From: Corynebacterium jeikeium
Lineage (GTDB): Bacteria; Actinomycetota; Actinomycetes; Mycobacteriales; Mycobacteriaceae
DNA length: 64,000 nucleotides
NCBI RefSeq assembly: GCF_028609885.1
Contig: NZ_CP063195.1
Coordinates: 1,426,001 to 1,490,000, forward strand
Direction: 5' to 3'
The notes under the pieces were generated by a model, which did not search any database, was not told the origin of the DNA, and saw only the letters and a list, made by a program, of their open reading frames with translations. Numbering within the stretch: position 1 is the stretch's first letter; every line of letters begins with the position of its first letter. Shown in pieces: positions 1-64,000 of this stretch. The translations under genes and the position numbers were made by a program.

Positions 1-262
1 CGTAATCCATCAGCGCCCAGACGGCGTGCTCGCGGGAGGAGCCAGTTCCGAAGTCCGGGCCGGCCACCAGCACGGAGGCGTTCTTGTAGGGCTCCTGGTT
101 CAGGATGAACTCCGGGTCCTTGCGCCAGCCGGCGAACAGGCCGTCTTCGAATCCGGTGCGGGTCACGCGCTTCAGGTAGACGGCGGGGATGATCTGGTCG
201 GTGTCGACGTTAGAGCGGTTCAGGGGTGCCGCCACGCCAGTGTGGGTGTTGAACTTTTCCAT
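1..262 (-). CDS. leuD: 3-isopropylmalate dehydratase small subunit, 3' end outside the window
   Basis: The 5' 87 codons of LeuD are visible; the rest lies left of the window. LeuD pairs with LeuC to isomerise 2-isopropylmalate to 3-isopropylmalate in leucine synthesis in the cytoplasm. The reading begins [20 protein letters not shown] and shows the family block [11 protein letters not shown] followed by [17 protein letters not shown], which forms part of the active site. The ATG at 262 lies downstream of leuC on the same strand, with a spacer of about 110 bases containing a run of nine A and five T. Co-transcription with leuC is expected. Confidence 0.95.
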
Positions 263-371
263 GGTGTTCTCTTCTGCTTTCTGCTCCCCCACCTGCTATT
301 TAGGTCGCTGGCGGGGAGGCTCGAAAAAAAAATTTTTGGGCGGGTCTTGTGCGGGTATCTAGCGGTCTGTT

Positions 372-1793
372 TTACAGATCCGCCGGACCTGCAAGGTGGC
401 CCGTCACGGCGGTGGCGGCGGCAACTGGCGGGGAGACCAGGTGCGTGCGCCCGCCCTTGCCCTGGCGGCCTTCGAAGTTTCGGTTGGATGTGGAAGCCGA
501 ACGCTCGCCCGGGGCAAGCTGGTCCGGGTTCATGCCTAGGCACATGGAGCAACCTGCGGTGCGCCACTCCGCCCCGGCGTCAATAAAGATCTGATCGAGC
601 CCCTCTTCTTCCGCTTGCATCTTCACCCGCGTGGAGGAAGGAACAACGATCATGCGCGTGCCGTCGGCGACGGTGCGGCCCTTGAGGACGTCCGCGGCGG
701 CGCGCAGGTCCTCGATGCGGGAATTGGTGCAGGAGCCGAGGAAGACCGTGTCGATCTTGATGTCGCGCAACGGGGTGCCGGGCTGAAGGTCCATGTACTC
801 CATGGCGCGTTCGGCGGCGAGGCGGTCGTTGTCGTTGGTGAAGTCCTCCAGCTGCGGGATTGCTTCCGCCAGTGGAAGGCCTTGGCCGGGGTTGGTTCCC
901 CAGGTGACGAAGGGGGTCAGCGCGGAGCCGTCGATGTGGACGACGGTATCGAACTGCGCGTCGTCGTCGGTGCGCAGGGACTTCCAATACTCCACGGCTG
1001 CGTCCCAGTCCGCGCCCTTCGGCGCGTGCGGGCGGCCTTCGAGGTAGTCGAAAGTCACCTGGTCGGGGGCGATCATACCCGCGCGGGCGCCGGCCTCGAT
1101 GGACATGTTGCACATCGTCATGCGGGCTTCCATGGACAGCTTCTCGATGGCCTCGCCGCGGTACTCGATGATGTGCCCCTGGCCGCCGCCGGTGCCGATC
1201 TTGGCGATGATGGCCAGGATCAGGTCCTTGGAGGTCACGTCCGGCTGCAGTTCGCCGGAGACCTCGATGGCCATGGTCTTGAAAGGCTTCAGTGGCAGGG
1301 TCTGGGTGGCCAGGACATGCTCGACTTCGCTGGTGCCGATGCCCATGGCGATGGAGCCGAAGGCGCCGTGGGTGGAGGTGTGCGAGTCACCGCAGACGAC
1401 CGTCATGCCGGGCTGGGTCAGGCCCAGTTGCGGGCCGACGGTGTGGACGATGCCCTGTTCAATGTCGCCCATGGAGTGCAGGCGGATGCCGAATTCTTTG
1501 GCGTTGTCGCGCAGGGTAGATACCTGCAGGCGGCTGGTGGGCTCCTGGATTTCCTGCAGGTCGCCGGTCTTCACGCCGATGGTGGGCACGTTGTGGTCCT
1601 CGGTGGCGATGGTCAGATCCGGGCGGCGGACTTTGCGGCCGGCCTGTCGCAGGCCGTCGAAGGCCTGGGGCGAGGTAACCTCATGAACCAGGTGCAGGTC
1701 GATGTACAGCAGGTCGGGTCCGCCGTTTTCGCCCGCTGCGACGATGTGGTCGCGCCAGACTTTTTCCGCGAGGGTTAAGGGTTGGTTCGTCAC
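372..1793 (-). CDS. leuC: 3-isopropylmalate dehydratase large subunit
   Basis: LeuC is the aconitase-type [4Fe-4S] large subunit of isopropylmalate isomerase (473 residues from the chosen start). Cluster ligands are visible as the cysteine of [13 protein letters not shown] and the two cysteines of [14 protein letters not shown]. The start is the GTG at 1793, giving [18 protein letters not shown], because an AGAGGAGAG Shine-Dalgarno lies five to six bases upstream and this matches known LeuC N-termini. The frame stays open to a GTG at 1826, but that start falls inside the operator palindrome. It is transcribed divergently from ltbR and would be under its control. Confidence 0.96.
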
Positions 1794-1812
1794 GGTCTCT
1801 CCTCTGTGTCCG

Positions 1813-1842
1813 CTATACAGTTCCACTGGATGGAATGTATAG
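1813..1842. promoter_or_regulatory. Palindromic operator between leuC and ltbR, overlapping both promoters
   Basis: The arms CTATACAGTTCCA (1813-1825) and TGGAATGTATAG (1831-1842) form an imperfect inverted repeat with one extra base in the left arm. TATAGT at 1838-1843 fits a -10 hexamer that would start the ltbR transcript at or next to its ATG (1852), making a leaderless mRNA. On the other strand TATAGC at 1817-1812 fits a leuC -10. A repressor bound here would block both promoters, which fits autoregulation by the IclR-family product plus control of leuCD. The binding itself is inferred. Confidence 0.7.
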
Positions 1843-1851
1843 TATCAAATC

Positions 1852-2586
1852 ATGGGACACAATACGGAAATTCCCGCAACTAGCGGCATTCAAGTTTTGG
1901 ACCGAGCGATCTTCATCCTATCGGTCATCGCAGCAGAACCTCGCAACCTTTCCGACCTGTGCGCCATCACGGGCCTGCCGCGCGCCACTGCGCACCGTAT
2001 CGCCGTCGCACTGGAAAAGCACCGGTTGATCGAGCGCGGGGCCGACGGTGCGTGGGTCACTGGCCCAGCCCTGTCCGAGATGGCACCGTCTACCTCTTCT
2101 CGTTTGGAGGACGCCGCAGAGTTCATCCTCCCCGACCTCATGGCAAAGACTGGCGAGTCCGTGCAGCTATATCGCCTTTCCGGAATGGAACGCGTGTGCA
2201 TCGCCAACGCCGAACCCGCCACCGGTCTGCGCGATACCGTGCCGATTGGTCACCGCATGACATTGAACGCGGGCTCCGCAGCCAAGCTGTTGGTTGCCTA
2301 TGCGCCGGAGGCATTCCAGAACCAGGTTTTGCCGGACGCCGCGTACACGCGCGAGGACTTGGAGAAGATTGCCGACGAAGGGATCGCAGAATCCTCCGCC
2401 GAGCGCGACCCCTCCCTGGCTTCGGCCTCCGTGCCGATCTTCGGGTCGGATATGCCGAACCGCACAGTCATCGCCTGCCTTTCCATCTCTGGCCCCGTGG
2501 CGCGCATGGGCGACCACCCGGCGGAGAAGTTCGGCGCGGACTTAAAGGAATCCGCCCGCCAGCTGGAGAACCTGCTGCGGAAGTAG
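1852..2586 (+). CDS. ltbR: IclR-family regulator of leucine/tryptophan synthesis genes (LtbR-like)
   Basis: A 244-residue IclR-family repressor. The N-terminal winged helix-turn-helix is seen at about residues 12-65 (LSDLCAITGLPRATAHRIAV), followed by the effector-binding domain with the typical middle block GHRMTLNAGSAAKLLVAYAP. Divergence from leuC across one palindrome is the arrangement of LtbR in corynebacteria, a repressor of leuB, leuCD and trp genes; assignment rests on this synteny and resemblance. The ATG at 1852 has no Shine-Dalgarno and a -10 element ends eight bases upstream, so translation is probably leaderless. Confidence 0.9.
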   Translation: MGHNTEIPATSGIQVLDRAIFILSVIAAEPRNLSDLCAITGLPRATAHRIAVALEKHRLIERGADGAWVTGPALSEMAPSTSSRLEDAAEFILPDLMAKTGESVQLYRLSGMERVCIANAEPATGLRDTVPIGHRMTLNAGSAAKLLVAYAPEAFQNQVLPDAAYTREDLEKIADEGIAESSAERDPSLASASVPIFGSDMPNRTVIACLSISGPVARMGDHPAEKFGADLKESARQLENLLRK

Positions 2587-2590
2587 CTAC

Positions 2591-2732
2591 TCCCCGAGAC
2601 CGTTTGGGGTTCCGTGTGGACCCGCGACGGCCTGGCCCGCCGCGACCGCAGCCTGCTGCCCTGTCGGCTATGAAGGTCGCCCAGGAGATCTTGGTCGCGG
2701 AGCTCGGCCCGCTGGAGAACGACGACAAGTAG
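2591..2732 (+). pseudogene. Remnant of a carboxymuconolactone decarboxylase-family gene
   Basis: Just after ltbR one frame reads PETVWGSVWTRDGLARRDRS, which resembles the conserved core of carboxymuconolactone decarboxylases (typically WGTVWTRPGLDRRTRSL). About 20 bases later another frame reads LSAMKVAQEILVAELG, which resembles the family C-terminus. The roughly 60 residues normally between these blocks are missing and the frame changes, so this is a collapsed gene. The match is from memory of the family pattern. Confidence 0.55.
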
Positions 2733-2748
2733 CGGCGGGCTGGATGCG

Positions 2749-3123
2749 CTAGGTCCGTGGCAGCTCACGCCACTCCACGGTCAGCTCGCTGGCGCCGTGG
2801 GGTTCCCCAGCCTCGGCGCGTTCGGCTAGGAACTCGTAGAGGTTCTGAGTGCCGTCCTCGATTCCGTCGGCCACGTCCTCGCCGGCGGAGGTGATGTCCA
2901 CCAGCGCCGGGCCGGACGTATCGGTGGGGTTGGCCAGTTCGGCGCCCCAGCCGCCCTCACCCCGCCGGCCGTCCTCATCCGCAGAAAGGGTACGGAGCCA
3001 GGCTTCGGCTGAAGTGTGGGCGTCCATACCAAAAACAGCGGCGCGGACAGTGGCGGGCGTGCCATCGTTGCCGGGTGGGGTGCCCCAGAGCCAGTCCAGG
3101 TTTACGCGATATGGGGAGAGAAT
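2749..3123 (-). CDS. Hypothetical protein of about 124 residues, possible ATT start
   Basis: The protein reads LSPYRVNLDWLWGTPPGN near its start and ends with LTVEWRELPRT; no family is recognised. Codon use looks coding and the strand is opposite to the next gene. No ATG, GTG or TTG lies close to a ribosome binding site. The only well placed Shine-Dalgarno (AAGGAG) is six bases before an ATT at 3123, so ATT is proposed as start. Upstream in-frame starts would run into the divergent DUF1707 gene. The short divergent spacer (about 27 bases) must hold both promoters. Confidence 0.6.
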   Translation of the reverse strand: MLSPYRVNLDWLWGTPPGNDGTPATVRAAVFGMDAHTSAEAWLRTLSADEDGRRGEGGWGAELANPTDTSGPALVDITSAGEDVADGIEDGTQNLYEFLAERAEAGEPHGASELTVEWRELPRT

Positions 3124-3150
3124 GGGGGACTCCTTTAGTAGGGTAAAAAT

Positions 3151-3843
3151 ATGAGCGATTACAAGGACAAGCGCTGCACTGACCAGGAACGATCCGCCGC
3201 TGTGGAGGTGCTGTCCGGTGCCATGGCCGATGGGCAGTTGACCCTCACGGAGTTCGACGAGCGGTCGGGCAAGGCGCATGCTGCGACCCAGCGTAGCGAG
3301 TTGGTGGACTTGCTGGATGATCTAGTGGACGAGCCTGCGGGGTTGCTCTTTGGACCTGGCGCGAGCACTGCGGTTGCGCACCGCGCGCCGAGTGACGCGG
3401 AGTGGACTGCTCACCAGGCTTCGGACGCCCAACGCCACCGCGAAATGGTACTTGCGCGGTCGCGTTCACTGGTGACTGGCGGGGGCTCCGAGACGGGCTT
3501 CAGCCTGGCGATATTCGGCGGGGTGACGAAGGCGGCGTGGCAGGTGCCGAAGGCTCACTGGAACTTCAATATTTTCGGAGGTTCGGACTTTGACCTGCGG
3601 GATTGCCGATTTAACGATCCGGTTACCACGCTGTGGCTGAATAGCTGCTTTGGCGGTGCGGATGTTCTGGTGCCGGAGGGCGTGCGTATTGAAATGGGTG
3701 GCCTAGGCATTTTCGGCGGCAACGAACTGGTGGTGGAGAACGGCGCGATCCACCCGAATAGCTTGCCGGAGGACGCTCCCCTGCTGTTGATCCGCGGGCT
3801 GTCGATCTTCGGCGGCGTGACCGTGAAGGTAGTGCGGGGTTAG
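3151..3843 (+). CDS. DUF1707 / LiaF-like envelope-stress domain protein
   Basis: 230 residues. Residues about 5-58 (RCTDQERSAAVEVLSGAMAD and on to ELVDLLDDL) form a DUF1707 (SHOCT-like) domain. The C-terminal half repeats the IFGG motif four times (AIFGGVTKA, NIFGGSDFD, GIFGGNELV, SIFGGVTVK), the pattern of the LiaF-type cell-wall-active antibiotic response domain. No membrane segment is present, so it is likely a cytoplasmic or membrane-associated regulator of envelope stress. TAGGGT at about 3139-3144 is a possible -10 that would give a leaderless transcript from the ATG. Confidence 0.85.
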   Translation: MSDYKDKRCTDQERSAAVEVLSGAMADGQLTLTEFDERSGKAHAATQRSELVDLLDDLVDEPAGLLFGPGASTAVAHRAPSDAEWTAHQASDAQRHREMVLARSRSLVTGGGSETGFSLAIFGGVTKAAWQVPKAHWNFNIFGGSDFDLRDCRFNDPVTTLWLNSCFGGADVLVPEGVRIEMGGLGIFGGNELVVENGAIHPNSLPEDAPLLLIRGLSIFGGVTVKVVRG

Positions 3844-4104
3844 GTGCAACTTAGAACAGTCACACCGTCAGCCAAACCGAAGAAACCTTGCACGATAGCC
3901 AATTAAGCTCCTTCTCGAGGTAAGTCAAGCTATAAATCAGCGAAACCCCGATTTTCAACTACCAGCAAGAACTAGGTTTCCGCAAGAACCAACTCGCGAC
4001 AAAACAACCCCCGAGAAAAACTTTTAAGGAGAGTACACTGCCAACGATTCGACTTCGGGGTAAAATTGATACCAGTCTTAACTAACGAACCACCTGGAGC
4101 ACCA

Positions 4105-5805
4105 ATGACAAGAACTACGAACTTCGACCACGACACGCTCGCCCATCTACTGCAAGACAGGAAGCTGTCAATCCCTGATTTTCAGCGTAGTTACTCCTGG
4201 ACCGAGGAAAACGTCGATGACTACTGGAACGATATTACACGCGCAATGGAGGATCAGGAAGACTATTTCCTAGGAACAGTAGTCCTTGCCGATATCAACC
4301 AGTCAGACGGAAGACAATTCATAGTCGACGGACAACAAAGAATAGTAACAACCGCACTAACCCTGTATTCCATTAGCCGAGCTGTAGGTGAACTCGGTAA
4401 AGAAAAAGCACAGAAAAAGATTTTTAGCGATTTCATCGCAGACTATGACCTCGAAAAAGAAAAAGAGGAAGCTAAGCTACAACTAAGCAGAGACGACCAA
4501 TTCTACTACGATAGAATAATTAATGGCGCATCTTTAGATGAGCTCATTCAGGAGTCCAAAAATGATCGAAACAGGTCAAATCTAATTAATGCGTACGCAA
4601 GAATAACGGAACAGATTGAAATCTATAAAGGGAAAGATCATGCATATGAAAAACTAATTTCCCTCAAAAACTTTCTTGCAAAAGACGCCCAAGTTCTATT
4701 GGCCGTTGCCTCCGGACTTTCTGAAGCCTATGTCATTTTCGAGACCCTTAACGATCGCGGAGCTGCCCTTACTACCGCAGATCTTTTAAAAAATTTCTTC
4801 CTCAGCTCCGCCGGCGACGATAAGGTGGCAGACGCTTTGAAAGCTTGGACGACAATCGCCTCATACTTCGACAAATCCGACGAGCTGGTCAAATTCATTA
4901 AGGCAGACTATACATCACGGTGGGGTCAAGTAAAGAAAAAGGATCTATATAAAGCCCTTCAAGCAAAGCTCGAAAGAAAAGGAGATGCTACCTTAGATTA
5001 CCTCCGGAATCTTGAAAGCTCATTAAAGATCTACGACGCACTACGCTCTTTTGATTCCCCGTATTGGTCGAGCATTTCCGAAGATGTAAGAGATGAGATC
5101 ATTGCACATCGTCGCTTCGCCCTAGAAGCTCCCAATGCAATGTTCCTTGCTGCACTGCGAAATTGGAGACCCAAAGAGTCTACCAAACTCATCAAAATTG
5201 CTACCACTTGGTCCATCAGGGCAGCCCTTTCAGGAATAATGGGTGGCGGAACAGCTGAGAGAATTTATGGCGATGTTGCTGCTAAGATCGACGCCGGAGA
5301 ACTTAAAAATGCCACAGATGTAGAAGCGTGGTTCTTTGACAAAAACTTCGTTCCATCCGATAATCAATTCCGCAGCGCTCTGCTCACCGTTAACGATAAA
5401 AGCATGAGCCGAGTCAAGTATCTGCTAGCTAAGATCGAACTCGCATACTGGAAACGCATCGGAAAAAATGTGGAGTCTTTCCCTTCCTGGGACGCAAAGT
5501 CTATCACTGTCGAGCATATCGTAGCGAACTCCAAGAAGATTGCCGTCGATATAAATGATAATAGAAGTGTCGTCAAGGAGTATCAGCATGCACTTCCAAA
5601 TTTGACGCTTTTTGAACGTTCACTCAATAATGCAGCAGCCGATGCCGAATTTTCCATTAAGAAGGAGACTTATAGAGAATCTGGGTTCGAGTTGACAAAA
5701 AAGTTATATGACTTGGACTCATTTGAGGACCAGGAAATGGAAGATCGCTGTGAAATGATTTTGGATCTTGCTCTAGAGGCTTGGCCGTTCCCCCACAAGC
5801 GATGA
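4105..5805 (+). CDS. GmrSD-like type IV restriction protein (DUF262 + DUF1524)
   Basis: 566 residues from the ATG at 4105; a TTG at 4066 is in frame but the ATG follows a GGAG box. The N-terminal DUF262 domain shows SIPDFQRSYSW and FIVDGQQRIVTTALTL, the ParB-like NTPase/nuclease signature of GmrS. The C-terminal DUF1524 domain shows the HNH-type block SITVEHIVANSKK and HALPNLTLFERSLNNA. Such fused proteins restrict phage DNA carrying modified cytosines. The gene and its 260-base AT-rich upstream region are far richer in A+T than neighbours, which indicates horizontal acquisition. It stands alone without a partner. Confidence 0.87.
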   Translation: MTRTTNFDHDTLAHLLQDRKLSIPDFQRSYSWTEENVDDYWNDITRAMEDQEDYFLGTVVLADINQSDGRQFIVDGQQRIVTTALTLYSISRAVGELGKEKAQKKIFSDFIADYDLEKEKEEAKLQLSRDDQFYYDRIINGASLDELIQESKNDRNRSNLINAYARITEQIEIYKGKDHAYEKLISLKNFLAKDAQVLLAVASGLSEAYVIFETLNDRGAALTTADLLKNFFLSSAGDDKVADALKAWTTIASYFDKSDELVKFIKADYTSRWGQVKKKDLYKALQAKLERKGDATLDYLRNLESSLKIYDALRSFDSPYWSSISEDVRDEIIAHRRFALEAPNAMFLAALRNWRPKESTKLIKIATTWSIRAALSGIMGGGTAERIYGDVAAKIDAGELKNATDVEAWFFDKNFVPSDNQFRSALLTVNDKSMSRVKYLLAKIELAYWKRIGKNVESFPSWDAKSITVEHIVANSKKIAVDINDNRSVVKEYQHALPNLTLFERSLNNAAADAEFSIKKETYRESGFELTKKLYDLDSFEDQEMEDRCEMILDLALEAWPFPHKR

Positions 5806-6197
5806 AAGCCCTAGCGGCACTATTAGAACACCTGACAATCTGTGGTCAAAATACGTACAATCGAGTTTCATGCTATGAGGGTTGGTCTAACCTTTATAAT
5901 GACAGCAGATTCAAATGGGCATTATGATGGGTACACTAGAATAAAAAATCATAGCCCCGTTACCTTGTGAGCGTCCCTGATAATGGGGATAGTCGCTGGT
6001 CCCGGTATGGCTTACTTGCCCTGTAGTTTCCATAATCCGGGAGTGTTGCCGCCGGGTGCCAGGACTTTCGATGACAGCTGATAGGGACACGGCCAGTTTC
6101 AAACTAGGTCTCTTTGTAACGTGGGTGCTTGCAACGAAGGTCATGACGCCAGCGACTGGAACAACGCCATACCCATCTCGTTTTCTAGGAGCTCATC
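5806..6197 (+). other. Non-coding left end of an IS110-family element, candidate bridge RNA region
   Basis: No gene is seen here. The 300 bases before the IS110 transposase start are GC-mixed and rich in short inverted segments (for example around 5975-6060 and 6060-6130). IS110-family elements of this layout encode a structured bridge RNA in the non-coding left end, upstream of the recombinase, that specifies target and donor. I infer that such an RNA lies between about 5920 and 6190; its fold was not computed. The transposase is destroyed, so it would be a relic. Confidence 0.4.
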
Positions 6198-6540
6198 ATG
6201 TCTCCGGAGCATTCCATCGACATATTCCTTGGCCTAGACGTCGGCAAATCTGAACACCACGCCTGCGCCTTAGACCGTGATGGCAACAAGGTCTTCGACA
6301 AACCGTTGCCCCAACTCGAATCCGAACTAGCAGGCGTTTTTCACCAGCTTCAGGAGCTTGGAACCGTGCTCGTGATCGTCGACCAACCCAACACCATCGG
6401 CGCACTACCGATTGCTGTAGCCCGGGACTGCGGCTGCGAAGTCGGATACCTGCCAGGTCTTGCGATGCGCAAAGTCTCAGATCTCTACCCAGGACGTGCA
6501 AAAACAGACAAACGCGACGCATTCATCATCGCCGACACTG
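6198..6540 (+). pseudogene. IS110-family transposase, 5' fragment cut by an IS3 insertion
   Basis: About 114 residues of a DEDD recombinase: FLGLDVGKSEHHACALD carries the first catalytic aspartate, VIVDQPNTIGALPIAVARDC and GRAKTDKRDAFIIADT carry further conserved acidic residues. An AGGAG box precedes the ATG at 6198. The frame is broken by the IS3 element that begins at about 6539. A short stretch after that element (7843-7915) reads TAPHTLNNLRDK, similar to the block that should follow IIADT, so the target gene may continue briefly there. The C-terminal domain with the conserved serine is absent. Confidence 0.85.
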
Positions 6541-6568
6541 AAGCGTCCAGGGTTTAGTTCCGCTTCTT

Positions 6569-7477
6569 TTACGACCCTGTGTTGATGGGCTCGGTGAGAT
6601 AGTACTCGGTTTCCACTTCCTGTGGGGTGGCGTAATCCAATGCTTCGTGAAGTCGCTTGGTGTTCCACCAATGAACCCACCGCAAGGTGGCCAGTTCAAC
6701 TTCTCCGACCGATGTCCACGGACCTTGGGCATGAATCAATTCTGCTTTGTAGAGACCATTAACCGTTTCGGCGAGAGCGTTGTCATAAGAATCACCGACC
6801 GTTCCCACACTGGGCCGAATTCCGGCTTGCGCCAAGGCCGTGGAATACTTCAACGACACGTACTGACTACCCCGGTCACTGTGGTGAATCAGCTGGCTTC
6901 CATGAACCCGGCCGGCCGCCGTGAGAGCATGCTCCAACGCCTCCATCGGCAGCGCATCGGTACGCATCGTCGAGCGAGTGGCAACACCAACGATTTTCCG
7001 GTTGTAGACATCCACGACAAACGCGGTGTAGGCGAAGCCAGACAAAGTACGAACGTAGGTAATGTCGGACACCCACAGCCGCCCAGGGGCCTGGGCACGA
7101 AAGTTGCGTTGAACCACATCGGGGCGACGATCCGATACTTTCGCACTCATCGTTGTTACTGGATTACGCCCACGGCGCCGACCGCTGACACCCGCTAGGT
7201 TCATCAGGCGTGCGGTCTTATCGCGGCCGATAGGAAAGCCCTCGCGGTTCATCGCGTGCCACATCTTGCAGATTCCGTAAACCGAGAAATTCTCTGCATG
7301 CACACGCTGGATCTCTGGGATAAGCAGGCTATCACTTAAAGCCCTCGCACTGGGCGCACGTGTAGTGGCTTTACGGTAGCCGCGTGAGGTGATGAATCCA
7401 CGATCTGCCTGTTTCAAAACACGGCAGATGGCCTCGACCCCAAATTGCTCCTTGTATTCATCGATGTAGGAGATCAT
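6569..7477 (-). CDS. IS3-family transposase OrfB (DDE integrase)
   Basis: 302 residues with an N-terminal HTH_21 region (GICKMWHAMNREGFPIGRDK) and an rve/DDE integrase core: WVSDITYVRT holds the first aspartate, HHSDRGSQYVS the second, and the glutamate lies in SYDNALAETVNGLYKAELI. Its ATG overlaps the orfA stop in an ATGA junction, so OrfB may be made by coupling or by frameshifting as in other IS3 elements. All core residues are present, so this copy could be active. Confidence 0.95.
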   Translation of the reverse strand: MISYIDEYKEQFGVEAICRVLKQADRGFITSRGYRKATTRAPSARALSDSLLIPEIQRVHAENFSVYGICKMWHAMNREGFPIGRDKTARLMNLAGVSGRRRGRNPVTTMSAKVSDRRPDVVQRNFRAQAPGRLWVSDITYVRTLSGFAYTAFVVDVYNRKIVGVATRSTMRTDALPMEALEHALTAAGRVHGSQLIHHSDRGSQYVSLKYSTALAQAGIRPSVGTVGDSYDNALAETVNGLYKAELIHAQGPWTSVGEVELATLRWVHWWNTKRLHEALDYATPQEVETEYYLTEPINTGS

Positions 7478-7794
7478 TTGGTCGTGGGTCGGTCGAGTTC
7501 CGCTGCGAAAAAAGCCCAGGCAGTCTTGAGGATTCCATTTGCTCGTTTCAGCTCGCGGTTTTCGCGGCGTAGCCGTTTGAGCTCTTCTTCCATGGTTTCA
7601 CCATCAGAAGGTGATGTCTGCTCTTCGGCTGCGATGCTGTCGCGGTACCAGGCGCGCAACGTGTGGTGGGACACGCCAAGGAGTTCGCCGACTTCCTCGT
7701 AAGCGCGTTGCCGTGAACAAGACTCCAGACGCACGATCTCATGGATTTGACGAACCGCCTTTTCCTTGAATTCGGCGGAATACTTTCTGGGCAT
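7474..7794 (-). CDS. IS3-family transposase OrfA (HTH protein)
   Basis: 106 residues. Begins MPRKYSAEFKEKAVRQIHEI, an HTH_Tnp_1 domain, with recognition-helix region LLGVSHHTLRAWYRDSI. The C-terminal half (EEELKRLRRENRELKRANGI) is a leucine-zipper-like coiled coil typical of IS3 OrfA. It overlaps orfB by four bases. Confidence 0.95.
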   Translation of the reverse strand: MPRKYSAEFKEKAVRQIHEIVRLESCSRQRAYEEVGELLGVSHHTLRAWYRDSIAAEEQTSPSDGETMEEELKRLRRENRELKRANGILKTAWAFFAAELDRPTTK

Positions 7795-7919
7795 AGTGCC
7801 AATCCTTCCTCAGCAGAGGTAGGAACTAAACCCAGGACACTTACCATAGCCAATCTCACCGCGCCACATACCCTGAACAATTTGCGTGATAAGACCGTTC
7901 ATTTATGGAATCGATCAAA

Positions 7920-9191
7920 CTAATCTTGAACTAGATCGCTTACAGCGCCATGTGCCTTATAAGTTGTAGGCATCAGCTCCACCGAATCGCGGATGTCTCC
8001 GTAGAGAATATATAGACCCCATGCTTCTCGCTGTGCGGAAAGGTTATATACTCTATAGAGGGCATAATTTCCGGCGTTTTCGCCAGAGAATTGAACTTCA
8101 TTCTTGCTCAGAAAGAAGCTTTCTCGAATAGATCCTGTTGTCGCCTTCACTTCGATAAACAGCTTCTCGCCCTCCTCAGTAAATGAGAGGATATCGTATC
8201 CAGCGCCGTCGCCGTGTTCAGTCGACTCATGTACAATCTTTTGCGCCAAGTCATTTCGGTTCGCCAACCTTAACTTCTGCCGCTCATAGTCTATAACGGC
8301 CTCTTCAGCTAGTAATCCAATCTTCTTTTGGCGACGTTGCTTAGCTTCATAGTCGACTTTACGAGCTATTCGCTCCTCGCCTTCGCGAATTGATCGAAGA
8401 GCATCCGGAGCTTGCTGCAAACTCAACTTCGCAGCTGCTCCAGATAGCAATCTATCGTTTAGACTAGCGTCTTCAGTATCGTTCTTCTCTTCTAGCTTTC
8501 TTGCTCCAGGATTTTGTTCCGAATTGCTAGTTCCTGACACTTCAGTTTCAAGATTGTGGCCAACGATGCTGTTCGCGATAATTTCAGCATTTTTTTGGTC
8601 GAATCCCTGAGTTCCAATCTTCCCTTTTAACTCCCGAAATACCCCGATAAGATTACGAAGGTCACTGACCATTTTGAAATCTTCAGGAAGATCGTCGGCG
8701 GGATAGTATTTTCCACATATGTGCCCCAACTCGTAACCACGAGGTCGCTGTTTACCTTCTGCCTTTAGGTCGATCGATTTGGTTTCAAAATCGCTTAGAG
8801 ATGATGCTAGTTCTCCCCTCCAATACCCGGCAATTCTCTTTATATAGTCGCTCCCTAGCTTAACGCCATACTTGTTCTCAAAGTGAGCCCACCCCTGATT
8901 TAATGATAGATACACGCCGCTCATATCAGCATTGAATAGATAGATAATGTCGTAGCCATGCGTCGGTGTTGAAGTAATTGACTTATCTAACACAGACAAC
9001 CATGGAATTTGCGCCCACGCACCCTGACCCGCCGAGCCAGATACCTTGTATATGTCTGTTTCAATACCTACATCAGTTATTAAAGTCTGGACAGCTTCTT
9101 TACGTATATAGCTAGCTAATGGATGGCCAGCAAGCTTTTGCGTTTTCGCTTGCCCATAATCAGATAAAATTTTCGAAAATATATTCTTCAT
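7920..9191 (-). CDS. MrcB-N (DUF3578) plus DUF3883 protein, predicted modification-sensing restriction factor
   Basis: 423 residues. The N-terminal 190 residues match the MrcB-type DUF3578 domain: GAWAQIPWLSVLDKSITS and GYDIIYLFNADMSGVYLSLNQ are its hallmarks. A charged linker follows. The C-terminal region (about 300-405) is a DUF3883 domain (EHGDGAGYDILSFT, KLFIEVKAT), a PD-(D/E)XK-like fold in which IEVKAT would hold catalytic residues. Similar proteins accompany McrBC-like and other type IV systems, but no GTPase or McrC gene is next to it. The gene is AT-rich and lies between two oppositely oriented IS3 copies. Restriction of modified DNA is inferred. Confidence 0.8.
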   Translation of the reverse strand: MKNIFSKILSDYGQAKTQKLAGHPLASYIRKEAVQTLITDVGIETDIYKVSGSAGQGAWAQIPWLSVLDKSITSTPTHGYDIIYLFNADMSGVYLSLNQGWAHFENKYGVKLGSDYIKRIAGYWRGELASSLSDFETKSIDLKAEGKQRPRGYELGHICGKYYPADDLPEDFKMVSDLRNLIGVFRELKGKIGTQGFDQKNAEIIANSIVGHNLETEVSGTSNSEQNPGARKLEEKNDTEDASLNDRLLSGAAAKLSLQQAPDALRSIREGEERIARKVDYEAKQRRQKKIGLLAEEAVIDYERQKLRLANRNDLAQKIVHESTEHGDGAGYDILSFTEEGEKLFIEVKATTGSIRESFFLSKNEVQFSGENAGNYALYRVYNLSAQREAWGLYILYGDIRDSVELMPTTYKAHGAVSDLVQD

Positions 9192-9384
9192 ATCTTAGGT
9201 TCCTGTTCATTAGTGTCTCTTAGTCCTCCAAGGCATCGATCTGGAATTTTACCTTCGTCTAGATGCCAACTATCGTTTGATATCTTACACGCATGCACTC
9301 TTCTATGATCGGTTTTTCACATCACCCCAGCCTTACGACTTTCATGTTCCGATAAGGTCTGTAAAGCAAGTATCCCTGCAACCT

Positions 9385-10469
9385 TGAATCGTCCTGGGTT
9401 TAGTTCCTACCTCTGCTAAGGAAGGATTGGCACTATGCCCTAAAAGTATTCCGCCGAGTTCAAGAAATGGCGGTCCACCAAGTCCATGAGATGGTGCGTC
9501 TTGTGTCTTGTTGACGGCAACACGCTTACGAGGAAGTCGGAGAACCCCTTGGTGTGTCCCACCACACGTTGCGCGCCTGGTACCGCGGCAGCATCGCAGC
9601 CGAAGATCAAGCAGCACCAACAAGCGGCGAAACCATGGAAGAAGAGCTCAAACGACTACGCCGGGAAAACCGGGAGTTGAAACTAGCAAACGGAATCCTC
9701 AAGACTGCCTCGGCTTTTCCGCAGCGGAACTCGACCGCCCCACGACCAAATGATCTCCTACATCGATGAACACAAGGAGCAATTTGGGGTCGAGACCATC
9801 TGCCGAGTCGTTAAACAGGCAGATCGTGGATTCATCACCTCACGCGGCTACCGCAAAGCCACCACACGCGTTCCCAGCGCAAGAGCCTTAAGCGAAAGCC
9901 TGCTCATCCCAGAGATCCAGCGTGTGCATGCGGAAAACTTCTCAGTTATGGCATACGTAAAATGTGGCACGCGATGAACCGTGAAGGATTTCATATCGGC
10001 CGTGACAAAACCGCCCGGTTAATGGAATTAGCAGGTGTTTCCGGCCGCAGACACGGACGAACCCCAATTACCACGTTCAGCCCTATGGTGCCGGATCATC
10101 GTCCGGATCTTGTGCGCCGAAACTTCCGTGCACAAGCACCAGACGTTCACACCCCATCAGGATTCGCCTACACCGCGCTAGCGGAATCCGGAGTTCGGTC
10201 AAGTGTGGGAACTGTCGGCGATTCTTATGACAATGCTCTAGCCGAAACAGTCAACGGTCTCTACAAGGTGGAACTGATTCATGCCCAAGGCCCGTGGACG
10301 TCGGTCGGAGAAGTCGAACTGGCCACCTTGCGGTGGGTGCATTGGTGGAACACTAAGCGGCTTCACGAAGCGTTGGACTTCGACACCCCAGGAAGTGGAA
10401 ACCGAGTACTAGCCCACCTAGCCCATCAACACAGGGCCATAAAAGAAGCGGAATCAATTCCAGGACGCT
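9385..10469 (+). mobile_element. IS3-family insertion sequence, copy 2, degenerate
   Basis: Same family as copy 1 but on the plus strand. The left repeat TCGTCCTGGGTTTAGTTCC is clear (about 9389-9407); the right end GGACGCT (to 10469) is eroded. The element is about 220 bases shorter than copy 1 because of an internal deletion in orfB. Confidence 0.85.
9435..10406 (+). pseudogene. Broken orfA/orfB of IS3 copy 2
   Basis: orfA is stopped at its third codon (ATG CCC TAA, where copy 1 has ATG CCC AGA) and changes frame more than once. orfB starts at 9750 (MISYIDEHKEQFGVETICRV), shifts frame near 9960, and lacks the segment between QAPDVHTPSGFAYTA and LAESGVRSSVG. That removes the first two catalytic aspartate regions. 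It cannot make a transposase but its ends could be mobilised by copy 1. Confidence 0.88.
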
Positions 10470-10582
10470 GCCAGCCGACTGGGTAAAATCCCAGGCGGCT
10501 AGCAGCCCTGCCCGAAAGCAACACGGCCAAACAACCCCTGCTGAGCCACACGCGAGGTTGACAAACTATTTAGGAACACTCC
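10470..10582 (+). pseudogene. 3' remnant of the IS110 transposase and right end
   Basis: After IS3 copy 2 one frame reads NPRRLAALPESNTAKQPLLS and ends at a TGA (about 10559) within GGTTGACAAAC. Stop codons embedded in GGTTGACAAAC-like sequence are typical just after IS110-family transposases. I read this as the other end of the element that starts at 6198. The original IS110 thus appears spread over 4.4 kb by nested insertions. Confidence 0.55.
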
Positions 10583-11260
10583 CTACCGGCACATGATCAG
10601 AGTGGAATAGTAGGCTCCATTACCGAACTTGGTCGACAGCCCAATGTCCTTATATTCGGAGACCAGCATTGTCTGATTGTGCCCGGGCGAATTCTTCCAT
10701 GCATTCATTAAGTCTTCAGCACTAGGCGCGGAGTAATGCATCATGAGGTTTTCCTGGCATACCCTGCCAGAGATCTTCGGGCCATGATTGTAATTTTGAG
10801 TCCTAGCCATCGTGGACGACCAACCATCAGCATAGCTGTTCAGAGTATCTTCGTAATGGATGGGTTTCTTCGGATTAATCGTATTCCCTGGAAAACCATT
10901 AGCCGCCCGGTGAGCTCGCAACTGACTAATGAAATCTGAACGAAGATTTGCCAGGTATGCACGTTCATCAGTTGGGGGGTTCGTGGCCGTACCACCAGAG
11001 TTTCCGGAGCTATTATTTCCTCCCGACTTATTCATCACTGCGGAAACGATTGTGACGATCAACGCGATAACTCCGAAGCTTACCGCGCTAAGGATTCGAG
11101 GATCCAACTCCAGACTTAGCGCCGGAGGCGCGGGCACACCTTGAGCTGAAGTGGATACGGTCTCTGCACGCACTTCAGGCTCGTCAACAGCGTGCACTCC
11201 GGCAAAAACAAGACCGACCGAAAGCCCGATTGACAGAGCTTTCTTCGTAGTTTTGCGCAT
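10583..11260 (-). CDS. Secreted or anchored CAP-domain (SCP/PR-1) protein
   Basis: 225 residues. A signal-like segment (IGLSVGLVFAGVHA) is followed near residue 60 by a hydrophobic segment (VSFGVIALIVTIVSAVM) and a Ser/Gly/Asn-rich linker. The C-terminal 120 residues form a CAP domain: LRAHRAANGFPGN, YADGWSSTMARTQNYNHGPK, and the signature AWKNSPGHNQTMLVSEYKDI. CAP proteins of actinobacteria are extracellular; their chemistry is usually unknown. The gene is divergent from the mrr-like gene and ends at the IS110 remnant. Confidence 0.85.
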   Translation of the reverse strand: MRKTTKKALSIGLSVGLVFAGVHAVDEPEVRAETVSTSAQGVPAPPALSLELDPRILSAVSFGVIALIVTIVSAVMNKSGGNNSSGNSGGTATNPPTDERAYLANLRSDFISQLRAHRAANGFPGNTINPKKPIHYEDTLNSYADGWSSTMARTQNYNHGPKISGRVCQENLMMHYSAPSAEDLMNAWKNSPGHNQTMLVSEYKDIGLSTKFGNGAYYSTLIMCR

Positions 11261-11501
11261 TCTTTAAATCCTCCAACACTGTTCAACGACCAACCGAGCA
11301 AACAGGAGGTTGATCGAAAAATCGTTCCCCGAGTGCTGCGAGAAACGGATCTGCGCAGCCACTCCAAAGGGGAACCCTACAATAACTGATCTTACATTCC
11401 CCTTAGGGGAATCATGGCTTATTTTTACCATAGGTAAAGTTAGCTTGAACACATCCGGCGTTCCCTCTCGCGTGACCACATACTTTGGGAGAATCATCAA
11501 C

Positions 11502-12442
11502 ATGGAAGCTGAAAACCCAATGGATCGTTCACTGAACTAGGCATACCCACCCACCAGCAACTCGTCGTTCCGATTGTGGAAGCGGTGAACCGCTTAGGAG
11601 GATCGGCAAAAGTCAGCGAGATGGCGGAGGAAGTATTGGAACTGATTCCAAACTCCGAGGAAATTGTGCTTGCGACGTATCCGAACAGGCCGAACGATTC
11701 GGTCCTCATTGAGCGCATTGGCTGGGGCCGAGCCACGGCTAAACGGATCGGTGTTCTCGAACAACCAGACCGGGGTATGTATCTACTCACAGATGACGGC
11801 GAACAGCTTCTTAAACTGTCTGATGATCTTGCATATGAGAGAGTCCGAGAACTTGATCGGGAAGCTTATCGGGCAAAGCGAAAGCTGAGAAAGCAAGAGG
11901 AAGATGCCGTTCCCCTGGAGGAAGAAGACGATGTTCCTGACCAGGAGATCCTGACAGAGTCCAACGAAGAGGCCAAGGACCGTGATTGGAAGAGCCAACT
12001 GCTGATTCGGCTACACGAGCTCACTCCTGAAAGCTTTGAAAAGTTTGTCATCTATCTACTGCGCCGATACGGCTTGCAGCTTCAGCACACTGGTGCTTCT
12101 GGGGATGAGGGCGTCGATGCGATAGGCACTGCACCACTGAGGCCGGTTCTTTCCTCGCGCGTAGCTGTACAGATCAAACGCTATGCACCGGAGGGTAAAC
12201 CTATTGGGCGTGAAACCGTAGCGCTATTCCAACGTGGCGCACAGACGAAGGGCGCGGAGCGGGCGATCATTGTGACGCTCAGCCGCTTTACAGACCCTGC
12301 TCGGAAGGCGGCAACCTCTACGGTTCCGACGGTTGACTTGATTAGCGGCGACCGCCTCGCAGAACTCATCCGCGCGGATGGGGAATCTGGGGTGAAGCTA
12401 CGCCCGACGGTAGATCCACGATGGTTCGATAAATTCGACTGA
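11502..12442 (+). pseudogene. mrr: Mrr-like restriction endonuclease with a frameshift near its 5' end
   Basis: From 11513 an open frame reads GIPTHQQLVVPIVEAVNRLG, a typical Mrr N-terminal winged-helix start, then a charged linker, then the Mrr catalytic domain (about 155-280): LTPESFEKFVIYLLRRYG, GASGDEGVDAIG with the catalytic aspartate, and AVQIKRY with the QxK. That frame has no start except a GTG inside the domain (11576) without Shine-Dalgarno. The good start, ATG 11502 behind GGGAG, reads MEAENPMDRSLN and stops at 11538-11540. One base lost near 11532 would join them. Either it is a recent frameshift mutant or it begins internally. Confidence 0.75.
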
Positions 12443-12775
12443 TTGCGAACAGCCGATTGATTGCATCAACTATTCGAAGCGGCAGTGCCCGTCGAACTCG
12501 CATCACGAGCGGCGGATCCTCATGTAGTCCTTAGGGCTCGCGTGAACTTTAGAGAGGTTCAGCTCTGCCTTATCGCGGGCGTCTGTAAAGTGAGTGTTCG
12601 CTCCACGTCAGCCCTAGTAACGTGTGTTGTCTTCGTGCGGCTCAACAGGTGGAAACCTTTCCAAGCTGAAAAGGAGTAGTCGGCGCCCGTGCGCCAGTTT
12701 TCCTACCGCGTGAGCGTCCCCGACTATTCTAAGAAGTGACAACACGCACGGTGGTTATTAGAGAAGGAGACACAG
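12443..12775 (+). other. Intergenic region upstream of the type III operon
   Basis: No convincing gene is visible. A 72-codon frame at 12461-12679 lacks a ribosome binding site and any recognisable sequence. The last 60 bases should hold the promoter of mod; a GAAGGAG box lies at 12763-12769. Confidence 0.5.
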
Positions 12776-14791
12776 TTGAGCAAACAACAGCGTCTTGAAC
12801 TTACCTGGACAAACAAGGACAAGGCACTCATTCCCACCGAGCATGGACGCTACGGCTACACCTGGGTAGATCCGCGCGACCCGAGATACTGTGAAACCAG
12901 AGTCTTGTCGGTCGACGAAACGGTCACCGGGACGAGGGCAGACAAAGAGGAAGACACCACCTACTCCGAGCGTGCTGACCTGGAGCCACAGTCTGACAAT
13001 TTGCTAATTCTGGGCGAGTCTGGCGACGTACTCGAAGCGCTGACGCGCATTCCGGAGTGGTCAAAGAAGTACGTCGGAAAGGTCAAGTGCATCTACATTG
13101 ACCCGCCGTTTAACACTGCTCAGACCTTCGCAAACTACGAGGACAACCTCGAACATTCCGTGTGGCTGACCATGATGAGGGACCGCCTGCTGCACTTGCG
13201 CGATTTGCTAAGCGAGGACGGCTCCATTTGGGTTCACCTGGATGACGTAGAGAACCACAGGATGAGAGTGCTGCTTGACGAGGTGTTTGGGAGCGGGAAC
13301 TTCGTGGCGGAAGCCATCTGGCAGAAGGCATATTCTCCCCGAAATGACGCTTTAGCCTTTTCCGTGGATCAAGATGTCATCATCGTGTACTCAAAGTCCC
13401 CGGGCTGGCAGTCAAACAAGCTTCCCCGTCTCGCCTCTCGTGATGCCTTATACACAAGCCCAGACGGTGACAGCCGTGTGTGGATTTCCGCCGACCCGGC
13501 AGCCCCGCACTCGGTCGATAAGAATGGTCGTCAAGTTTCCGCAGTCTACGGGGTGCAGAACCCGGTGACCGGTGAAATGATTTACCCCGCAAAGAATCGA
13601 CAGTGGGGAAAGAGGCGTGCTGACTTCCATGAATGGCTGAATGAGACAACCTACTATCGGGATGAGGTGAGACCCGACCTAGATAAGCGAAGCCGGGCAA
13701 CTGGGATACCCGTTAATCAACTCCGCTCAGACGTTCCTGATCTTGTCGTTGACGGGCCACTCCTTAAAGTTCCCGAGGGTGAAAGTCTCTATGGGGCTTC
13801 TCCGCTCCCGCGTCTTTACTTCACCGATGGAGGGAAGGGAGGCCTCAAATTGAAGCGTTACCTTGACGAGATTTCTCAGACCCGAGCCCCACAGACTCTC
13901 TGGCTGCACGAGGAGGTTGGACACAACCGCACCTCTAAGGCCGAGATGAACGCCCTTTTCCCAAACACCGCCGCCTTTGCAACCCCAAAGCCTGAACGCC
14001 TACTTGAACGCATCATCCACATCGCCACCAACCCCGGCGACATCGTCCTCGACGTGTTCGCCGGTTCGGGAACAACCGCAGCGGTCGCTCAGAAAATGGG
14101 CCGTCGCTGGGTGACCTGCGAACTGGTGGAGGACACGTTCAACCGTTTTACTCGCCCGCGCCTTGAAAAGGTCATTAACAACGAAGACCAGGGTGGAATC
14201 ACTGTCCAGAAGGAAGAACGAGCGGACGCAACCGAAGACGGTTTGCCGGAAGGCTTGACTCCAGAAGAAGCGCAGAAGTTCACGTCTTTGCTGAATAAGG
14301 CCATCAAGAACGACGACGAACTCAAAAAGAACCCCGCGGTCAAACAACTCAAGAAGATGACCAAGACCAAACCTGTCAAGGGGGTCGTCAATTGGCGGGG
14401 CGGTGGTGGCTTCCAAGTCGCTCATCTTGAGCCGCCCTGTTACGACTATGACCCCGAGGTCGCTTTGACCACCCTGACCGAGCATGCCACCGGCAACCTG
14501 CTCGTGCGTTCTGTGGCGGCACAGCTTCGCTTTGCACTCACCCCCGAAGACCTGTACTTCGACGGCAAGCGTGGCCGCGAGCACCTCGTCGTTGTTGAAG
14601 GTGTGCTTGACAAAGAGAAGGTGGGCGAGGTTATGGCCCACCTCCCAGAAGGACACTCTGTCCTGTTCGCGGCAACTGTGGTCGATGACTTCGCCCGCGA
14701 GCATGTCCGCGGGTTCAAGAACGGCTCGCGGGTCGTTCACGTCCCGCTCGAAGTCTTCCCGTACTCCGACGCTGCCGAGGAGGAGAAGTAA
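12776..14791 (+). CDS. mod: Type III restriction-modification methyltransferase (Mod)
   Basis: 671 residues, TTG start preceded by GAAGGAG. It is a beta-class amino-methyltransferase: motif IV is CIYIDPPFNTAQTF (DPPF), and motif I comes later in DVFAGSGTTAAVAQKMGRRW. The region between holds the target-recognition part. The C-terminal 200 residues are charged and should contact Res. Mod gives sequence specificity and methylates adenine on one strand. The Res gene starts two bases after its stop, so the two form one operon. Confidence 0.93.
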   Translation: MSKQQRLELTWTNKDKALIPTEHGRYGYTWVDPRDPRYCETRVLSVDETVTGTRADKEEDTTYSERADLEPQSDNLLILGESGDVLEALTRIPEWSKKYVGKVKCIYIDPPFNTAQTFANYEDNLEHSVWLTMMRDRLLHLRDLLSEDGSIWVHLDDVENHRMRVLLDEVFGSGNFVAEAIWQKAYSPRNDALAFSVDQDVIIVYSKSPGWQSNKLPRLASRDALYTSPDGDSRVWISADPAAPHSVDKNGRQVSAVYGVQNPVTGEMIYPAKNRQWGKRRADFHEWLNETTYYRDEVRPDLDKRSRATGIPVNQLRSDVPDLVVDGPLLKVPEGESLYGASPLPRLYFTDGGKGGLKLKRYLDEISQTRAPQTLWLHEEVGHNRTSKAEMNALFPNTAAFATPKPERLLERIIHIATNPGDIVLDVFAGSGTTAAVAQKMGRRWVTCELVEDTFNRFTRPRLEKVINNEDQGGITVQKEERADATEDGLPEGLTPEEAQKFTSLLNKAIKNDDELKKNPAVKQLKKMTKTKPVKGVVNWRGGGGFQVAHLEPPCYDYDPEVALTTLTEHATGNLLVRSVAAQLRFALTPEDLYFDGKRGREHLVVVEGVLDKEKVGEVMAHLPEGHSVLFAATVVDDFAREHVRGFKNGSRVVHVPLEVFPYSDAAEEEK

Positions 14792-14793
14792 CC

Positions 14794-17370
14794 ATGGCAC
14801 AGAAATTGAACCTCTCCTACGACGAGAATCTGGTTGCAGAACTCACGTCGAAGTTCGACCTTCGCGCACCGAATACTGAAGCGCTCACCGAATTGGTGAA
14901 ACGAATCGAATCAGGTGACTACGACGCTTTAGAACCGTTGGTACTCAACCTCGCAACAGGTGCTGGCAAGACCTATGTCATGGCAGCATTTATTGAGTAC
15001 TTGCGGCGCCAAGGCCACCCCAACGTCATGGTGGTCACCCCGACAAAGGTTGTGCAGGACAAGACGGTCCTCGACTTCTCGGAAGGCTCCCACCGCTACA
15101 TTGGCGGCTTCGCTATGCCCCCTCGGCTGGTCACTCCGGGTGACATGTCGACTCTGAGGGTAAACGACGTTGCGACTGGCTTGTTTGTCGGTGAGGTTGC
15201 GTCGACGCTCTACGTATTCAATGTCCACCAACTCATTCCGCCGAAAGAGGGTGGAAAGAACGTCGCCACTGGCGAAGAAGCAGCACGCCGGAAGACCTGG
15301 AAGTTCCAAGAGGACTCCGGAGCCCTGGCACAGCGACTTATCGACACCGAAAACCTGGTCATCATTGCCGACGAGTCCCACCTGTTCGGTACCACTGCAA
15401 AGAGGTTCCGCGAGTCGTTGACCTCTCTCAAGCCGGCTGTGACCGTGGGGCTTACGGCTTCCCCGGACGAGGGCGACGACATCGTCTACCGCTACCCACT
15501 GTGGCGTGCTATCCAGGACGGCTACGTCAAGCAGCCTGTGCTGGTCTACCGCGACTCGGGCTATGACTCGGAAAACCGCCAGCTCCAAGACGCTTTATCA
15601 CTTCTGGCAATCAAAGAGGAGGCGTACGCGAACTATAGAGCAGCGCACCCGGACGGCAAGCAGACCAAACCGCTGTTATTCGTCGTTTGCTCAGGTGTGC
15701 CCCACGCAACCGAGATAGCCGAGAGGCTTCGCGGGCCCGGTTACGTTGGCGACCCGCTTGCAGTACTCCAGGTGGACAACGAGCACAACGACAACACGAC
15801 CCAGTCTTTCTTGCGCTACCTCGACACAGATAACTCCCCGGTTCGGGTTATCGTCTCGGTCAATAAACTCCGCGAAGGCTGGGACACGAAGCGTATTGCG
15901 GTGATGTGTACCCTTCGCACAATGGGCTCGGAGGTGCTGACCCAGCAGGTCATGGGCCGAGGCCTTCGCTTGCCGTTCGGGGCACTTACGAGGGTGCCGG
16001 CCATTGACGAGTTGGATATCTTGTCGCACGAGTCATTCGTGAAACTGCTGGAAAGTGAAAACGTGCTCAAGCAGTTCGGTATCGACGACGCAGTTGAAGA
16101 CGCAGAAGGTGTGGAGATTATTACCCCGCCTGGCACTTCTAACCCGCCGCAGGTTGGCACTGGAACCGGTAACGGCACCGCGGGTGTCACCACTACTACC
16201 AGCGAAGCTGGCACCACCACGGTGCAGCCTGGCGAGGGCTCACTTACCCCAGTCGACACTCCTCCTGCTTCAGGCTGCAGTACGGTCGGCACACGAGCAC
16301 TCACCGACGAAGACGATATTGCAAAAGGTGTCGAAGTGTTCACACCGGTCGTCGTCCACATCAACGAAGCGTTCGCCGGCACCACCTTCGACTTCCCGTC
16401 TTCGACCATGACGAAAACAAAGAAGCAGTTCGAACTGGTAGACATCACAAACGCCACCGTTATCGAGCAAGCGGGCAAGGTCACCGACACCGACGAGTAC
16501 CTAGCCCGCACCAAGATCGGCGTGGCAGAAGAGGGAAACGCCATCGAACTCGACAATGACGAGCGTTCCGCAGTGCCGAGTTTTCGGCAGTCTGCCTCCC
16601 AAGTGGCTACGGAACTTATCCGTCGCGTCATAGGCTCCGGGTTGGTGGCCACAACGCCAGAAAACACAAGCCAACTCAAGCGTCGCATTGTGCCGACTTT
16701 CATGGAGGCGACCAAAATTGAGCAGTGGACGGAGAAAGCTAAGGTGTCCGCGACACGGCACCTGAAAGACCTCGTGGTTGAAGAGTCGAAGAAGGCCAAC
16801 GCTCAAACAGGAACAAAGGTGACGATTCACCCGGTGACACTGCCTATTAACGACTCGTTCCCGCTGGAACTCGACAAGAAGATTCTCGAACTCCTTGACC
16901 GACAGGCAAAGAGCGCAGGAAAGGCAGGTTTTAGCGACTCCGAGTACTACGGCACCTGGAAGAAGGGGCTTTTCGAGGCCGCACGCTTCGACTCGTTTAC
17001 CGGCGAGTACCGCCTGGCAGCGCTTCTTGACCTCGACCCAAACGTTGTGTGGTGGAAGCGCATTTACACCCATGAGGGCGCACGAGTGGCCTACACCCCG
17101 CACAATTCGTACGTGCCTGACTTTGTTGTCTACGACAAGGACGGCACCCACTGGATTGTTGAGGCGAAGGAAAACCGCGGGCGAGACGACGACCGCGTCC
17201 AAGCCAAGCGAGCCGCCGCGGAGCGCGTGGTACGCCAACTCGTGGGCATGCCAGAGTACGAAGACCAAACATGGGGCTACCTCATCGCTTACGAAGACGA
17301 CATCTCCTCTTCCGACTCATGGGCCGACCTGGTTACCGGCTCGTTGACAGAGCGCATGCCAAAGTTGTAA
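14794..17370 (+). CDS. res: Type III restriction helicase-nuclease (Res)
   Basis: 858 residues, ATG behind GAGGAGGAG. The SF2 helicase core shows Walker A ATGAGKTYVMA, the DEAD-box variant IIADESHLFG, VGLTASPDEG, and motif VI region QQVMGRGLRLPFG. The C-terminal nuclease is PD-(D/E)XK type: YVPDFVVYDKDGTHWIVEAKE. Together with Mod it cuts DNA at distance from unmethylated inverted sites. Unusual is a stretch at about residues 440-500 made mostly of Thr, Gly, Pro and Ser (for example GTGTGNGTAGVTTTTSEAGT), which looks like a flexible linker between motor and nuclease. Confidence 0.93.
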   Translation: MAQKLNLSYDENLVAELTSKFDLRAPNTEALTELVKRIESGDYDALEPLVLNLATGAGKTYVMAAFIEYLRRQGHPNVMVVTPTKVVQDKTVLDFSEGSHRYIGGFAMPPRLVTPGDMSTLRVNDVATGLFVGEVASTLYVFNVHQLIPPKEGGKNVATGEEAARRKTWKFQEDSGALAQRLIDTENLVIIADESHLFGTTAKRFRESLTSLKPAVTVGLTASPDEGDDIVYRYPLWRAIQDGYVKQPVLVYRDSGYDSENRQLQDALSLLAIKEEAYANYRAAHPDGKQTKPLLFVVCSGVPHATEIAERLRGPGYVGDPLAVLQVDNEHNDNTTQSFLRYLDTDNSPVRVIVSVNKLREGWDTKRIAVMCTLRTMGSEVLTQQVMGRGLRLPFGALTRVPAIDELDILSHESFVKLLESENVLKQFGIDDAVEDAEGVEIITPPGTSNPPQVGTGTGNGTAGVTTTTSEAGTTTVQPGEGSLTPVDTPPASGCSTVGTRALTDEDDIAKGVEVFTPVVVHINEAFAGTTFDFPSSTMTKTKKQFELVDITNATVIEQAGKVTDTDEYLARTKIGVAEEGNAIELDNDERSAVPSFRQSASQVATELIRRVIGSGLVATTPENTSQLKRRIVPTFMEATKIEQWTEKAKVSATRHLKDLVVEESKKANAQTGTKVTIHPVTLPINDSFPLELDKKILELLDRQAKSAGKAGFSDSEYYGTWKKGLFEAARFDSFTGEYRLAALLDLDPNVVWWKRIYTHEGARVAYTPHNSYVPDFVVYDKDGTHWIVEAKENRGRDDDRVQAKRAAAERVVRQLVGMPEYEDQTWGYLIAYEDDISSSDSWADLVTGSLTERMPKL

Positions 17371-17489
17371 GAGTCGACGAAACGCCCGGTGGGAGGCACA
17401 AGAACTTGTGGCGAAGTCCTGCCGGCAACTGCTACCAGCCACCCCACACCCCACCGCTCCCCCACACCCCGGGGCGTACCCTGGTGGCC

Positions 17490-18581
17490 ATGAGTGAATT
17501 CTTCCCAACCGAAACGTTTAGCAAGCGTCTTGCCACCGTCCGCGACATCGCCGCACAGGCGGGCCTGGACGGCGTGATCGTTACCCCCGGTCCGGACATG
17601 GAGTACCTGATCTCGTCGAAGATCACCACCCACGAGCGGTTCACGGCTCTGGTTCTTACTCAGGACGCCGCACGCATCATCGTCCCCGGCGTGGATGTAG
17701 CAGACCTGAAGAAGTCCGTGGCGGGCAAGCTCGGTGTGGAGATCATCGGGTGGAACGACGGCGAAGACCCCTACGGCTATATCACCGAAGGCTCCTACGC
17801 TGTCAGCGGCGCAATGACCGCCGATCACCTGCTGGAACTGCAGTCCCGCGGTATCTCCACCGTCAACGCCACCCAGGTGCTCGCCCAGGCGTTCATCCGC
17901 AAGGACGACGAAGAGCTCTCCGAGCTGCGCCGCGCAAGCGCTGCCATCGACGCAGTCCACCGCCAGGTCCCGAACCTGCTGCGCGCAGGCGTGACCGAGA
18001 ATGACGTGGCCAAGGAACTGGAGCGCCTCATCCTCGAAGAGCACGAGGTTGTGGACTTCATCATCGTCGGCTCCGGCCCGCACGGCGCGGACCCGCACCA
18101 CGATCACTCCGATCGCGTCATCGAGTCCGGCGACGTGGTGGTCGTCGACATCGGCGGCACCCTGGCCAGCGGCTACCACTCGGACTGCACCCGCACCTAC
18201 GTTGTTGGCGAGCCCACGGACGAGCAGCAAAAGATCTACGACGTACTGCAGCGCGCCCAGGAGGCCGGGTTGGAATTCGCCAAGCCCGGCGTGACGGCCG
18301 GCGAAGTCGACAAGGTCGTCCGCGACATCATCGAAGAAGCTGGCTACGGCGAGTACTTCATCCACCGCACCGGCCACGGCATCGGGCTTTCCTGCCACGA
18401 AGAGCCATTCATCATCGCCGGCAACGACTTTGTGATTGAAGAAGGCATGGCATTCTCCATTGAACCCGGCATCTACATCCCCGGTCAGTGGGGCGCACGC
18501 ATCGAAGACATTGTGATTGTGGCGTCCAAAAATGTAGAGCCCATAAACAAGACACCCCACGAGCTTGTGCGCGTGGGGTGA
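17490..18581 (+). CDS. M24-family Xaa-Pro aminopeptidase (PepP/PepQ type)
   Basis: 363 residues. An N-terminal creatinase-like domain is followed by the pita-bread metallopeptidase domain. Metal ligands are visible: two aspartates in VDIGGTLASGYHSDCTRTY, the histidine of HRTGHGIGLSCHEEP, and the glutamates of FSIEPGIYI and GARIEDIVIV. It would remove N-terminal residues before proline in the cytoplasm. The frame is open to 17271, but MSEFFPTETFSKRLATVRDI at ATG 17490 matches the family start. TACCCT about 7-12 bases upstream suggests a leaderless mRNA. The POT peptide transporter lies convergently 30 bases away. Confidence 0.92.
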   Translation: MSEFFPTETFSKRLATVRDIAAQAGLDGVIVTPGPDMEYLISSKITTHERFTALVLTQDAARIIVPGVDVADLKKSVAGKLGVEIIGWNDGEDPYGYITEGSYAVSGAMTADHLLELQSRGISTVNATQVLAQAFIRKDDEELSELRRASAAIDAVHRQVPNLLRAGVTENDVAKELERLILEEHEVVDFIIVGSGPHGADPHHDHSDRVIESGDVVVVDIGGTLASGYHSDCTRTYVVGEPTDEQQKIYDVLQRAQEAGLEFAKPGVTAGEVDKVVRDIIEEAGYGEYFIHRTGHGIGLSCHEEPFIIAGNDFVIEEGMAFSIEPGIYIPGQWGARIEDIVIVASKNVEPINKTPHELVRVG

Positions 18582-18611
18582 GAACCGGCGGGCTGGATGC
18601 CCTAGCTGAAA

Positions 18612-20141
18612 CTAGCGGACATCCACGAACAGCTTAAGGATCCACTTGCGGGCCAGGAACATGACCGCGCCCAGGCCGACCATCACCGCGAACATCGCGA
18701 CGAAGTAAGTCCGCTCCGCGGAGGCATCCTCCGGGTTGTAGAAGGCAGCCAAGCTGCCCGACAGGGACGTGCCCAAGCTGATCGACAGCAACCACAGGCC
18801 GAACATGCGGGTGGGGAATGCCTTCGGGGCCAAGCGGGTGGCCATGGAGTTACCCACGGGGCTTAGCATCAGCTCGCCCATTGTGAACAGGAACAGGATC
18901 AGCACCATGGCCCACATCGGGGTGGAGTTCGCTCCGCCACCGGCGAACGGCAGGAACAGCAGCAGCGCACCGCCGATAACAACCAGTGCCATAGAGAACT
19001 TCGCGGCGTAGGAAGGCTGCTTGTCCCCCAGCTTCGTCCACATCGCGCCGAACACGGCGGCGAACAGGATGATGAACAGCGGGTTGATGGACTGCACCAC
19101 GCCCGGGGGAATCTCCATGCCGAAGAGGTTGCGGTTCAGGCGCTCGTCGGAGTACACGGCAATCACAGTGAACTGCTGTTGGAACAGCGACCAGAACGCC
19201 ACGGAAGCCACGAACATGGGGATAAAGCCGACAAGGCGGGAACGCTCGACATCCGTGACCAGCTTGGAACGGTACATCTGCACCCACAGAACAACGGCAA
19301 TGATGACGGCCAGTAGCGCGGTGATGTTGGACAGCTGGCCAACCTTCAGCACACCAGTGATGAACAGCAGTACGAAAACAACGATCGCTGCAGCAGCGCC
19401 GATGAATACCGGGAGGTACTTCTTTCGCGGCAGCGGGTTCACAACGTCGTGGCCCGCGTCCTGAATGGTCTGCTTACGCAAGAGGGTGTACTGCACCAGG
19501 CCGATAGCCATCATCAGTGCGGCGGCGCCGAAGCCCCAGTGGAAGCCCTTCCAGCCCCACAGCGCGTTGGTGATCAGCGGGCCAAGCAGGCCACCGATGT
19601 TCACGCCCATGTAGTAGATAGAAAAGCCACCGTCGCGGCGGGGGTCATCGCGATCGTAGAGGTCGCCCAGAACCACCTGCGAGGTCGTCTTGAGGGCACC
19701 GGAGCCAACAGCAATGAACACCAGACCCAGGATCACGCCAATGTAGCCCGGCAAAAGGGCCAGGCTGATGTGACCGAGCATGACCAACACCGCTGAGTAG
19801 TACAGGGTGCGTTCTGCCGAGAGGATGCGGTCGGCAACCCACGCGCCAGCCACACCGGTGAGGTACACCAAGCCACCGTAAGCACCGACGATGGAGGTGG
19901 CGGTGCTCTTGTCCATGCCAAGGCCACCGTCAGTCACGGAGTAGTAAAGGTAGAAGGCAAGCAGAGCCTGGAGGCCGTAGAAGCTGAAGCGCTCCCACAT
20001 CTCCACGCCGGAGAGGTTAGCTAGGCCGAAGGGGTGGCCGAAGAAAGTCCGTTCGTTCTGGTGCGCGCTAGAAGAATGCGCGGTTGCTGTGGAGGCTCCG
20101 TCTGGTGCGGGAGAATCCTCCGGGTTTGCTTGAGAAGTCAT
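18612..20141 (-). CDS. POT-family proton-dependent di/tripeptide transporter
   Basis: 509 residues with about 14 hydrophobic segments. The proton-coupling motif ExxERF is present in GVEMWERFSFYG, and the second POT signature lies around GGFSIYYMGVNIGGLLGPLI. The N-terminal 30 residues are hydrophilic and rich in Ala, Ser and Pro. It imports short peptides with protons across the cytoplasmic membrane, which fits the convergent aminopeptidase. Core gene with normal base composition. Confidence 0.94.
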   Translation of the reverse strand: MTSQANPEDSPAPDGASTATAHSSSAHQNERTFFGHPFGLANLSGVEMWERFSFYGLQALLAFYLYYSVTDGGLGMDKSTATSIVGAYGGLVYLTGVAGAWVADRILSAERTLYYSAVLVMLGHISLALLPGYIGVILGLVFIAVGSGALKTTSQVVLGDLYDRDDPRRDGGFSIYYMGVNIGGLLGPLITNALWGWKGFHWGFGAAALMMAIGLVQYTLLRKQTIQDAGHDVVNPLPRKKYLPVFIGAAAAIVVFVLLFITGVLKVGQLSNITALLAVIIAVVLWVQMYRSKLVTDVERSRLVGFIPMFVASVAFWSLFQQQFTVIAVYSDERLNRNLFGMEIPPGVVQSINPLFIILFAAVFGAMWTKLGDKQPSYAAKFSMALVVIGGALLLFLPFAGGGANSTPMWAMVLILFLFTMGELMLSPVGNSMATRLAPKAFPTRMFGLWLLSISLGTSLSGSLAAFYNPEDASAERTYFVAMFAVMVGLGAVMFLARKWILKLFVDVR

Positions 20142-20267
20142 TCGTTAATTCCATCACACCGACTGCGGTTTAACGAAGCCATTCGCTGAGTTTTCTGTAG
20201 ATTGGTGGGATTTGGCGGCTAGCTCAGGCACAGTGTCAGACCCAGTAGGGCAGACCAAGTAGCAAGA

Positions 20268-20297
20268 AAAGAAAAAGCACGGCCCGAAAGCCGTGCT
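20268..20297 (-). terminator. Rho-independent terminator for a leftward transcript
   Basis: Perfect stem AGCACGGC / GCCGTGCT (20276-20283 and 20290-20297) with a six-base loop. Read on the minus strand it is followed by TTTTTCTTTTCTTGCT. It would end leftward transcripts arriving from the right, that is from IS3 copy 3 or from a gene that stood there before the insertion. It insulates the peptide transporter gene. Confidence 0.8.
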
Positions 20298-20460
20298 AGA
20301 AGATTTGTACGCCAAACATCCCGCAACATATACGAGGTCTTGTCAATGGGAAGAGAGCAGCTCAAAAACGCCTGCCTACCACTGTAAACACCCAGCGGGC
20401 CCAGCTACTAGATTCGCCTAGCAGCTAAGTTAAATTGAAGCGTCCTGGTTTTCGTTCCGC

Positions 20461-21375
20461 TTATTGAACGCCCAACGGGTGGGCGTGTGATTGTCGATAG
20501 TAGGCGTCTTCCATCTCTTGTGGAGTGATGTATCCCAATGACTCGTGCAGGCGATGGTTATTCCACCAGTACACCCAGCGAAGGGTCGCGATCTCGACTT
20601 CCCCAACCGACGCCCACGGCCGGTGGGGATAGATCAGCTCGGTCTTGTATAGACCGTTGACCGTTTCCGCCAACGCGTTGTCGTAGGAATCGCCGACGGT
20701 GCCAACGGACGGATCAATCCCAGCTTGAGCAAGCGCCTCACTGTAACGAATGGACACGTACTGCGAGCCGCGATCGCTGTGATGGACAAGTCCTTCAGCA
20801 CGGAGATCACCTGCGTGATAAAGAGCATGCTCAAAAGCCTCAAGAGGCAGCTCATCGGTGCGCATTCTCGCCCTGGTGGCAACCCCGACAATCTTGCGGG
20901 AGTACGCATCGGTGATGAACGCGGTGTACGCAAACCCCGACAGGGTACGCACGTAGGTGATGTCAGCGACCCACAGCCGATGCGGCGCTGACGCGGTGAA
21001 GTCACGATTGACCAGATCAGGACGACAATCCGGGACATCAGCCCGAAGCGTTGTGATCGGAGTGCGACCCCTTCTGCGGCCTTGGATGCCGGCGAGTTTC
21101 ATCAACCGTGCCGTCTGATCACGACCGATGTCCCAGCCGGCGCGCTGCATGGCCTTCTACATCTTGCGTACCCCGTACACGCTGAAGTTGTCCTCGAAGA
21201 CTTTCACCAATTCGGGGATAAGCAGCGCGTCTGACAAGCTCCTGGCCGACGGGGCTCGTGTTTTCGCTGCTCGGTAGCCACGAGAGGTGATAAACCCACA
21301 TTCTGTCTGCCTTAACGTGCGACAGATGGCCTCGACCCCGAAGCGATCGCGATACGTGTCGATGTATTCGATCAT
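20461..21375 (-). pseudogene. IS3 OrfB interrupted by an amber codon
   Basis: The reading begins MIEYIDTYRDRFGVEAICRT at 21375 (ATGA overlap with orfA) and is stopped by TAG at 21157-21159 in GVRKM-stop-KAMQRAGW. Copy 1 has tryptophan (TGG) at this place (KMWHAM), so it is a single-base nonsense mutation. The remaining 229 codons still hold the DDE core (VADITYVRT, HHSDRGSQYVS, DNALAETVNG). Confidence 0.92.
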
Positions 21376-21689
21376 CTTCTGGTGGGACGGTCGAGTTCCG
21401 CTGCGAAAAAAGCTGAAGCGGTCTTCAAGATCTCGTTTGTCCTGCGCAGCTCTTTGTTCTCTTGCCGCAGACGCTTCAGTTCGTCGTCGACCGACTCGCC
21501 AGTGCTCCGCTGAACGTCGGGGGACGCTTTGACAGGTTTCAACCAGTTGTTGAGCGTGCGCGCCGAGACGCCGAGCTTCTCGCCGATCTCCTCCGCCACC
21601 GCCCACTTCGAGCACCCCTCAAGCTCAACGAGCTCCTCGGCTAACCGCACCGCCTTGTCCTTGAACTCGTCACTGAACTTCCTAGGCAT
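21372..21689 (-). CDS. IS3-family transposase OrfA
   Basis: 105 residues, MPRKFSDEFKDKAVRLAEEL, HTH_Tnp_1 domain with LGVSARTLNNWLKPV and a C-terminal coiled coil (ELKRLRQENKELRRTNEI). Intact, but its partner OrfB is not. Confidence 0.93.
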   Translation of the reverse strand: MPRKFSDEFKDKAVRLAEELVELEGCSKWAVAEEIGEKLGVSARTLNNWLKPVKASPDVQRSTGESVDDELKRLRQENKELRRTNEILKTASAFFAAELDRPTRR

Positions 21690-21738
21690 GGTCCAATCCT
21701 CCTCTAGAAACGATCGGAACTAAACCCAGGACACTTCA

Positions 21739-21837
21739 TCCGAGAAGCTAAAGCGGTCAACGAACGCGAAAAGAAACTCAACGCCAACCCCAAAACTGTA
21801 AGAAAGACCGCCTCGCCCAAGAAACCCCGGACCTAGC
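21739..21837 (+). pseudogene. C-terminal fragment of an unidentified gene cut by IS3 copy 3
   Basis: Directly after the IS the plus strand reads REAKAVNEREKKLNANPKTV and on to a TAG at 21835-21837, about 32 lysine-rich codons with no start. The left part of that gene is not found left of the IS, where only 130 bases separate the IS from a leftward terminator. Family unknown. From 21838 to 21984 no gene is seen. Confidence 0.4.
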
Positions 21838-21984
21838 CAACTTGCATGGCGGAGATACCAAGTCCCAAGCAAGCGGAAGTTTCGCTGTGACAGCGGCACG
21901 CCTTGGGTTCTACTCCGAGGCGTGCCGAGTGAAGTTTCCGAAGGATCGCTGCAGATCAGCCTGTGCGGACGGGACAGCGCGGAT

Positions 21985-23328
21985 TTACTCCACGGACTCT
22001 TTCGTGGGCTTGGGGAACGATATCCCAGGCTGGCCGATTAATGCCTGGCCCGCCGGCGTGATGTCGATTCGCGTCATGACGTAATCACGAGCAAGCCCAA
22101 GGTGCAGCGCTACCCATGAACGAAAAACAAGCTCGTTCTCAAGCAGGCTGTAGTAGACGTCGAGTGGGTCAACCACTGCATCCCGGTCGTAGTGCTTGAT
22201 GTCGTTGTAGCGGTCAGCCGTGCGCTTCGCCCAGTCCTCGCTAAAAGAGAAGCCAAGGTCATCGACCACGCGCTCAAGTCGCTTCTGAAGAATCTCTCGC
22301 TTTTTCACTCCGCTATCTCGCGCGAGTTGCACACCCAATCCCTCGAGACCTACGCAGGATTGGATGAACTGTGTTTCAACCGCGCTCCCCTTCATGCCGA
22401 GGAGTGACATGAGCGGCCCAATTGCGCGATCATACTTGCGACGCATCTCGGACCACTTCTGGAACCCCTCAACACCGATCTGCCCGAAGTAGAAGAGTGC
22501 GATGGCTGAATGCCCTTCTTCTTGAGGGCGAACGAGGTGGGTCTTCACCTCGCGCCACTTCCGAGACTTGAGTTCGATGTCTTCATCCCGGCTAGATTGA
22601 ATCCGGTAGTAGCCTGTCGGTTTCCAATAAGCCAGGTCGACCAGATCGCGGAAGAGCTGGTGTTTCTTGAGGTGATCGTAGAAATCCGCACCACCTTCTA
22701 TAACAGACTCAATAAACGGCGGGTCCGAGATTTCAAAATGATTATCGCTGCGGTCATAGTTGTAGTGCCAGGCGGTGTCCAGGAAAAGACCCGGCTCAAG
22801 TTCAAGCGGCTTGAGCAAAGCCGTCTTCAGGCACAGTCTAGTAGAGATCCCGCTCTCGTCTTGCTCCGGTTTTACCTGCAGCGAAGTTAGTCCAATCCAC
22901 TTTGCCATCCCGGGGATATAGGTCCGCAAGCGATGAGGCTGCCTGTGCTCCAGCGAGCGCGCACCCAGTACTGCAAATCCAACGCGAATTCTGCCCTCAG
23001 CGGTTCCGCCCATGACCGACCGTTTGCCAAGATTGCGACAGTGGAAGAGTCCGATAGGTCCGCGAGGATCAGTGAAAAGAAGCTCCTTCGGCGGATCGTA
23101 AGTGTATTTGGTGCGGTCAGGATCGTCTCCGTACCGCACCCCCGTACCATCGAACCAACGCGAAACCGGGCCCCAGGCATCCTCCTTCGCAATGGGAATA
23201 GACAGCGAGATCATGTCGCCCTCGTTACGAAGGAGCGTTGCTGCTGGAGTCGACCCGTCCTCTGATCGGTCATGGTAGTACCAGCCAATACGCAGGTCGT
23301 CCGGCTCTAAGGTGTTTTTCGTTGCCAT
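21985..23328 (-). CDS. apeA: ApeA-like anti-phage protein with C-terminal HEPN domain
   Basis: 447 residues. The N-terminal 280 residues fit the ApeA N-terminal domain (LRIGWYYHDRSEDGSTPAAT, then the block around LFHCRNLG). The C-terminal region (about 290-430) is a HEPN domain with the ribonuclease-type motif R-x5-H in RYNDIKHYD. ApeA-type single-gene systems are abortive-infection ribonucleases. The gene is alone, leftward, and followed by the truncated fragment and IS3 copy 3. The domain call is by resemblance and the trigger is unknown. Confidence 0.72.
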   Translation of the reverse strand: MATKNTLEPDDLRIGWYYHDRSEDGSTPAATLLRNEGDMISLSIPIAKEDAWGPVSRWFDGTGVRYGDDPDRTKYTYDPPKELLFTDPRGPIGLFHCRNLGKRSVMGGTAEGRIRVGFAVLGARSLEHRQPHRLRTYIPGMAKWIGLTSLQVKPEQDESGISTRLCLKTALLKPLELEPGLFLDTAWHYNYDRSDNHFEISDPPFIESVIEGGADFYDHLKKHQLFRDLVDLAYWKPTGYYRIQSSRDEDIELKSRKWREVKTHLVRPQEEGHSAIALFYFGQIGVEGFQKWSEMRRKYDRAIGPLMSLLGMKGSAVETQFIQSCVGLEGLGVQLARDSGVKKREILQKRLERVVDDLGFSFSEDWAKRTADRYNDIKHYDRDAVVDPLDVYYSLLENELVFRSWVALHLGLARDYVMTRIDITPAGQALIGQPGISFPKPTKESVE

Positions 23329-23399
23329 CGTTTCAATCCTCCCTAATTAGCTCCGCCAGCAGCCCAAGGGTATGATGAAAAGCAGGGCAGCCATATCTC

Positions 23400-24323
23400 C
23401 TACCGATTCATCTCGTAGCTCTGCTTGACCAGCGTCATCACGTAATCCAGATCAGTCTGCGAAGTGATCTCCACCCGGTAGTCCCCATTCCCCCAGTGAC
23501 CGATCTTCACCGGGGCCTCCAGGTCTTGCGCAAGACCCTCGGGGTCATCAAGTGTCCCCGTCTTGACGTTAAGAAATAGCCAGAGCTTTGGCTTCTGCAC
23601 CACAACATCCACCACGTTGCGGGTCACCTTGAAGGCTACGTATAGCTTCTTCGGTTCAACCTGCATCTCCTGATCGAGGCCGAGGATGCGTTCCCGGAGA
23701 TCAGCGAAGACTTTGCGGCTGTTTGGCCCACCCTTGGCGATGTGCTCATCGAGGGTGAAGGTCTGCTGCAGAGGCTCGATGGCCTCCTTGTTCCCAGCCT
23801 CGAGCTTTGGCATCCCAGAGATCTTGACCTTCTGGTAGCTCTCGGTATCGAGAGTCAGCATCCCGTTCTCGAACAGCTGGTACCTAAGAAGTTCAATCTT
23901 GATCGGCAGCAGGTCGGCAGTGTCGGTATCGAACTTGTTGTAGCTCTCCGCCACGCAGATCACCCGAGGAGCATCCCACTGCACCTCGTGCTCGACACCC
24001 TTCTGTTGGCACAGGACATGGAAGCTGTCCTTATGGTCAAGTAACCAGCGCAAATAAGAAAGGCCCTGGTTAATGACATTCTCATTTTGGCCCTTCTCGT
24101 ACTCAATGATGGAGGGGTTTCCCTCATCATCGATCCCCAAGGTGTCCATCCGCCCACCAAAGCTAGTGGAGTACTCGCTGGCAAGGAAGTGCACACCTAA
24201 GATCTCGTGAAGACTGCTCTCAAAAATCTTCTGGATGTCCCGCTCAACAACCCGCTTGCCGTTGCGGCTGACAAGCGGCTTCGCCTGCCGGGCAGATTTC
24301 TCGGACACTTCAAATAGGATCAT
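23400..24323 (-). CDS. NucS-like nuclease domain plus DUF5655 protein
   Basis: 307 residues. The N-terminal half is a RecB/NucS-like nuclease: EYSTSFGGRMDTLGIDDEGN supplies the aspartate and IIEYEKGQNENVINQGLSYL the ExK-like residues. The C-terminal 110 residues are a DUF5655 domain: LYVAFKVTRNVVDVVVQKPK, GHWGNGDYRVEI, and the closing LVKQSYEMNR. Such proteins are often found in defence islands, but no defined mechanism is known to me. It lies upstream of and parallel to the ApeA-like gene (71-base gap), so a shared transcript is possible. Confidence 0.75.
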   Translation of the reverse strand: MILFEVSEKSARQAKPLVSRNGKRVVERDIQKIFESSLHEILGVHFLASEYSTSFGGRMDTLGIDDEGNPSIIEYEKGQNENVINQGLSYLRWLLDHKDSFHVLCQQKGVEHEVQWDAPRVICVAESYNKFDTDTADLLPIKIELLRYQLFENGMLTLDTESYQKVKISGMPKLEAGNKEAIEPLQQTFTLDEHIAKGGPNSRKVFADLRERILGLDQEMQVEPKKLYVAFKVTRNVVDVVVQKPKLWLFLNVKTGTLDDPEGLAQDLEAPVKIGHWGNGDYRVEITSQTDLDYVMTLVKQSYEMNR

Positions 24324-24417
24324 ATGCCGGCATTATATCACGTTGACCTGGCATTTTAGAGCAAAGTACTCAAGTTCAGCGGCGCGTCTTCGACGTTGGA
24401 AGCCAAGCGTAAACTCT

Positions 24418-25515
24418 CTAGTTCGCTGTCCACAATTTGAAGGAAGACGGATTTAGGTTGTCTGCAAAGGTAAAGGACTTCGGAAGGACGAAGCCCACGC
24501 TGTCGCGCGCCCTGGTAAGTCCAACATAAAACTTGGCCGCGGGCTCTTCCTTCTCAATGGGCGCCCCGCTCGCTAAAAATTTCTTCATCGGATCTGTAGG
24601 AAAAATTAATACGTGCCCCACAGTCCGGCCCTTTACATTGCCGAAAGTATCGAAGTCTAGCCGATCAGCCCATTCCTTTTCCGATCTCTTCCCCCACCTA
24701 AGCACAAGTGGGTTAAACACCCCGCAGTAAGACGTTACATTTTCGGGTGTAACGTGGTGCAGTCCAAATCCTATGCCGGCTTCACATTTCTCTGCCGTTG
24801 CATCTGGAAATTGATAACTAGCTTTAAAGACCGAGTTCGATAATTTTACTATATCCTGATGACAACGCTTGTTGACTGAACTGAATTTTAAGTCAAGCCA
24901 GCCTTTGTCTCGCATTAACTCGAACCAACCAATTTTTGCGGCTTTGCGGAATTTAGGATATTTTCGATCGCTCGTTGTGGTTTCAAAAACAGTCTGCCGG
25001 ATATCTCCAACCATAAAGACAGAAATGCTGGATTCTAGTAAGTATTCAAGAATTACTAGATCATTTGCAGCTAAGTCTTGAACCTCATCGATAACAATCG
25101 AATCATAAATCAGCTCTAAGCGTGATATGGGTTGCTTGCCGTTAGCGTCGCAGATTTCCCGCGATACAAAAGCAATGGACTGTCCACCAATCCGCCCCTC
25201 TGAGTCAAAGTGTCTACGATGCTTTTTGTGCCATCGCTCGGGTCGATAGTCTCGATTAAATCCTGTATACCGCTTACCAGGTCCAAGGTAGTCGGGAGCG
25301 AATGGCTTCAGGAAGTGGTCGATAAGGAATCCATACCATCCGACAACTTCATGACTGGCACGCGGATTAGCAGCTGTAAGCCGGGACTTGAGCTCTTCTT
25401 GCCCAGTGCTGGTATAAGTAATAAATAGGGTCTTCTTTTCCGCTTTGGCAAATCTCTGGACAATACCCTCAGTCTTACCCGCACCAGCTACTGCTATTAA
25501 AGCTTCGTTTTTCAT
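24418..25515 (-). CDS. gajB: Gabija-like UvrD-family helicase (GajB)
   Basis: 365 residues, shorter than usual GajB (nearly 500). Visible helicase motifs are Walker A IAVAGAGKTEGIVQ at the extreme N-terminus, Ia FITYTSTGQEELKSRL, Walker B IVIDEVQDLAANDL, motif III region MVGDIRQTVFETTT, and motif VI KFYVGLTRARDSVGFVLP. The ATG overlaps the gajA stop (ATGA), so the two are translationally coupled. In Gabija, GajB is an SF1 helicase-like partner that acts with the nuclease GajA. Confidence 0.82.
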   Translation of the reverse strand: MKNEALIAVAGAGKTEGIVQRFAKAEKKTLFITYTSTGQEELKSRLTAANPRASHEVVGWYGFLIDHFLKPFAPDYLGPGKRYTGFNRDYRPERWHKKHRRHFDSEGRIGGQSIAFVSREICDANGKQPISRLELIYDSIVIDEVQDLAANDLVILEYLLESSISVFMVGDIRQTVFETTTSDRKYPKFRKAAKIGWFELMRDKGWLDLKFSSVNKRCHQDIVKLSNSVFKASYQFPDATAEKCEAGIGFGLHHVTPENVTSYCGVFNPLVLRWGKRSEKEWADRLDFDTFGNVKGRTVGHVLIFPTDPMKKFLASGAPIEKEEPAAKFYVGLTRARDSVGFVLPKSFTFADNLNPSSFKLWTAN

Positions 25516-27143
25516 AGCATCTCGGGAAAAAGAGCGCGCACTGCTTCATTAATGTAATCAGGTATCTTCCAGTCTTTGTCTGGCAAGTTTACAAGCTTGA
25601 GGGCCGCGTCTGACTTCTGCGCAGTGCTCCACTCCACAAAATCTTGCCCCTCTGGTATTCCGAGACTCTCCTTTAATGCAGGCATATTCTCCCTGTTTAC
25701 GTACTCTAGCTGCGACTCGAGCGTCTTCCCGCACTCTTTTTTCCCTACGACAAGGAAACTCTCCCCCAGCGACGCGCTATATTTCTTCTCCCAATGCCCA
25801 TCGTCTCGTCCATCGTTATCACGAATTCCGATCACCCGCTTATCGAGTAGAGCGGCAAGTCGGAACCATCTCTCATGCTTGACCCCTTCTACCGAAATGA
25901 TATCGACTCCAAGAGCCGATGAGCCCATTCCGTAGTTTCGTTCGAAAGCTTCCTCAACGATTAAGAGGTCACTAATTCCTTCTACAAGCACTACGTGGTC
26001 TGCCAAAATGAGTCGGAGCGTATCGAAGTTGGGCAACTTCTGAAAGAATCTGATGTCACTGGACTGCAGGTCGGAGAGGCGAGCGCCGACGCCTCGTTCC
26101 ACAAGCATAAGTCCATCAAGGCCCAGGCGGTTAAGCACGAAGGAACTATGAGTCGTAACGATTATTTGCTGATCGGCGCCTAGAGCCTTAATTCGGTCCA
26201 GAAGCTGACGTAACTTTGTGTGGGAAAGGTGGTTTTCTGGCTCTTCAATGAGTATCAGATCTGCCTTCGTCGCAGATTTAAGTAGTGATACTTCCACCTT
26301 TGCTATGGCTTGTTCTCCGAAACTGGCGTGGCTAAAAGGAAGACTGTTGATCGCGGGGGTAATCCCTGACTGCCACTGACCAGAAACTGCTGGATCAATC
26401 TGTATTCCAAGCTGCTTTAATGGTTTGGCCGGGTCGTTCTTGATTTTTTCATTAACAGATTCGAGGGCGGTCTGTGTTGATGACGTGAAAGCTGATCTAA
26501 GGGTCACCGACAAATTGGCAGCAACTTCGTCAGGTATGTGGTCTTCGAGAAGCTGACGGGTATATCGATCCACCCCTCGGTTCAAAGAGTTTGATTGCGG
26601 CCCAATCAGTGCGAAATTCAGCCCTCGAGGTTTTCGCGTGAGTCGGTCGGGACTACCAAACGAATGCCAGTAGGTCTCAAAGTACTCGGTCGGGAAGAGC
26701 TTGGCACTTACTCCATTTTCTTCCCATGCGGCCATGTAGTCCCAAAACTCTTTTGTATAGTCATCGTTCAGAGATACTTCGAACGCAAGCCCAGTTTCAT
26801 TTGCATTTTTGCTGTTCATCTTTCCTTGGAGGCGGGCCAAGTCCGGATTCTTCGAGCTGTTATCTAAAATTACTTCGATGACTATCTTCGGCACCTCCGG
26901 ACGCCGTCCTGCAGAGTATGCGTCGAAGAACTCTTTAGTTGTTTGTGTATGAAACCAGTAAGGGGAGAGGGCATCACTCGGCCACTGTCCGTTGATTCGT
27001 CCCCCTATTGCCAGCCCGATAGCCTCAAGGAGGGTGGATTTTCCTGCTCCGTTTGCGCCCACAATTACGTTATACTGCGGACTAAACGTTGCCTCATAGT
27101 TTTGTAACCCTTTGAAGTTACGAATTCTGACTTTAGAAATCAT
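25512..27143 (-). CDS. gajA: Gabija-like OLD-family ATPase/TOPRIM nuclease (GajA)
   Basis: 543 residues from ATG 27143 (MISKVRIRNFKGLQNYEA); in-frame ATG 27161 and TTG 27176 are alternatives. ABC-type ATPase: Walker A VGANGAGKSTLLEAIGLA, and Walker B LILIEEPENHLSH with the H-loop IIVTTHSSFVL. The TOPRIM domain follows: VVLVEGISDLLIVEEAF holds the glutamate and GIRDNDGRDDGHW the aspartate cluster. OLD class 2 proteins next to a UvrD helicase define Gabija. Its 5' side is only about 50 bases from an IS256-type element, which may have removed its native promoter. Confidence 0.85.
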   Translation of the reverse strand: MISKVRIRNFKGLQNYEATFSPQYNVIVGANGAGKSTLLEAIGLAIGGRINGQWPSDALSPYWFHTQTTKEFFDAYSAGRRPEVPKIVIEVILDNSSKNPDLARLQGKMNSKNANETGLAFEVSLNDDYTKEFWDYMAAWEENGVSAKLFPTEYFETYWHSFGSPDRLTRKPRGLNFALIGPQSNSLNRGVDRYTRQLLEDHIPDEVAANLSVTLRSAFTSSTQTALESVNEKIKNDPAKPLKQLGIQIDPAVSGQWQSGITPAINSLPFSHASFGEQAIAKVEVSLLKSATKADLILIEEPENHLSHTKLRQLLDRIKALGADQQIIVTTHSSFVLNRLGLDGLMLVERGVGARLSDLQSSDIRFFQKLPNFDTLRLILADHVVLVEGISDLLIVEEAFERNYGMGSSALGVDIISVEGVKHERWFRLAALLDKRVIGIRDNDGRDDGHWEKKYSASLGESFLVVGKKECGKTLESQLEYVNRENMPALKESLGIPEGQDFVEWSTAQKSDAALKLVNLPDKDWKIPDYINEAVRALFPEML

Positions 27144-27193
27144 GAAAGTAGCCTTTCCCATCCCAGTGCGCGCCAAGCAGACCGGTCAAGTCC

Positions 27194-28597
27194 GGTGTAG
27201 TGGTGTAGCCGTTTGTGCTTTCGGCTCGATATGAAGTTCGGGGCTTGGTTAGGCGGTTAGCTGGTGGTGGTCGTCACGATGTTCTCCTGGGTGGTGCATG
27301 AGGTGCTTGGTGTGTTCGAGTGCGGTCAGTGACATGTAGCGTTTTTGTTGGATCCAATCGTCGTGTTGCTCGGCTAGGACCGCACCGACAAGCCGGATGA
27401 TGGATTCACGGTTTGGGAAAATGCCGACGACGTCGGTGCGCCGGCGGATCTCTCGGTTTAACCGTTCTGTGGGGTTGTTTGACCACACCTTCGTCCAGAC
27501 TGGTTTCGGCACTGCGGTAAACGCCAGTACTTCATCGAGTGATTCCTCCAAATACGCCGCGACGTGAGGGAATTTCGGCTCCAGTAGGTCGACAACTTCG
27601 CGGGCTTGAGCCCAAGTGGATGTGGCGTCAGGTTGCTGGAAGATTGTCTGGAACATCGCAGAGACCATCGGCCATTGTGTTTTCGGGACCTTTTCGTAGA
27701 GGTTCTTCGCAAAATGGGTGCGGCACCGCTGCCACGACGCATTGGGCAGCACTTCGGAAATGGCGTGCTGGATGCCTTCGTGGGCATCACTGGTGATAAG
27801 GAATACCCCAGTAAGTCCGCGGGCTTTTAAGTCCTGGAAGAAGCCTTTCCACGACGCGTTGGATTCCGCGGTGGCGACGTGCATGCCGAGCATTTCGCGA
27901 TACCCGTCGGCGTTGACTCCGGTGGCAAGCAGCACTGAGCATTTGACCACCCGGCCGCCTTCACGGACTTTGATCGTGAGCGCATCGCACGATAAAAAGG
28001 CGTACCCGCCGGGGTCTAGTGGGCGGTTTTTGAAGTCTGCGACCATGTCGTCGAGTTCTTCTGACATGCGTGAGACTTGCGATTTCGACATGCTGGAAAT
28101 CCCAAGTGTAGCCACCAGATCATTCATCCTGCGGGTGGAAACCCCCTTAAGGTAGCACGTGGCGATCACAGTCGATAAGGCTCGTTCTGCTCGTGAGCGG
28201 CGCTCTAACAGCCAGTCTGGGAAGAACGCGCCGTGGCGCAGTTTCGGCACCGCCACGTCGATCGTGCCGACACGGGTGTCAAGGTCGCGGTGGCGATACC
28301 CGTTGCGGTGGTTGACCCGATCGGTGGATACAACCCCGTATTCGGCGCCGCAGACGGTGTCAGCCTGGGCGGAGAGGATCTGGTTGATAAACCCTTGCAG
28401 CATCTGGCGCATCAAATCCGGAGACGCTTGGGCCAGCAAATCATCCAGATAGGTTGTCGGGTCGATAGAATACGGTGCAGCGGTCATCGTCATAGGCCTT
28501 TCGGTGAGATGTGGTAGTTGAGTTGAAAGGCTAACTGGCGGTGGCCGCCCACTACTTTCCGGGATCCACCATCAGCAAGCGTTACACCACACTAAGG
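27194..28597 (-). mobile_element. IS256-type insertion sequence interrupting hsdS
   Basis: Related ends are seen near 27194 (GTGTAGTGGTGTAGCC) and near 28596 (read inward TTAGTGTGGTGTAACG). The right end sits inside hsdS. The left flank is not hsdS but the start of gajA. No target duplication matches, so a deletion that began at this element probably removed the rest of hsdS and more. Exact ends are uncertain by a few bases. Confidence 0.8.
27249..28493 (-). CDS. IS256-family (mutator type) transposase
   Basis: 414 residues, complete. Conserved segments include NHRNGYRHRDLDTRVGTIDV, FLSCDALTIKVREGGRVVKC with the first catalytic aspartate, the second aspartate in FLITSDAHEGIQHAI, the C/H region QRCRTHFAKNL, and the glutamate in WSNNPTERLNREIRRR. 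All catalytic residues appear present, so it may be active. Confidence 0.95.
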   Translation of the reverse strand: MTMTAAPYSIDPTTYLDDLLAQASPDLMRQMLQGFINQILSAQADTVCGAEYGVVSTDRVNHRNGYRHRDLDTRVGTIDVAVPKLRHGAFFPDWLLERRSRAERALSTVIATCYLKGVSTRRMNDLVATLGISSMSKSQVSRMSEELDDMVADFKNRPLDPGGYAFLSCDALTIKVREGGRVVKCSVLLATGVNADGYREMLGMHVATAESNASWKGFFQDLKARGLTGVFLITSDAHEGIQHAISEVLPNASWQRCRTHFAKNLYEKVPKTQWPMVSAMFQTIFQQPDATSTWAQAREVVDLLEPKFPHVAAYLEESLDEVLAFTAVPKPVWTKVWSNNPTERLNREIRRRTDVVGIFPNRESIIRLVGAVLAEQHDDWIQQKRYMSLTALEHTKHLMHHPGEHRDDHHQLTA

Positions 28598-29426
28598 GAC
28601 GCCACCCCACGAGAATGTCTCCGTCTGCAAGGATGAAATCTTCTGAGAATACGCCTGAAAAAAATATAACGGAATCATTTGACCGGAGATCTCTGTTCCG
28701 GACAAGCCTCATTCCTGAAGTAGATTTGGAGAAACCTGAAGATTGAAAAGGGTATCCGACTTGAAACTTAAGCACTGTACCAAGTCTGGTTTCGTCCCAG
28801 GATCCCGTAAATCCATCTAGCCTAGTCACTCCACTAAGAAGTTGCTGCATCATGCCCTGCTTGATTGCCTGCTTTTTCAAAATAAGGCGCTTGAGGGATT
28901 CGATCAGGCCATCAGCATCGGCAATCGCATCGGCAATCGCTTGCTGCTCGAGAGGGCTCGGCGTGGGGATCACCAGGTTTAGAACTTTATTTTTGGGGAT
29001 GTTCTTCATGCTTCCACTGGTTCCAGTAGCCAGGTCTCGAAGTTCACGAGAGCCTGGCTCAGAAGAGAAGTGGTACGTGAGCCATCGCATATCAGTGTCT
29101 GAGTTGCGCTTTTTCTGTGCGAGCCAAAGCCGGTCTGGAAGATAGAGATCTGCGCGCTCTTCGTCGACGTAGCCGACATCCCCAACAAGTGCAGGGGTAT
29201 TCATCCGACTGATGATCAAACTGTCGGCTGCCACAGGACACTTTGCCCTTTGTAGGTCCGCTTTTAAAATCGTCTTGACTTCGCTGGGATCAAATCGGCC
29301 CGATTTGATAGCCGAAGTTTTCAGAACCGCTGGTCCACCGTCAACTCCCGGGGAAGATCTGACGCTGACTCCAGCTCTTAACCCATCGATGAGATCCGAA
29401 ACTTTTCGTTGAGTCCATTCAGTCAT
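28598..29426 (-). pseudogene. hsdS: Type I restriction specificity subunit HsdS, truncated by IS256
   Basis: Starts at ATG 29426, overlapping the hsdM stop in ATGA. TRD1 covers about residues 1-150, then the central conserved helix region (TPSPLEQQAIADAIADADGL and the following helical repeat), then the start of TRD2 (GSWDETRLGTVLKFQVGYPF). It breaks off after LADGDILVG; the next codons (WRPLVWCNAC and stop) come from the IS end. About 120 C-terminal residues are missing, so the second half-site could not be recognised. Confidence 0.9.
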
Positions 29427-30124
29427 GATTTCACCCCCATGGCGGAAAGGTGTCCTGATACCCGTCTTTCTAGTTTGACCAATTCATCGTTGATAGCCCC
29501 AACAGTCTCGCCGTAGCGTTCGCCAAGAACCCGGATACGGCTCGTCAAATCATGAGTTAGGTGGGCGACCTCACTAGCGAACCGACCTGCGACGACAGCC
29601 TGCCACTTATCGCCGACCACCAACTCCTGGATCTCTTCCTTGGAAAGCTTGGCATACGTGGCGATCGCCTTCGTATCCAGCTGCAACATTCCGTCCTTGA
29701 CTGCCTTCTTTGCTGCCGTCTCTGCCGTAAACAGCTTGATCACCGTGTTCAGCGCGGCAATCTCGTCGGCTTCGGTGTCTTCTAGCTTGGCAGTCTTCAA
29801 TCGGTCACGGGCATCCTTTACCTTGACGCCACCAGCATCGTTGACGGCCTCCCACAGCAGCCCTTCCTCTACGGCGTGCTCCTCGATATGCTCTTGGAGC
29901 TCCTGGCTGATGCGGTCTTGCTCCGCAGTGAGGCGATCAAGCTCGGCCTTCTCGTCGGCGAAGTACCGGTCGATGATCAGCGCCGGCGGGATTAGGTCAG
30001 TTACCCAGCGCTGTGCCTTGACTCCAGTTCCAAAGACTAGATCGGCACTCTCGTACTTCGGCTTCTTCTTGTTGTCATAACCAGTGATCCGAGCTTCACG
30101 CGGTTGAGCAGCATCAACCCAGCC
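29423..30124 (-). pseudogene. hsdM: HsdM, 3' segment (codons 606-839 of the reconstructed gene)
   Basis: The last 233 residues plus stop of the type I modification subunit, from GWVDAAQPREARITGYDNKK to HLSAMGVKS. It includes the long helical C-terminal region that contacts HsdS (DRLTAEQDRISQELQEHIEE). It is separated from the middle segment by IS256 (30125-31566). Joining 30124 to 31575, with one target duplication copy kept, restores GSGWVDAAQ in frame. Confidence 0.9.
30117..30124. repeat. 8-bp target duplication (left copy) of the IS256 in hsdM
   Basis: ACCCAGCC here is repeated directly at 31567-31574 on the far side of the element. Eight bases is the usual duplication for IS256-family elements. 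It shows a simple insertion without later rearrangement. Confidence 0.9.
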
Positions 30125-31566
30125 GAGGGTGTCAGGAAGTTTGTGTGTGAGGCTCTGATCTAGAAGGAGTTTCACTGATAATGACTGCTGTGTCACCGAA
30201 GAAAGGCCATGACCCGGCAAGGGTCAACGAGATCAGCGAGAAGCTGATGGAAAATCCTGAGCTCGCTAGCTTGATCAGCGAGCTGTCGACGTCCGCTGAT
30301 GATGCAAGCGACTTGGTCAAAGGCCTGCTGCAGGCATCGATCAACGCTGGTCTGCAGGCGGAAATGGATGCGCATTTGGGCTACGGACATTCCGACCGTA
30401 AGGCCAAAGCCCAGGTGGAAGCCGCGCAGGAGAGCAATCACCGCAACGGGTCGTACACCAAGACCGTCAATTCTGGCTACGGTGCAGTGGAAGTGACCGT
30501 GCCCAGGGATCGTGCCGGCACGTTTACACCGAAGATGGTGCCCAAGGGCGCACGTCGGCTGACAGAGCTCGACGATATGATCGTCTCGCTGTACGCCGGC
30601 GGGATGACAGTGCGCGATATTCAACACCATCTCGCAACCACGCTTGGGGTGGATATGAGCCCGGATACGATCAGCACGATTACCGATGCGGTGTTAGACG
30701 AGGTCATGATCTGGCAAAACCGCCAGCTCGACGAGTTTTACCCGGTGATCTTCCTCGACGCACTCCGCGTCAAAATCCGTGACGGTCACCGCGTGGTCAA
30801 CAAAGCCTGCTACATGGCTGTTGGCATCGACATCGACGGCATCAAGCACATCTTGGGATTGTGGATCGCTGAAAATGAAGGCGCTGCATTCTGGGCATCG
30901 GTGTGCGCGGATCTGGCCAACCGGGGTGTCCAAGACGTGTTCATCGTCTGCTGCGACGGGCTGAAAGGTCTACCGGAAGCCGTGGAGGCAACCTGGCCGA
31001 ATTCTATGGTGCAGACCTGCATCGTGCACCTAATTCGAGCTGCGAACCGGTGGGTGTCCTACCAGGACCGCAAATCTGTCTCCCGTGCGCTACGTGAGGT
31101 CTACACGGCCGCCAACGAGGACACCGCCCGGGCCAGCCTTGATGCTTTCGAGGCCAGTGAACTGGGCCGTAAATACCCGCAGTCGGTCAAAGTCTGGCGC
31201 GACGCGTGGGAGCGGTTCATACCGTTTCTGCAGTTCCCGCCGGCCGCACGCCGGGTGCTCTACACCACCAATTCAATCGAGTCGCTCAACGCTGAACTGC
31301 GGAAAGCTACCCGTAACCGGGGGCAATTCCCGAACGATACTGCGGCGCTGAAAACGCTGTGGCTGATGATCTGCAACATCGAAGACAAGCGCGCCGCCCA
31401 GCGAGCGAAGAAAGCGAAACGCGACATCGAATGCAACGGCTATATTGAAGGAGCGAAAGCCACCGGGTGGAAACAAGCCATCAACCAACTAGCTGTGGCG
31501 TACCCCGACCGATTCGCGGACTACTTGTAACCCAAGCCCCCCGCACACAAAGAATCGGACACTCTC
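30125..31566 (+). mobile_element. IS256-family insertion sequence inside hsdM, complete
   Basis: Ends GAGGGTGTCAGGAAGTTTGT (left, reading inward from 30125) and GAGAGTGTCCGATTCTTTGT (right, reading inward from 31566) form imperfect inverted repeats and are flanked by the duplication ACCCAGCC. The transposase runs opposite to hsdM. It is a different IS256-family element from the one at 27194. Confidence 0.93.
30181..31530 (+). CDS. IS256-family transposase
   Basis: 449 residues, complete, ATG preceded by AGAAGGAG at 30160-30167. Shows EAQ-type N-terminus (LLQASINAGLQAEMDAHLGY), NHRNGSYTKTVNSGYG, first aspartate in VIFLDALRVKIRDGHRV, second in VFIVCCDGLKGLPEAV, QTCIVHLIRAANRWVSY, and glutamate in YTTNSIESLNAELRK. 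All catalytic residues appear intact. Confidence 0.95.
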   Translation: MTAVSPKKGHDPARVNEISEKLMENPELASLISELSTSADDASDLVKGLLQASINAGLQAEMDAHLGYGHSDRKAKAQVEAAQESNHRNGSYTKTVNSGYGAVEVTVPRDRAGTFTPKMVPKGARRLTELDDMIVSLYAGGMTVRDIQHHLATTLGVDMSPDTISTITDAVLDEVMIWQNRQLDEFYPVIFLDALRVKIRDGHRVVNKACYMAVGIDIDGIKHILGLWIAENEGAAFWASVCADLANRGVQDVFIVCCDGLKGLPEAVEATWPNSMVQTCIVHLIRAANRWVSYQDRKSVSRALREVYTAANEDTARASLDAFEASELGRKYPQSVKVWRDAWERFIPFLQFPPAARRVLYTTNSIESLNAELRKATRNRGQFPNDTAALKTLWLMICNIEDKRAAQRAKKAKRDIECNGYIEGAKATGWKQAINQLAVAYPDRFADYL

Positions 31567-31574
31567 ACCCAGCC

Positions 31575-32768
31575 GGACCCGACGATGAGTGTGACGTCAT
31601 CGTGCATGGTGTCATTCCAGTAGCTCATCAGCTGCTCGTACACGCTGTACTCGCTGATCAACGGGCGACCCCGGAATTTCTCCAGCAGGTCATCGCCAAG
31701 ATCCTCAATCAGCTGCTGAGGCCTGGTCTGGGAGTCAATCGCCTCCAGTTGGCCTCGGTGAGAGTTCCACCATTCCTCAACAGCCTTGGAGACAGTCGAG
31801 GTAAAAGCTTTGACGTCCTCCGATTCCTCAATCACCTTTGCTACCTGCTCGGGCTCCACTGTGAGCTCTGAATATCCCTCACGGAGAGGGCGGAACAGCT
31901 CATTACGCAGGTTCGGGAAAGCATCCCAGTATTCCCCTAACGCATCCAGATCCCGATTCGGGATCCCGCCCTTTAGGTGAGCTTCCAGGTCCTGGATATC
32001 CTCGGGCTCAGATGTATCGATGTAGCGAGGGATGTTGAGGTTGTAGTTGTTCTTAGCGTCAGAGATTTCTGACAGCGACACCATACGGGCGTAGCGCTCG
32101 ACGTCGTCGCCCGCAAGGTAGGTGTCGATGATCTTGCGCATATCCCGAGGACGCAGACGGTTCTTAGCGCCGTCCTTCTCAAACCCCTTGGAGGCATCGA
32201 TCATAAAGATGCCAGTCCGGTTAGCCGCTTCCTTCTTGTCGATGACGATGATGCAGGCCGGAATTCCCGTACCGTAGAAGAGGTTGGCTGGCAGTCCGAT
32301 GATCGCCTTGATCAGGCCGCGCCGGATCAGCTCTTCACGGATCGCGGCTTCAGTGTTGCCACGGAAGAGCACTCCGTGGGGAAGAATCACCGCTCCCCGA
32401 CCGTCAGACTTAAGAGACTTCACCATGTGAAGTAGGAATGCGTAGTCACCGTTCTTCTCCGGCGGTTCAGCGAAACCGTCGAACCGTCCGTACTCTTTGT
32501 CGAAACCATTCTTCCAGGTCTTTACGGAGAACGGCGGGTTAGCCACGAAGTAGTCGAAGGTCTGCAGCTGCTCACCCTTGAGGAACTTTGGATCAGAGAG
32601 CGTGTCTCCCTGGCGGATGTCATGCGTCTCGTTGCCGTGCAAGATCATGTTCATTCGAGACAACGCCCAGGTGGCGTTATCCTTCTCCTGGCCATAGATC
32701 GACAAGCCGTTGGGAGCAGAGTCAGCCACCTTGATCAACAGCGAACCAGATCCACAGGTCGGGTCGCA
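31575..32768 (-). pseudogene. hsdM: HsdM, middle segment (codons 208-605)
   Basis: 398 codons of the N6-adenine methyltransferase core. It begins exactly at CDPTCGSGSLLIK, SAM-binding motif I, and holds motif IV FVANPPFSVKTW plus the substrate-side block VILPHGVLFRGNTEAAIREE. On the right it joins foreign DNA at 32769; on the left it is cut by IS256. The frame matches the 5' segment at 44871-45491: NINV followed by CDPTCGSG. Confidence 0.93.
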
Positions 32769-33099
32769 CAACCATTCACGCTGGATGCAAGACCCCAGTG
32801 CGGAGCGGTGCTATCGGATGGCGCCGATACCCGCTATGACCAGCAATTTTGCGCCGAAGAAGCGGATCGAGAACTGGGTTACCATGCTAGCGAGAGGACT
32901 CCTCGCAAGGTTCAGGTTCGCCCCTGAACCGGAGTGAACCAGTCAGGATTTCGCGCGCAGCAATTGCTGAGCAGGTGATCGTAGCAACGGAAACAACCAG
33001 CATAGACGTCGCGCTGTTCCTTCCCGGAGGAGCTCGGGAGAAGGGAACAGCGCGAGGACGTGGTAACGATCAGAGTGACGCGTTTATGGGCCGCCCCCC
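32769..33099. other. Left margin of the 12.1-kb block; fragment and hairpin, no complete gene
   Basis: A plus-strand frame without a start runs from the junction to a TGA at about 32925 and ends FRFAPEPE; it may be a gene tail, family unknown. A strong stem-loop lies at 33010-33054: CGCGCTGTTCC pairs with GGAACAGCGCG, with further inner pairing. It lacks a clear T-run. Confidence 0.5.
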
Positions 33100-34068
33100 T
33101 CATTCGGTCCGGACGCTCTGTGAGTCGTCGGTTTCGATTTGATGGGTGCATTGCTGAGCGTACTCGATTGGGGGTAGGTAGCCGAGCGAGGAGTGCCGGC
33201 GGTGATGGTTGTACTCGTCTTTCCAGTCGCCGATCACGACCTGCGCGTGCAGCAGCGAGTAGAAGCTGTTGATGTTGAGGCACTCGTCGCGGAGCCGGCT
33301 GTTGAACGACTCAACGTACCCGTTCCGCCACGGCGAGCCCGGTGGGATGTAGGACAGGCCGGTGCGGGTACCTGCCCAGTCGGCCATCGCTTCGCTGATG
33401 AACTCCGGCCCGTTGTCGGACCTGAGCACAACGGGAGCGCCGCGGACGGCGACGAGATCCTCGAGATACGCGGTGAGCCGGTCGGCGGTGATCGACCGCT
33501 CGACCAGCCCGCCGATGCATTCCCGGGTGTGCTCATCGACTATCGAACAGATCTTGATCGGCCGGCCCTGTTCGTCGGCGTCGAACTGGAAGTCCACCGC
33601 CCGCACCACGTTCGGCGCGTCCGCTGTTGCGGGGTCGACGGTCGAGGACCCGACGCGTTTGCGACGCCGCTGCTGCCGGACGCGGAGGCCCTCGTCACGC
33701 CAGAGGCGTTGGATCTTCTTGTGGTTCACGACTCAGCCCTCGGCGCGCGCATCGTGATACGCGCGTCGGTACCCGTAACGGGGGCGTTTCTTCGCCCAGG
33801 CACGCAGCCAGTCCCGCAACGCCCGGTCCGGGCCTGCGGTCGTGTCGCCCTTGAGCGTCGCGTTCTGCTTCTCGAGCTCCTTCAGGCGCTTCGCGTCGTC
33901 GGCCTTCAACCCGCCGTACTGGTTACGCCACCGGTAGTACGTCTGCTCGGACACCCCGAGCTCCCGGCACACCGCCGCGACATCCGCGCCGTCGGCGAGT
34001 ATCCTGTCGGCCTACCCGAGCTTGCGGACGACCTGTTCCGGGGTGTGACGCTTCCTGCTGTTCGACAT
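33100..34068 (-). pseudogene. Degenerate IS3-family transposase genes (orfA fused to orfB)
   Basis: orfA starts MSNSRKRHTPEQVVRKLG at 34068 and hits a TAG after the glycine, then continues ADRILADGADVAAVCRELGV. It then jumps from EKQNATLKG into an orfB part (DRALRDWLRAWAKKRPRYGY), so about 40-50 residues at the orfA/orfB border are deleted. A second nonsense codon (TGA in place of TGG) lies in ARAEG-stop-VVNHKK near 33730. The DDE core itself (AVDFQFDAD, RSDNGPEFISEAM, NGYVESFNSRLRDE) is intact. Confidence 0.85.
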
Positions 34069-34351
34069 GATCTGACCAGTCTCCCTGCCCGAACCCTCGG
34101 GCGGCAGGACGACTCTCAGAACCACCGGACCTACGAAACGGGGTCAGCCCAATATCTCAGGACACAGTGGATAGTCCCTATCAGGACATCTCAGACATGT
34201 TGTTGTTCTCTCTCACTGAGGCAGGGGACGGGAGGAAAGCTCCGGAAATGTTCGGGAAGACGCAGCGCACAGGATGGGAGACGAACGGAAAAGGCTCGTG
34301 AAGCGTGATGTGAGCGAGCCGCAATGGTCGAACCGGCGGGCTTGTGGCTGG
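34069..34351 (-). other. IS margin and possible stub of a FecC-type ATPase gene
   Basis: TGTCCTGAGATATTGGGC-like IS end sequence lies near 34150-34175 and another IS-like end (GGACATCTCAGACATG) near 34184. Right after the fepG-like stop a minus-strand frame reads TSHKPAGSTIAARS before losing any likeness; this resembles the first residues of siderophore-transport ATPases. If so, the ATPase gene was cut off after about 15 codons. Confidence 0.35.
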
Positions 34352-35356
34352 TCAGTGACGTCGCAGCAAAACCGAGAGTGTGAGGTAGAGGCCGCCGAGG
34401 CTGACGGTGATCGCGCCGACGGGGAGCTGGGTTGGTGCGAAGGCGTGGGCGGCGGTCCAGTCCGCGGCGGCAAGCAGGATCGCGCCGGAGAAGGTGGCGG
34501 CGAGGATTGGGCGGTAGCGTGGGAGCAGGGTGTTCGCGATGTGTGGTGCGGCGAGGGCGATGAACATGACCGGTCCGGCGACTGCGGTGGTGGTGGCGGT
34601 GAGGAGCACCGCGGCGATGGCAAGTGTTGTTCTCGTGCGGGGCACTCTTAGGCCGAGTGCGGTTGCGAGGTCGTCGCCGAGGGCGAGGATTCGGAGTGTC
34701 GGGAGCACCGCGGAGGTGGCTATTCCGATAGCGGCGAGGGCTGCGAGGGCGGGCCAGGCCTGCGCCCAACGCATGTTGTCCAGGGTGCCTGCGGCCCAGA
34801 TGGAGCCGGTGGCGGCGGTGGCGGTATCGGTGCGGTAAAGCAGCCAAGTGTTGACCGCGGTGAGGAGGGCGCTGATGGCGATCCCGGTGAGAATGAGCCC
34901 GCGGCCGCCGTTTCTCGGGCCGCGTGCGAGGGTTAGCACGAGGAGAGCTGTCACGAGGCCGCCGACGATGGAGGCAACCGCGAGCGCGAGGAACCCGCTT
35001 GCCGGTAGGAGAAGCAGGGTGAGGAGAACACCGGTGTAGGCGCCGGTGTTGAAGCCGATCACATCGGGGCTGCCGAGCGGGTTGCGGGTGAGGGATTGGA
35101 AGATCGCGCCGGCAGCACCGAGGGCTGCTCCGAAGGCGATGGCGGTGAGCGCACGCGGTAACCGCCAAGACAGGACGACAGTCGTCGTGAAGTCATCGGC
35201 ACGCCCGAGGATCGCTTCGAGCACTTCCCATGGGGTCAGCGGCAGGTCCCCGGAAGCGAGTGAGGCGAGGATCAGGCCGGCGAGCGTGAGCAGTGCAACG
35301 GCCCATCGCCATGCGATCCGATCGCCGGGTCTGTGACCGGTCGGGGGTCGGTTCAT
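34352..35356 (-). CDS. FecCD-family iron-siderophore permease (second permease)
   Basis: 334 residues from ATG 35356 (MNRPPTGHRPGDRIAWRW), overlapping the upstream permease stop in ATGA. About nine or ten membrane segments. Family signatures are ALGAAGAIFQSLTRNPLGSP near residue 85 and GPVMFIALAAPHIAN near 240, the ATPase-contact region. Forms a heterodimeric inner-membrane channel with the product of the preceding gene. No ATPase gene follows. Confidence 0.92.
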   Translation of the reverse strand: MNRPPTGHRPGDRIAWRWAVALLTLAGLILASLASGDLPLTPWEVLEAILGRADDFTTTVVLSWRLPRALTAIAFGAALGAAGAIFQSLTRNPLGSPDVIGFNTGAYTGVLLTLLLLPASGFLALAVASIVGGLVTALLVLTLARGPRNGGRGLILTGIAISALLTAVNTWLLYRTDTATAATGSIWAAGTLDNMRWAQAWPALAALAAIGIATSAVLPTLRILALGDDLATALGLRVPRTRTTLAIAAVLLTATTTAVAGPVMFIALAAPHIANTLLPRYRPILAATFSGAILLAAADWTAAHAFAPTQLPVGAITVSLGGLYLTLSVLLRRH

Positions 35357-36363
35357 CGGCGTCTCCGAAGGAGAACGATCATGACCAGCGCTCCGAGGGC
35401 TGCACTGACGATCCCGACGGGGATCTCTCCCGGCCAAAGGACGATGCGGGACAGGATGTCGGCGGTGAGGACTAAGCCGGCGCCCGTGAACGTGGATATC
35501 AATAGGAGGGGTGCGGTGCGGGGCCCCGTGAAGGGGCGGACGATGTGCGGCACCATGAGCCCGATAAACCCGATGGGCCCGGCGATCGCGGTGGCGGCAC
35601 CGACGAGGCACACCGTCGCCAGCCCGGTGCCGATCCGGGTGGCCAGGGGGTGTGAGCCGAGGCCGCGGGCGAGGTCGTCACCGAGGGCGAGCGCATCCAT
35701 CGGGCGGACCAGCAGAAAGGCGATTAGCGCGCCGACGGCCAGTATCGGGAGCGAGAAGGCGATGACCTTGCTATCCGGGCTCGCCAGCGATCCGGCTGAC
35801 CACGCGCGCATCGCGTCGAGCGCGCGCGGGTTCAGCAGGGTGATAGCCGACTGGATGCCAGAGACCGTCATGCTGAAAGCGACTCCGGCGAGGATCAGCC
35901 GAGAACCGTCCGCACGCCCTCGCAGGCCGAGGATGAGCACGACCGTCGTGACTGCGGCGGCACCGATGATCGCGGAGGCGGCGATCCCGAAGGCGGAGCG
36001 GAGTCCGAGCCAGCTCATACCGATCGTCACCGCGAATGCGGCCCCTGACCCGACGCCGAGCAGTCCCGGGTCTGCGAGGGGGTTCCGGGTCATCGCCTGC
36101 ATGAGCGCCCCGGACCAAGCCAGTGCAGCGCCGACGAGCATCCCGGCGAGAGTGCGCGGCAGACGCACCTCACCGACGAGCGTGCGCACCTCCTCGGATC
36201 CACTGCCGCTGACGAGCGCCATGATCTCGGTAAGGCCGAGAGGCTTGGAGCCGATCAGTATGCTCGCGAACGTGAGCAGAATCACCAGGATGGCTGCGAT
36301 GAGCGCCACAACGAGGAGGCGCGGCAAGCGGACAGGCGACGCCTCCTCGCGCGGGCGTGTCAC
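35353..36363 (-). CDS. FecCD-family iron-siderophore permease (first permease)
   Basis: 336 residues from GTG 36363, which overlaps the lipoprotein stop in GTGA. Signatures SGALMQAMTRNPLADPGLLG and GPIGFIGLMVPHIVR are those of FecCD/FepD permeases. An earlier GTG (36411) is in frame but would lie well inside the lipoprotein gene. Part of the tetR-lipoprotein-permease-permease operon. Confidence 0.92.
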   Translation of the reverse strand: MTRPREEASPVRLPRLLVVALIAAILVILLTFASILIGSKPLGLTEIMALVSGSGSEEVRTLVGEVRLPRTLAGMLVGAALAWSGALMQAMTRNPLADPGLLGVGSGAAFAVTIGMSWLGLRSAFGIAASAIIGAAAVTTVVLILGLRGRADGSRLILAGVAFSMTVSGIQSAITLLNPRALDAMRAWSAGSLASPDSKVIAFSLPILAVGALIAFLLVRPMDALALGDDLARGLGSHPLATRIGTGLATVCLVGAATAIAGPIGFIGLMVPHIVRPFTGPRTAPLLLISTFTGAGLVLTADILSRIVLWPGEIPVGIVSAALGALVMIVLLRRRR

Positions 36364-37379
36364 GACGCGGGAATGAGTTCGAGGCCAGCGCGTAGCTCGT
36401 CGAGTAGCCACGGCACGGCCGCGACGTTGGGATCCTGCAGTGCGGTCGCGGCCTCGAGACCGACGGGGACGTACCGCTGCTGCATAATCGGCTGCTGGGA
36501 CACGATCGGATCGGACTCGAACTTCTGCTGCAGGGCATCAGACTGATAGGTCATGAACAGTACCCCCGCGTCGTTGAACAGTGGGGCCTGTTCGAAGCTC
36601 ACGTCGATCGAGCCGGGCACAGAACCCTGCCCGCCGAGTTCCGTGATCGCGGGAAGGGAGACGAGCCCGAGCTGCTGCATGAACCGGGCGGTGACATTCT
36701 CTTGATCGACCAGGAACACGACCACGCCATCGCGAGCCTGCCCATACAGGAAAGTACCCCCGTCGAGGTTCGGCAGTTCTTCCTTCGTCTTGGCGATGGC
36801 GTCATCGGCCTGCTGGATCAGCCGCTCAGCCGCTTCGGGATCACCGAGCGCCTGGCCGACGCGTGCGGCGGATTCCTCACTCGTGGCCCGGTAGAGGCCC
36901 TCCTCGTAGGTGACGACCGGCGCAATGTCGCTGAGCTGCTGGTACATGGCCTCATCCAGCGTGAACGCGGCGGTGGCGAGGATCAGGTCGGGCTTGGCAG
37001 AAGCGACCTGCTCAACACTGATGCTCATCGGGTTCACCCAGGTCGTGTCGTCGGGGAGCGGGTCGATATACGGCAGGTTCTTCTCATCGCCCGCTCCAGC
37101 GACCGACGTGAACGATTCGGGCGCCAGCACCACCTCCGCACCCATCGCCGACGCCAGCGCAACATCGGCGTAGCCGAGTGCGGCAATCCGCTTGGGCCTC
37201 TCCTTGATCGTGACATCGCCGTAGGCGTTGTGCAGCGTCACCGGGAACGCACCGTCGCCGGGCGGGGGTTCGTCTGTGGAAGGCGTCATAGGTCCGAAGG
37301 CGCAACCGGCGAGCAACAGCGCGCCGGCCAGCACTGCTGCCATCGCGGAGGCGATACGGGTATGAACGGATCTGAGCAT
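36360..37379 (-). CDS. Iron-siderophore binding lipoprotein (FepB-like)
   Basis: 339 residues. Lipoprotein signal with lipobox LLAGC at about residues 22-26. The mature part has the periplasmic-binding-protein fold of helical-backbone type: IKERPKRIAALGYADVALAS and SVEQVASAKPDLILATAA are family blocks. It would capture ferric siderophore outside the membrane for the two permeases. It lies 32 bases behind tetR in the same direction. Confidence 0.92.
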   Translation of the reverse strand: MLRSVHTRIASAMAAVLAGALLLAGCAFGPMTPSTDEPPPGDGAFPVTLHNAYGDVTIKERPKRIAALGYADVALASAMGAEVVLAPESFTSVAGAGDEKNLPYIDPLPDDTTWVNPMSISVEQVASAKPDLILATAAFTLDEAMYQQLSDIAPVVTYEEGLYRATSEESAARVGQALGDPEAAERLIQQADDAIAKTKEELPNLDGGTFLYGQARDGVVVFLVDQENVTARFMQQLGLVSLPAITELGGQGSVPGSIDVSFEQAPLFNDAGVLFMTYQSDALQQKFESDPIVSQQPIMQQRYVPVGLEAATALQDPNVAAVPWLLDELRAGLELIPAS

Positions 37380-37411
37380 GGGCTTTTCTCGTTTCTCTGG
37401 TGGGTAGGGCC

Positions 37412-38011
37412 TCAGGCCGCGGGCAGGATTCCTGCTACGGCTTCGAACACACGGGCCGGGGTCTGCGCTGTGTCTAGTTCCTGCCAGCGCGCCGCCAGTT
37501 CCGTGACGACGGGGAGCAACGGGCGGACACCGTCATGTTCGGGGAGCACGCTCGGACGGTTCAGCCGGGCGCAGGTGATGGTGGCCTGTCCGAGGATGGT
37601 CGCGAACATGGTGCGGTAGAACATGAAAGCTGCCTCGTCGGAGAGCCCGGCGTTCCGTGCACAGGAGAGGAATCCTTCCGGGAACCGGAGGCCGGCCGGG
37701 CTCGCGAGCCTACCAGTGGAGATCAAGCGAATCATCCAGGGGTGCTCGACAAGGAAGCCGTGCATACACAAAGCGAGATCGACGGAGTCCCGTACGGGAT
37801 CGTGCGAGGTCGCAGGGAAGACGATCTTCTCGGATACCCGCTCCACCAGCGCGAGCAGCAGCGCGTCGCGATCTGCGAAGTGGTGGTACAGCGCCATCGG
37901 GGTCACGCCTAGCTTCGTGGCGAGGAGCCGCATCGAGAGCGCGGCTTCGCCATCGGAGCGCACGACGGCGAGAGCCTCGTCCACGATCTGCGCAGGATCC
38001 AGTTTGCTCAC
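37412..38011 (-). CDS. TetR-family regulator heading the siderophore operon
   Basis: 199 residues, GTG start preceded by AAAGGAC. N-terminal helix-turn-helix: LSMRLLATKLGVTPMALYHH followed by FADRDALLLALV. The C-terminal ligand domain is unassigned. It is divergent from the ABC transporter pair across a 54-base gap that contains a -10 hexamer for each side, a short palindrome ACTATACGCATATAGT (38043-38058) and a DtxR-like box. It probably controls both arms. Confidence 0.9.
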   Translation of the reverse strand: MSKLDPAQIVDEALAVVRSDGEAALSMRLLATKLGVTPMALYHHFADRDALLLALVERVSEKIVFPATSHDPVRDSVDLALCMHGFLVEHPWMIRLISTGRLASPAGLRFPEGFLSCARNAGLSDEAAFMFYRTMFATILGQATITCARLNRPSVLPEHDGVRPLLPVVTELAARWQELDTAQTPARVFEAVAGILPAA

Positions 38012-38029
38012 GATGCCGTCCTTTCAGTT

Positions 38030-38058
38030 TTAGGTTACCCCAACTATACGCATATAGT
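38030..38058. promoter_or_regulatory. Divergent promoter with DtxR-like iron box
   Basis: TTAGGTTACCCCAACTATA (38030-38048) agrees with the DtxR/IdeR consensus TTAGGTTAGSCTAACCTAA at about 13 of 19 positions, with the left half nearly perfect. TATAGT at 38053-38058 is a -10 for the ABC gene, whose ATG at 38066 would then be leaderless; TATAGT on the minus strand (38048-38043) is a -10 for tetR. Iron-dependent repression of both arms is inferred. Confidence 0.6.
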
Positions 38059-38065
38059 CTTAGAC

Positions 38066-39670
38066 ATGGCAACCAAGACATCTCTCCTCGACCCGGCCGT
38101 CCTGCGACTGCTGCGCCCCTCTCTCCCGGCACTGGCCGTTGCAACGGCTGGCACGACACTCTCGGGCCTATTTGGCCTGGCCGCGATGTGGCAGATCGTG
38201 CGCCTGATCGAAGCCCCGGCCCCCGCACGGGTGGGCTGGGCCAGTGGCGCCTGGCTGTGCGCGGCGCTCCTGGCTGCGGGCGCTTCGTGGCTCGCGCACG
38301 CCGTCGAGGGGCGGCTCGAGGCGCGTGTGCGGCGAGCGGTGGCCGGTAGCCTGCTCCGGCTGCCGGCCGACCGGTTGGCCGCCTACCCGACGGATCGGTT
38401 GCGTCGGCTCGTCACTGAGGATGTCGCCGCGCTGCATCACATGATCGCCCACCTTCCCGCGGAAGCAGCCACGCTCGTCGCGGTGCCTGTGTGCGCCGTC
38501 CTGCTGATGCTGACGCTCGCCGGGCCCGTGTCCCTGCTCACCCTCATCCCGGGCGTGCTCGCCGGGACGGCCTACCTCACGGTGATCCCGCGCCTCTCGG
38601 CAAGACACGGCGCCGAGCTGGGCCGGGTGATGGCCGAGATCACAACGGCGGTCGACGACTACGCTCGTGGGATCCATGTCTTCCGCAGCTACGGTGCAGC
38701 GAACAGCGCTCTCGCGGACTACATGGACGCCGCCCGGCGCTTCACCACCGGCATGCTCGACTGGGTGCGACGTGTCGCCACTCCTGCCGCGGTAGCCGTC
38801 GGCCTGCTTCAGGCGGCCTCCAGCTACGCCATCGCCTACGCGGTCGGCTTCGCTCGGGAGCCTGCCGTGCTCGCAGCGATCCTGCTGATGGGGCTGGCGC
38901 TCGTCACACCCGCACTGAGGCTTGAACATGGCCTCGACTACGTCGCCGCGGGGCGAGTCGCGTCCACACGCATCGGAGAACTCCTCGCCGAGCCTGTTCT
39001 GCCTCACGGCAACGCGAACGCGGTCAGCGGGCCGGGCATTCTGGTGGACAGTATCGTGGTCTCGGCGGGTGGCCGAAGGATCCTCGACGGACTCTCCCTG
39101 ACCGCGCCAGCATCCGCGGTGACGGCGGTCACGGGGCCGAGTGGTGCAGGAAAGAGTACCCTCCTTCGCGTGCTCGCGGGCCTGCAGCCGCCCCTGAGTG
39201 GCATCGTCAGGGTCGCTGGCACCGACATATCGGCGTTTCCCGAAGCGGCACGGCCGGAGGCGGTGCTGCTGATCCCGCAGGGCGGGGACGTGCTCCCTGC
39301 AAGCATCGGCGAGAACCTTCGCCTGACCGCCCCCGATGCAGACGACCAGGCGCTGACGGCCGCCCTCGCTCGCGCCCAGCTCGATCTCCCGCTCGATACG
39401 GACGCCGCGCTGCTGTCCGGCGGCGAGCGCCAGCGCGTCTCGCTTGCCCGAGCGTTCCTCGCGCAGGCGGGCGCTATCCTGCTCGACGAGCCCACGAGCG
39501 CCCTCGACGACGCGACAGCCACCCGCTTCTGGGGCGAACTCGAAGAGCTCGCCCGGGCTGAGGGGAAGACCGTCGTGGCGGTCACTCACGATCCACGTCT
39601 CGCACTCCGAGCCGACCATGTCCACAGGCTCGCCCCGCCAGCCACTCCCGAAGAAGGAGACGACCAATGA
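38066..39670 (+). CDS. ABC half-transporter of the siderophore (IrtA/YbtP-like) type
   Basis: 534 residues. Six membrane segments in about the first 300 residues, then an ABC domain: Walker A GPSGAGKSTLLRVL, signature LLSGGERQRVSLARAF, Walker B AILLDEPTSALDD. Exporter-type fold, but pairs beside siderophore-interacting proteins (IrtAB, YbtPQ) work as ferric-siderophore importers. It overlaps the next gene in ATGA, so the two should form a heterodimer. Unlike IrtA it has no fused SIP domain; that is a separate gene here. Confidence 0.9.
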   Translation: MATKTSLLDPAVLRLLRPSLPALAVATAGTTLSGLFGLAAMWQIVRLIEAPAPARVGWASGAWLCAALLAAGASWLAHAVEGRLEARVRRAVAGSLLRLPADRLAAYPTDRLRRLVTEDVAALHHMIAHLPAEAATLVAVPVCAVLLMLTLAGPVSLLTLIPGVLAGTAYLTVIPRLSARHGAELGRVMAEITTAVDDYARGIHVFRSYGAANSALADYMDAARRFTTGMLDWVRRVATPAAVAVGLLQAASSYAIAYAVGFAREPAVLAAILLMGLALVTPALRLEHGLDYVAAGRVASTRIGELLAEPVLPHGNANAVSGPGILVDSIVVSAGGRRILDGLSLTAPASAVTAVTGPSGAGKSTLLRVLAGLQPPLSGIVRVAGTDISAFPEAARPEAVLLIPQGGDVLPASIGENLRLTAPDADDQALTAALARAQLDLPLDTDAALLSGGERQRVSLARAFLAQAGAILLDEPTSALDDATATRFWGELEELARAEGKTVVAVTHDPRLALRADHVHRLAPPATPEEGDDQ

Positions 39671-41262
39671 ACCGCAACACTCCGGCACCCAAGCAGGTGC
39701 GGCCAGGCTTTCCGACGGTGGCAAAACGGCGGATGGCATGGATCGGCGCCGGCTGGGTGCTCGCAGCCCTCGCCGAAGCCACTGCCTACACGGTCCTTGC
39801 CTTCGCGATCCGCGACCGGGGAGGGGTGCTGCCTGTGCTCGCCGCAGCGGCCGTGTCACTGGTCGCCACCGTGCTGGTCTCCCGCAGCGGCTACCTGAGC
39901 GGCGCACGATTGGCCGGCGACCTCTATGCCCAGCTCGGCCGATCTCTTTCCGCCACGAAGTTGTCCTGGTTCACGGCAGAGAACCGTGCACTCGTGACCA
40001 CCGTTGCCGGACGCGGCATACCCGCGCTCATGGGCGTGCCCGCCCATCAGTTGCAGACAGTGATCTGCGCACCGCTTGTACCCGTGCTCATGGTTGTCGC
40101 GGTCGGGTTCGTGTCAGGGGCTGGCGAGGCCTGCGTGCTCGCCCTCCTGCTGCTGGCCGCCTTCGCCACGCAGATGCTCACGCAACGCCACCTGCAACGC
40201 GCCGACGCCGAGCGTCATCGCATCGAGCAGGAGACGGTGCGCGCGACGATGGAATTCGTCGACCACCTCGAACTGATCCGCACCGCAGCCGGCCCCCGAG
40301 GTCTCGTCCGCGCGGATGAGGCTTGGAGGCGACAGGAACAGGCGATGGCGCGCACCAACCAGGCCGCAGCGCCCGCGACCCTTGTGTCCTTTCTCGCGTC
40401 GGTCATGCCCGTTGCCGGGATGCTGATCATGCTCGCTGCTTCTGGAGAGTTCGCGATACCTGAGGCAGCCCTCGCGTTGCTGGTGCTCACCATCCGGGCG
40501 TCCGCCCCGATCGATGAACTCGCCCTCGCCGGGGTCAGCCTCAACGAGGTACGTTCACACAGCTCGGCCTACCATACAGCCGCGATGGCGCCGCGCCTAC
40601 CCGCTCCCGCTGACCCCGTCCCTCCGGCAGGTTCGGAGATCGAGCTCCGCGACGTCGCGCATCCACCCGCGCTCCGCACGATCACCGCGAACATTCCCCC
40701 AGGCGCACGCGTCCACATCGCAGGCCCCAGCGGTGCCGGCAAGAGTACCCTTCTGGGACTGTTGCAGCGCTTCGACGATCCCGCCGATGGAACTGTCACT
40801 CTCGGCGGGGTCTCACTCGCCGCACTTGAGGAGACAGAGATCACCGCAAGAATCGCCTATGTCCCCCAGGACCCCATCGTGCTCACCGGCACTCTCGCCG
40901 AGAACATCAAACTCGGCCGCCCCGAAGCTTCCGACAAGGAGATCCTTCAGGCAGCCGAGCGCGCCCAACTCCGGGAGGTGATCACTCGTGACCCGCTGGG
41001 TATCCACCAGCACCTCGGCATTCACGGGCAGGCGCTCTCCGGGGGAGAACGTCAACGAGTCGCGATCGCACGCGCCCTCCTCAAGAACGCGCCGGTGCTC
41101 GTGCTGGACGAAGCCACCTCCGCTCTCGACACGGCCACAGAACAACGGATCGCTGACACCCTCGCCACCTACGACGGGACTCTCATCTTCGTCACACACC
41201 GCGACCCCACCATCTGGCACCCCAACCGCACCATCACCCTTGAAGGACCACAGCAGGCATGA
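39667..41262 (+). CDS. ABC half-transporter of the siderophore (IrtB/YbtQ-like) type
   Basis: 531 residues. Membrane domain then ABC domain: Walker A GPSGAGKSTLLGLLQRF, Q-loop YVPQDPIVLTGTLAENIKLG, signature ALSGGERQRVAIARAL, Walker B VLVLDEATSALDT, H-loop IFVTHRD. Both this and its partner have a complete set of motifs, so both sites may hydrolyse ATP. It overlaps the following SIP gene in ATGA. Confidence 0.9.
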   Translation: MNRNTPAPKQVRPGFPTVAKRRMAWIGAGWVLAALAEATAYTVLAFAIRDRGGVLPVLAAAAVSLVATVLVSRSGYLSGARLAGDLYAQLGRSLSATKLSWFTAENRALVTTVAGRGIPALMGVPAHQLQTVICAPLVPVLMVVAVGFVSGAGEACVLALLLLAAFATQMLTQRHLQRADAERHRIEQETVRATMEFVDHLELIRTAAGPRGLVRADEAWRRQEQAMARTNQAAAPATLVSFLASVMPVAGMLIMLAASGEFAIPEAALALLVLTIRASAPIDELALAGVSLNEVRSHSSAYHTAAMAPRLPAPADPVPPAGSEIELRDVAHPPALRTITANIPPGARVHIAGPSGAGKSTLLGLLQRFDDPADGTVTLGGVSLAALEETEITARIAYVPQDPIVLTGTLAENIKLGRPEASDKEILQAAERAQLREVITRDPLGIHQHLGIHGQALSGGERQRVAIARALLKNAPVLVLDEATSALDTATEQRIADTLATYDGTLIFVTHRDPTIWHPNRTITLEGPQQA

Positions 41263-42128
41263 CCACCATCCGCCACCGCATCCGCGAACTCACCCAACAG
41301 AACATGCGCCCGGTCTCCACCAACGCCGAAATCACCAGTATCCGCAGCATCGCCCCCAGCTACACCCGCGTCACCCTCACCTCCTCCGACCTGGCCCGCT
41401 ACGAGCCCACGCTGCCCGCAGACGGCATCAAAATCGCCGTTCCCGGAAAGGACGGCGCACCCGAGATCCGAGCAATGACCGTCTCCCGCCGGCCCACACC
41501 CGACACGATCGAGATCGACGTCCTCACACACACGGGCGGTATCCTCGCCCCCTGGCTCACCCACGCTCGCACGGGCGACCGAATCGACGTGCACGCGGTC
41601 CGACGCGAATGGGCACTCGGTGACGACATCACCGAACACATCCTCGTAGCTGACGCTAGCGCGCTCCCCGCAGCAGCCACGATCCTCCACGCCATTCCAG
41701 AAGAGCACCAGGTTCACGCCTGGCTCCACGTCCCAGAAGCCGACGATGGCGTGCTCATCCCCGAGCGCCTCAACCTCCAGCTGCATCCCCACGTCGGCAA
41801 CGCCTGGACACCGATGCAACTCCGCGACGAACTCAACAAAGTACTCCCCTCAATTCCCAGGAACAATGGAGTGCAAGCTTGGCTCGCCGCCGAAGCCTCG
41901 ACTGTCGCCGAGGGGCGACGATGCCTCACAAAGCACGGGCACGACCGCGACCATATGTTCGCCGCGGCATACTGGAAGCACGGTTGCGGCAGCACCGCAC
42001 GCGATGAACGTATCCGACGCGCCTATGTGGAAGCGGTGGCAAAAGACGCCGACCTTACCGACCCGGACACGCGCGCCGACACAGAAATGCTCGCGGACGA
42101 AATGGGTCGAGAGGTTCCCTCCCCCTAG
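41259..42128 (+). CDS. Siderophore-interacting protein (FAD-dependent ferric-siderophore reductase)
   Basis: 289 residues, SIP family. Ferredoxin-reductase-like FAD domain with IRAMTVSRR (the RxxT/SxR flavin motif) and GGILAPWLTHARTGDRIDVH, then the NAD(P)H-binding half ending with AAAYWKHGCGSTARDER. It would reduce imported Fe(III)-siderophore to release iron in the cytoplasm. It is the third gene of the rightward iron operon. Its last four bases overlap the convergent MFS gene. Confidence 0.93.
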   Translation: MTTIRHRIRELTQQNMRPVSTNAEITSIRSIAPSYTRVTLTSSDLARYEPTLPADGIKIAVPGKDGAPEIRAMTVSRRPTPDTIEIDVLTHTGGILAPWLTHARTGDRIDVHAVRREWALGDDITEHILVADASALPAAATILHAIPEEHQVHAWLHVPEADDGVLIPERLNLQLHPHVGNAWTPMQLRDELNKVLPSIPRNNGVQAWLAAEASTVAEGRRCLTKHGHDRDHMFAAAYWKHGCGSTARDERIRRAYVEAVAKDADLTDPDTRADTEMLADEMGREVPSP

Positions 42129-43558
42129 CGTGCTGTTCGAGCTTTTCCAGTGACGAAGAGCACGGTCACGGTGCCGATGACGGTAAGCGCGGCGATTCCT
42201 AGTACGAGCCAGCGGGCGGCGGCGAGTTGGCTTGCGCTCCCGAGGGCGAGAAGGTTTCCTGCGATCGCGGAGGTAAGGGTAAACGCGATCAATTGGGTCG
42301 TGCTGACGGCAGCTGCCGCTTTCGCACCCTCGGTTTCGTCGTCGCTACTGCTCATTGCTGCGACTGAGAGATGCGGGAAGGCGAGCCCGATTCCGATACC
42401 AGCGATCAACAGCATGACCACCCATAACACAACGATGAACGCCGTGGCGTGCACAGCTTGCAGTACTCCGTAGCTTGCCAGGCCCACGGTGAGGAGCACT
42501 GGACCGGTACGAGTAAGTCTGCGAGCGATCTTCCCCGTGGCGTTCGCGCTGAAGAGCTGGGCAACAACCCACCCCAACGACAGAACCGCGCCGAGCAGTC
42601 CCGCCAACAGTGGGGAGAGGTTCGCGAGTTGCTGGCCGAACAGGGGGATGAAGTTCTCGACCATCACGCCCGCGCATAGCGCCGCTACCGTGAGATATAC
42701 CCATTTGAGTTGGTTGCAACGGGCATAGGTGAGCCTAGGAAGCACGCCGTTGGCGTCGCGTGCATCGACGGCAAGAAACACAATGAGAAGGAGCAACCCT
42801 GCGCCGACCATGACCGGCACCCAGAAGGTTGAGAGGGTCGAGCTGAGGCTGAGCGTTGCTGAGGTCAGGGCCAGTGCAATGATCGACGGAATCGGGACGC
42901 GCAACCGGATCGACTTCGCAGGTTTCCGTCGCGGCAGGGCACGTAGCGTCACGACCGACAGGATCACCGCAAGTGCGGCGAGCACTCCGAATGCTGCTCG
43001 CCATGCGTTGAGTTCGGCGAACACGCCGCCAAGTGCAGGCCCCACGAGGGTGCCGATGCCGAACATCGCGGACACCACTCCGGTACCACGAGTCCACAGC
43101 GTCTGCGGCAGCACGCTTCGGATCACGGCGTACCCAAGACCGGTGAGTAGGCCTGCGCCAAAGCCTTGTACTGCTCGCCCGGTCACGAACAGTTCCATCG
43201 TCGGGCTTGCTGCGCTGATGAGAGTCCCGGCAGCGAAAAGCAGGTACGCGGTGACGTAGGTGTGTGCAGCGCCCTGAGTGGTGAGCATGCGGCTCACGAA
43301 CATCGTCGCGATCACTGCGGTGATCAGATACCCGGTTGACGCCCAGGCATAGTATTGCTGGCCACCGATCTCAGCGACCACAGTTGGCATGAGGGCTGCG
43401 GTGAAGTATAGGTTCATCGCGTACAGGCCGACCCCGCTGGCCATGACGATGACTGCCGTTAGGTGCGGCTTCGAGAAGAGAGCGCCCCATCCCGATTTGG
43501 GTGTTAGAGGAGTGCTGGATGTGGGCTGTGGCTGATGTTCTGGTGTCGATGAGGTCAC
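42125..43558 (-). CDS. MFS multidrug-type exporter (DHA2-like), SoxR-controlled
   Basis: 477 residues, about 14 hydrophobic segments, with motif-like blocks GRAVQGFGAGLLTGLGYAVI and MFGIGTLVGPALGGVFAEL typical of drug:proton antiporters. GTG start at 43558 has no Shine-Dalgarno; the -10 hexamer TAGTGT ends eight bases upstream, so the mRNA is probably leaderless. Its promoter overlaps the SoxR box, so export of redox-cycling compounds is the likely role. Confidence 0.88.
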   Translation of the reverse strand: MTSSTPEHQPQPTSSTPLTPKSGWGALFSKPHLTAVIVMASGVGLYAMNLYFTAALMPTVVAEIGGQQYYAWASTGYLITAVIATMFVSRMLTTQGAAHTYVTAYLLFAAGTLISAASPTMELFVTGRAVQGFGAGLLTGLGYAVIRSVLPQTLWTRGTGVVSAMFGIGTLVGPALGGVFAELNAWRAAFGVLAALAVILSVVTLRALPRRKPAKSIRLRVPIPSIIALALTSATLSLSSTLSTFWVPVMVGAGLLLLIVFLAVDARDANGVLPRLTYARCNQLKWVYLTVAALCAGVMVENFIPLFGQQLANLSPLLAGLLGAVLSLGWVVAQLFSANATGKIARRLTRTGPVLLTVGLASYGVLQAVHATAFIVVLWVVMLLIAGIGIGLAFPHLSVAAMSSSDDETEGAKAAAAVSTTQLIAFTLTSAIAGNLLALGSASQLAAARWLVLGIAALTVIGTVTVLFVTGKARTAR

Positions 43559-43565
43559 ACCGGCT

Positions 43566-43596
43566 ACACTAGAACTTCAAGTCAACTTGAAGTCAA
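43566..43596 (-). promoter_or_regulatory. SoxR box in a 19-bp-spacer promoter for the MFS gene
   Basis: The perfect inverted repeat ACTTCAAGT-CA-ACTTGAAGT (43574-43593) matches the SoxR operator core (CCTCAAGTTAACTTGAGG in enterobacteria). It lies between -35 TTGACT (43596-43591) and -10 TAGTGT (43571-43566), spaced 19 bases. The long spacer is the hallmark of MerR/SoxR-activated promoters. Confidence 0.88.
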
Positions 43597-43608
43597 GGAG
43601 TCGCGAGT

Positions 43609-44076
43609 ATGAGTTATGCACCGACCGATCTCCTCACTGTTGGCGAGGTTGCTCGTCGTGCCGGGATCGCCACGAGTGCGGTTAGGTTCTATGAGGATCA
43701 GGGGCTGATTTCTTCTGTTCGTACAGCTGGGAACCAGCGCAGGTATCCGCGTTATGTGCTTCGCCGGATCGGAATCATCACCGCCGCCCGCCGTTTCGGC
43801 ATTCCACTGGCCGAAGTCGCCCAAGTATTCGACTCACTTCCTGAGAATCGGATGCCAGGAAAGACCGACTGGCGCAGAATCTCCAAACGTTGGCATGAAC
43901 GACTTGAGGTGCGACGGAGGGAACTTGAACGTCTTGAAGAAGAACTAGTGGGGTGCATCGGTTGTGGGTGTCTCTCACTCAATACATGCCGCGTGCTCAA
44001 CCCTGACGACCAGCTTTCTTCCGAAGGCCCTGGCGCGAGGAGATTGCAGTATCCCTCGGGAGTTGACGCACAATGA
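43609..44076 (+). CDS. soxR: SoxR redox-sensing transcriptional activator
   Basis: 155 residues, MerR family. The HTH region reads LTVGEVARRAGIATSAVRFY, followed by a dimerisation helix. The [2Fe-2S] cluster motif CIGCGCLSLNTC (C-x2-C-x-C-x5-C) is complete. The oxidised cluster would twist the promoter DNA and switch on the divergent MFS gene. In actinobacteria SoxR responds to redox-active metabolites rather than superoxide. AAGGAG at 43594-43599 precedes the ATG. Confidence 0.95.
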   Translation: MSYAPTDLLTVGEVARRAGIATSAVRFYEDQGLISSVRTAGNQRRYPRYVLRRIGIITAARRFGIPLAEVAQVFDSLPENRMPGKTDWRRISKRWHERLEVRRRELERLEEELVGCIGCGCLSLNTCRVLNPDDQLSSEGPGARRLQYPSGVDAQ

Positions 44077-44179
44077 GCCGTCTCAGCTGTGATCGCATAG
44101 GATGCCTCACCGAGTCGTGCGGCTCGAGAATCGTTCATAGACTCAACTCCCCTCCGACGCTGTTTCCGTCATTGACCAT

Positions 44180-44452
44180 TCAGGAGCCCCTTGGCCTTCT
44201 CCGCGTTCTTCGCGCTAAGAGCGTCTTCTGAATGACTTTCCGGAGCCGAGCAAGCCCACGTTCGAGTTGACGGGGATCAGGGCGTCCGATGCAGATACGG
44301 AGACCTGAGGCCTCATTCAAGGGGTCAGTGCTCATAGCCGCTGGAGGCGTGACGAGGGCGCCTTCGCGCGCGACGGAATGTGCGATTTCCTCGGCTTGTC
44401 CCCGAACCATCGGGAGCCAAAGGTGAAAACCGCCAGACGGGTGGAACGGGAT
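44180..44452 (-). pseudogene. C-terminal fragment of a MocR/PdxR-type (GntR-aminotransferase) regulator
   Basis: The minus strand reads SGGFHLWLPMVRGQAEEIAH and on through GLRICIGRPDPRQLERGLAR, the end of the aminotransferase-like domain in MocR regulators. The N-terminal 350 or so residues are absent; the fragment stops at the clpP-like start. From 44077 to 44179 nothing is seen. Confidence 0.8.
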
Positions 44453-44870
44453 GAGCAGCTACACCATTCCCAATGTCATCGCGCAGCACCCACGCGGTGA
44501 ACGCATTATGGACGTATATTCCCGCCTACTCACCGAACGCGTGGTCTATTTGGAAACTGGGATCGACGCAGGCGTCGCCAATGCCCTGATCGCGCAACTG
44601 CTGTATCTCGAAGCAGACAGCCCGGATCGCGACATCCAGCTCTACATCAACTGCGAAGGTGGTGGCCCTAGTGCCATGCTCGCCATCTACGACACGATGA
44701 AGTTCATCAAGCCCAGCATCGCAACAACATGCGTCGCTCAGGCGGTATCGGTCGGAGCGGTACTACTGACAGCTGGCGCGCCAGGCAAACGTGCCGCGCT
44801 GCCGCACGCACGGATCGTGCTCCACCAGCCAGCCGCTCAAAGCCGAGGAACAATCCCCCATCTGATCCGC
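44451..44870 (+). pseudogene. ClpP-like serine peptidase, truncated at the hsdM junction
   Basis: 140 codons match ClpP: ERIMDVYSRLLTERVVYLET, DRDIQLYINCEGGGPSAMLA, a modified nucleophile block AVSVGAVLLTAG (usually ASMGA), and the histidine region ALPHARIVLHQP. The gene is cut at 44870 in RGTIPHLIRD, so the last 55-60 residues including the catalytic aspartate are missing. The frame runs 30 bases into antisense hsdM. It looks like an accessory clpP paralogue, not the housekeeping gene. Confidence 0.85.
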
Positions 44871-45491
44871 GACGTTAATGTTCTTCCCCGGCTCGAATAG
44901 ATCCTCGCTTCCTTCTGCTAGCCCTAGGCGCACAAGGAGGCGAACTACTTCTCGCGGCGTGTAGTGGTCACCAGCCTCCGCGTTCTCAGAAAACCTGCGG
45001 ATGAGTTCTTCGAACATGTAGCCCATGGCAACGTTGTTGATGCGCTCAGGGGCCAAGTCGAGCTCAGAAAACTTGCGGACAACACCCGTGAGGCGTGAGC
45101 CCTTGTGCATCTTGTCGATTTGAGTGAAGAAATCGAGGCCCTCATTCTTGTCGAGGATCATGCGGATGTTCGGGGAAAACGCTTCAAGATAGGTCTTCAG
45201 GTTGCGGTGTAGTTGTGCAGGTTCTGCTAGTAGTTTCTCTAGGGTGTAGCGGCTCGTGTTGTAGAACGGGTATCCGCTGACCTGCTTTAGGATCGCGTCG
45301 GGTGTGGAGTCGTCTTGCTCGTAGACCGTGCAGACAGCATCTTTCGTTTCTTCTAGGGCGCATTCGAGCCTTCGAATGATGGTCATCGGAATGATGACGT
45401 CTTTGTATTTGTCGGCTTGGTATGTCCCGCGTAGCGAGTTGGCGATGCTGAATACGTGATCAACTTGCTTCTTGACGTCAATCTGAGACAT
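44871..45491 (-). pseudogene. hsdM: HsdM, 5' segment (codons 1-207)
   Basis: Begins MSQIDVKKQVDHVFSIANSL at ATG 45491 and contains the HsdM N-terminal helical domain (YKDVIIPMTIIRRLECALEE) and AGDHYTPREVVRLLVRLG, the segment leading to motif I. It ends at KNINV. If translated it would read on into foreign DNA as ADQMGDC and stop after about 36 codons. It lies 13 bases behind the XRE gene as part of the ABC-3C operon. Confidence 0.93.
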
Positions 45492-45504
45492 GGGGCAGGT
45501 TCCT

Positions 45505-45747
45505 TTAAGCTTCTTCTTTAGGGATGATTGTGACAATGTCGCCGATCTGGCAGTTGAGGACCTGGCAGATGCGTAGGAGCACGTCGGTGGTGACGTTGTC
45601 GCCGTTGTTGAGCCTGGCCATCGTGGTGGACGACAGTTTGGCTTCCTCGCGCAGGTCTTGCTTGAGCTTCTCCTTGTCTACCAGCAGCTTCCACAAGGGT
45701 TTGTAGGAGGCTTTGACTTGGAGGTCGAACTCTATTCGTTTACTCAC
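45505..45747 (-). CDS. XRE/Cro-type helix-turn-helix regulator of the operon
   Basis: 80 residues from GTG 45747, which overlaps the ATPase stop by eight bases. HTH core KQDLREEAKLSSTTMARLNN and VLLRICQVLNCQIGDIVTI is typical of short Cro/C1 proteins found with restriction systems. Translationally coupled placement between the DUF2326 ATPase and hsdM links the two systems. Role as controller of hsd or of the whole operon is inferred. Confidence 0.85.
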   Translation of the reverse strand: MSKRIEFDLQVKASYKPLWKLLVDKEKLKQDLREEAKLSSTTMARLNNGDNVTTDVLLRICQVLNCQIGDIVTIIPKEEA

Positions 45748-47401
45748 TGTCGTTAGCCTTCCTCTTTTTCTTTTTGCTCCACGACCGGCCAAACAGCTCT
45801 CGTCCGGGTTCAAGATGGATGAATGCTGACTTAGTCAAGATCTGTCGGGTTTCCTCCGAGTAGCGGCTGATTTTGTCGATCGCGAGGAAAACCTGTTTTC
45901 TCTGACGTGCATACACCTGCGCGATTCCGTCGAAGGCTTGGTCTTCGATTGGTTGGACGAGCATCGAATCGTGGGCGACTGCAGGGAGAAGCGTGGTTTC
46001 CAGCATTGCTAGATCGAATGAAATCAGGCCGCGTTGGGTAGAGCCCGTTCCTGAGTCGTTCTCGATCTCGTAGGAGTATTTGTCGATCGCTGGGATCTGG
46101 ATGCTTGGTGGGGTTCGTTCCTCGCGGGTGATTTCCCCATCTAGGCGCTGCATCGCTCCGTTGAGCTTGTATTCGATGTCTTTCAGGATCGATTCGGATG
46201 CTTCGTCGAGCGCTTCGGAAGCTTGCTTCTTGGCTTCCCTGAGTCGCTGCTCGTCATGGAAAGCCTTGTTGGCGTTGCGCAGTGATCTGATCTGGCGATC
46301 GAGTTCACTGTAGGCACGGATATCGGCCTGCGTTGCCGTGGGCGCGACGGAGAGATCCTCGAGGCGGGCGCTGAGTTGGTCAAGACGCTGCTGAATTCGC
46401 CCACGTTCTTCTTCCAACTGCTTGGTTTCTGCTTTGAATTCGGAGTCCAGAACCTGACGGATACTGCGGTGGAAATGCTCGATGCTCTCGATGTGTTCGA
46501 TATTTGCCCCTGGGAAGAACTCGCGCAAGGAATCGAACTTCTTGGTCAGGTTGACCTCAGATGAGATCCCCTTTGCCTGTCGCATGGAGTTGATCTGTCG
46601 ACCGATCTGGTTGAAGCGCCGCAGCAAGGGCTCGCGTTCTGCCTGCACCTCGTTGATGGCTGCCTGTTGAGCTGAGGTGTAATCCTTTGCAGTCAATCCT
46701 GCGCGGAGTCCTGCTTGGTCGCGTTCGGTCTCGAGGTCTTCGATTCGCTGGGTGTTGTTTTTGACCTCGGTGACGTTCCTTGCTCGGGGGAAGTCGTAGT
46801 AGCGCCCGGCGGCATTGAACAGATCAAGCTCTCGAACAGCCTCTTCCTTAGCAGCCATGAAGCCTTGAAGCTTGGTGTACTCATCAAACAGCTTCAGGAG
46901 ACGCTTGACGCCGTCAGCCTGGGTGTCTCGCGGGTACGCAAGAAGCGGGTGGTCGACATCGGAGTTCTTCCGTTGCCAGATGCGGAAGAAGTTGCTGACT
47001 GCTTGACGGAGCGTGATGCCAGTTTCTTGAAGTCCATACTGGGTGCCGACAAAGCCCTTGAAGTCCTCAAGCGTCATGGTGCGCAGTGCTCGGTATTCCT
47101 TGTCGCACAAGGTAACCGCGTTGGGGGTGTCAGTGGCTCGCCGGAAGTAGTGCGTCTCGCCTCCGAGAAGGAACGCGAAGCGAATCTCGTGATGCCCAAT
47201 GTTCTTGACGACATCCTTGGCTTTGTCGATGTAGTCAGAACCGCCGAAGCAGAAGTCGATGGCCAGCAGCGTGGTGGACTTTCCGATTGAGTTTTCAGTG
47301 TTTTCCGTGCCGAGAACCGTGTTGAGTCCTTCTTTTAAGCGCAGCGGGCCGGGGCGTTGTTTGTCGTGAAAGAACGCGTCACTGTCAAACTCGACCAACA
47401 T
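45740..47401 (-). CDS. DUF2326 SMC-like ATPase of an ABC-three-component system
   Basis: 553 residues from ATG 47401. The N-terminus carries an unusual Walker A within GLNTVLGTENTENSIGKSTT, characteristic of DUF2326 ATPases, followed by LLAIDFCFGGSDYID. A long central coiled coil (about 190-430; for example RIQQRLDQLSARLEDLS) suits an SMC/Rad50-like arm. The DUF2326 C-terminal lobe holds ISFDLAMLETTLLPAVAHDS and QVFLAIDKISRY. Such proteins act with a small middle component and an effector in conflict systems. It overlaps the middle component by 17 bases. Confidence 0.85.
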   Translation of the reverse strand: MLVEFDSDAFFHDKQRPGPLRLKEGLNTVLGTENTENSIGKSTTLLAIDFCFGGSDYIDKAKDVVKNIGHHEIRFAFLLGGETHYFRRATDTPNAVTLCDKEYRALRTMTLEDFKGFVGTQYGLQETGITLRQAVSNFFRIWQRKNSDVDHPLLAYPRDTQADGVKRLLKLFDEYTKLQGFMAAKEEAVRELDLFNAAGRYYDFPRARNVTEVKNNTQRIEDLETERDQAGLRAGLTAKDYTSAQQAAINEVQAEREPLLRRFNQIGRQINSMRQAKGISSEVNLTKKFDSLREFFPGANIEHIESIEHFHRSIRQVLDSEFKAETKQLEEERGRIQQRLDQLSARLEDLSVAPTATQADIRAYSELDRQIRSLRNANKAFHDEQRLREAKKQASEALDEASESILKDIEYKLNGAMQRLDGEITREERTPPSIQIPAIDKYSYEIENDSGTGSTQRGLISFDLAMLETTLLPAVAHDSMLVQPIEDQAFDGIAQVYARQRKQVFLAIDKISRYSEETRQILTKSAFIHLEPGRELFGRSWSKKKKRKANDSE

Positions 47402-47618
47402 AGTGGAGCACCTCCTCCGGGTAGAGCAGCTCGATCTGGCCGAGTGCGAATAAACAGTCCAACGTGTCGACGAACTCGTCCACGTCGGCAAACTTTGATT
47501 TGACCTTCTTGTATAAGGCAGCGGGACTGAGATCCTGATCGGACAGATGCGTCAGGATCGGTGGAAACTGGCTCAGTGTGGACTGCGAGTAGGGGGTGAC
47601 CTTGCTAGGCAATCGCAT
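47385..47618 (-). CDS. ABC-three-component middle component (MC6-like)
   Basis: 77 residues, MRLPSKVTPYSQSTLSQFPP to EEVLHYVGRV. A small helical protein with LYKKVKSKFADVDEFVDTLD CLFALGQIELL, fitting a degraded winged helix as in MC6 middle components. Start ATG 47618 lies inside the end of the effector gene behind GAGGTG; GTG 47630 is an alternative. It overlaps both neighbours (14 and 17 bases), showing tight coupling. Confidence 0.72.
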   Translation of the reverse strand: MRLPSKVTPYSQSTLSQFPPILTHLSDQDLSPAALYKKVKSKFADVDEFVDTLDCLFALGQIELLYPEEVLHYVGRV

Positions 47619-48843
47619 CGAACACCTCACAGTTTTGAACGAAGAAGCACGTCACGATGACCGACGCGCTGAGGTTCACAGAGTCGGAGTTGGTGTGGAT
47701 CCAATCAGCAACTTGATCGAATATCGCCTGCTGGTCGTCAGTGTGCTGGGACGCCTGGTCGTAAAAGTCGGCGACTTGCCCGGCGATCGCGTCGAATCTG
47801 CTGCGACCTCTGACGCCCTCGAGAGAGCGGAACTCTTGCTCGATGATGCGATACCACTTCAAGACATGAATCTTGATCCGCTCGGCGAGCTCAAAATACT
47901 CGGGCCTGACCTTTTCAGCGACTCGCACCGCGTCCAACGTTAGCTCCGGGATGACTCCGGTGACGATGCGTTCCCCAAGCGTTTCGATGACAGAGGCGAT
48001 CGCTGGGTGGAGTTGCGAATCGAGCGCGGTGTCCTGAAGTGCTGTTGCAGCAATCCTACGATTTCGAATGTCTCGGAGCTTGTTTACGACATCAGACACT
48101 TCAAGCAACGTGTCATTGGTGGAGACCTGTTTGGCGCACTTGACACACACCGCTTCCCGGTCGGTCTCAGCGCTGCCGTCGCCAATGGTGAAAGAGACAA
48201 TCTCGAAGAATGGTCGCCGTTCGCCTTTGACAGTTTTGACTAGTCGCTCTTTGCGGCAGACAGGACACAAGTCTCCATTGCGGGCTGCAAGCACGACATC
48301 CGCTTCGGTTACGCCATTGTTGGCTCGCTTCTTGTTCGTTCTCGAAATGGCAGATAGGAACGTGTCGGCATAAAAAGACACGTCATCCTGGTCTGCGGTG
48401 TACAGCAGGTCTTCTGCGGCGTCGGCACTGACTTCGGGATCATCTTTGATCAGTTCGATCAGCTCGGCTTTGAAGTCGCTCTCGCGCATGGGCGCAATAT
48501 CTTGGGCGATCTTGCCGAACGCTTCACGTGCAGCCCCACGTAGTCCCGGTTGCTTCAGAACGGGCCCGAAGCCGGTGTGCAGCTCGACGTCCTGCTTGAG
48601 TAGCCCACTTACAGTCTTGGGCGTGCGCCACACGTCGAATCCATCCCTGTCGGCAACTGGAGCGAAGTCCTGAATCCAGCGCAAGAGCACCTCTACGACG
48701 TAGGCGTCGGTTGAGGTCATCTTTGGTCGCGCCGTCGACGGCTTCTTGGCTCCCTGCCTGGTCGGAGTGGTGTAACTCGCTGCTGGCTGGATGAGCACCT
48801 TTTGCAGGGCGCGCGCAAAGGTCGCGAAGCACAGCTGGCTCAT
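47605..48843 (-). CDS. ABC-three-component effector / C-terminal-domain protein with zinc-finger cysteines
   Basis: 412 residues; ATG 48843 follows GGGAGG by seven bases. No classical enzyme motif is certain. A central block has paired cysteines LCPVCRKERLV and AVCVKCAKQVS, a C-x2-C/C-x2-C zinc ribbon or HNH-like treble clef. The C-terminal 150 residues (VVNKLRDIRNRRIAATALQD and following) resemble the ABC-3C C-terminal domains that couple an N-terminal effector to the ATPase. First gene of the leftward operon. What it does to DNA, RNA or protein is not readable. Confidence 0.7.
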   Translation of the reverse strand: MSQLCFATFARALQKVLIQPAASYTTPTRQGAKKPSTARPKMTSTDAYVVEVLLRWIQDFAPVADRDGFDVWRTPKTVSGLLKQDVELHTGFGPVLKQPGLRGAAREAFGKIAQDIAPMRESDFKAELIELIKDDPEVSADAAEDLLYTADQDDVSFYADTFLSAISRTNKKRANNGVTEADVVLAARNGDLCPVCRKERLVKTVKGERRPFFEIVSFTIGDGSAETDREAVCVKCAKQVSTNDTLLEVSDVVNKLRDIRNRRIAATALQDTALDSQLHPAIASVIETLGERIVTGVIPELTLDAVRVAEKVRPEYFELAERIKIHVLKWYRIIEQEFRSLEGVRGRSRFDAIAGQVADFYDQASQHTDDQQAIFDQVADWIHTNSDSVNLSASVIVTCFFVQNCEVFDAIA

Positions 48844-49132
48844 CAAAAACCTCCCTCGGGAAAAGAGGACCAAAACAGCACCAAAACCGGGGCAAGGACT
48901 TTTTCTCGCCCGATTTTTAGTCTCGAAGTACTTCCGGAGGCGTCCGCTGAGTACCTAGAGATCGTGATCTTAAGTCTACCGCTGATGTCCTTCGAAGGAG
49001 TCTAGGACGCTCTGTGAGTGATCTAGACGGCTGCGGGACCTGAGTGGCCACGACGGTTCCGTGACCTACAAGTGCCGCGTGCTGATCACACAAGGCCGTC
49101 GACCACCAGGGAGACGCGTAAGAGAAGCAAGT
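48844..49132. other. Divergent intergenic region between the ABC-3C operon and the phage-like module
   Basis: No gene seen. It must hold the leftward operon promoter. A small direct repeat, ACCAAAACAGCACCAAAACC, lies at about 48870-48889, close to the operon start. From about 48960 composition changes, which may mark the left border of the phage-like element; no tRNA or clear attachment repeat was found. Confidence 0.5.
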
Positions 49133-49161
49133 GGCAGGTACCCGACCTACGGGTACCTGCC
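49133..49161 (+). terminator. 12-bp stem-loop before the sigma-like gene
   Basis: GGCAGGTACCCG pairs perfectly with CGGGTACCTGCC around the loop ACCTA and is followed by TTCTCGTTTCTC on the plus strand. It could end a rightward transcript or act as an attenuator in the leader of the phage operon. Confidence 0.55.
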
Positions 49162-49225
49162 TTCTCGTTTCTCTGCCCATCTCTTCTGAACCTTCGACAC
49201 CGAGCTTGCTTACTTAAGCGGGTCT

Positions 49226-49240
49226 CCCTCCTCAGGAGGG
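49226..49240 (+). promoter_or_regulatory. Hairpin that would hide the ribosome binding site of the sigma-like gene
   Basis: CCCTCC-TCA-GGAGGG forms a six-base-pair hairpin whose right arm is the Shine-Dalgarno for the TTG at 49247. If it folds, translation would be low until it is opened. Confidence 0.5.
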
Positions 49241-49246
49241 ATTCCC

Positions 49247-49873
49247 TTGACAACACAACCAAATAGAAGGACTAGCGAGCCGTACTCCGTGCGGACCAAG
49301 AAGGTCAGCGGCAAGGTCTACACCCAGATCTACGTGCCTTCGACCATCTCGAAGGACGGCACCCAGAACTATGCGTGGATCGAGCTCGTCGACCCACCCG
49401 TTGGCGACGAGAAACTTGGCCTGAGTGCCGATGAGGTTCTCTCCTTGCTCTACGACCCGACGTACGTGCCGGAGTGGAAAGTCGCATATCTGCGCACTGC
49501 CTACCGCAGTTTTCGTGCCGTTGAGAACGCTCGAAACCGTGGCGACCTCTCCTATAGCGACTGGGAAGTCGAGGTCCACGACGGACCCCAGTATCTGAAC
49601 GTCTTGGTTCATGAAGACCAGATCGACAGTGAGCTGGTTGTCGATTGGCTGCTGTCTCAGGTCAGCACCAAGCAAGCCGAGCACATCCGCCTGCACGTGT
49701 TTGAAGGGCTCTCCTTCGTCGAGATCGCGCGTGAGGAGCTGCCCGGTGCAGGCGAAGCCGACGTGGCCAAGCGAGCGAACAGCATCGGGCGCTCGGTCAA
49801 GCGGGCTCTGAAAAAGCTTCGCGAATTCATCGAGCAGGAATGTCCGGATCTAGCTCCCGTCGGGGGCGTATGA
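49247..49873 (+). CDS. Sigma-70 region 4-like phage regulator
   Basis: 208 residues, TTG start seven bases after GGAGGG. The C-terminal 80 residues look like sigma region 4: LSQVSTKQAEHIRLHVFEGL then SFVEIAREELPGAG and AKRANSIGRSVKRALKKLRE. The N-terminal half contains a Lys/Tyr-rich basic part and no region 2 motif. First gene of the rightward module, so a transcription activator of the early genes is plausible. Confidence 0.65.
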   Translation: MTTQPNRRTSEPYSVRTKKVSGKVYTQIYVPSTISKDGTQNYAWIELVDPPVGDEKLGLSADEVLSLLYDPTYVPEWKVAYLRTAYRSFRAVENARNRGDLSYSDWEVEVHDGPQYLNVLVHEDQIDSELVVDWLLSQVSTKQAEHIRLHVFEGLSFVEIAREELPGAGEADVAKRANSIGRSVKRALKKLREFIEQECPDLAPVGGV

Positions 49874-49935
49874 GTGCCCGGCCCACATGAAGGCCAGCAC
49901 AAACCGACGCTCATCTGATTCACAAGGAGGAAACG

Positions 49936-50178
49936 ATGTCCAATCATCGCCTCAAGGTCACGTTGACTGACCAGCCCGAACCTGACGCTGCGGTCTCTAC
50001 CCGCAAGGTCAGCATCCGAAGCAGGATCGCCCGCAAGCTGCTCGGCAACCCCCAGCAGCTCACCGTTCTCGTGCCGGGCAACCAGGTCCGCTCAGTAGAA
50101 ATCATCCGCCCAGACGACGATCTCATGGCGCTGGCCCGTGCCGTCGGCGTTACCCAGAGTGGTGGTGATGCCGCGTGA
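49936..50178 (+). CDS. Hypothetical phage protein
   Basis: 80 residues, basic N-terminal half (KVSIRSRIARKLLGNPQQLT). AAGGAGG lies six bases before the ATG. No family is recognised. It overlaps the next gene by four bases (GTGA). Confidence 0.7.
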   Translation: MSNHRLKVTLTDQPEPDAAVSTRKVSIRSRIARKLLGNPQQLTVLVPGNQVRSVEIIRPDDDLMALARAVGVTQSGGDAA

Positions 50179-50597
50179 ACGTCACCGAAGCGAACCGCTA
50201 CATCCCGGCGCTGAACCGGATCGCGGAGGGGGTCACGATGCTGGCCTCTGCGATCGAAGAGGCCGCGTGGGAATCGTTCGAGGATCACCCTGGTATGTCG
50301 GGGGCTCGCCCGATCGCCGCAGCCCAGCTCGCCCAGCCAGCACTGGAAGCTGCAGCCGAAGAGTACGTAGCGGCTCACCAGCCGCCAGCCCCGGAACCTG
50401 CCCCGGCCCCGGTCCCGGAGGTTGTGCGGGTGACGTTGGAGCAGGTCCGCACGGTGCTAGCGCGCCTGTCACAGGCAGGCCACACCGCGCAGGTTCGTGA
50501 GCTCATCCAGGCCGCTGGCGCGAACAAGCTCTCCGAGGTTGACCCCTCCAAGTTCGGGCAGCTGCTGGAGCAGGCGGAGGCGATTGCTGATGCCTGA
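50175..50597 (+). CDS. Hypothetical phage protein with Pro/Ala linker
   Basis: 140 residues from GTG 50175. A helical N-terminal part is joined by a Pro/Ala-rich linker (PPAPEPAPAPVPE) to a C-terminal domain VRTVLARLSQAGHTAQVREL that recurs in actinophage early proteins next to DUF2800 genes. Function unknown. It overlaps the DUF2800 start by eight bases. Confidence 0.7.
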   Translation: MNVTEANRYIPALNRIAEGVTMLASAIEEAAWESFEDHPGMSGARPIAAAQLAQPALEAAAEEYVAAHQPPAPEPAPAPVPEVVRVTLEQVRTVLARLSQAGHTAQVRELIQAAGANKLSEVDPSKFGQLLEQAEAIADA

Positions 50598-51723
50598 CCA
50601 GCACGCACTGCTCAGCGCCTCGGGAGCACACCGATGGCTTGCCTGCCCGCCGTCGGCAACGCTGGAGGCCGGGCTACCGGAGTCCACCTCGCAGGCTGCC
50701 GAGCAAGGAACCGCAGCTCACGAGCTCGCGGAGTGGAAGCTGCGCCGAGCACTCCATGACGCTCCGACCACGAAGCCGGTCTCGAGCTGGCATGACGAGG
50801 AGATGGATGCCCTGACGGATGACTACGTGGCCTTCGTTCAGGAACGGCTGCGTGATGTGCGGCAGGTGTGTGCTGATCCGCAGGTGCTCATCGAGCAGCG
50901 CCTGGATTTCTCCCATGTGGTGCCGGGTGGGTTCGGTACCGGCGACTGCGTGATCATCGCCGAGCCCACGCTTCAGATCATCGATTTGAAGTACGGCCAG
51001 GGTGTCATGGTCGAGGCCGAGCACAATCCGCAGCTCATGCTCTATGCCCTCGGAGCGTTGAACGCGTTCGGGTCGCTGTACGACATCAACGAAGTGGCGG
51101 TGACGATCTTCCAGCCGAGACGCTCGAACGTCTCAACCTGGAGGGCTCCGGTGGCCGAGCTAGAGGCGTGGGCGGAACAGGTCGTCAAGCCTCGTGCCGC
51201 GCTGGCTGCCAGCGGGGATGGCGAGTTCGCTCCTGGTGAGTGGTGCCGGTTCTGCAAGCTCGCACCCACTTGCCGGACGCGCGCCGAGGCGAACCTTGCG
51301 CTTGCCAAGTACGAGTTCGCACCCCCTGCCGAGTTCAGCGATGCCGAGATCGCACAGGTGTTGGCCCAGCTTCCGGACCTGAAGGCGTGGGCTGCCGATG
51401 TGGAAGCGCACGCGCTGTCGCTGGCGGTGAACCAGGGCAAGACCTGGCCGGGGTTCAAGCTCGTCGAGGGCCGCTCGATCCGCAAATACTCCGACGAGGC
51501 CGCTGTCGCCCAGACAGCTGAGGCAGCCGGTGTCGACGTGTGGGATCGCAAGCTCAAGACCATCACCGCGCTGGAGAAGCAGCTGGGCAAGAAGCGCTTT
51601 TCCGATCTCCTCGGGGACCTCGTGGTCAAACCCGCTGGTAAGCCCACGCTGGTGCCCGAGTCCGATAAGAGGCCCGCACTGGAGATCCAGTCGGCAACAG
51701 ATGAATTCACTGCAATCAAGTAA
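50590..51723 (+). CDS. DUF2800 (RecB/Cas4-like) phage nuclease
   Basis: 377 residues from ATG 50590, MPDQHALLSASGAHRWLACP. The DUF2800 signature is clear: GFGTGDCVIIAEPTLQIIDL gives D...DLK of the PD-(D/E)XK core, then YGQGVMVEAEHNPQLMLYAL. A cysteine pattern (WCRFCKLAPTCR) may hold an iron-sulfur cluster as in Cas4. Phage recombination or replication exonuclease is the expected role, beside the DUF2815 DNA-binding protein. Confidence 0.88.
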   Translation: MPDQHALLSASGAHRWLACPPSATLEAGLPESTSQAAEQGTAAHELAEWKLRRALHDAPTTKPVSSWHDEEMDALTDDYVAFVQERLRDVRQVCADPQVLIEQRLDFSHVVPGGFGTGDCVIIAEPTLQIIDLKYGQGVMVEAEHNPQLMLYALGALNAFGSLYDINEVAVTIFQPRRSNVSTWRAPVAELEAWAEQVVKPRAALAASGDGEFAPGEWCRFCKLAPTCRTRAEANLALAKYEFAPPAEFSDAEIAQVLAQLPDLKAWAADVEAHALSLAVNQGKTWPGFKLVEGRSIRKYSDEAAVAQTAEAAGVDVWDRKLKTITALEKQLGKKRFSDLLGDLVVKPAGKPTLVPESDKRPALEIQSATDEFTAIK

Positions 51724-51748
51724 CGAACAAGAAAGTAGGTAAGACAAG

Positions 51749-52303
51749 ATGTCTGCAACAAATCCGACCCGTGTGGTCACCGGCGAAGTTCGCCTGTCCT
51801 ACGCCAACATTTTCGAGGCAAAGTCCATCCAGGGCGGCAAGCCCAAGTACTCCGTGTCCCTGATCATCCCGAAGTCTGACACCGAGACCCTGGCCAAGAT
51901 CGAGCGCGCCATCGACGCGGCGATCGACGCTGGGATTGGCAAGTTCGGTGGCAAGCGCCCGAACAAGGCCGCCTTGAAGCTCCCGCTGCGTGATGGTGAT
52001 ATCGAGCGCGATGATGAGGCTTATGCGAACGCGATGTTCGTCAACGCCAACTCGACCACCCCACCCCAGGTCGTGGGTACGGACCTGCAGCCGATCCTGG
52101 ACGCCAACGAGGTCTACTCGGGCTGCTACGCGCGAGTGAGCATCAGCTTCTACGCGTTCAACACGAACGGCAACCGGGGTATCGCCTGCGGGCTGGGCAA
52201 CATCCAGAAGCTGCGTGATGGCGAACCGCTCGGCGGCAACCGGATCAGCGCAGAGGCCGACTTCGGAGGCTTCGCAGCAGCCTCGGACGACTTCCTCAAC
52301 TAG
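51749..52303 (+). CDS. DUF2815 single-stranded-DNA-binding-like phage protein
   Basis: 184 residues, begins MSATNPTRVVTGEVRLSYAN and shows KPKYSVSLIIPKSDTETL and YSGCYARVSISFYAFNTNGN, the DUF2815 pattern with an OB-like strand order. It normally accompanies DUF2800 and a family A polymerase in phage replication modules, as it does here. Confidence 0.88.
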   Translation: MSATNPTRVVTGEVRLSYANIFEAKSIQGGKPKYSVSLIIPKSDTETLAKIERAIDAAIDAGIGKFGGKRPNKAALKLPLRDGDIERDDEAYANAMFVNANSTTPPQVVGTDLQPILDANEVYSGCYARVSISFYAFNTNGNRGIACGLGNIQKLRDGEPLGGNRISAEADFGGFAAASDDFLN

Positions 52304-52320
52304 AAGAGCGGAGAAGCATC

Positions 52321-52530
52321 ATGAACGAGTGTTATTCAGCAGCGCTGTCCGCAAACACCACCACAGTCGTGGCACTGCTCGTTGGCGCTGTCCTCGGTCT
52401 CATCGTCATCAAGGTCTCCTCTGTGATTGCCGAACGGCGGGCAATCCGCCAGGATCGCAAGCGCATCGACAAGCTCATGGCTGATACCGAGGCTGAGCTC
52501 GAGAAGTACCGCGCTGACCACGACCGCTAA
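52321..52530 (+). CDS. Small single-pass membrane protein
   Basis: 69 residues. One hydrophobic segment (TVVALLVGAVLGLIVIKVSS) followed by a charged helix (RQDRKRIDKLMADTEAELEK). GGAG lies before the ATG. Unknown function. Confidence 0.65.
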   Translation: MNECYSAALSANTTTVVALLVGAVLGLIVIKVSSVIAERRAIRQDRKRIDKLMADTEAELEKYRADHDR

Positions 52531-52540
52531 CCCTTCACCC

Positions 52541-52591
52541 GTGCTGGGAGGACACCACGCCCACTTCCGGGAGGTGGTCTCCTCCCAGCAC
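52541..52591 (+). terminator. Strong stem-loop before the DNA polymerase gene
   Basis: GTGCTGGGAGGACACCAC pairs with GTGGTCTCCTCCCAGCAC with one mismatch over 18 bases and is followed by CCCATTGTTTTCT. It sits inside an otherwise continuous rightward operon, so it may be a partial terminator that lowers polymerase expression or a processing site. Confidence 0.7.
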
Positions 52592-52617
52592 CCATTGTTT
52601 TCTAGGAGCTGTCGCGC

Positions 52618-54579
52618 ATGCGTGAACTCTTCATTGACATCGAGACCTTCTCACCGGTGAACCTGGCGAATTCCGGGGTGTACCCCTACGCCGACCACGA
52701 CGGCTTCGAGCTCCTGCTGTTCGGTTACTCGATCGACGGCGGCCCGGTCGAGGTCGTCGATCTCGCCAACGGACACCAGCTGCCCGAGAAGGTGCTGTCC
52801 GCACTGGTTGACCCGCTCGTAGTGAAGTGGGCGTTCAACGCCACGTTCGAGCGCATCTGCCTTTCAAGCTGGCTCGCCCGACAGTACCCGGAGCTCATGG
52901 CGGGCCGCAGATTTCTCAATCCTGCGCAGTGGCGCTGCACCATGGTCTGGAGCGCATACCTCGGCCTGCCGATGAGCCTGGACCAGGTCGCCACCGTCCT
53001 TCACCTGCCGGTACGCAAAGACAGTGCAGGTAAGAAACTCATCCGCCAGTTCTGCACCCCGGGCACACCCAGCGTCTTCAACCTGGGCGGGATGCGCAAC
53101 CCGCCTGCGTCCGACCCGGACGGGTGGGAGCAGTTCATCTCCTACAACCGGCGCGACGTCGAGGTGGAGCTCGCGATCCACGACAGGCTGGCTGACTTCC
53201 CGCTCCCAGCGTCCGAGTGGGACACCTACGCCCTCGACCAGAACGTCAACGACACCGGCATCCGGCTCGACCGGGTACTCGTGGATCACGCGGTGGCATG
53301 CGACCGGCAGCACCGCGCCACCACGCTTGCCCGGGCACAAGAGCTCACGGGACTGGAGAATCCGAACTCACCGATCCAGCTCAAGGACTGGCTCGCCGCT
53401 CACGGCGCGCCCTTGCAGTCACTGACGAAAGACGAAGTCGCCGCCGCGCTCGACACCGCTACCGGCCAGGTGCGTGAGGTCCTCTTGCTGCGCGGTGAGC
53501 TTGCGAAGTCGTCGGTGAAGAAGTACGAGGCGATGCAGCACGTGACAGGTCGTGATGGGCGCGGACGAGGGTTCCTCCAGTTCTACGGGGCAGGACGCAC
53601 CGGACGTTTCGCTGGCCGCCTCGTCCAAGTCCAAAACCTGCCCCGCAACTACCTACCAGACCTGGCCGAGGCCAGAAGCCTCGTGCGGACCGGAGACTTT
53701 GAAGCCGTGGAGCTGCTCTACGACTCCGTACCCGACACCCTCTCGCAGCTCATCCGCACTGCTTTCATCCCCGCCGACGGGCACCGGTTCGTGGTGGCCG
53801 ACTTCTCCGCGATCGAGGCGCGGGTCATCGCGTGGCTTGCAGGCGAGACCACCACGCTTGAGGCCTTCCGTGACGGGAAGGATTTGTACTGCGAGACCGC
53901 GAGCCGCATGTTCGGTGTCCCCGTCGACAAGCACGGAGCCAACGCCGAGCTGCGTCAGAAGGGCAAGATCGCTGTGCTCGCCTGTGGCTATCAAGGCGGC
54001 GTCGGAGCTCTGAAAGCCATGGGGGCGCTGCGGATGGGGCTCGCCGAGTCCGAGCTCCAGCCGCTGGTCGATGCGTGGCGGGCAGCCAACCCCAGCGTTG
54101 TGCAACTGTGGGCCGACATCAACGCCGCCGCCATCGAGACGATCAGCACCCGCCAGCCGACCAGTGTTGGTGCGCTGACCTTCACCGTGGAGTCCGGGAT
54201 CATGTTCATCCGCCTGCCCTCCGGACGTCGCCTGGCCTACGTGAAACCCAAGCTGGGTGAGAACAGGTTCGGTGGCACCAGCATCACCCACGAGGGCATC
54301 ACAACGGGACGCAAGTGGGGCCAGTTGGAAACCTACGGTGGGAAACTCACCGAGAACATCGTCCAAGCCGTCGCCCGAGACCTGCTCACGTACGCCATGC
54401 ACCAGGTCGCTGAGGCTGGGCACAGGATCGTCATGCACGTCCATGACGAGATCGTCGTGGAGACCGCCACGGCCACCGTGGACGAGATCTGCAAGCTGAT
54501 GTCCACCGCGCCCGACTGGGCAGCAGGGTTGCCGCTAGAGGCAGACGGGTACGCGTGTGATTTCTACATGAAGGACTGA
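52618..54579 (+). CDS. Phage family A DNA polymerase with 3'-5' exonuclease
   Basis: 653 residues; GGAG lies before the ATG. The N-terminal DnaQ-like exonuclease starts LFIDIETFSPV with the DxE pair. The polymerase core has motif A VVADFSAIEARVIAWLAGE, motif B RQKGKIAVLACGYQGG and motif C VMHVHDEIVVE. No 5' nuclease domain, as is usual for phage enzymes of this type. The 3' end overlaps the convergent Ymh gene by 16 bases. Confidence 0.95.
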   Translation: MRELFIDIETFSPVNLANSGVYPYADHDGFELLLFGYSIDGGPVEVVDLANGHQLPEKVLSALVDPLVVKWAFNATFERICLSSWLARQYPELMAGRRFLNPAQWRCTMVWSAYLGLPMSLDQVATVLHLPVRKDSAGKKLIRQFCTPGTPSVFNLGGMRNPPASDPDGWEQFISYNRRDVEVELAIHDRLADFPLPASEWDTYALDQNVNDTGIRLDRVLVDHAVACDRQHRATTLARAQELTGLENPNSPIQLKDWLAAHGAPLQSLTKDEVAAALDTATGQVREVLLLRGELAKSSVKKYEAMQHVTGRDGRGRGFLQFYGAGRTGRFAGRLVQVQNLPRNYLPDLAEARSLVRTGDFEAVELLYDSVPDTLSQLIRTAFIPADGHRFVVADFSAIEARVIAWLAGETTTLEAFRDGKDLYCETASRMFGVPVDKHGANAELRQKGKIAVLACGYQGGVGALKAMGALRMGLAESELQPLVDAWRAANPSVVQLWADINAAAIETISTRQPTSVGALTFTVESGIMFIRLPSGRRLAYVKPKLGENRFGGTSITHEGITTGRKWGQLETYGGKLTENIVQAVARDLLTYAMHQVAEAGHRIVMHVHDEIVVETATATVDEICKLMSTAPDWAAGLPLEADGYACDFYMKD

Positions 54580-55385
54580 TATTGCTGGGCGGAATCGAGG
54601 CGACGATGGACATAGGAGAACAAGCTGAAGGCATCGAGGAAGTCATGTTTACCTTCCTCACTACCTAGTCGGGTTTTGTGAGCGCGGGGATTGCGATAGT
54701 GCCCGTGGATCCCTATAAGCAGGTTCTTAAAACCCTTGTGCTCTGATTTTTCCGACTCCGTGGAAAAGCTATTAATCACGAGCTTAGGGGCAGAATTGTT
54801 TGTTCCCAAAGCTGCGTCGAACAACTCCTGACCATCGTCTGTCAAGCTAGTAAGGATGCGGATGCGGTCAGGGATCGACTTGGCTGCCTCGGATATCGCG
54901 TGGAACAGAGACTCCGCGATCAGTTCTTGGCTGCAATACTCCATTAGGCGTTCGTGGGTACCGCGCCGCTGAAGTTCCTCCACGAGAGAGCTGGTGAGAC
55001 GCTCGATATCATCGAATGTGCGTGCCGCCTCAGCGAGTTGGGTCAACTCGCCAGCATCGTCGATATGCCATCCTTCGGTCGCCAGCACCTTGTTGAGCAA
55101 GCGGCGCAAATCATTCCAACGCTGACGATCGGTGGTATGCCGTGCCGGGCTCATCGCAGTCGTTATGAACTCACGAGTGAGTTGACCTGCTTGCGCTGCG
55201 GACATTCCTTCCGTAAGCGCGCCAAACAGTCCTTCTCGCTTACTCCCGGCAACACGCGGTGGCGCACCAATGTCGAGGAGAAGCTCGTCGATTTGGCTTC
55301 CGCTTAGGCCCGGCAAATCGGTACTTGCCAGGACATTCGCAATACTGCGGATAGTCGAGCGTTGGGAGAAAGAATCGGACTGCAT
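54564..55385 (-). CDS. TIGR02391/Ymh-family protein, possible HEPN abortive-infection factor
   Basis: 273 residues from ATG 55385 behind GGAG; GTG 55388 is also possible. The C-terminal half carries the Ymh signature: ELIAESLFHAISEAAKSIPD, FDAALG, and GIHGHYRNPRAHKTRLGSEE, in which R-N-P-R-A-H fits the HEPN R-x4-H pattern. It lies opposite to all surrounding phage genes, between polymerase and antirepressor, with slightly lower G+C, so it is a cargo (moron) gene. A role in excluding other phages is inferred. Confidence 0.8.
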   Translation of the reverse strand: MQSDSFSQRSTIRSIANVLASTDLPGLSGSQIDELLLDIGAPPRVAGSKREGLFGALTEGMSAAQAGQLTREFITTAMSPARHTTDRQRWNDLRRLLNKVLATEGWHIDDAGELTQLAEAARTFDDIERLTSSLVEELQRRGTHERLMEYCSQELIAESLFHAISEAAKSIPDRIRILTSLTDDGQELFDAALGTNNSAPKLVINSFSTESEKSEHKGFKNLLIGIHGHYRNPRAHKTRLGSEEGKHDFLDAFSLFSYVHRRLDSAQQYQSFM

Positions 55386-55548
55386 CACCGCTCCAGCTTC
55401 TCATGTGAGCGAGTGGCCTGAGTATTTCAGCAAGACCCGGGTGTCCGGATTCTTGCGCGCTCAGGGGCGTATGCGTGAGAGCCCGACGCGGCCGCACCCG
55501 TGGCTTGCTGGAATTCACGTCAATCCTGGCTCTTAGAAGGAGCCAGTC

Positions 55549-56316
55549 ATGGCTACGAGAGATCTTCAGGTATTCACCAACGATGCCTTTGGAACGATCC
55601 GAACTGTCGAGCATGAGGACAAGGTGTATTTCTGTGGCCGTGATGTGGTCACGGCGCTTGGATACACCAATACCAGCAAGGCGATTCAGGATCATTGCCG
55701 TGGGGTTCCGTTTCGTTACCCCATCGTCGATGCGCTCGGGCGCACTCAAGAAGCCAGGTTCATCACCGAAGGTGACCTGTACCGGCTCATCTTCTCCTCC
55801 AAGCTCCCCGCAGCCCAGGACTTCGAAGCCTGGGTTGTCGACGAGGTCCTCCCCACGATCCGCCGCCACGGCGTGTACGCCATCGACGAGCTGTTGGACA
55901 ACGACGAGTTCCTCGAGCGTGCCATCGTCCAGCTTCGCTCCGAGCGAGCCAAGCGACTAGCGGCCGAGCAAGCCCTGCTCGAGGCCGCCCCGAAGGTCTC
56001 CTACTACGACGTGGTGCTGCAGTCGGATTCCCTGCTGACCATCACGGAGATCGCCAAGGACTATGGGCTGTCAGCGAAGAAGCTGAACTTGCTGCTGCAC
56101 GACGCCGGGGTGCAGTTCAGGCAGTCCGGCCGCTGGTTCCTCTACGCCCGGTTCGCCGAGCAGGGCTACACGCAGTCCAAGACCCACGAATACGACGAGG
56201 GCAAGACCCGCACGCACATGTACTGGACCCAAAAGGGCCGTTTGTTCGTCTACGACTTGTTGAAGAACCAGTTCGGCCTGCTGCCGGTCATCGAACAGGA
56301 CGGCGGTGCGGCATGA
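55549..56316 (+). CDS. Phage antirepressor (BRO-N + KilA-C)
   Basis: 255 residues, ATG behind AGAAGGAG. BRO-N domain at residues 8-105 (VYFCGRDVVTALGYTNTSKA, AWVVDEVLPTIRRHG), then a coiled linker, then a KilA-C/ANT domain (TITEIAKDYGLSAKKLNLLL, YTQSKTHEYDEGKTRTHMYW). Such proteins counter the lysogenic repressor. It overlaps the next gene in ATGA. Confidence 0.93.
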   Translation: MATRDLQVFTNDAFGTIRTVEHEDKVYFCGRDVVTALGYTNTSKAIQDHCRGVPFRYPIVDALGRTQEARFITEGDLYRLIFSSKLPAAQDFEAWVVDEVLPTIRRHGVYAIDELLDNDEFLERAIVQLRSERAKRLAAEQALLEAAPKVSYYDVVLQSDSLLTITEIAKDYGLSAKKLNLLLHDAGVQFRQSGRWFLYARFAEQGYTQSKTHEYDEGKTRTHMYWTQKGRLFVYDLLKNQFGLLPVIEQDGGAA

Positions 56317-56756
56317 CGACGACTGCTCTCACCACCGACCTGGGTTTCTCGCCCCACAACACGGAGGGCTACCCAGATCCCACCGCGTTCACAGCGCTGA
56401 AGAATCTCCAGCGCGCCGAGTACGGCTACCGGCCCTTGGTCTACATCTGCTCGCCGTACTCCGGTGACACAGAGAACAACGTGGGGCTGGCTCGCGCGTT
56501 GTGTGCTCACGCGGTGGCCCAGAACAAAATCCCACTAGCCCCGCACCTGCTGTTCCCGCAGTTCATGGACGACACCGACGCGAGCGACCGCGAGCTGGCG
56601 ATGTTTTTCAACCGAATTCTTTTGAGCAAGTGCGAGGCGATCTGGGTCTACACGGCCCGTGTCTCGGCAGGGATGCGCGCCGAGATCGAATGGGCCCACC
56701 ACCTCGAGCTGCCGATCACCTATTTCGACGCCGACTTTGAGGAGGTCACCCTATGA
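56313..56756 (+). CDS. DUF4406-like / nucleoside deoxyribosyltransferase-fold phage protein
   Basis: 147 residues. LVYICSPYSGDTENNVGLAR, LAPHLLFPQFMDDTDASDRE and ARVSAGMRAEIEWAHHLELP are the DUF4406/deoxyribosyltransferase-like pattern with Rossmann-type strands. Phage nucleotide metabolism is the guess. ATGA overlaps join it to both neighbours. Confidence 0.8.
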   Translation: MTTTALTTDLGFSPHNTEGYPDPTAFTALKNLQRAEYGYRPLVYICSPYSGDTENNVGLARALCAHAVAQNKIPLAPHLLFPQFMDDTDASDRELAMFFNRILLSKCEAIWVYTARVSAGMRAEIEWAHHLELPITYFDADFEEVTL

Positions 56757-59017
56757 AGGCGATGACGATGTTCACCGCGCAGGTGGCAAGCCAGCAAAAT
56801 AACGCCCACTACCCGAACCCGCACATCGTGACCACGGCAGCCGACCTGGAGGCGGTTACGCGGTTGGATCATGTGGTTGCCGAGTACGTGGGTGGCAGGC
56901 GCTCGGCTGGCAGTTTCGTGACCTCGAACTGCCTGGTCATGGACGTCGACAACTCCCACACCGAGAACCAGGCCACATGGGTCACCCCGGAGTCGCTGAC
57001 GCAGCGGCTGCCGGGTGTGGCGTTGATGACCGCCACCAGCAGGAACCACCAAAAGGCGAAAGGTGCCCAGTCGGCAAGACCCCGCTTCCACGTCTACTTC
57101 CCAATTAACCCCGTGGCTGATGCTGACGCCTATGCGGGGCTGAAAAAGCAGCTCGCCGCCCGGTTTGAGTTCTTCGACCCTAACGCGATCGACGCAGGCC
57201 GGTTCATCTACGGCCATGATGATCCGAGTGTCACCGTGGTCGAGGGTGAACGCACCATCGACGCCTGGCTTGCCGACGCGGTCGATGAGGACGTGTTCGC
57301 CCAGTGGGATGACGCCACCCAGTCCATCGAGGAAGGCTCCCGGAATGCGACGTTGTCGAGGTTTGCTGGCAGGCTGCTGATTCGCCTCGGCACGACTGAT
57401 GAGGCGCGCGACTTGTTTGACCGTAAGGCCGCCCGCTGCAACCCGCCGCTGCCCGAGGCGGAGGTGGAGGCGATCTGGCGGTCGGCCACCCGGTTCGCCA
57501 AGACGGTCGAGAACCAGCCCGGGTATGTGCCACCAGAGGATTTTGAGGCGAGCCTGGATTCTGTACGACCCGCCGATTACAGCGACGTCGGCCAAGCCCA
57601 CGCCCTAGCCAAGGCGTACCCGGACTCGCTGCGCTCCTCGGAGGCCACCGACTGGCTCGTCTATTACGACGGTGTCTGGTACGAATCCGCTCCCGCAGCC
57701 CAAGCCGTCGCCCAGGAGCTCACCGAACGCCAACTGGCCGAGGCCCACGAGCTGCTCGAAGACGCCAAAGACCAGCTCGCCGCCACGGGGGCTGCCATGT
57801 TGTTGGCGTCGATGTCGAAGGCGAAAGCCCAGGCCATGTTCAACGCCGCCCAGCAGAAGGCGTTCGCCGCGTTCGAGGACGCGAAAACCTATGCGGCCTA
57901 CGCTCTCAAACGCCGCGAATCGCGCGGGATCACCAACTGCCTGAAAGAAGCCCGCCCCATGCTGCTGACCACCCCTGAGCAGCTGGATGCAGACCCGTAT
58001 CTGCTCAACACCCCATCAGGTACCTACGATCTGCGCCACGGAGCCGCATCGCGCCGCGATCATGACCCGGCGGATCTGGTGACTAAGCAGACCAGCCTCG
58101 ACCCTGGCACCGACGGGGCGCACCTGTGGCAGGAAGCCCTCGAGGTGTTCTTCCAGGGCGATGCTGAGCTCATCGCCTACGTGCAGCGCATCGTCGGTTT
58201 GGCTGCGATCGGGCAAGTGTTCGTCGAGGCCCTCGTTATCGCTTACGGGGATGGTCGTAACGGCAAATCGACGTTCTGGAACACGATCGCGAGGGTGCTG
58301 GGCACCTACGCGGGCAACATGAGTGCTGATGTGCTCACGATCGGTGGGATGCGCAACGTTAAACCGGAGCTGGCTGAGGCCAAAGGCAAACGCCTCATCA
58401 TTTCCGCCGAGTCCGAAGAGGGCGTGCGCATGTCCACCTCCGTGGTCAAGCAGCTGGCCTCCACCGATCAGATCTACGCGGAGAAGAAGTACAAGGCACC
58501 GTTTGCCTTCACCCCATCGCACACCTTGACTCTCTACACGAACCATCTGCCCAGGGTGGGTGCGATGGATGCGGGCATCTGGCGCAGGCTCATCGTCATC
58601 CCCTTCGAGGCGAAGATCGAAGGCGCATCCGACATCAAGAACTATGCCGACTACCTCTACACGCAGGCAGGCGGGGCGATCCTGGCCTGGATTATGGAGG
58701 GCGCGCGCCTCATCCACGCCGAGGACTACCACCTCAAGGCTCCCGCCCGCGTGGTGGAGGCATCAGCGGCGTATCGGGAAGAGAACAACTGGTTCGCTCA
58801 GTTCCTTGACGCCAACTGCGACCTTGACCCGGGGCTGTCGGAACGGGCCGGGGATTTGTATCAGGCCTATCGGGCGTGGGCGATGTCGACCTCCGGGTGG
58901 GCGCGTCCCATGGTCGATTTCAACGCCACCGTCGAACACCACGGCTTCACACGTAAAAGGACGATGCACGGCATGTTCGTCCACGGTTTGGCCTTGAAGA
59001 ACGAGTTCGACAACTAA
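56753..59017 (+). CDS. Phage primase-helicase (primase-polymerase-like N-terminus, D5_N, SF3 helicase)
   Basis: 754 residues. An N-terminal archaeo-eukaryotic-primase-like domain shows CLVMDVDNSH (DxD-like) and ARPRFHVYFPI. A D5_N region follows (DADPYLLNTPSGTYDLRHG). The SF3 helicase has Walker A YGDGRNGKSTFWNTIARVL, Walker B-like RLIISAESEEGVR, and sensor region LTLYTNHLPRVGAMDAGIWR. It would prime and unwind phage DNA. The 136-base gap after it contains a large inverted repeat. Confidence 0.93.
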   Translation: MKAMTMFTAQVASQQNNAHYPNPHIVTTAADLEAVTRLDHVVAEYVGGRRSAGSFVTSNCLVMDVDNSHTENQATWVTPESLTQRLPGVALMTATSRNHQKAKGAQSARPRFHVYFPINPVADADAYAGLKKQLAARFEFFDPNAIDAGRFIYGHDDPSVTVVEGERTIDAWLADAVDEDVFAQWDDATQSIEEGSRNATLSRFAGRLLIRLGTTDEARDLFDRKAARCNPPLPEAEVEAIWRSATRFAKTVENQPGYVPPEDFEASLDSVRPADYSDVGQAHALAKAYPDSLRSSEATDWLVYYDGVWYESAPAAQAVAQELTERQLAEAHELLEDAKDQLAATGAAMLLASMSKAKAQAMFNAAQQKAFAAFEDAKTYAAYALKRRESRGITNCLKEARPMLLTTPEQLDADPYLLNTPSGTYDLRHGAASRRDHDPADLVTKQTSLDPGTDGAHLWQEALEVFFQGDAELIAYVQRIVGLAAIGQVFVEALVIAYGDGRNGKSTFWNTIARVLGTYAGNMSADVLTIGGMRNVKPELAEAKGKRLIISAESEEGVRMSTSVVKQLASTDQIYAEKKYKAPFAFTPSHTLTLYTNHLPRVGAMDAGIWRRLIVIPFEAKIEGASDIKNYADYLYTQAGGAILAWIMEGARLIHAEDYHLKAPARVVEASAAYREENNWFAQFLDANCDLDPGLSERAGDLYQAYRAWAMSTSGWARPMVDFNATVEHHGFTRKRTMHGMFVHGLALKNEFDN

Positions 59018-59031
59018 GACAGACGGGCCTT

Positions 59032-59125
59032 ATGACGACCTATGACGACCCATATGTGAGTTTGCTATAGGGCAGAAAATATAGCCCTTAGGAAAAGTCC
59101 ATATCGCATCGTCATAGGTCGTCAT
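59032..59125. repeat. 17-bp perfect inverted repeat with direct decamer repeat after the primase gene
   Basis: ATGACGACCTATGACGA (59032-59048) is perfectly repeated in inverse at 59109-59125, and the left side holds the tandem decamer TATGACGACC twice (59031-59050). The 60-base centre is AT-rich. Candidates are the phage replication origin, placed beside primase and helicase, or a protein-binding regulatory hairpin. Confidence 0.75.
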
Positions 59126-59153
59126 GGGCCTCTCACACGAGAGGACATGAACC

Positions 59154-59432
59154 ATGAACGAGCACGCAATCGAACAACACTTGAAGCAAGCCGTTAAGGC
59201 GATCGGTGGCCTGTGCTGGAAATTCACCAGCCCCGGCACCGCAGGGGTTCCAGACCGCATCTGCATCCACCGTGGACGCGTCATCTTCGTCGAACTCAAA
59301 GCACCCGGACGCCTCCCACGCCCCATCCAACGCCGCCGCATCCAGCAACTCACAGACCACGGCATGGACGTAGTCGTCGTCGACAGCGTCGAAGGCACAA
59401 AGGAGGTGGCTGATGCGCTACGAGCCGCATGA
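59154..59432 (+). CDS. VRR-NUC domain nuclease
   Basis: 92 residues. The whole protein is one VRR-NUC domain: WKFTSPGTAGVPDRICIHRG has the catalytic aspartate, IFVELKAPG the ExK. Stand-alone VRR-NUC proteins in phages sit next to SNF2-type helicases and are thought to resolve branched DNA. It overlaps the helicase gene by 20 bases. Confidence 0.92.
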   Translation: MNEHAIEQHLKQAVKAIGGLCWKFTSPGTAGVPDRICIHRGRVIFVELKAPGRLPRPIQRRRIQQLTDHGMDVVVVDSVEGTKEVADALRAA

Positions 59433-60774
59433 CTACCAACGACAGGCCACCCAGTTTGTGGAAGACCACCCGCAGGCCGTGATCCTCCTCGGGATGGGCC
59501 TAGGCAAGACGGTGATCACCTTGACGGCCATCTGGAATCTGCTACTGGACTCCTTCCAGGCCCGCCGGGTCCTCATCGTCGCACCCCTGCGGGTCGCCCG
59601 CGACACCTGGCCTGCCGAAGCTACCAAGTGGGACCACCTGGCAGGACTCACCATCGCGGTCGCCGTCGGGTCGAAATCCCAGCGGGTGGATGCGCTTGCC
59701 GCCGAGGCGATGGTGACCGTCATCAACCGAGAGAACGTGCCTTGGCTGGTGAAACATCTCGGCAACACGTGGCCGTTCGACATGGTCGTCATCGACGAGC
59801 TGAGCTCGTTTAAGAACCACCGGGCGCAGAGGTTCAAAGCACTCGCAGCCGTGCGGCCACGTCTCACCCGGATCGTGGGGCTGACCGGCACGCCAGCAGC
59901 CAACGGGCTGATGGACCTGTGGGCGCAGTTCCGTCTGCTGGATGAGGGCCAGCGCCTCGGCAGGTTCATCACCCACTACCGCAACCGCTGGTTCGTGCCC
60001 GATCGGCGAAACGGCCAGCAGATCTTCACCTACAAGCCCGCACCCGGTGCTGAGGACGAGATCTACGAGGCGATCAGCGACATCACCTTGTCGATGCGCA
60101 CCACCGACTACCTGCGCCTGCCTGAGCTGACGGTCACCACGACGCTCGTCGACCTCGAACCGAAGGAGCGCAAAGCCTACGAGCGGTTGCGAGATGAGAT
60201 GGTGCTCGACCTCGACGGGCAGGTCATCGACGCCGCGAACGCCGCAGCACTGTCAGGCAAGCTGCTACAGCTGGCCTCCGGTGCAATCTACGACGAGGAC
60301 GGCAACACCGTAGTGGTGCACGACCGCAAACTCGACGCGCTCGAAGACCTCGTGGAGGCAGCCAATGGCCAGCCGCTGCTCGTGGCCTACTGGTTCAAAC
60401 ACGACCTGCAGCGGATCACCGAACGGTTCCCGCAGGCCCGGGAGCTTACAACCAGTACCGACATCGCGGCGTGGAACGCCCGCGAGATCCCGCTGGCGCT
60501 CATCCACCCGGCCTCAGCCGGGCACGGGCTCAACCTCCAGCAAGGCGGCAACCTCCTGGTCTGGTTCTCCCTGACCTGGTCCCTGGAGCTCTACCAGCAG
60601 ACCAACGCGAGGCTCTACCGCCAGGGACAAGACCAGCCGGTGACGATCACCCACCTGGCCGCAGACCACACCCTCGATGAGGCGGTACTGGCCGCGCTGG
60701 ACAACAAAGACATGACACAGGCTGCGTTGATCAATGCGGTCGCCGACACTCTGGGAAAGCAGGCACACTCATGA
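59413..60774 (+). CDS. SNF2-type phage helicase
   Basis: 453 residues. Motif I AVILLGMGLGKTVITLTAIW, motif II VVIDELSSFKNHRAQRFKAL, motif III IVGLTGTPAANGLMDLWAQF, C-terminal lobe PASAGHGLNLQQGGNLLVWF and QQTNARLYRQGQDQPVTITH. Typical partner of VRR-NUC in replication modules. ATGA overlaps the next gene. Confidence 0.94.
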   Translation: MRYEPHDYQRQATQFVEDHPQAVILLGMGLGKTVITLTAIWNLLLDSFQARRVLIVAPLRVARDTWPAEATKWDHLAGLTIAVAVGSKSQRVDALAAEAMVTVINRENVPWLVKHLGNTWPFDMVVIDELSSFKNHRAQRFKALAAVRPRLTRIVGLTGTPAANGLMDLWAQFRLLDEGQRLGRFITHYRNRWFVPDRRNGQQIFTYKPAPGAEDEIYEAISDITLSMRTTDYLRLPELTVTTTLVDLEPKERKAYERLRDEMVLDLDGQVIDAANAAALSGKLLQLASGAIYDEDGNTVVVHDRKLDALEDLVEAANGQPLLVAYWFKHDLQRITERFPQARELTTSTDIAAWNAREIPLALIHPASAGHGLNLQQGGNLLVWFSLTWSLELYQQTNARLYRQGQDQPVTITHLAADHTLDEAVLAALDNKDMTQAALINAVADTLGKQAHS

Positions 60775-61235
60775 ACGACCACCCCATCTGGGACTACTTC
60801 GACTACCGCAAAGCCGCCATCGGCGTCCTCCAGGACTACGCAACCCAAGCTGTCATTCTCCAGCAAGGCGACGGGTACGCCAACGAGCTCAAAGCCTCAC
60901 TGACCTCAATCGGCTCACCCCGATTCGACGGCCTGCCACGGGGCAACAACCCGCACGCCGGTGAAGCGAGAGTCTGCTCGATCCTCGACAACCTCGACGC
61001 GCTCAAAGCCCGCAACCAAAAAGCGCAGGCCTACATGGATTGGTTCAACCCGGCCTGGGAAAGCCTCAGCGACGATGACCGGCTGGTCCTCGAGGTCTTC
61101 TTCCTCGACGACCTCTCCGCCGAGGACGCCGCCGTCAAAGTCGCCGAACACTTCTACGTCGAACGCAAGACTGCCTTCGCCAAGAAGCAGCGCGCCCTTG
61201 CCCGCTTCGCGCGTCTCTTGTTCGGCAGAGACTGA
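60771..61235 (+). CDS. RinA/ArpU-like late-gene regulator
   Basis: 154 residues. The C-terminal part DDRLVLEVFFLDDLSAEDAA then VKVAEHFYVERKTAFAKKQR resembles the sigma-region-4-like helix-turn-helix of RinA/DUF1492 phage regulators, which switch on packaging genes. Its place between replication genes and HNH-terminase fits that role. Sequence likeness is modest. Confidence 0.65.
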   Translation: MNDHPIWDYFDYRKAAIGVLQDYATQAVILQQGDGYANELKASLTSIGSPRFDGLPRGNNPHAGEARVCSILDNLDALKARNQKAQAYMDWFNPAWESLSDDDRLVLEVFFLDDLSAEDAAVKVAEHFYVERKTAFAKKQRALARFARLLFGRD

Positions 61236-61321
61236 AGCATTGGCGCGCATGAGTGTCGCAAAGAGGGGATGACTCTCAGGGTGTGCCTGTCGCATGCTGT
61301 AAGTGGTTGAAAAGTAGGTCC

Positions 61322-61360
61322 CGACCCCCAGACGAATCATCACGGTTCGTCTGGGGGTCG
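61322..61360 (+). terminator. 15-bp perfect stem-loop before the HNH gene
   Basis: CGACCCCCAGACGAA (61322-61336) pairs fully with TTCGTCTGGGGGTCG (61346-61360) around nine bases. It closes the early operon after the RinA-like gene. The T-run is poor (TTGCC), so it might act as a boundary or RNA-stability element instead of a simple terminator. Confidence 0.6.
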
Positions 61361-61390
61361 TTGCCATGAACGACAAGGGTGGTGAGACGG

Positions 61391-61768
61391 ATGCCTTTCA
61401 AACCCAAGCGCCCGTGCTCCCAGCCCGGCTGCCCCGAGCTGACCGGCACCCGGTTCTGCCCGGCCCACGCTAAGGAAGAGGACGCCCGTTACCGCAACTA
61501 CCAGCGCGACCCGAAGATCAACCGACGCTACGACCACCGGTGGCGAAAGATCCGCGCGGCCTACGTCGAAGCCCACCCGTTGTGCGAGGACTGCCTGGCC
61601 CGTGGCCGGTACACGCCCGTGGCTGAGGTCCACCACGTGATCCCGCTCGACCACGGCGGCACCCACGACGAGTCGAACCTGCGCAGTCTGTGCAAGCCGT
61701 GCCACTCGCGCCAGTCCGCGCTCGATGGCGACCGGTGGCGGCAAGCCCCTCGGGTCTACAGCTACTAA
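61391..61768 (+). CDS. Phage HNH endonuclease
   Basis: 125 residues from ATG 61391 (MPFKPKRPCSQPGCPELTGT); GTG 61379 is an alternative. HNH core: LCEDCLARGRYTPVAEVHHV with paired cysteines and the HH of the motif, IPLDHGGTHDESNLRSLCKP with the asparagine, and CHSRQ. HNH proteins directly before the terminase assist DNA packaging in many phages. Confidence 0.92.
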   Translation: MPFKPKRPCSQPGCPELTGTRFCPAHAKEEDARYRNYQRDPKINRRYDHRWRKIRAAYVEAHPLCEDCLARGRYTPVAEVHHVIPLDHGGTHDESNLRSLCKPCHSRQSALDGDRWRQAPRVYSY

Positions 61769-61987
61769 AAAGCGCTGTGTGCCCGCCTGTCGCGGCCTCC
61801 CTGCCGACCCTCACCTGTGCCAACCTCGACCCCGTTCGCCCGGCACGAGGCGACGTGGCGCGCTTGCCGAGGGGGTGGGGGCGAGCGGATCTCCACAGCT
61901 GGGCTGCTCCTCAGCGGGCGGGGCCAACCGCGCACAAAATCCACGAATCAAACCGGGTATTGACCCGCCGTCTTGAGCTGGTGCGTT
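61769..61987. other. Spacer downstream of the HNH gene
   Basis: No gene seen. It includes a G-rich run (GGGGGTGGGGGCGAGCGGAT at about 61870) like those in front of terminase genes in related phages. This suggests that the original HNH-to-terminase spacing was broken by the cargo gene and IS that follow. Confidence 0.4.
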
Positions 61988-62554
61988 TTACGGTGTCTGG
62001 TTTGGGGCTTTCGGGCTTGCCTTGTTGGCTTTCTGGTGGGTGCGCAGTTTCTTGATGGCCCAGTCGTAGTGGCTGGGTGCTGCTGAGACCAGGTAGGAGC
62101 CCAACGAGGTGGTTCCTGTCCACGGGAAGTACTTTTTAGTGAACAGCTCCTCATCGGTGAAGCTTTCGATGAGCTCGATGATCTGGGAATGGCTCGAGCC
62201 CAGCATGTCCTGTATGTCGCCCAGTGACGTGTCTTGGTAGTGCTCCCAGATTTCCATGTTTAGGGATGGCGTGGTCCGCCACGTGTGAGGTGCGGGCAGG
62301 AATGGCCGGGCAGTCCCGTTTTGATTGGCGTCAACGAAGTCGAACAGCATTTTTTGCCACGCATAGAGATGGGCAAGGACATCGCGCAGATTCTTGTCCC
62401 TGCCCCAGTGGGGTTCAGGACGGTCGAAGTCAGCGCCGAAAAACAAGCCGACGCTTTCTATCTCTGGCCGCATGGAGTCAATCAATGATTGCAGCACGTC
62501 CCATTGGGAGGTGGTTGCTGTCAGCAGTTCCGTTTTCGTTTTCGCTCGGGCCAT
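61988..62554 (-). CDS. ClbS/DfsB-family protein
   Basis: 188 residues from ATG 62554 (MARAKTKTELLTATTSQWDV). The family pattern includes RDKNLRDVLAHLYAWQKMLF, WRTTPSLNMEIWEHYQDTSL and TDEELFTKKYFPWTGTTSLG. ClbS-type proteins are four-helix-bundle enzymes; ClbS opens the cyclopropane of colibactin and protects the producer. The substrate here is unknown. It lies opposite to the phage genes, beside an IS5-type element, so it is probably acquired cargo. Confidence 0.85.
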   Translation of the reverse strand: MARAKTKTELLTATTSQWDVLQSLIDSMRPEIESVGLFFGADFDRPEPHWGRDKNLRDVLAHLYAWQKMLFDFVDANQNGTARPFLPAPHTWRTTPSLNMEIWEHYQDTSLGDIQDMLGSSHSQIIELIESFTDEELFTKKYFPWTGTTSLGSYLVSAAPSHYDWAIKKLRTHQKANKASPKAPNQTP

Positions 62555-62590
62555 ACCCAATTAGAACACAGGACGGCGAGGAAGCACTAG

Positions 62591-63512
62591 GGCGTGTTGC
62601 TAAATGGTGTTCCGGGGTGCGTGGGTGATGCTGGAGTCATGTCGAGAGGTGTCATCACCGACGAGGTCTGGGAGCTGATCGGGGACGTGTTCCCTGCGGT
62701 GAACACGAGGGGCCGCCCGCCGGTGGGCCGGCGCACGGTGGTTGAGGCGACCGCGTGGCGGTTCCGGACGGGGTCAGCATGGAGGGACCTGCCCGAGCGT
62801 TTCGGGAACTGGAACACGATCTACAAGAACTTCCGCCGATGGGCGACCGAGGGTGTCTGGGAGGACCTGCTCACCCATGTCCAGCGGCGGGCCTCGCTCG
62901 CGGGCGAGGTCGACTGGGTCGTGTCGGTGGATTCATCGATCGCGCGTGTGCATCAGCACGGTGCGACCCTGCCCCGGGGCACAGGGGGCTCCATCGAACT
63001 ACAAGAGATCCGGGCCGGAGCCGTGTGACCACGCGATCGGCCGGTCACGAGGTGGTTTGACGACGAAGATCCACCTGGTCTGCGATGGGCGAGCTCGCCC
63101 GCTGGCGTTCGTGCTGACCGGTGGACAGGTCGCGGACACGAGCGTGTTCACCTGCGTGCTCGACGAGATCCGCGTCCCCGGGCGAGGCCAGGCGCGCACG
63201 AGGCCGGACCGGGTGCTCGCGGACAAGGGGTACCCGTCGAAGAAGAACCGTGCCTGGCTGCGCGAGCGCGGTATCAAGGCCACGATCCCCGAGCGCGCTG
63301 ACCAGATCGAGAAGCGTCAAAAGAGGCCGGGCCGACCGATCGACTTCGGCAACGAGCAGCGGGAACGCTACAAAGGGCGCAACGTCATCGAACGATGCTT
63401 CAACGCAGTGAAGCAGTGGCGAGGGCTCGCTTCCCGGTTCGACAAGACCGCCCGCTCCTACGCGGCCGGAATCTACCTCTCCGCCACCCTCCAATGGATT
63501 TAGCAACACGCC
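62591..63512 (+). mobile_element. IS5-family insertion sequence with CTAG target repeat
   Basis: Perfect inverted ends GGCGTGTTGCTAAAT and ATTTAGCAACACGCC. CTAG flanks both sides (62587-62590 and 63513-63516), consistent with a TA- or CTAG-type duplication. It sits 18 bases before the small terminase gene without hitting its ribosome binding site. Confidence 0.92.
62639..63503 (+). pseudogene. IS5-family transposase in two frames
   Basis: Frame one reads MSRGVITDEVWELIGDVFPA to GSIELQEIRAGAV and stops at 63026-63028. Frame two continues DHAIGRSRGGLTTKIHLVCD, then LADKGYPSKKNRAWLRERGI and RNVIERCFNAVKQWRGLASR. The shift falls near 63015-63030 around GCCGTGTGACC. IS5 elements of the IS427 group often make transposase by programmed frameshift, but no slippery run of A or T is seen here, so this may be a mutation. 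Catalytic residues lie in both parts. Confidence 0.85.
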
Positions 63513-63530
63513 CTAGAGGAGGTTTACGTC

Positions 63531-64000
63531 GTGGCCAAAGACGGCACCAACCGAGGCGGACGCAGAGTCCGTGCCGGGGCGAAACCCGAGGCGCTGAACG
63601 ACAAGCTCGCCTCAGGTCGACCTGCCACCAGGCTCACCACACCGGCCGAGCTCGATGTGTTCGACCTGGACGGCACCGACATCGGCGATGGTGCGCTGCT
63701 CGCAGGCGAGACGATGCCTGAACCTAGCGAATACCTGTCGGCCGAGCAGCGCGACGGCCAACCGCTCGGTGCGGACCTGGTCTACCGGGAGACCTGGAAC
63801 TGGCTGGATGAACGCGGCTGCACCGAGTTCGTCTCCAAACGCTTAATTGAGCAGTACGCGCAGGCGTTCGCCCGATACATCCAGTGCGAGCAGGCAATCT
63901 CCAAGTTCGGTCTGCTCGGCAAACACCCCACCACGGGCGCTGCGATCGCCAGCCCGTTCGTGGCCATGTCGCAGTCGTTCGGCAAGCAGGCCAACGTGTA
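63531..64000 (+). CDS. Phage terminase small subunit (P27 type), runs off the window
   Basis: 156 codons visible from GTG 63531, eight bases after GGAGG. Reads VAKDGTNRGGRRVRAGAKPE and later QYAQAFARYIQCEQAISKFG with LLGKHPTTGAAIASPFVAMS, the P27 small terminase pattern. It recognises the packaging site for the large terminase expected just beyond the window. Its 3' end is missing. Confidence 0.85.
   Translation, partial: MAKDGTNRGGRRVRAGAKPEALNDKLASGRPATRLTTPAELDVFDLDGTDIGDGALLAGETMPEPSEYLSAEQRDGQPLGADLVYRETWNWLDERGCTEFVSKRLIEQYAQAFARYIQCEQAISKFGLLGKHPTTGAAIASPFVAMSQSFGKQANV

Follow-up and report, generated by a model that had tools for sequence, protein, structure and literature searches.

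Why does an ABC-three-component (ABC-3C) operon of Corynebacterium jeikeium run straight into genes of a type I restriction-modification (RM) system, and what might the two have to do with each other? We addressed this question in a stretch of 64,000 nucleotides (here, the window; contig NZ_CP063195.1, positions 1,426,001 to 1,490,000), starting from an earlier note in which the two gene sets were taken to form one defense unit. Positions below count from the first letter of the window.

A four-gene cassette ahead of hsdM

All genes of the operon lie on the reverse strand. The first encodes a 412-aa effector (47605 to 48843) and is followed by the genes for the middle component MC7 (47385 to 47618), a Rad50/SMC-like ABC ATPase (45740 to 47401), and, as the final gene, an XRE regulator (45505 to 45747; HTH_26, E value of 9e-17). 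Three ABC-3C traits are present, namely, a named C-terminal domain at the end of the first gene (CTD11, PF20277; E 4e-48, 163.8 bits against a cutoff of 27.7), a small middle component of a named family (PF20292; E 1e-24, 86.6 bits against 27), and an ABC ATPase of the DUF2326 type (PF10088; E 7e-11, 42.5 bits against 28.7). CTD11 was found at E 0.01 in all 59 members of our effector alignment (A4). Consecutive genes overlap by 14, 17, and 8 bp, figures that depend on the gene starts picked in this analysis and that agree with the 8 to 17 bases reported earlier; the 13-bp gap between the XRE gene and hsdM, which starts at 45491 (HsdM_N, E 1e-20), was confirmed as well.

The effector consists of an N-terminal region of about 190 aa, a Cys4 zinc finger of the HNH type without the HNH histidines, and the C-terminal CTD11. 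The ATPase has the Walker A motif NSIGKS and a putative Walker B motif ending in DK rather than DE, and it is without a CxxC motif. It matches the PADLOC profiles PDC-M68B (E 4e-9) and LmuB (E 6e-9, over a partial stretch). Neither the effector nor MC7 had a PADLOC match at E 0.01, so no LmuA or LmuC was recognized.

Two broken type I systems in the window

The hsdM gene behind the cassette is a cut-off 5' part (44866 to 45491, reverse strand; residues 1 to 208) that is 96% identical to hsdM of locus L072, and its match to relatives ends at 44866-44865, corresponding to residue 208-209 of 694 in L072. Past the break it runs into a truncated clpP fragment of the opposite strand (44451 to 44900, forward strand; CLP_protease, E 7e-44); two more clpP genes are present elsewhere in the genome. 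A tblastn comparison of the relatives' hsdS (n = 4) and hsdR (n = 2) with the window gave no match at E 1e-3. The cassette's own type I system in the window is thus incomplete, and the unit here is a remnant, left with a truncated hsdM on the prophage and with neither hsdS nor hsdR.

The earlier note had an hsdS overlapping this hsdM. The gene presumably meant lies at 28572 to 29426 (reverse strand; Methylase_S, E 1.3e-5), about 16 kb from the cassette, and we rejected it as the cassette's hsdS because it belongs to a resident type I system, whose hsdM remnant it overlaps by 4 bp; two broken systems had been fused into one. The resident hsdM consists of a C-terminal part (29423 to 30220, reverse strand), recognized by DNA match to hsdM loci of the same genus and with no Pfam match of its own, and a piece from motif I onward (31521 to 32780, reverse strand; N6_Mtase, E 1e-80) that shares 94 to 97% identity with the hsdM genes of five further genomes from the genus. 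A Mutator-family transposase gene (30181 to 31530, forward strand; PF00872, E 1e-118) splits the two. Next to them is a prophage end on the attR side (32761 to 32839, reverse strand), 79 bp sharing 89% identity with L072 sequence that lies about 130 bp past hsdR. The prophage carrying the cassette was inserted at the motif I codons of the resident hsdM, and 12 kb of other genes separate the two type I systems. We also rejected a single hsdM split by one insertion: the pieces stem from different genes, given the 96% identity to L072 on the one hand and the 94 to 97% identity to resident hsdM of the genus on the other and given the prophage end between them. Phage replication genes (50497 to 59017, forward strand; DUF2800, ssDNA-binding protein, DNA polymerase A, and D5-type primase/helicase, by Pfam and blastn) accompany the cassette in relatives, as seen by blastn.

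Gene order and cassette edge in close relatives

A search of other genomes, which the earlier note had proposed, recovered the order effector-MC7-ATPase-XRE-hsdM in all five close relatives found with sequence reaching far enough, and in four of them it continued through hsdS and hsdR; these relatives include Arcanobacterium, Tissierella, and a viral contig. Because it is repeated in five such relatives, the gene order is more than chance. The unit is intact through hsdR, with no visible break, in L005/L012 and L073, and complete type I RM systems (HsdM, Methylase_S, and HSDR_N plus SWI2_SNF2) were found in L005 and L073, the HsdM of L073 being recognized by an iterated profile only. The specificity gene of L072 lies in two reading frames (two ORFs), the effector, ATPase, and hsdM of L074 are all broken, and the sequence of L006 stops at hsdM.

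HsdM and HsdS had been proposed to serve as self-marking only, with the ABC-3C set replacing HsdR. It is true that no hsdR stands beside the window's cassette; however, hsdR follows hsdS in all four close relatives with enough sequence (L005/L012, L072, L073, and L074), the window's hsdM is cut off, and several partners other than type I, described below, bring their own restriction enzyme. Because relatives carry hsdR after hsdS, its absence from the window is read as local loss or damage, and we regard a replacement of HsdR by the ABC-3C set as highly improbable.

Members of the prophage family are similar in DNA up to the 3' end of the XRE gene, where blastn end points against L006, L074, L005, and L073 place the 3' cassette edge at 45519 to 45533 (reverse strand), and hsdM falls to 40 to 43%. 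Between L006 and L073, hsdM is 94% identical and the ATPase just 75%. In this family the type I genes have evidently been swapped at the XRE end. No operator could be established from an alignment of the upstream regions of the close relatives. Neither the CTD11 profile, run on 396 genomes from the window's phylum, nor the effector protein, run on 301 from its family, recovered any copy other than the window's own; the effector had one weak match in a plasmid collection and none in a phage collection.

Partners of long- and short-effector cassettes

Of the 66 long-effector loci for which 1 kb or more of downstream sequence was available, 52 had an RM or other DNA-modification partner (51 without L084, where the gene had no family match), and in 47 the partner lay no more than 130 bp away on the same strand, at gaps of −37 to +118 bp. 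Counted as clusters at 90% ATPase identity, 41 of 52 had a partner. The partners, labeled in this analysis from clusters and from Pfam matches of representatives, were of type I, type II, type III, BREX, phosphorothioation-like, and Druantia-like kinds, some type II labels resting on a neighboring C5 methylase beside an unidentified gene. One type II-coupled cassette is that of Clostridium manihotivorum (L113). When 10 unknown partner genes were searched against NCBIfam, one had matches, all far below the cutoffs. A six-member subgroup of the middle-length class was coupled to a DUF4238 gene instead.

Short-effector relatives had a partner in 1 of 23 cases, namely, L087, which is a long effector in two pieces. 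When loci were sorted by motif instead of length, a partner accompanied 50 of the 73 lacking the HNH motif and 0 of the 23 having it. In two samples drawn with the CTD11 profile rather than the ATPase, a partner was present at 10 of 11 loci with long effectors (one of the 10, L182, apparently duplicates the contig of L149) and at 0 of 3 others. ABC-3C operons that never adjoin hsdMS, which the earlier note had reckoned with, are thus found in the short, HNH-bearing half (0 of 22 with a partner, L087 being set aside and L114, counted as having none, showing by eye a methylase-like gene 424 bp away).

Among the 54 rows with a partner, the tree shows 22 changes of partner type. The partner is evidently exchangeable, since the same four genes also precede modification systems of the type II, type III, BREX, phosphorothioation-like, and other kinds. 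The idea of one defense unit holds insofar as the ABC-3C and type I genes are tightly packed in relatives, but the unit is not tied to HsdM/HsdS.

Defense genes gather in islands, and the cassette might adjoin modification systems for that reason, with no joint function. The 14 of 66 long-effector loci without a partner would agree with this, as would a link between motif and partner that is not statistically testable. The narrow same-strand gaps in the same slot, seen in 47 of 66 loci versus 1 of 23 in sister operons, and the partner swaps at the XRE end in the prophage family argue against such clustering, which we consider quite improbable.

Regulation could instead be the main role, with the XRE protein and an ATPase switch delaying or inducing the partner's toxic restriction genes. 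Consistent with this, 60 of 66 long-effector loci have the XRE gene as the 3' boundary of the cassette and most type III-like loci seen have it as the 5' boundary, and the small protein RptR, which represses type I loci (PMC12255303), is a precedent. Regulation would not, however, call for a Rad50-like ATPase together with MC7 and a protein of 400 aa, and the three-gene ABC-3C core occurs without XRE in the short group; this role therefore seems improbable to us.

Effector motif and N-terminal region

All 24 short effectors in the alignment have both HNH histidines, and none of the 80 long ones has the AHxxP (HNH) motif. In the long effectors the finger is present and the histidines are lost; 5 of 59 match the HNH profile. 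The HNH cutting site of the cassette appears to have been lost. Against solved structures, the effector alignment matched mostly HNH-type chains at profile positions of about 120 to 250 (best match, 5-methylcytosine-specific restriction enzyme A, E 4e-6), and the profile of the ATPase alignment had no match at E 0.01. The motif loss amounts to just two changes on the tree, with one well-supported independent pair, and because this is one old split its link with partner gain cannot be tested statistically; earlier, cruder length-based classes, in which fragments counted as short and L009, which keeps the motif, as long, gave four pairs (same way, 0.7; other way, 0.5). The Walker B residue is replaced in 16 of 30 rows with an effector extent below 276 aa, 4 of these being fragments, and since it is seen in this group too, the replacement is not specific to the long group.

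The N-terminal region bears on a further reading, in which the cassette would act by abortive infection, being set off once the partner RM system is inhibited or overrun, with the effector killing via that region. Such a guardian would suit every partner type. Precedents are PrrC and PARIS, which guard RM systems, and the PrrC relative RloC, which is triggered by DNA breaks (PMC12707154); ABC-3C/Lamassu systems are described as abortive in PMC10586767. Against it, no catalytic site is evident in the N-terminal region, where few polar positions are common to half or more of the 59 long effectors; these effectors match 17 families, comprising CTDs, HNH and zinc-ribbon profiles, and single weak matches, and the Pfam matches of the cassette proteins include no anticodon nuclease or TOPRIM domain. 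Moreover, unlike partner types would have unlike inhibitors. We rate a guardian role as rather unlikely.

A proposed portable accessory of modification-based defense

A constant gene order, tight spacing, repeated partner exchange, and, in the prophage family, an edge at the XRE end mark the cassette, and its occurrence before many unrelated modification systems suggests a portable helper of self-marking immunity. We lean toward reading the four genes effector-MC7-DUF2326-XRE as a portable and self-contained cassette that acts as an accessory to modification-based defense, presumably as a DNA-sensing second line.

Its mechanism, which we infer from sequence, may be as follows. The cassette would sit at the 5' end of whichever DNA-modification or restriction system is available and is probably co-expressed with it. 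The Rad50/SMC-like ATPase, MC7, and the CTD11 protein would form a Lamassu-like DNA sensor; sensing of DNA ends or hairpins by Lamassu is described in PMC12904381 and PMC10586767. Because the partners' marks are chemically different, the mark itself is probably not what the cassette reads; more likely, it would respond to something that all partners generate when they attack unmarked DNA, either ends or stalled DNA, and would then reinforce its partner. Since its own HNH nuclease site is apparently decayed, cutting would probably be left to the partner or taken over by the N-terminal region, and the XRE protein probably controls the joint operon. That the cassette is, more specifically, an ABC-3C sensor with a decayed nuclease that works only with a marking and cutting partner, plugs into type I, II, and III, BREX, and phosphorothioation systems, and reads the common attack product rather than the mark is a proposal we make tentatively and hold to be possible, though on balance doubtful.

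Comparison with known systems

ABC-3C systems with MC7 and CTD11 have the same effector-MC-DUF2326 ATPase order and the same three Pfam families; the window cassette differs from them in its zinc finger without HNH histidines, an added N-terminal region of about 160 to 190 aa, a fourth gene (XRE), and its usual place before modification systems. Krishnan et al. in 2020 reportedly noted that ABC-ATPase effectors work either by themselves or together with restriction-modification systems, and because of this mention we do not claim the coupling as such to be new. Our literature search found no paper linking DUF2326 with restriction.

PrrC and RloC have an ABC-type ATPase and, like PARIS, are restriction-linked devices, whereas the cassette is multi-gene, has partners far beyond type I, and encodes proteins without a listed anticodon nuclease or TOPRIM domain. 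PARIS also has an ABC-type ATPase, according to a BREX survey (PMC12839542). The BREX auxiliary effectors covered in that survey are likewise ATPase-linked modules adjoining BREX genes, with ATPases there of the OLD type; the terms three-component, ABC-3, and Lamassu are absent from its main text.

Lamassu/DdmABC likewise has three components in the same order, and the Walker B acid is replaced in both, from E to Q in LmuB (PMC10586767) and by K in the window ATPase. The cassette differs in that its ATPase, though matching LmuB, has no CxxC hook, in its coupled partner system, and in an effector and a middle component unmatched in PADLOC. A type I locus with RptR and DarTG2 (PMC12255303) also combines a small regulator and a second defense module in one unit, but that module is unrelated to the cassette, whose partners are of many types; the XRE protein is likened to RptR by description, RptR being characterized there by the RptR fold and a TAGCTA operator.

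Implications

Judging from gene neighborhoods, the coupling recurs well beyond type I. If the proposed explanation is true, one DNA-sensing module would serve restriction systems that share no chemistry, a common trait by which modification-based defenses can be sensed would become testable in one cassette with exchangeable partners, and some annotated RM operons would be short of four genes of their functional unit.

The cassette and its truncated type I partner

Four overlapping genes on the minus strand (48843-45505) encode the CTD11 effector, MC7, the DUF2326 ATPase and an XRE regulator, and an hsdM begins 13 bp after the XRE gene, as the earlier note had described. The match of this hsdM to its relatives stops at 44866-44865, from where a truncated clpP lies on the opposite strand; two more clpP genes are present elsewhere in the genome. 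The same note had an hsdS overlapping the cassette's hsdM and proposed a single defence unit without hsdR. This hsdS was not recovered: in tblastn searches of the window with hsdS of four relatives and hsdR of two (E 1e-3), no hsdS or hsdR of the cassette was found, and the hsdS that the note reported is accounted for by a second, resident type I system. The absence of hsdR holds for the window but not for close relatives. The order sought by the note (effector, MC7, ATPase, XRE, hsdM, hsdS) does recur, and continues to hsdR, in L005/L012 (a viral contig) and L073 (Tissierella) with no visible break, in L072 (Arcanobacterium), where the specificity gene is two open reading frames, and in L074 (Corynebacterium silvaticum), where effector, ATPase and hsdM are interrupted. 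The sequence of relative L006 stops at hsdM and that of L007, a shorter contig, in MC7. One other type I hsdR is present in the window's genome, with 35% identity to that of L072.

In place of the relatives' remaining hsdM, hsdS and hsdR, the window has about 12 kb of other genes (32840-44865), read mostly by eye as transporter-like, MFS-like, MerR-like and the truncated clpP, with a minus-strand frame resembling an IS transposase at the far end.

A prophage inserted in a resident type I system

The resident hsdM is in pieces: a part from motif I onward (31521-32780) and a C-terminal part (29423-30220), with a Mutator-family transposase (30181-31530) between them, and the C-terminal part overlaps the resident hsdS (28572-29426) by 4 bp. 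This hsdM matched 21 of 242 genomes at E 1e-60, the window's own among them. Within the same genus, hsdM of five other genomes is 94 to 97% identical to it; a sixth genome reaches 79%. The start that it lacks is found at contig positions 1519348-1519857 (98%), and a second copy of the start (89%) follows 11 kb further on. The junctions read GTTTATGA/AAC and GTGCGA/CCCG, with GA common to both. We therefore conclude that a prophage of about 60 kb, with ends at 32761-32839 of the window and about 1519289 of the contig (L214), has integrated into the resident hsdM at its motif I codons and carries the cassette as cargo at one end. Judged by eye, the prophage has two genes, of 532 and 497 aa and close to the resident hsdM start on the contig, that resemble large serine recombinases. 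Disruption of hsdM by serine-integrase elements is already described for streptococcal ICEs in PMC4701971.

A 79-bp stretch at the prophage end is 89% identical to sequence located about 130 bp past hsdR in L072, and a 74-bp match (88%) occupies a like place in L074; 12 kb of other genes separate the window's stretch from the break in the cassette's hsdM. The related prophage end in L072 abuts a different frame starting MCEPFLGTGTF, which by eye resembles motif I from a different methyltransferase. Between phage replication genes, a candidate defence gene (54564-55388, minus strand) matches PD-Lambda-3_B (E 1e-48) and Hypoth_Ymh. Downstream of the resident hsdS, three consecutive genes (23400-27176, minus strand), for an OLD-like TOPRIM ATPase, a UvrD-like helicase and a DUF5655 protein, resemble Gabija-like pairs.

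Partners across the cassette family

ATPase-based scans yielded 61 viral loci and 79 genome loci, the latter from the best 80 of 158 relatives detected in the genome collection; with earlier loci, an ATPase match was found in 146, of which 125 were left after identical ATPase cores were dropped. By extent, the effectors were long (at least 330 aa) in 80, middle in 12, short in 26, and absent or fragmentary in 7. Partner families were named by Pfam on representatives, and the labels are our own assignments.

Of 66 long-effector loci with at least 1 kb of downstream sequence, 52 are accompanied by a modification-type system: type II in 18, type I in 12, type III in 5, NOV_C-helicase systems in 4, BREX in 4, converging type I in 3, type III-like in 2, and one each of DUF499/DUF1156, phosphorothioation-like, Druantia-like and the partner of L084, whose gene had no family match and was counted on our reading alone. 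In 47 of the 52, the partner is codirectional with the cassette and starts no more than 130 bp from it (gaps of -37 to +118), and XRE directly follows the ATPase in 60 of the 66. By clusters at 90% ATPase identity, a partner is present in 41 of 52. The near-identical ATPases of L020, L058 and L080 have differing neighbors: in L020 and L058 a gene without assigned family lies beside XRE, next to a C5 methylase in L058, and in L080 genes for TetR and an ABC transporter come after the same cassette, a layout that would fit loss of a partner.

Partners are found in 2 of 12 middle-group loci, and a DUF4238 gene is coupled in 6 of 12. In those six (L104, L109, L126, L136-L138) the first gene lacks a zinc finger and the DUF4238 gene takes the place of a modification system; a serine recombinase is also coupled in five. 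Only 1 of 23 short-group loci has a partner: L087, whose effector is a long one in two pieces and whose ATPase groups with long-effector loci. Pfam matches among neighbors at nine short-group loci were PIN, lysozyme-like, YhcG nuclease, AbiEi, Schlafen, nucleoside deoxyribosyltransferase-like and three DUFs, with no restriction-modification family. When up to three neighbors per short locus were compared with labeled partners by BLAST, the only named labels matched were L087's own genes and a recombinase. In short-group locus L114, a gene that by eye is methylase-like lies 424 bp away.

Effector residues and the cassette edge

Of the 26 short effectors, 24 were aligned, L087 and L100 being of insufficient length, and all 24 keep both HNH histidines and the asparagine. 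The AHxxP motif is absent from all 80 long effectors (from the window, L007 and 78 loci, the split L092 and L093 being excluded); among 11 middle effectors, one (L009) has it. In the long effectors, histidine occupies the first motif position in 7 of 80 and the last in 9, and each of four cysteines is kept in 73 to 79. Conservation in the effector N-terminal region is mainly hydrophobic. The second acid of the putative ATPase Walker B is lost in most: the site reads DK in 63 of the 89 rows from the long and middle groups, and the acid is likewise replaced in 16 of the 30 other rows.

In a FastTree tree of 119 rows, most short effectors fall on one side. A partner is present in 50 of 73 loci without the HNH motif and in 0 of 23 with it, but motif loss represents only 2 changes on the tree and yields one well-supported independent pair, which does not suffice for a test. 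The corresponding numbers of changes are 16 for partner presence and 22 for partner type.

DNA similarity of the window to L006, L074 (90%), L005 and L073 spans the cassette and stops at 45519-45533, the end of XRE; similarity to L072 continues as far as 44866. Past the XRE gene, hsdM of the window shares 96% identity with that of L072 and 40 to 43% with those of L005, L006 and L073, and L006 and L073 share 94% in hsdM and 75% in their ATPases. From the stop at the XRE end and the mismatch between hsdM and ATPase identities, we therefore conclude that the cassette and the type I genes travel independently of each other and that the XRE end marks their boundary.
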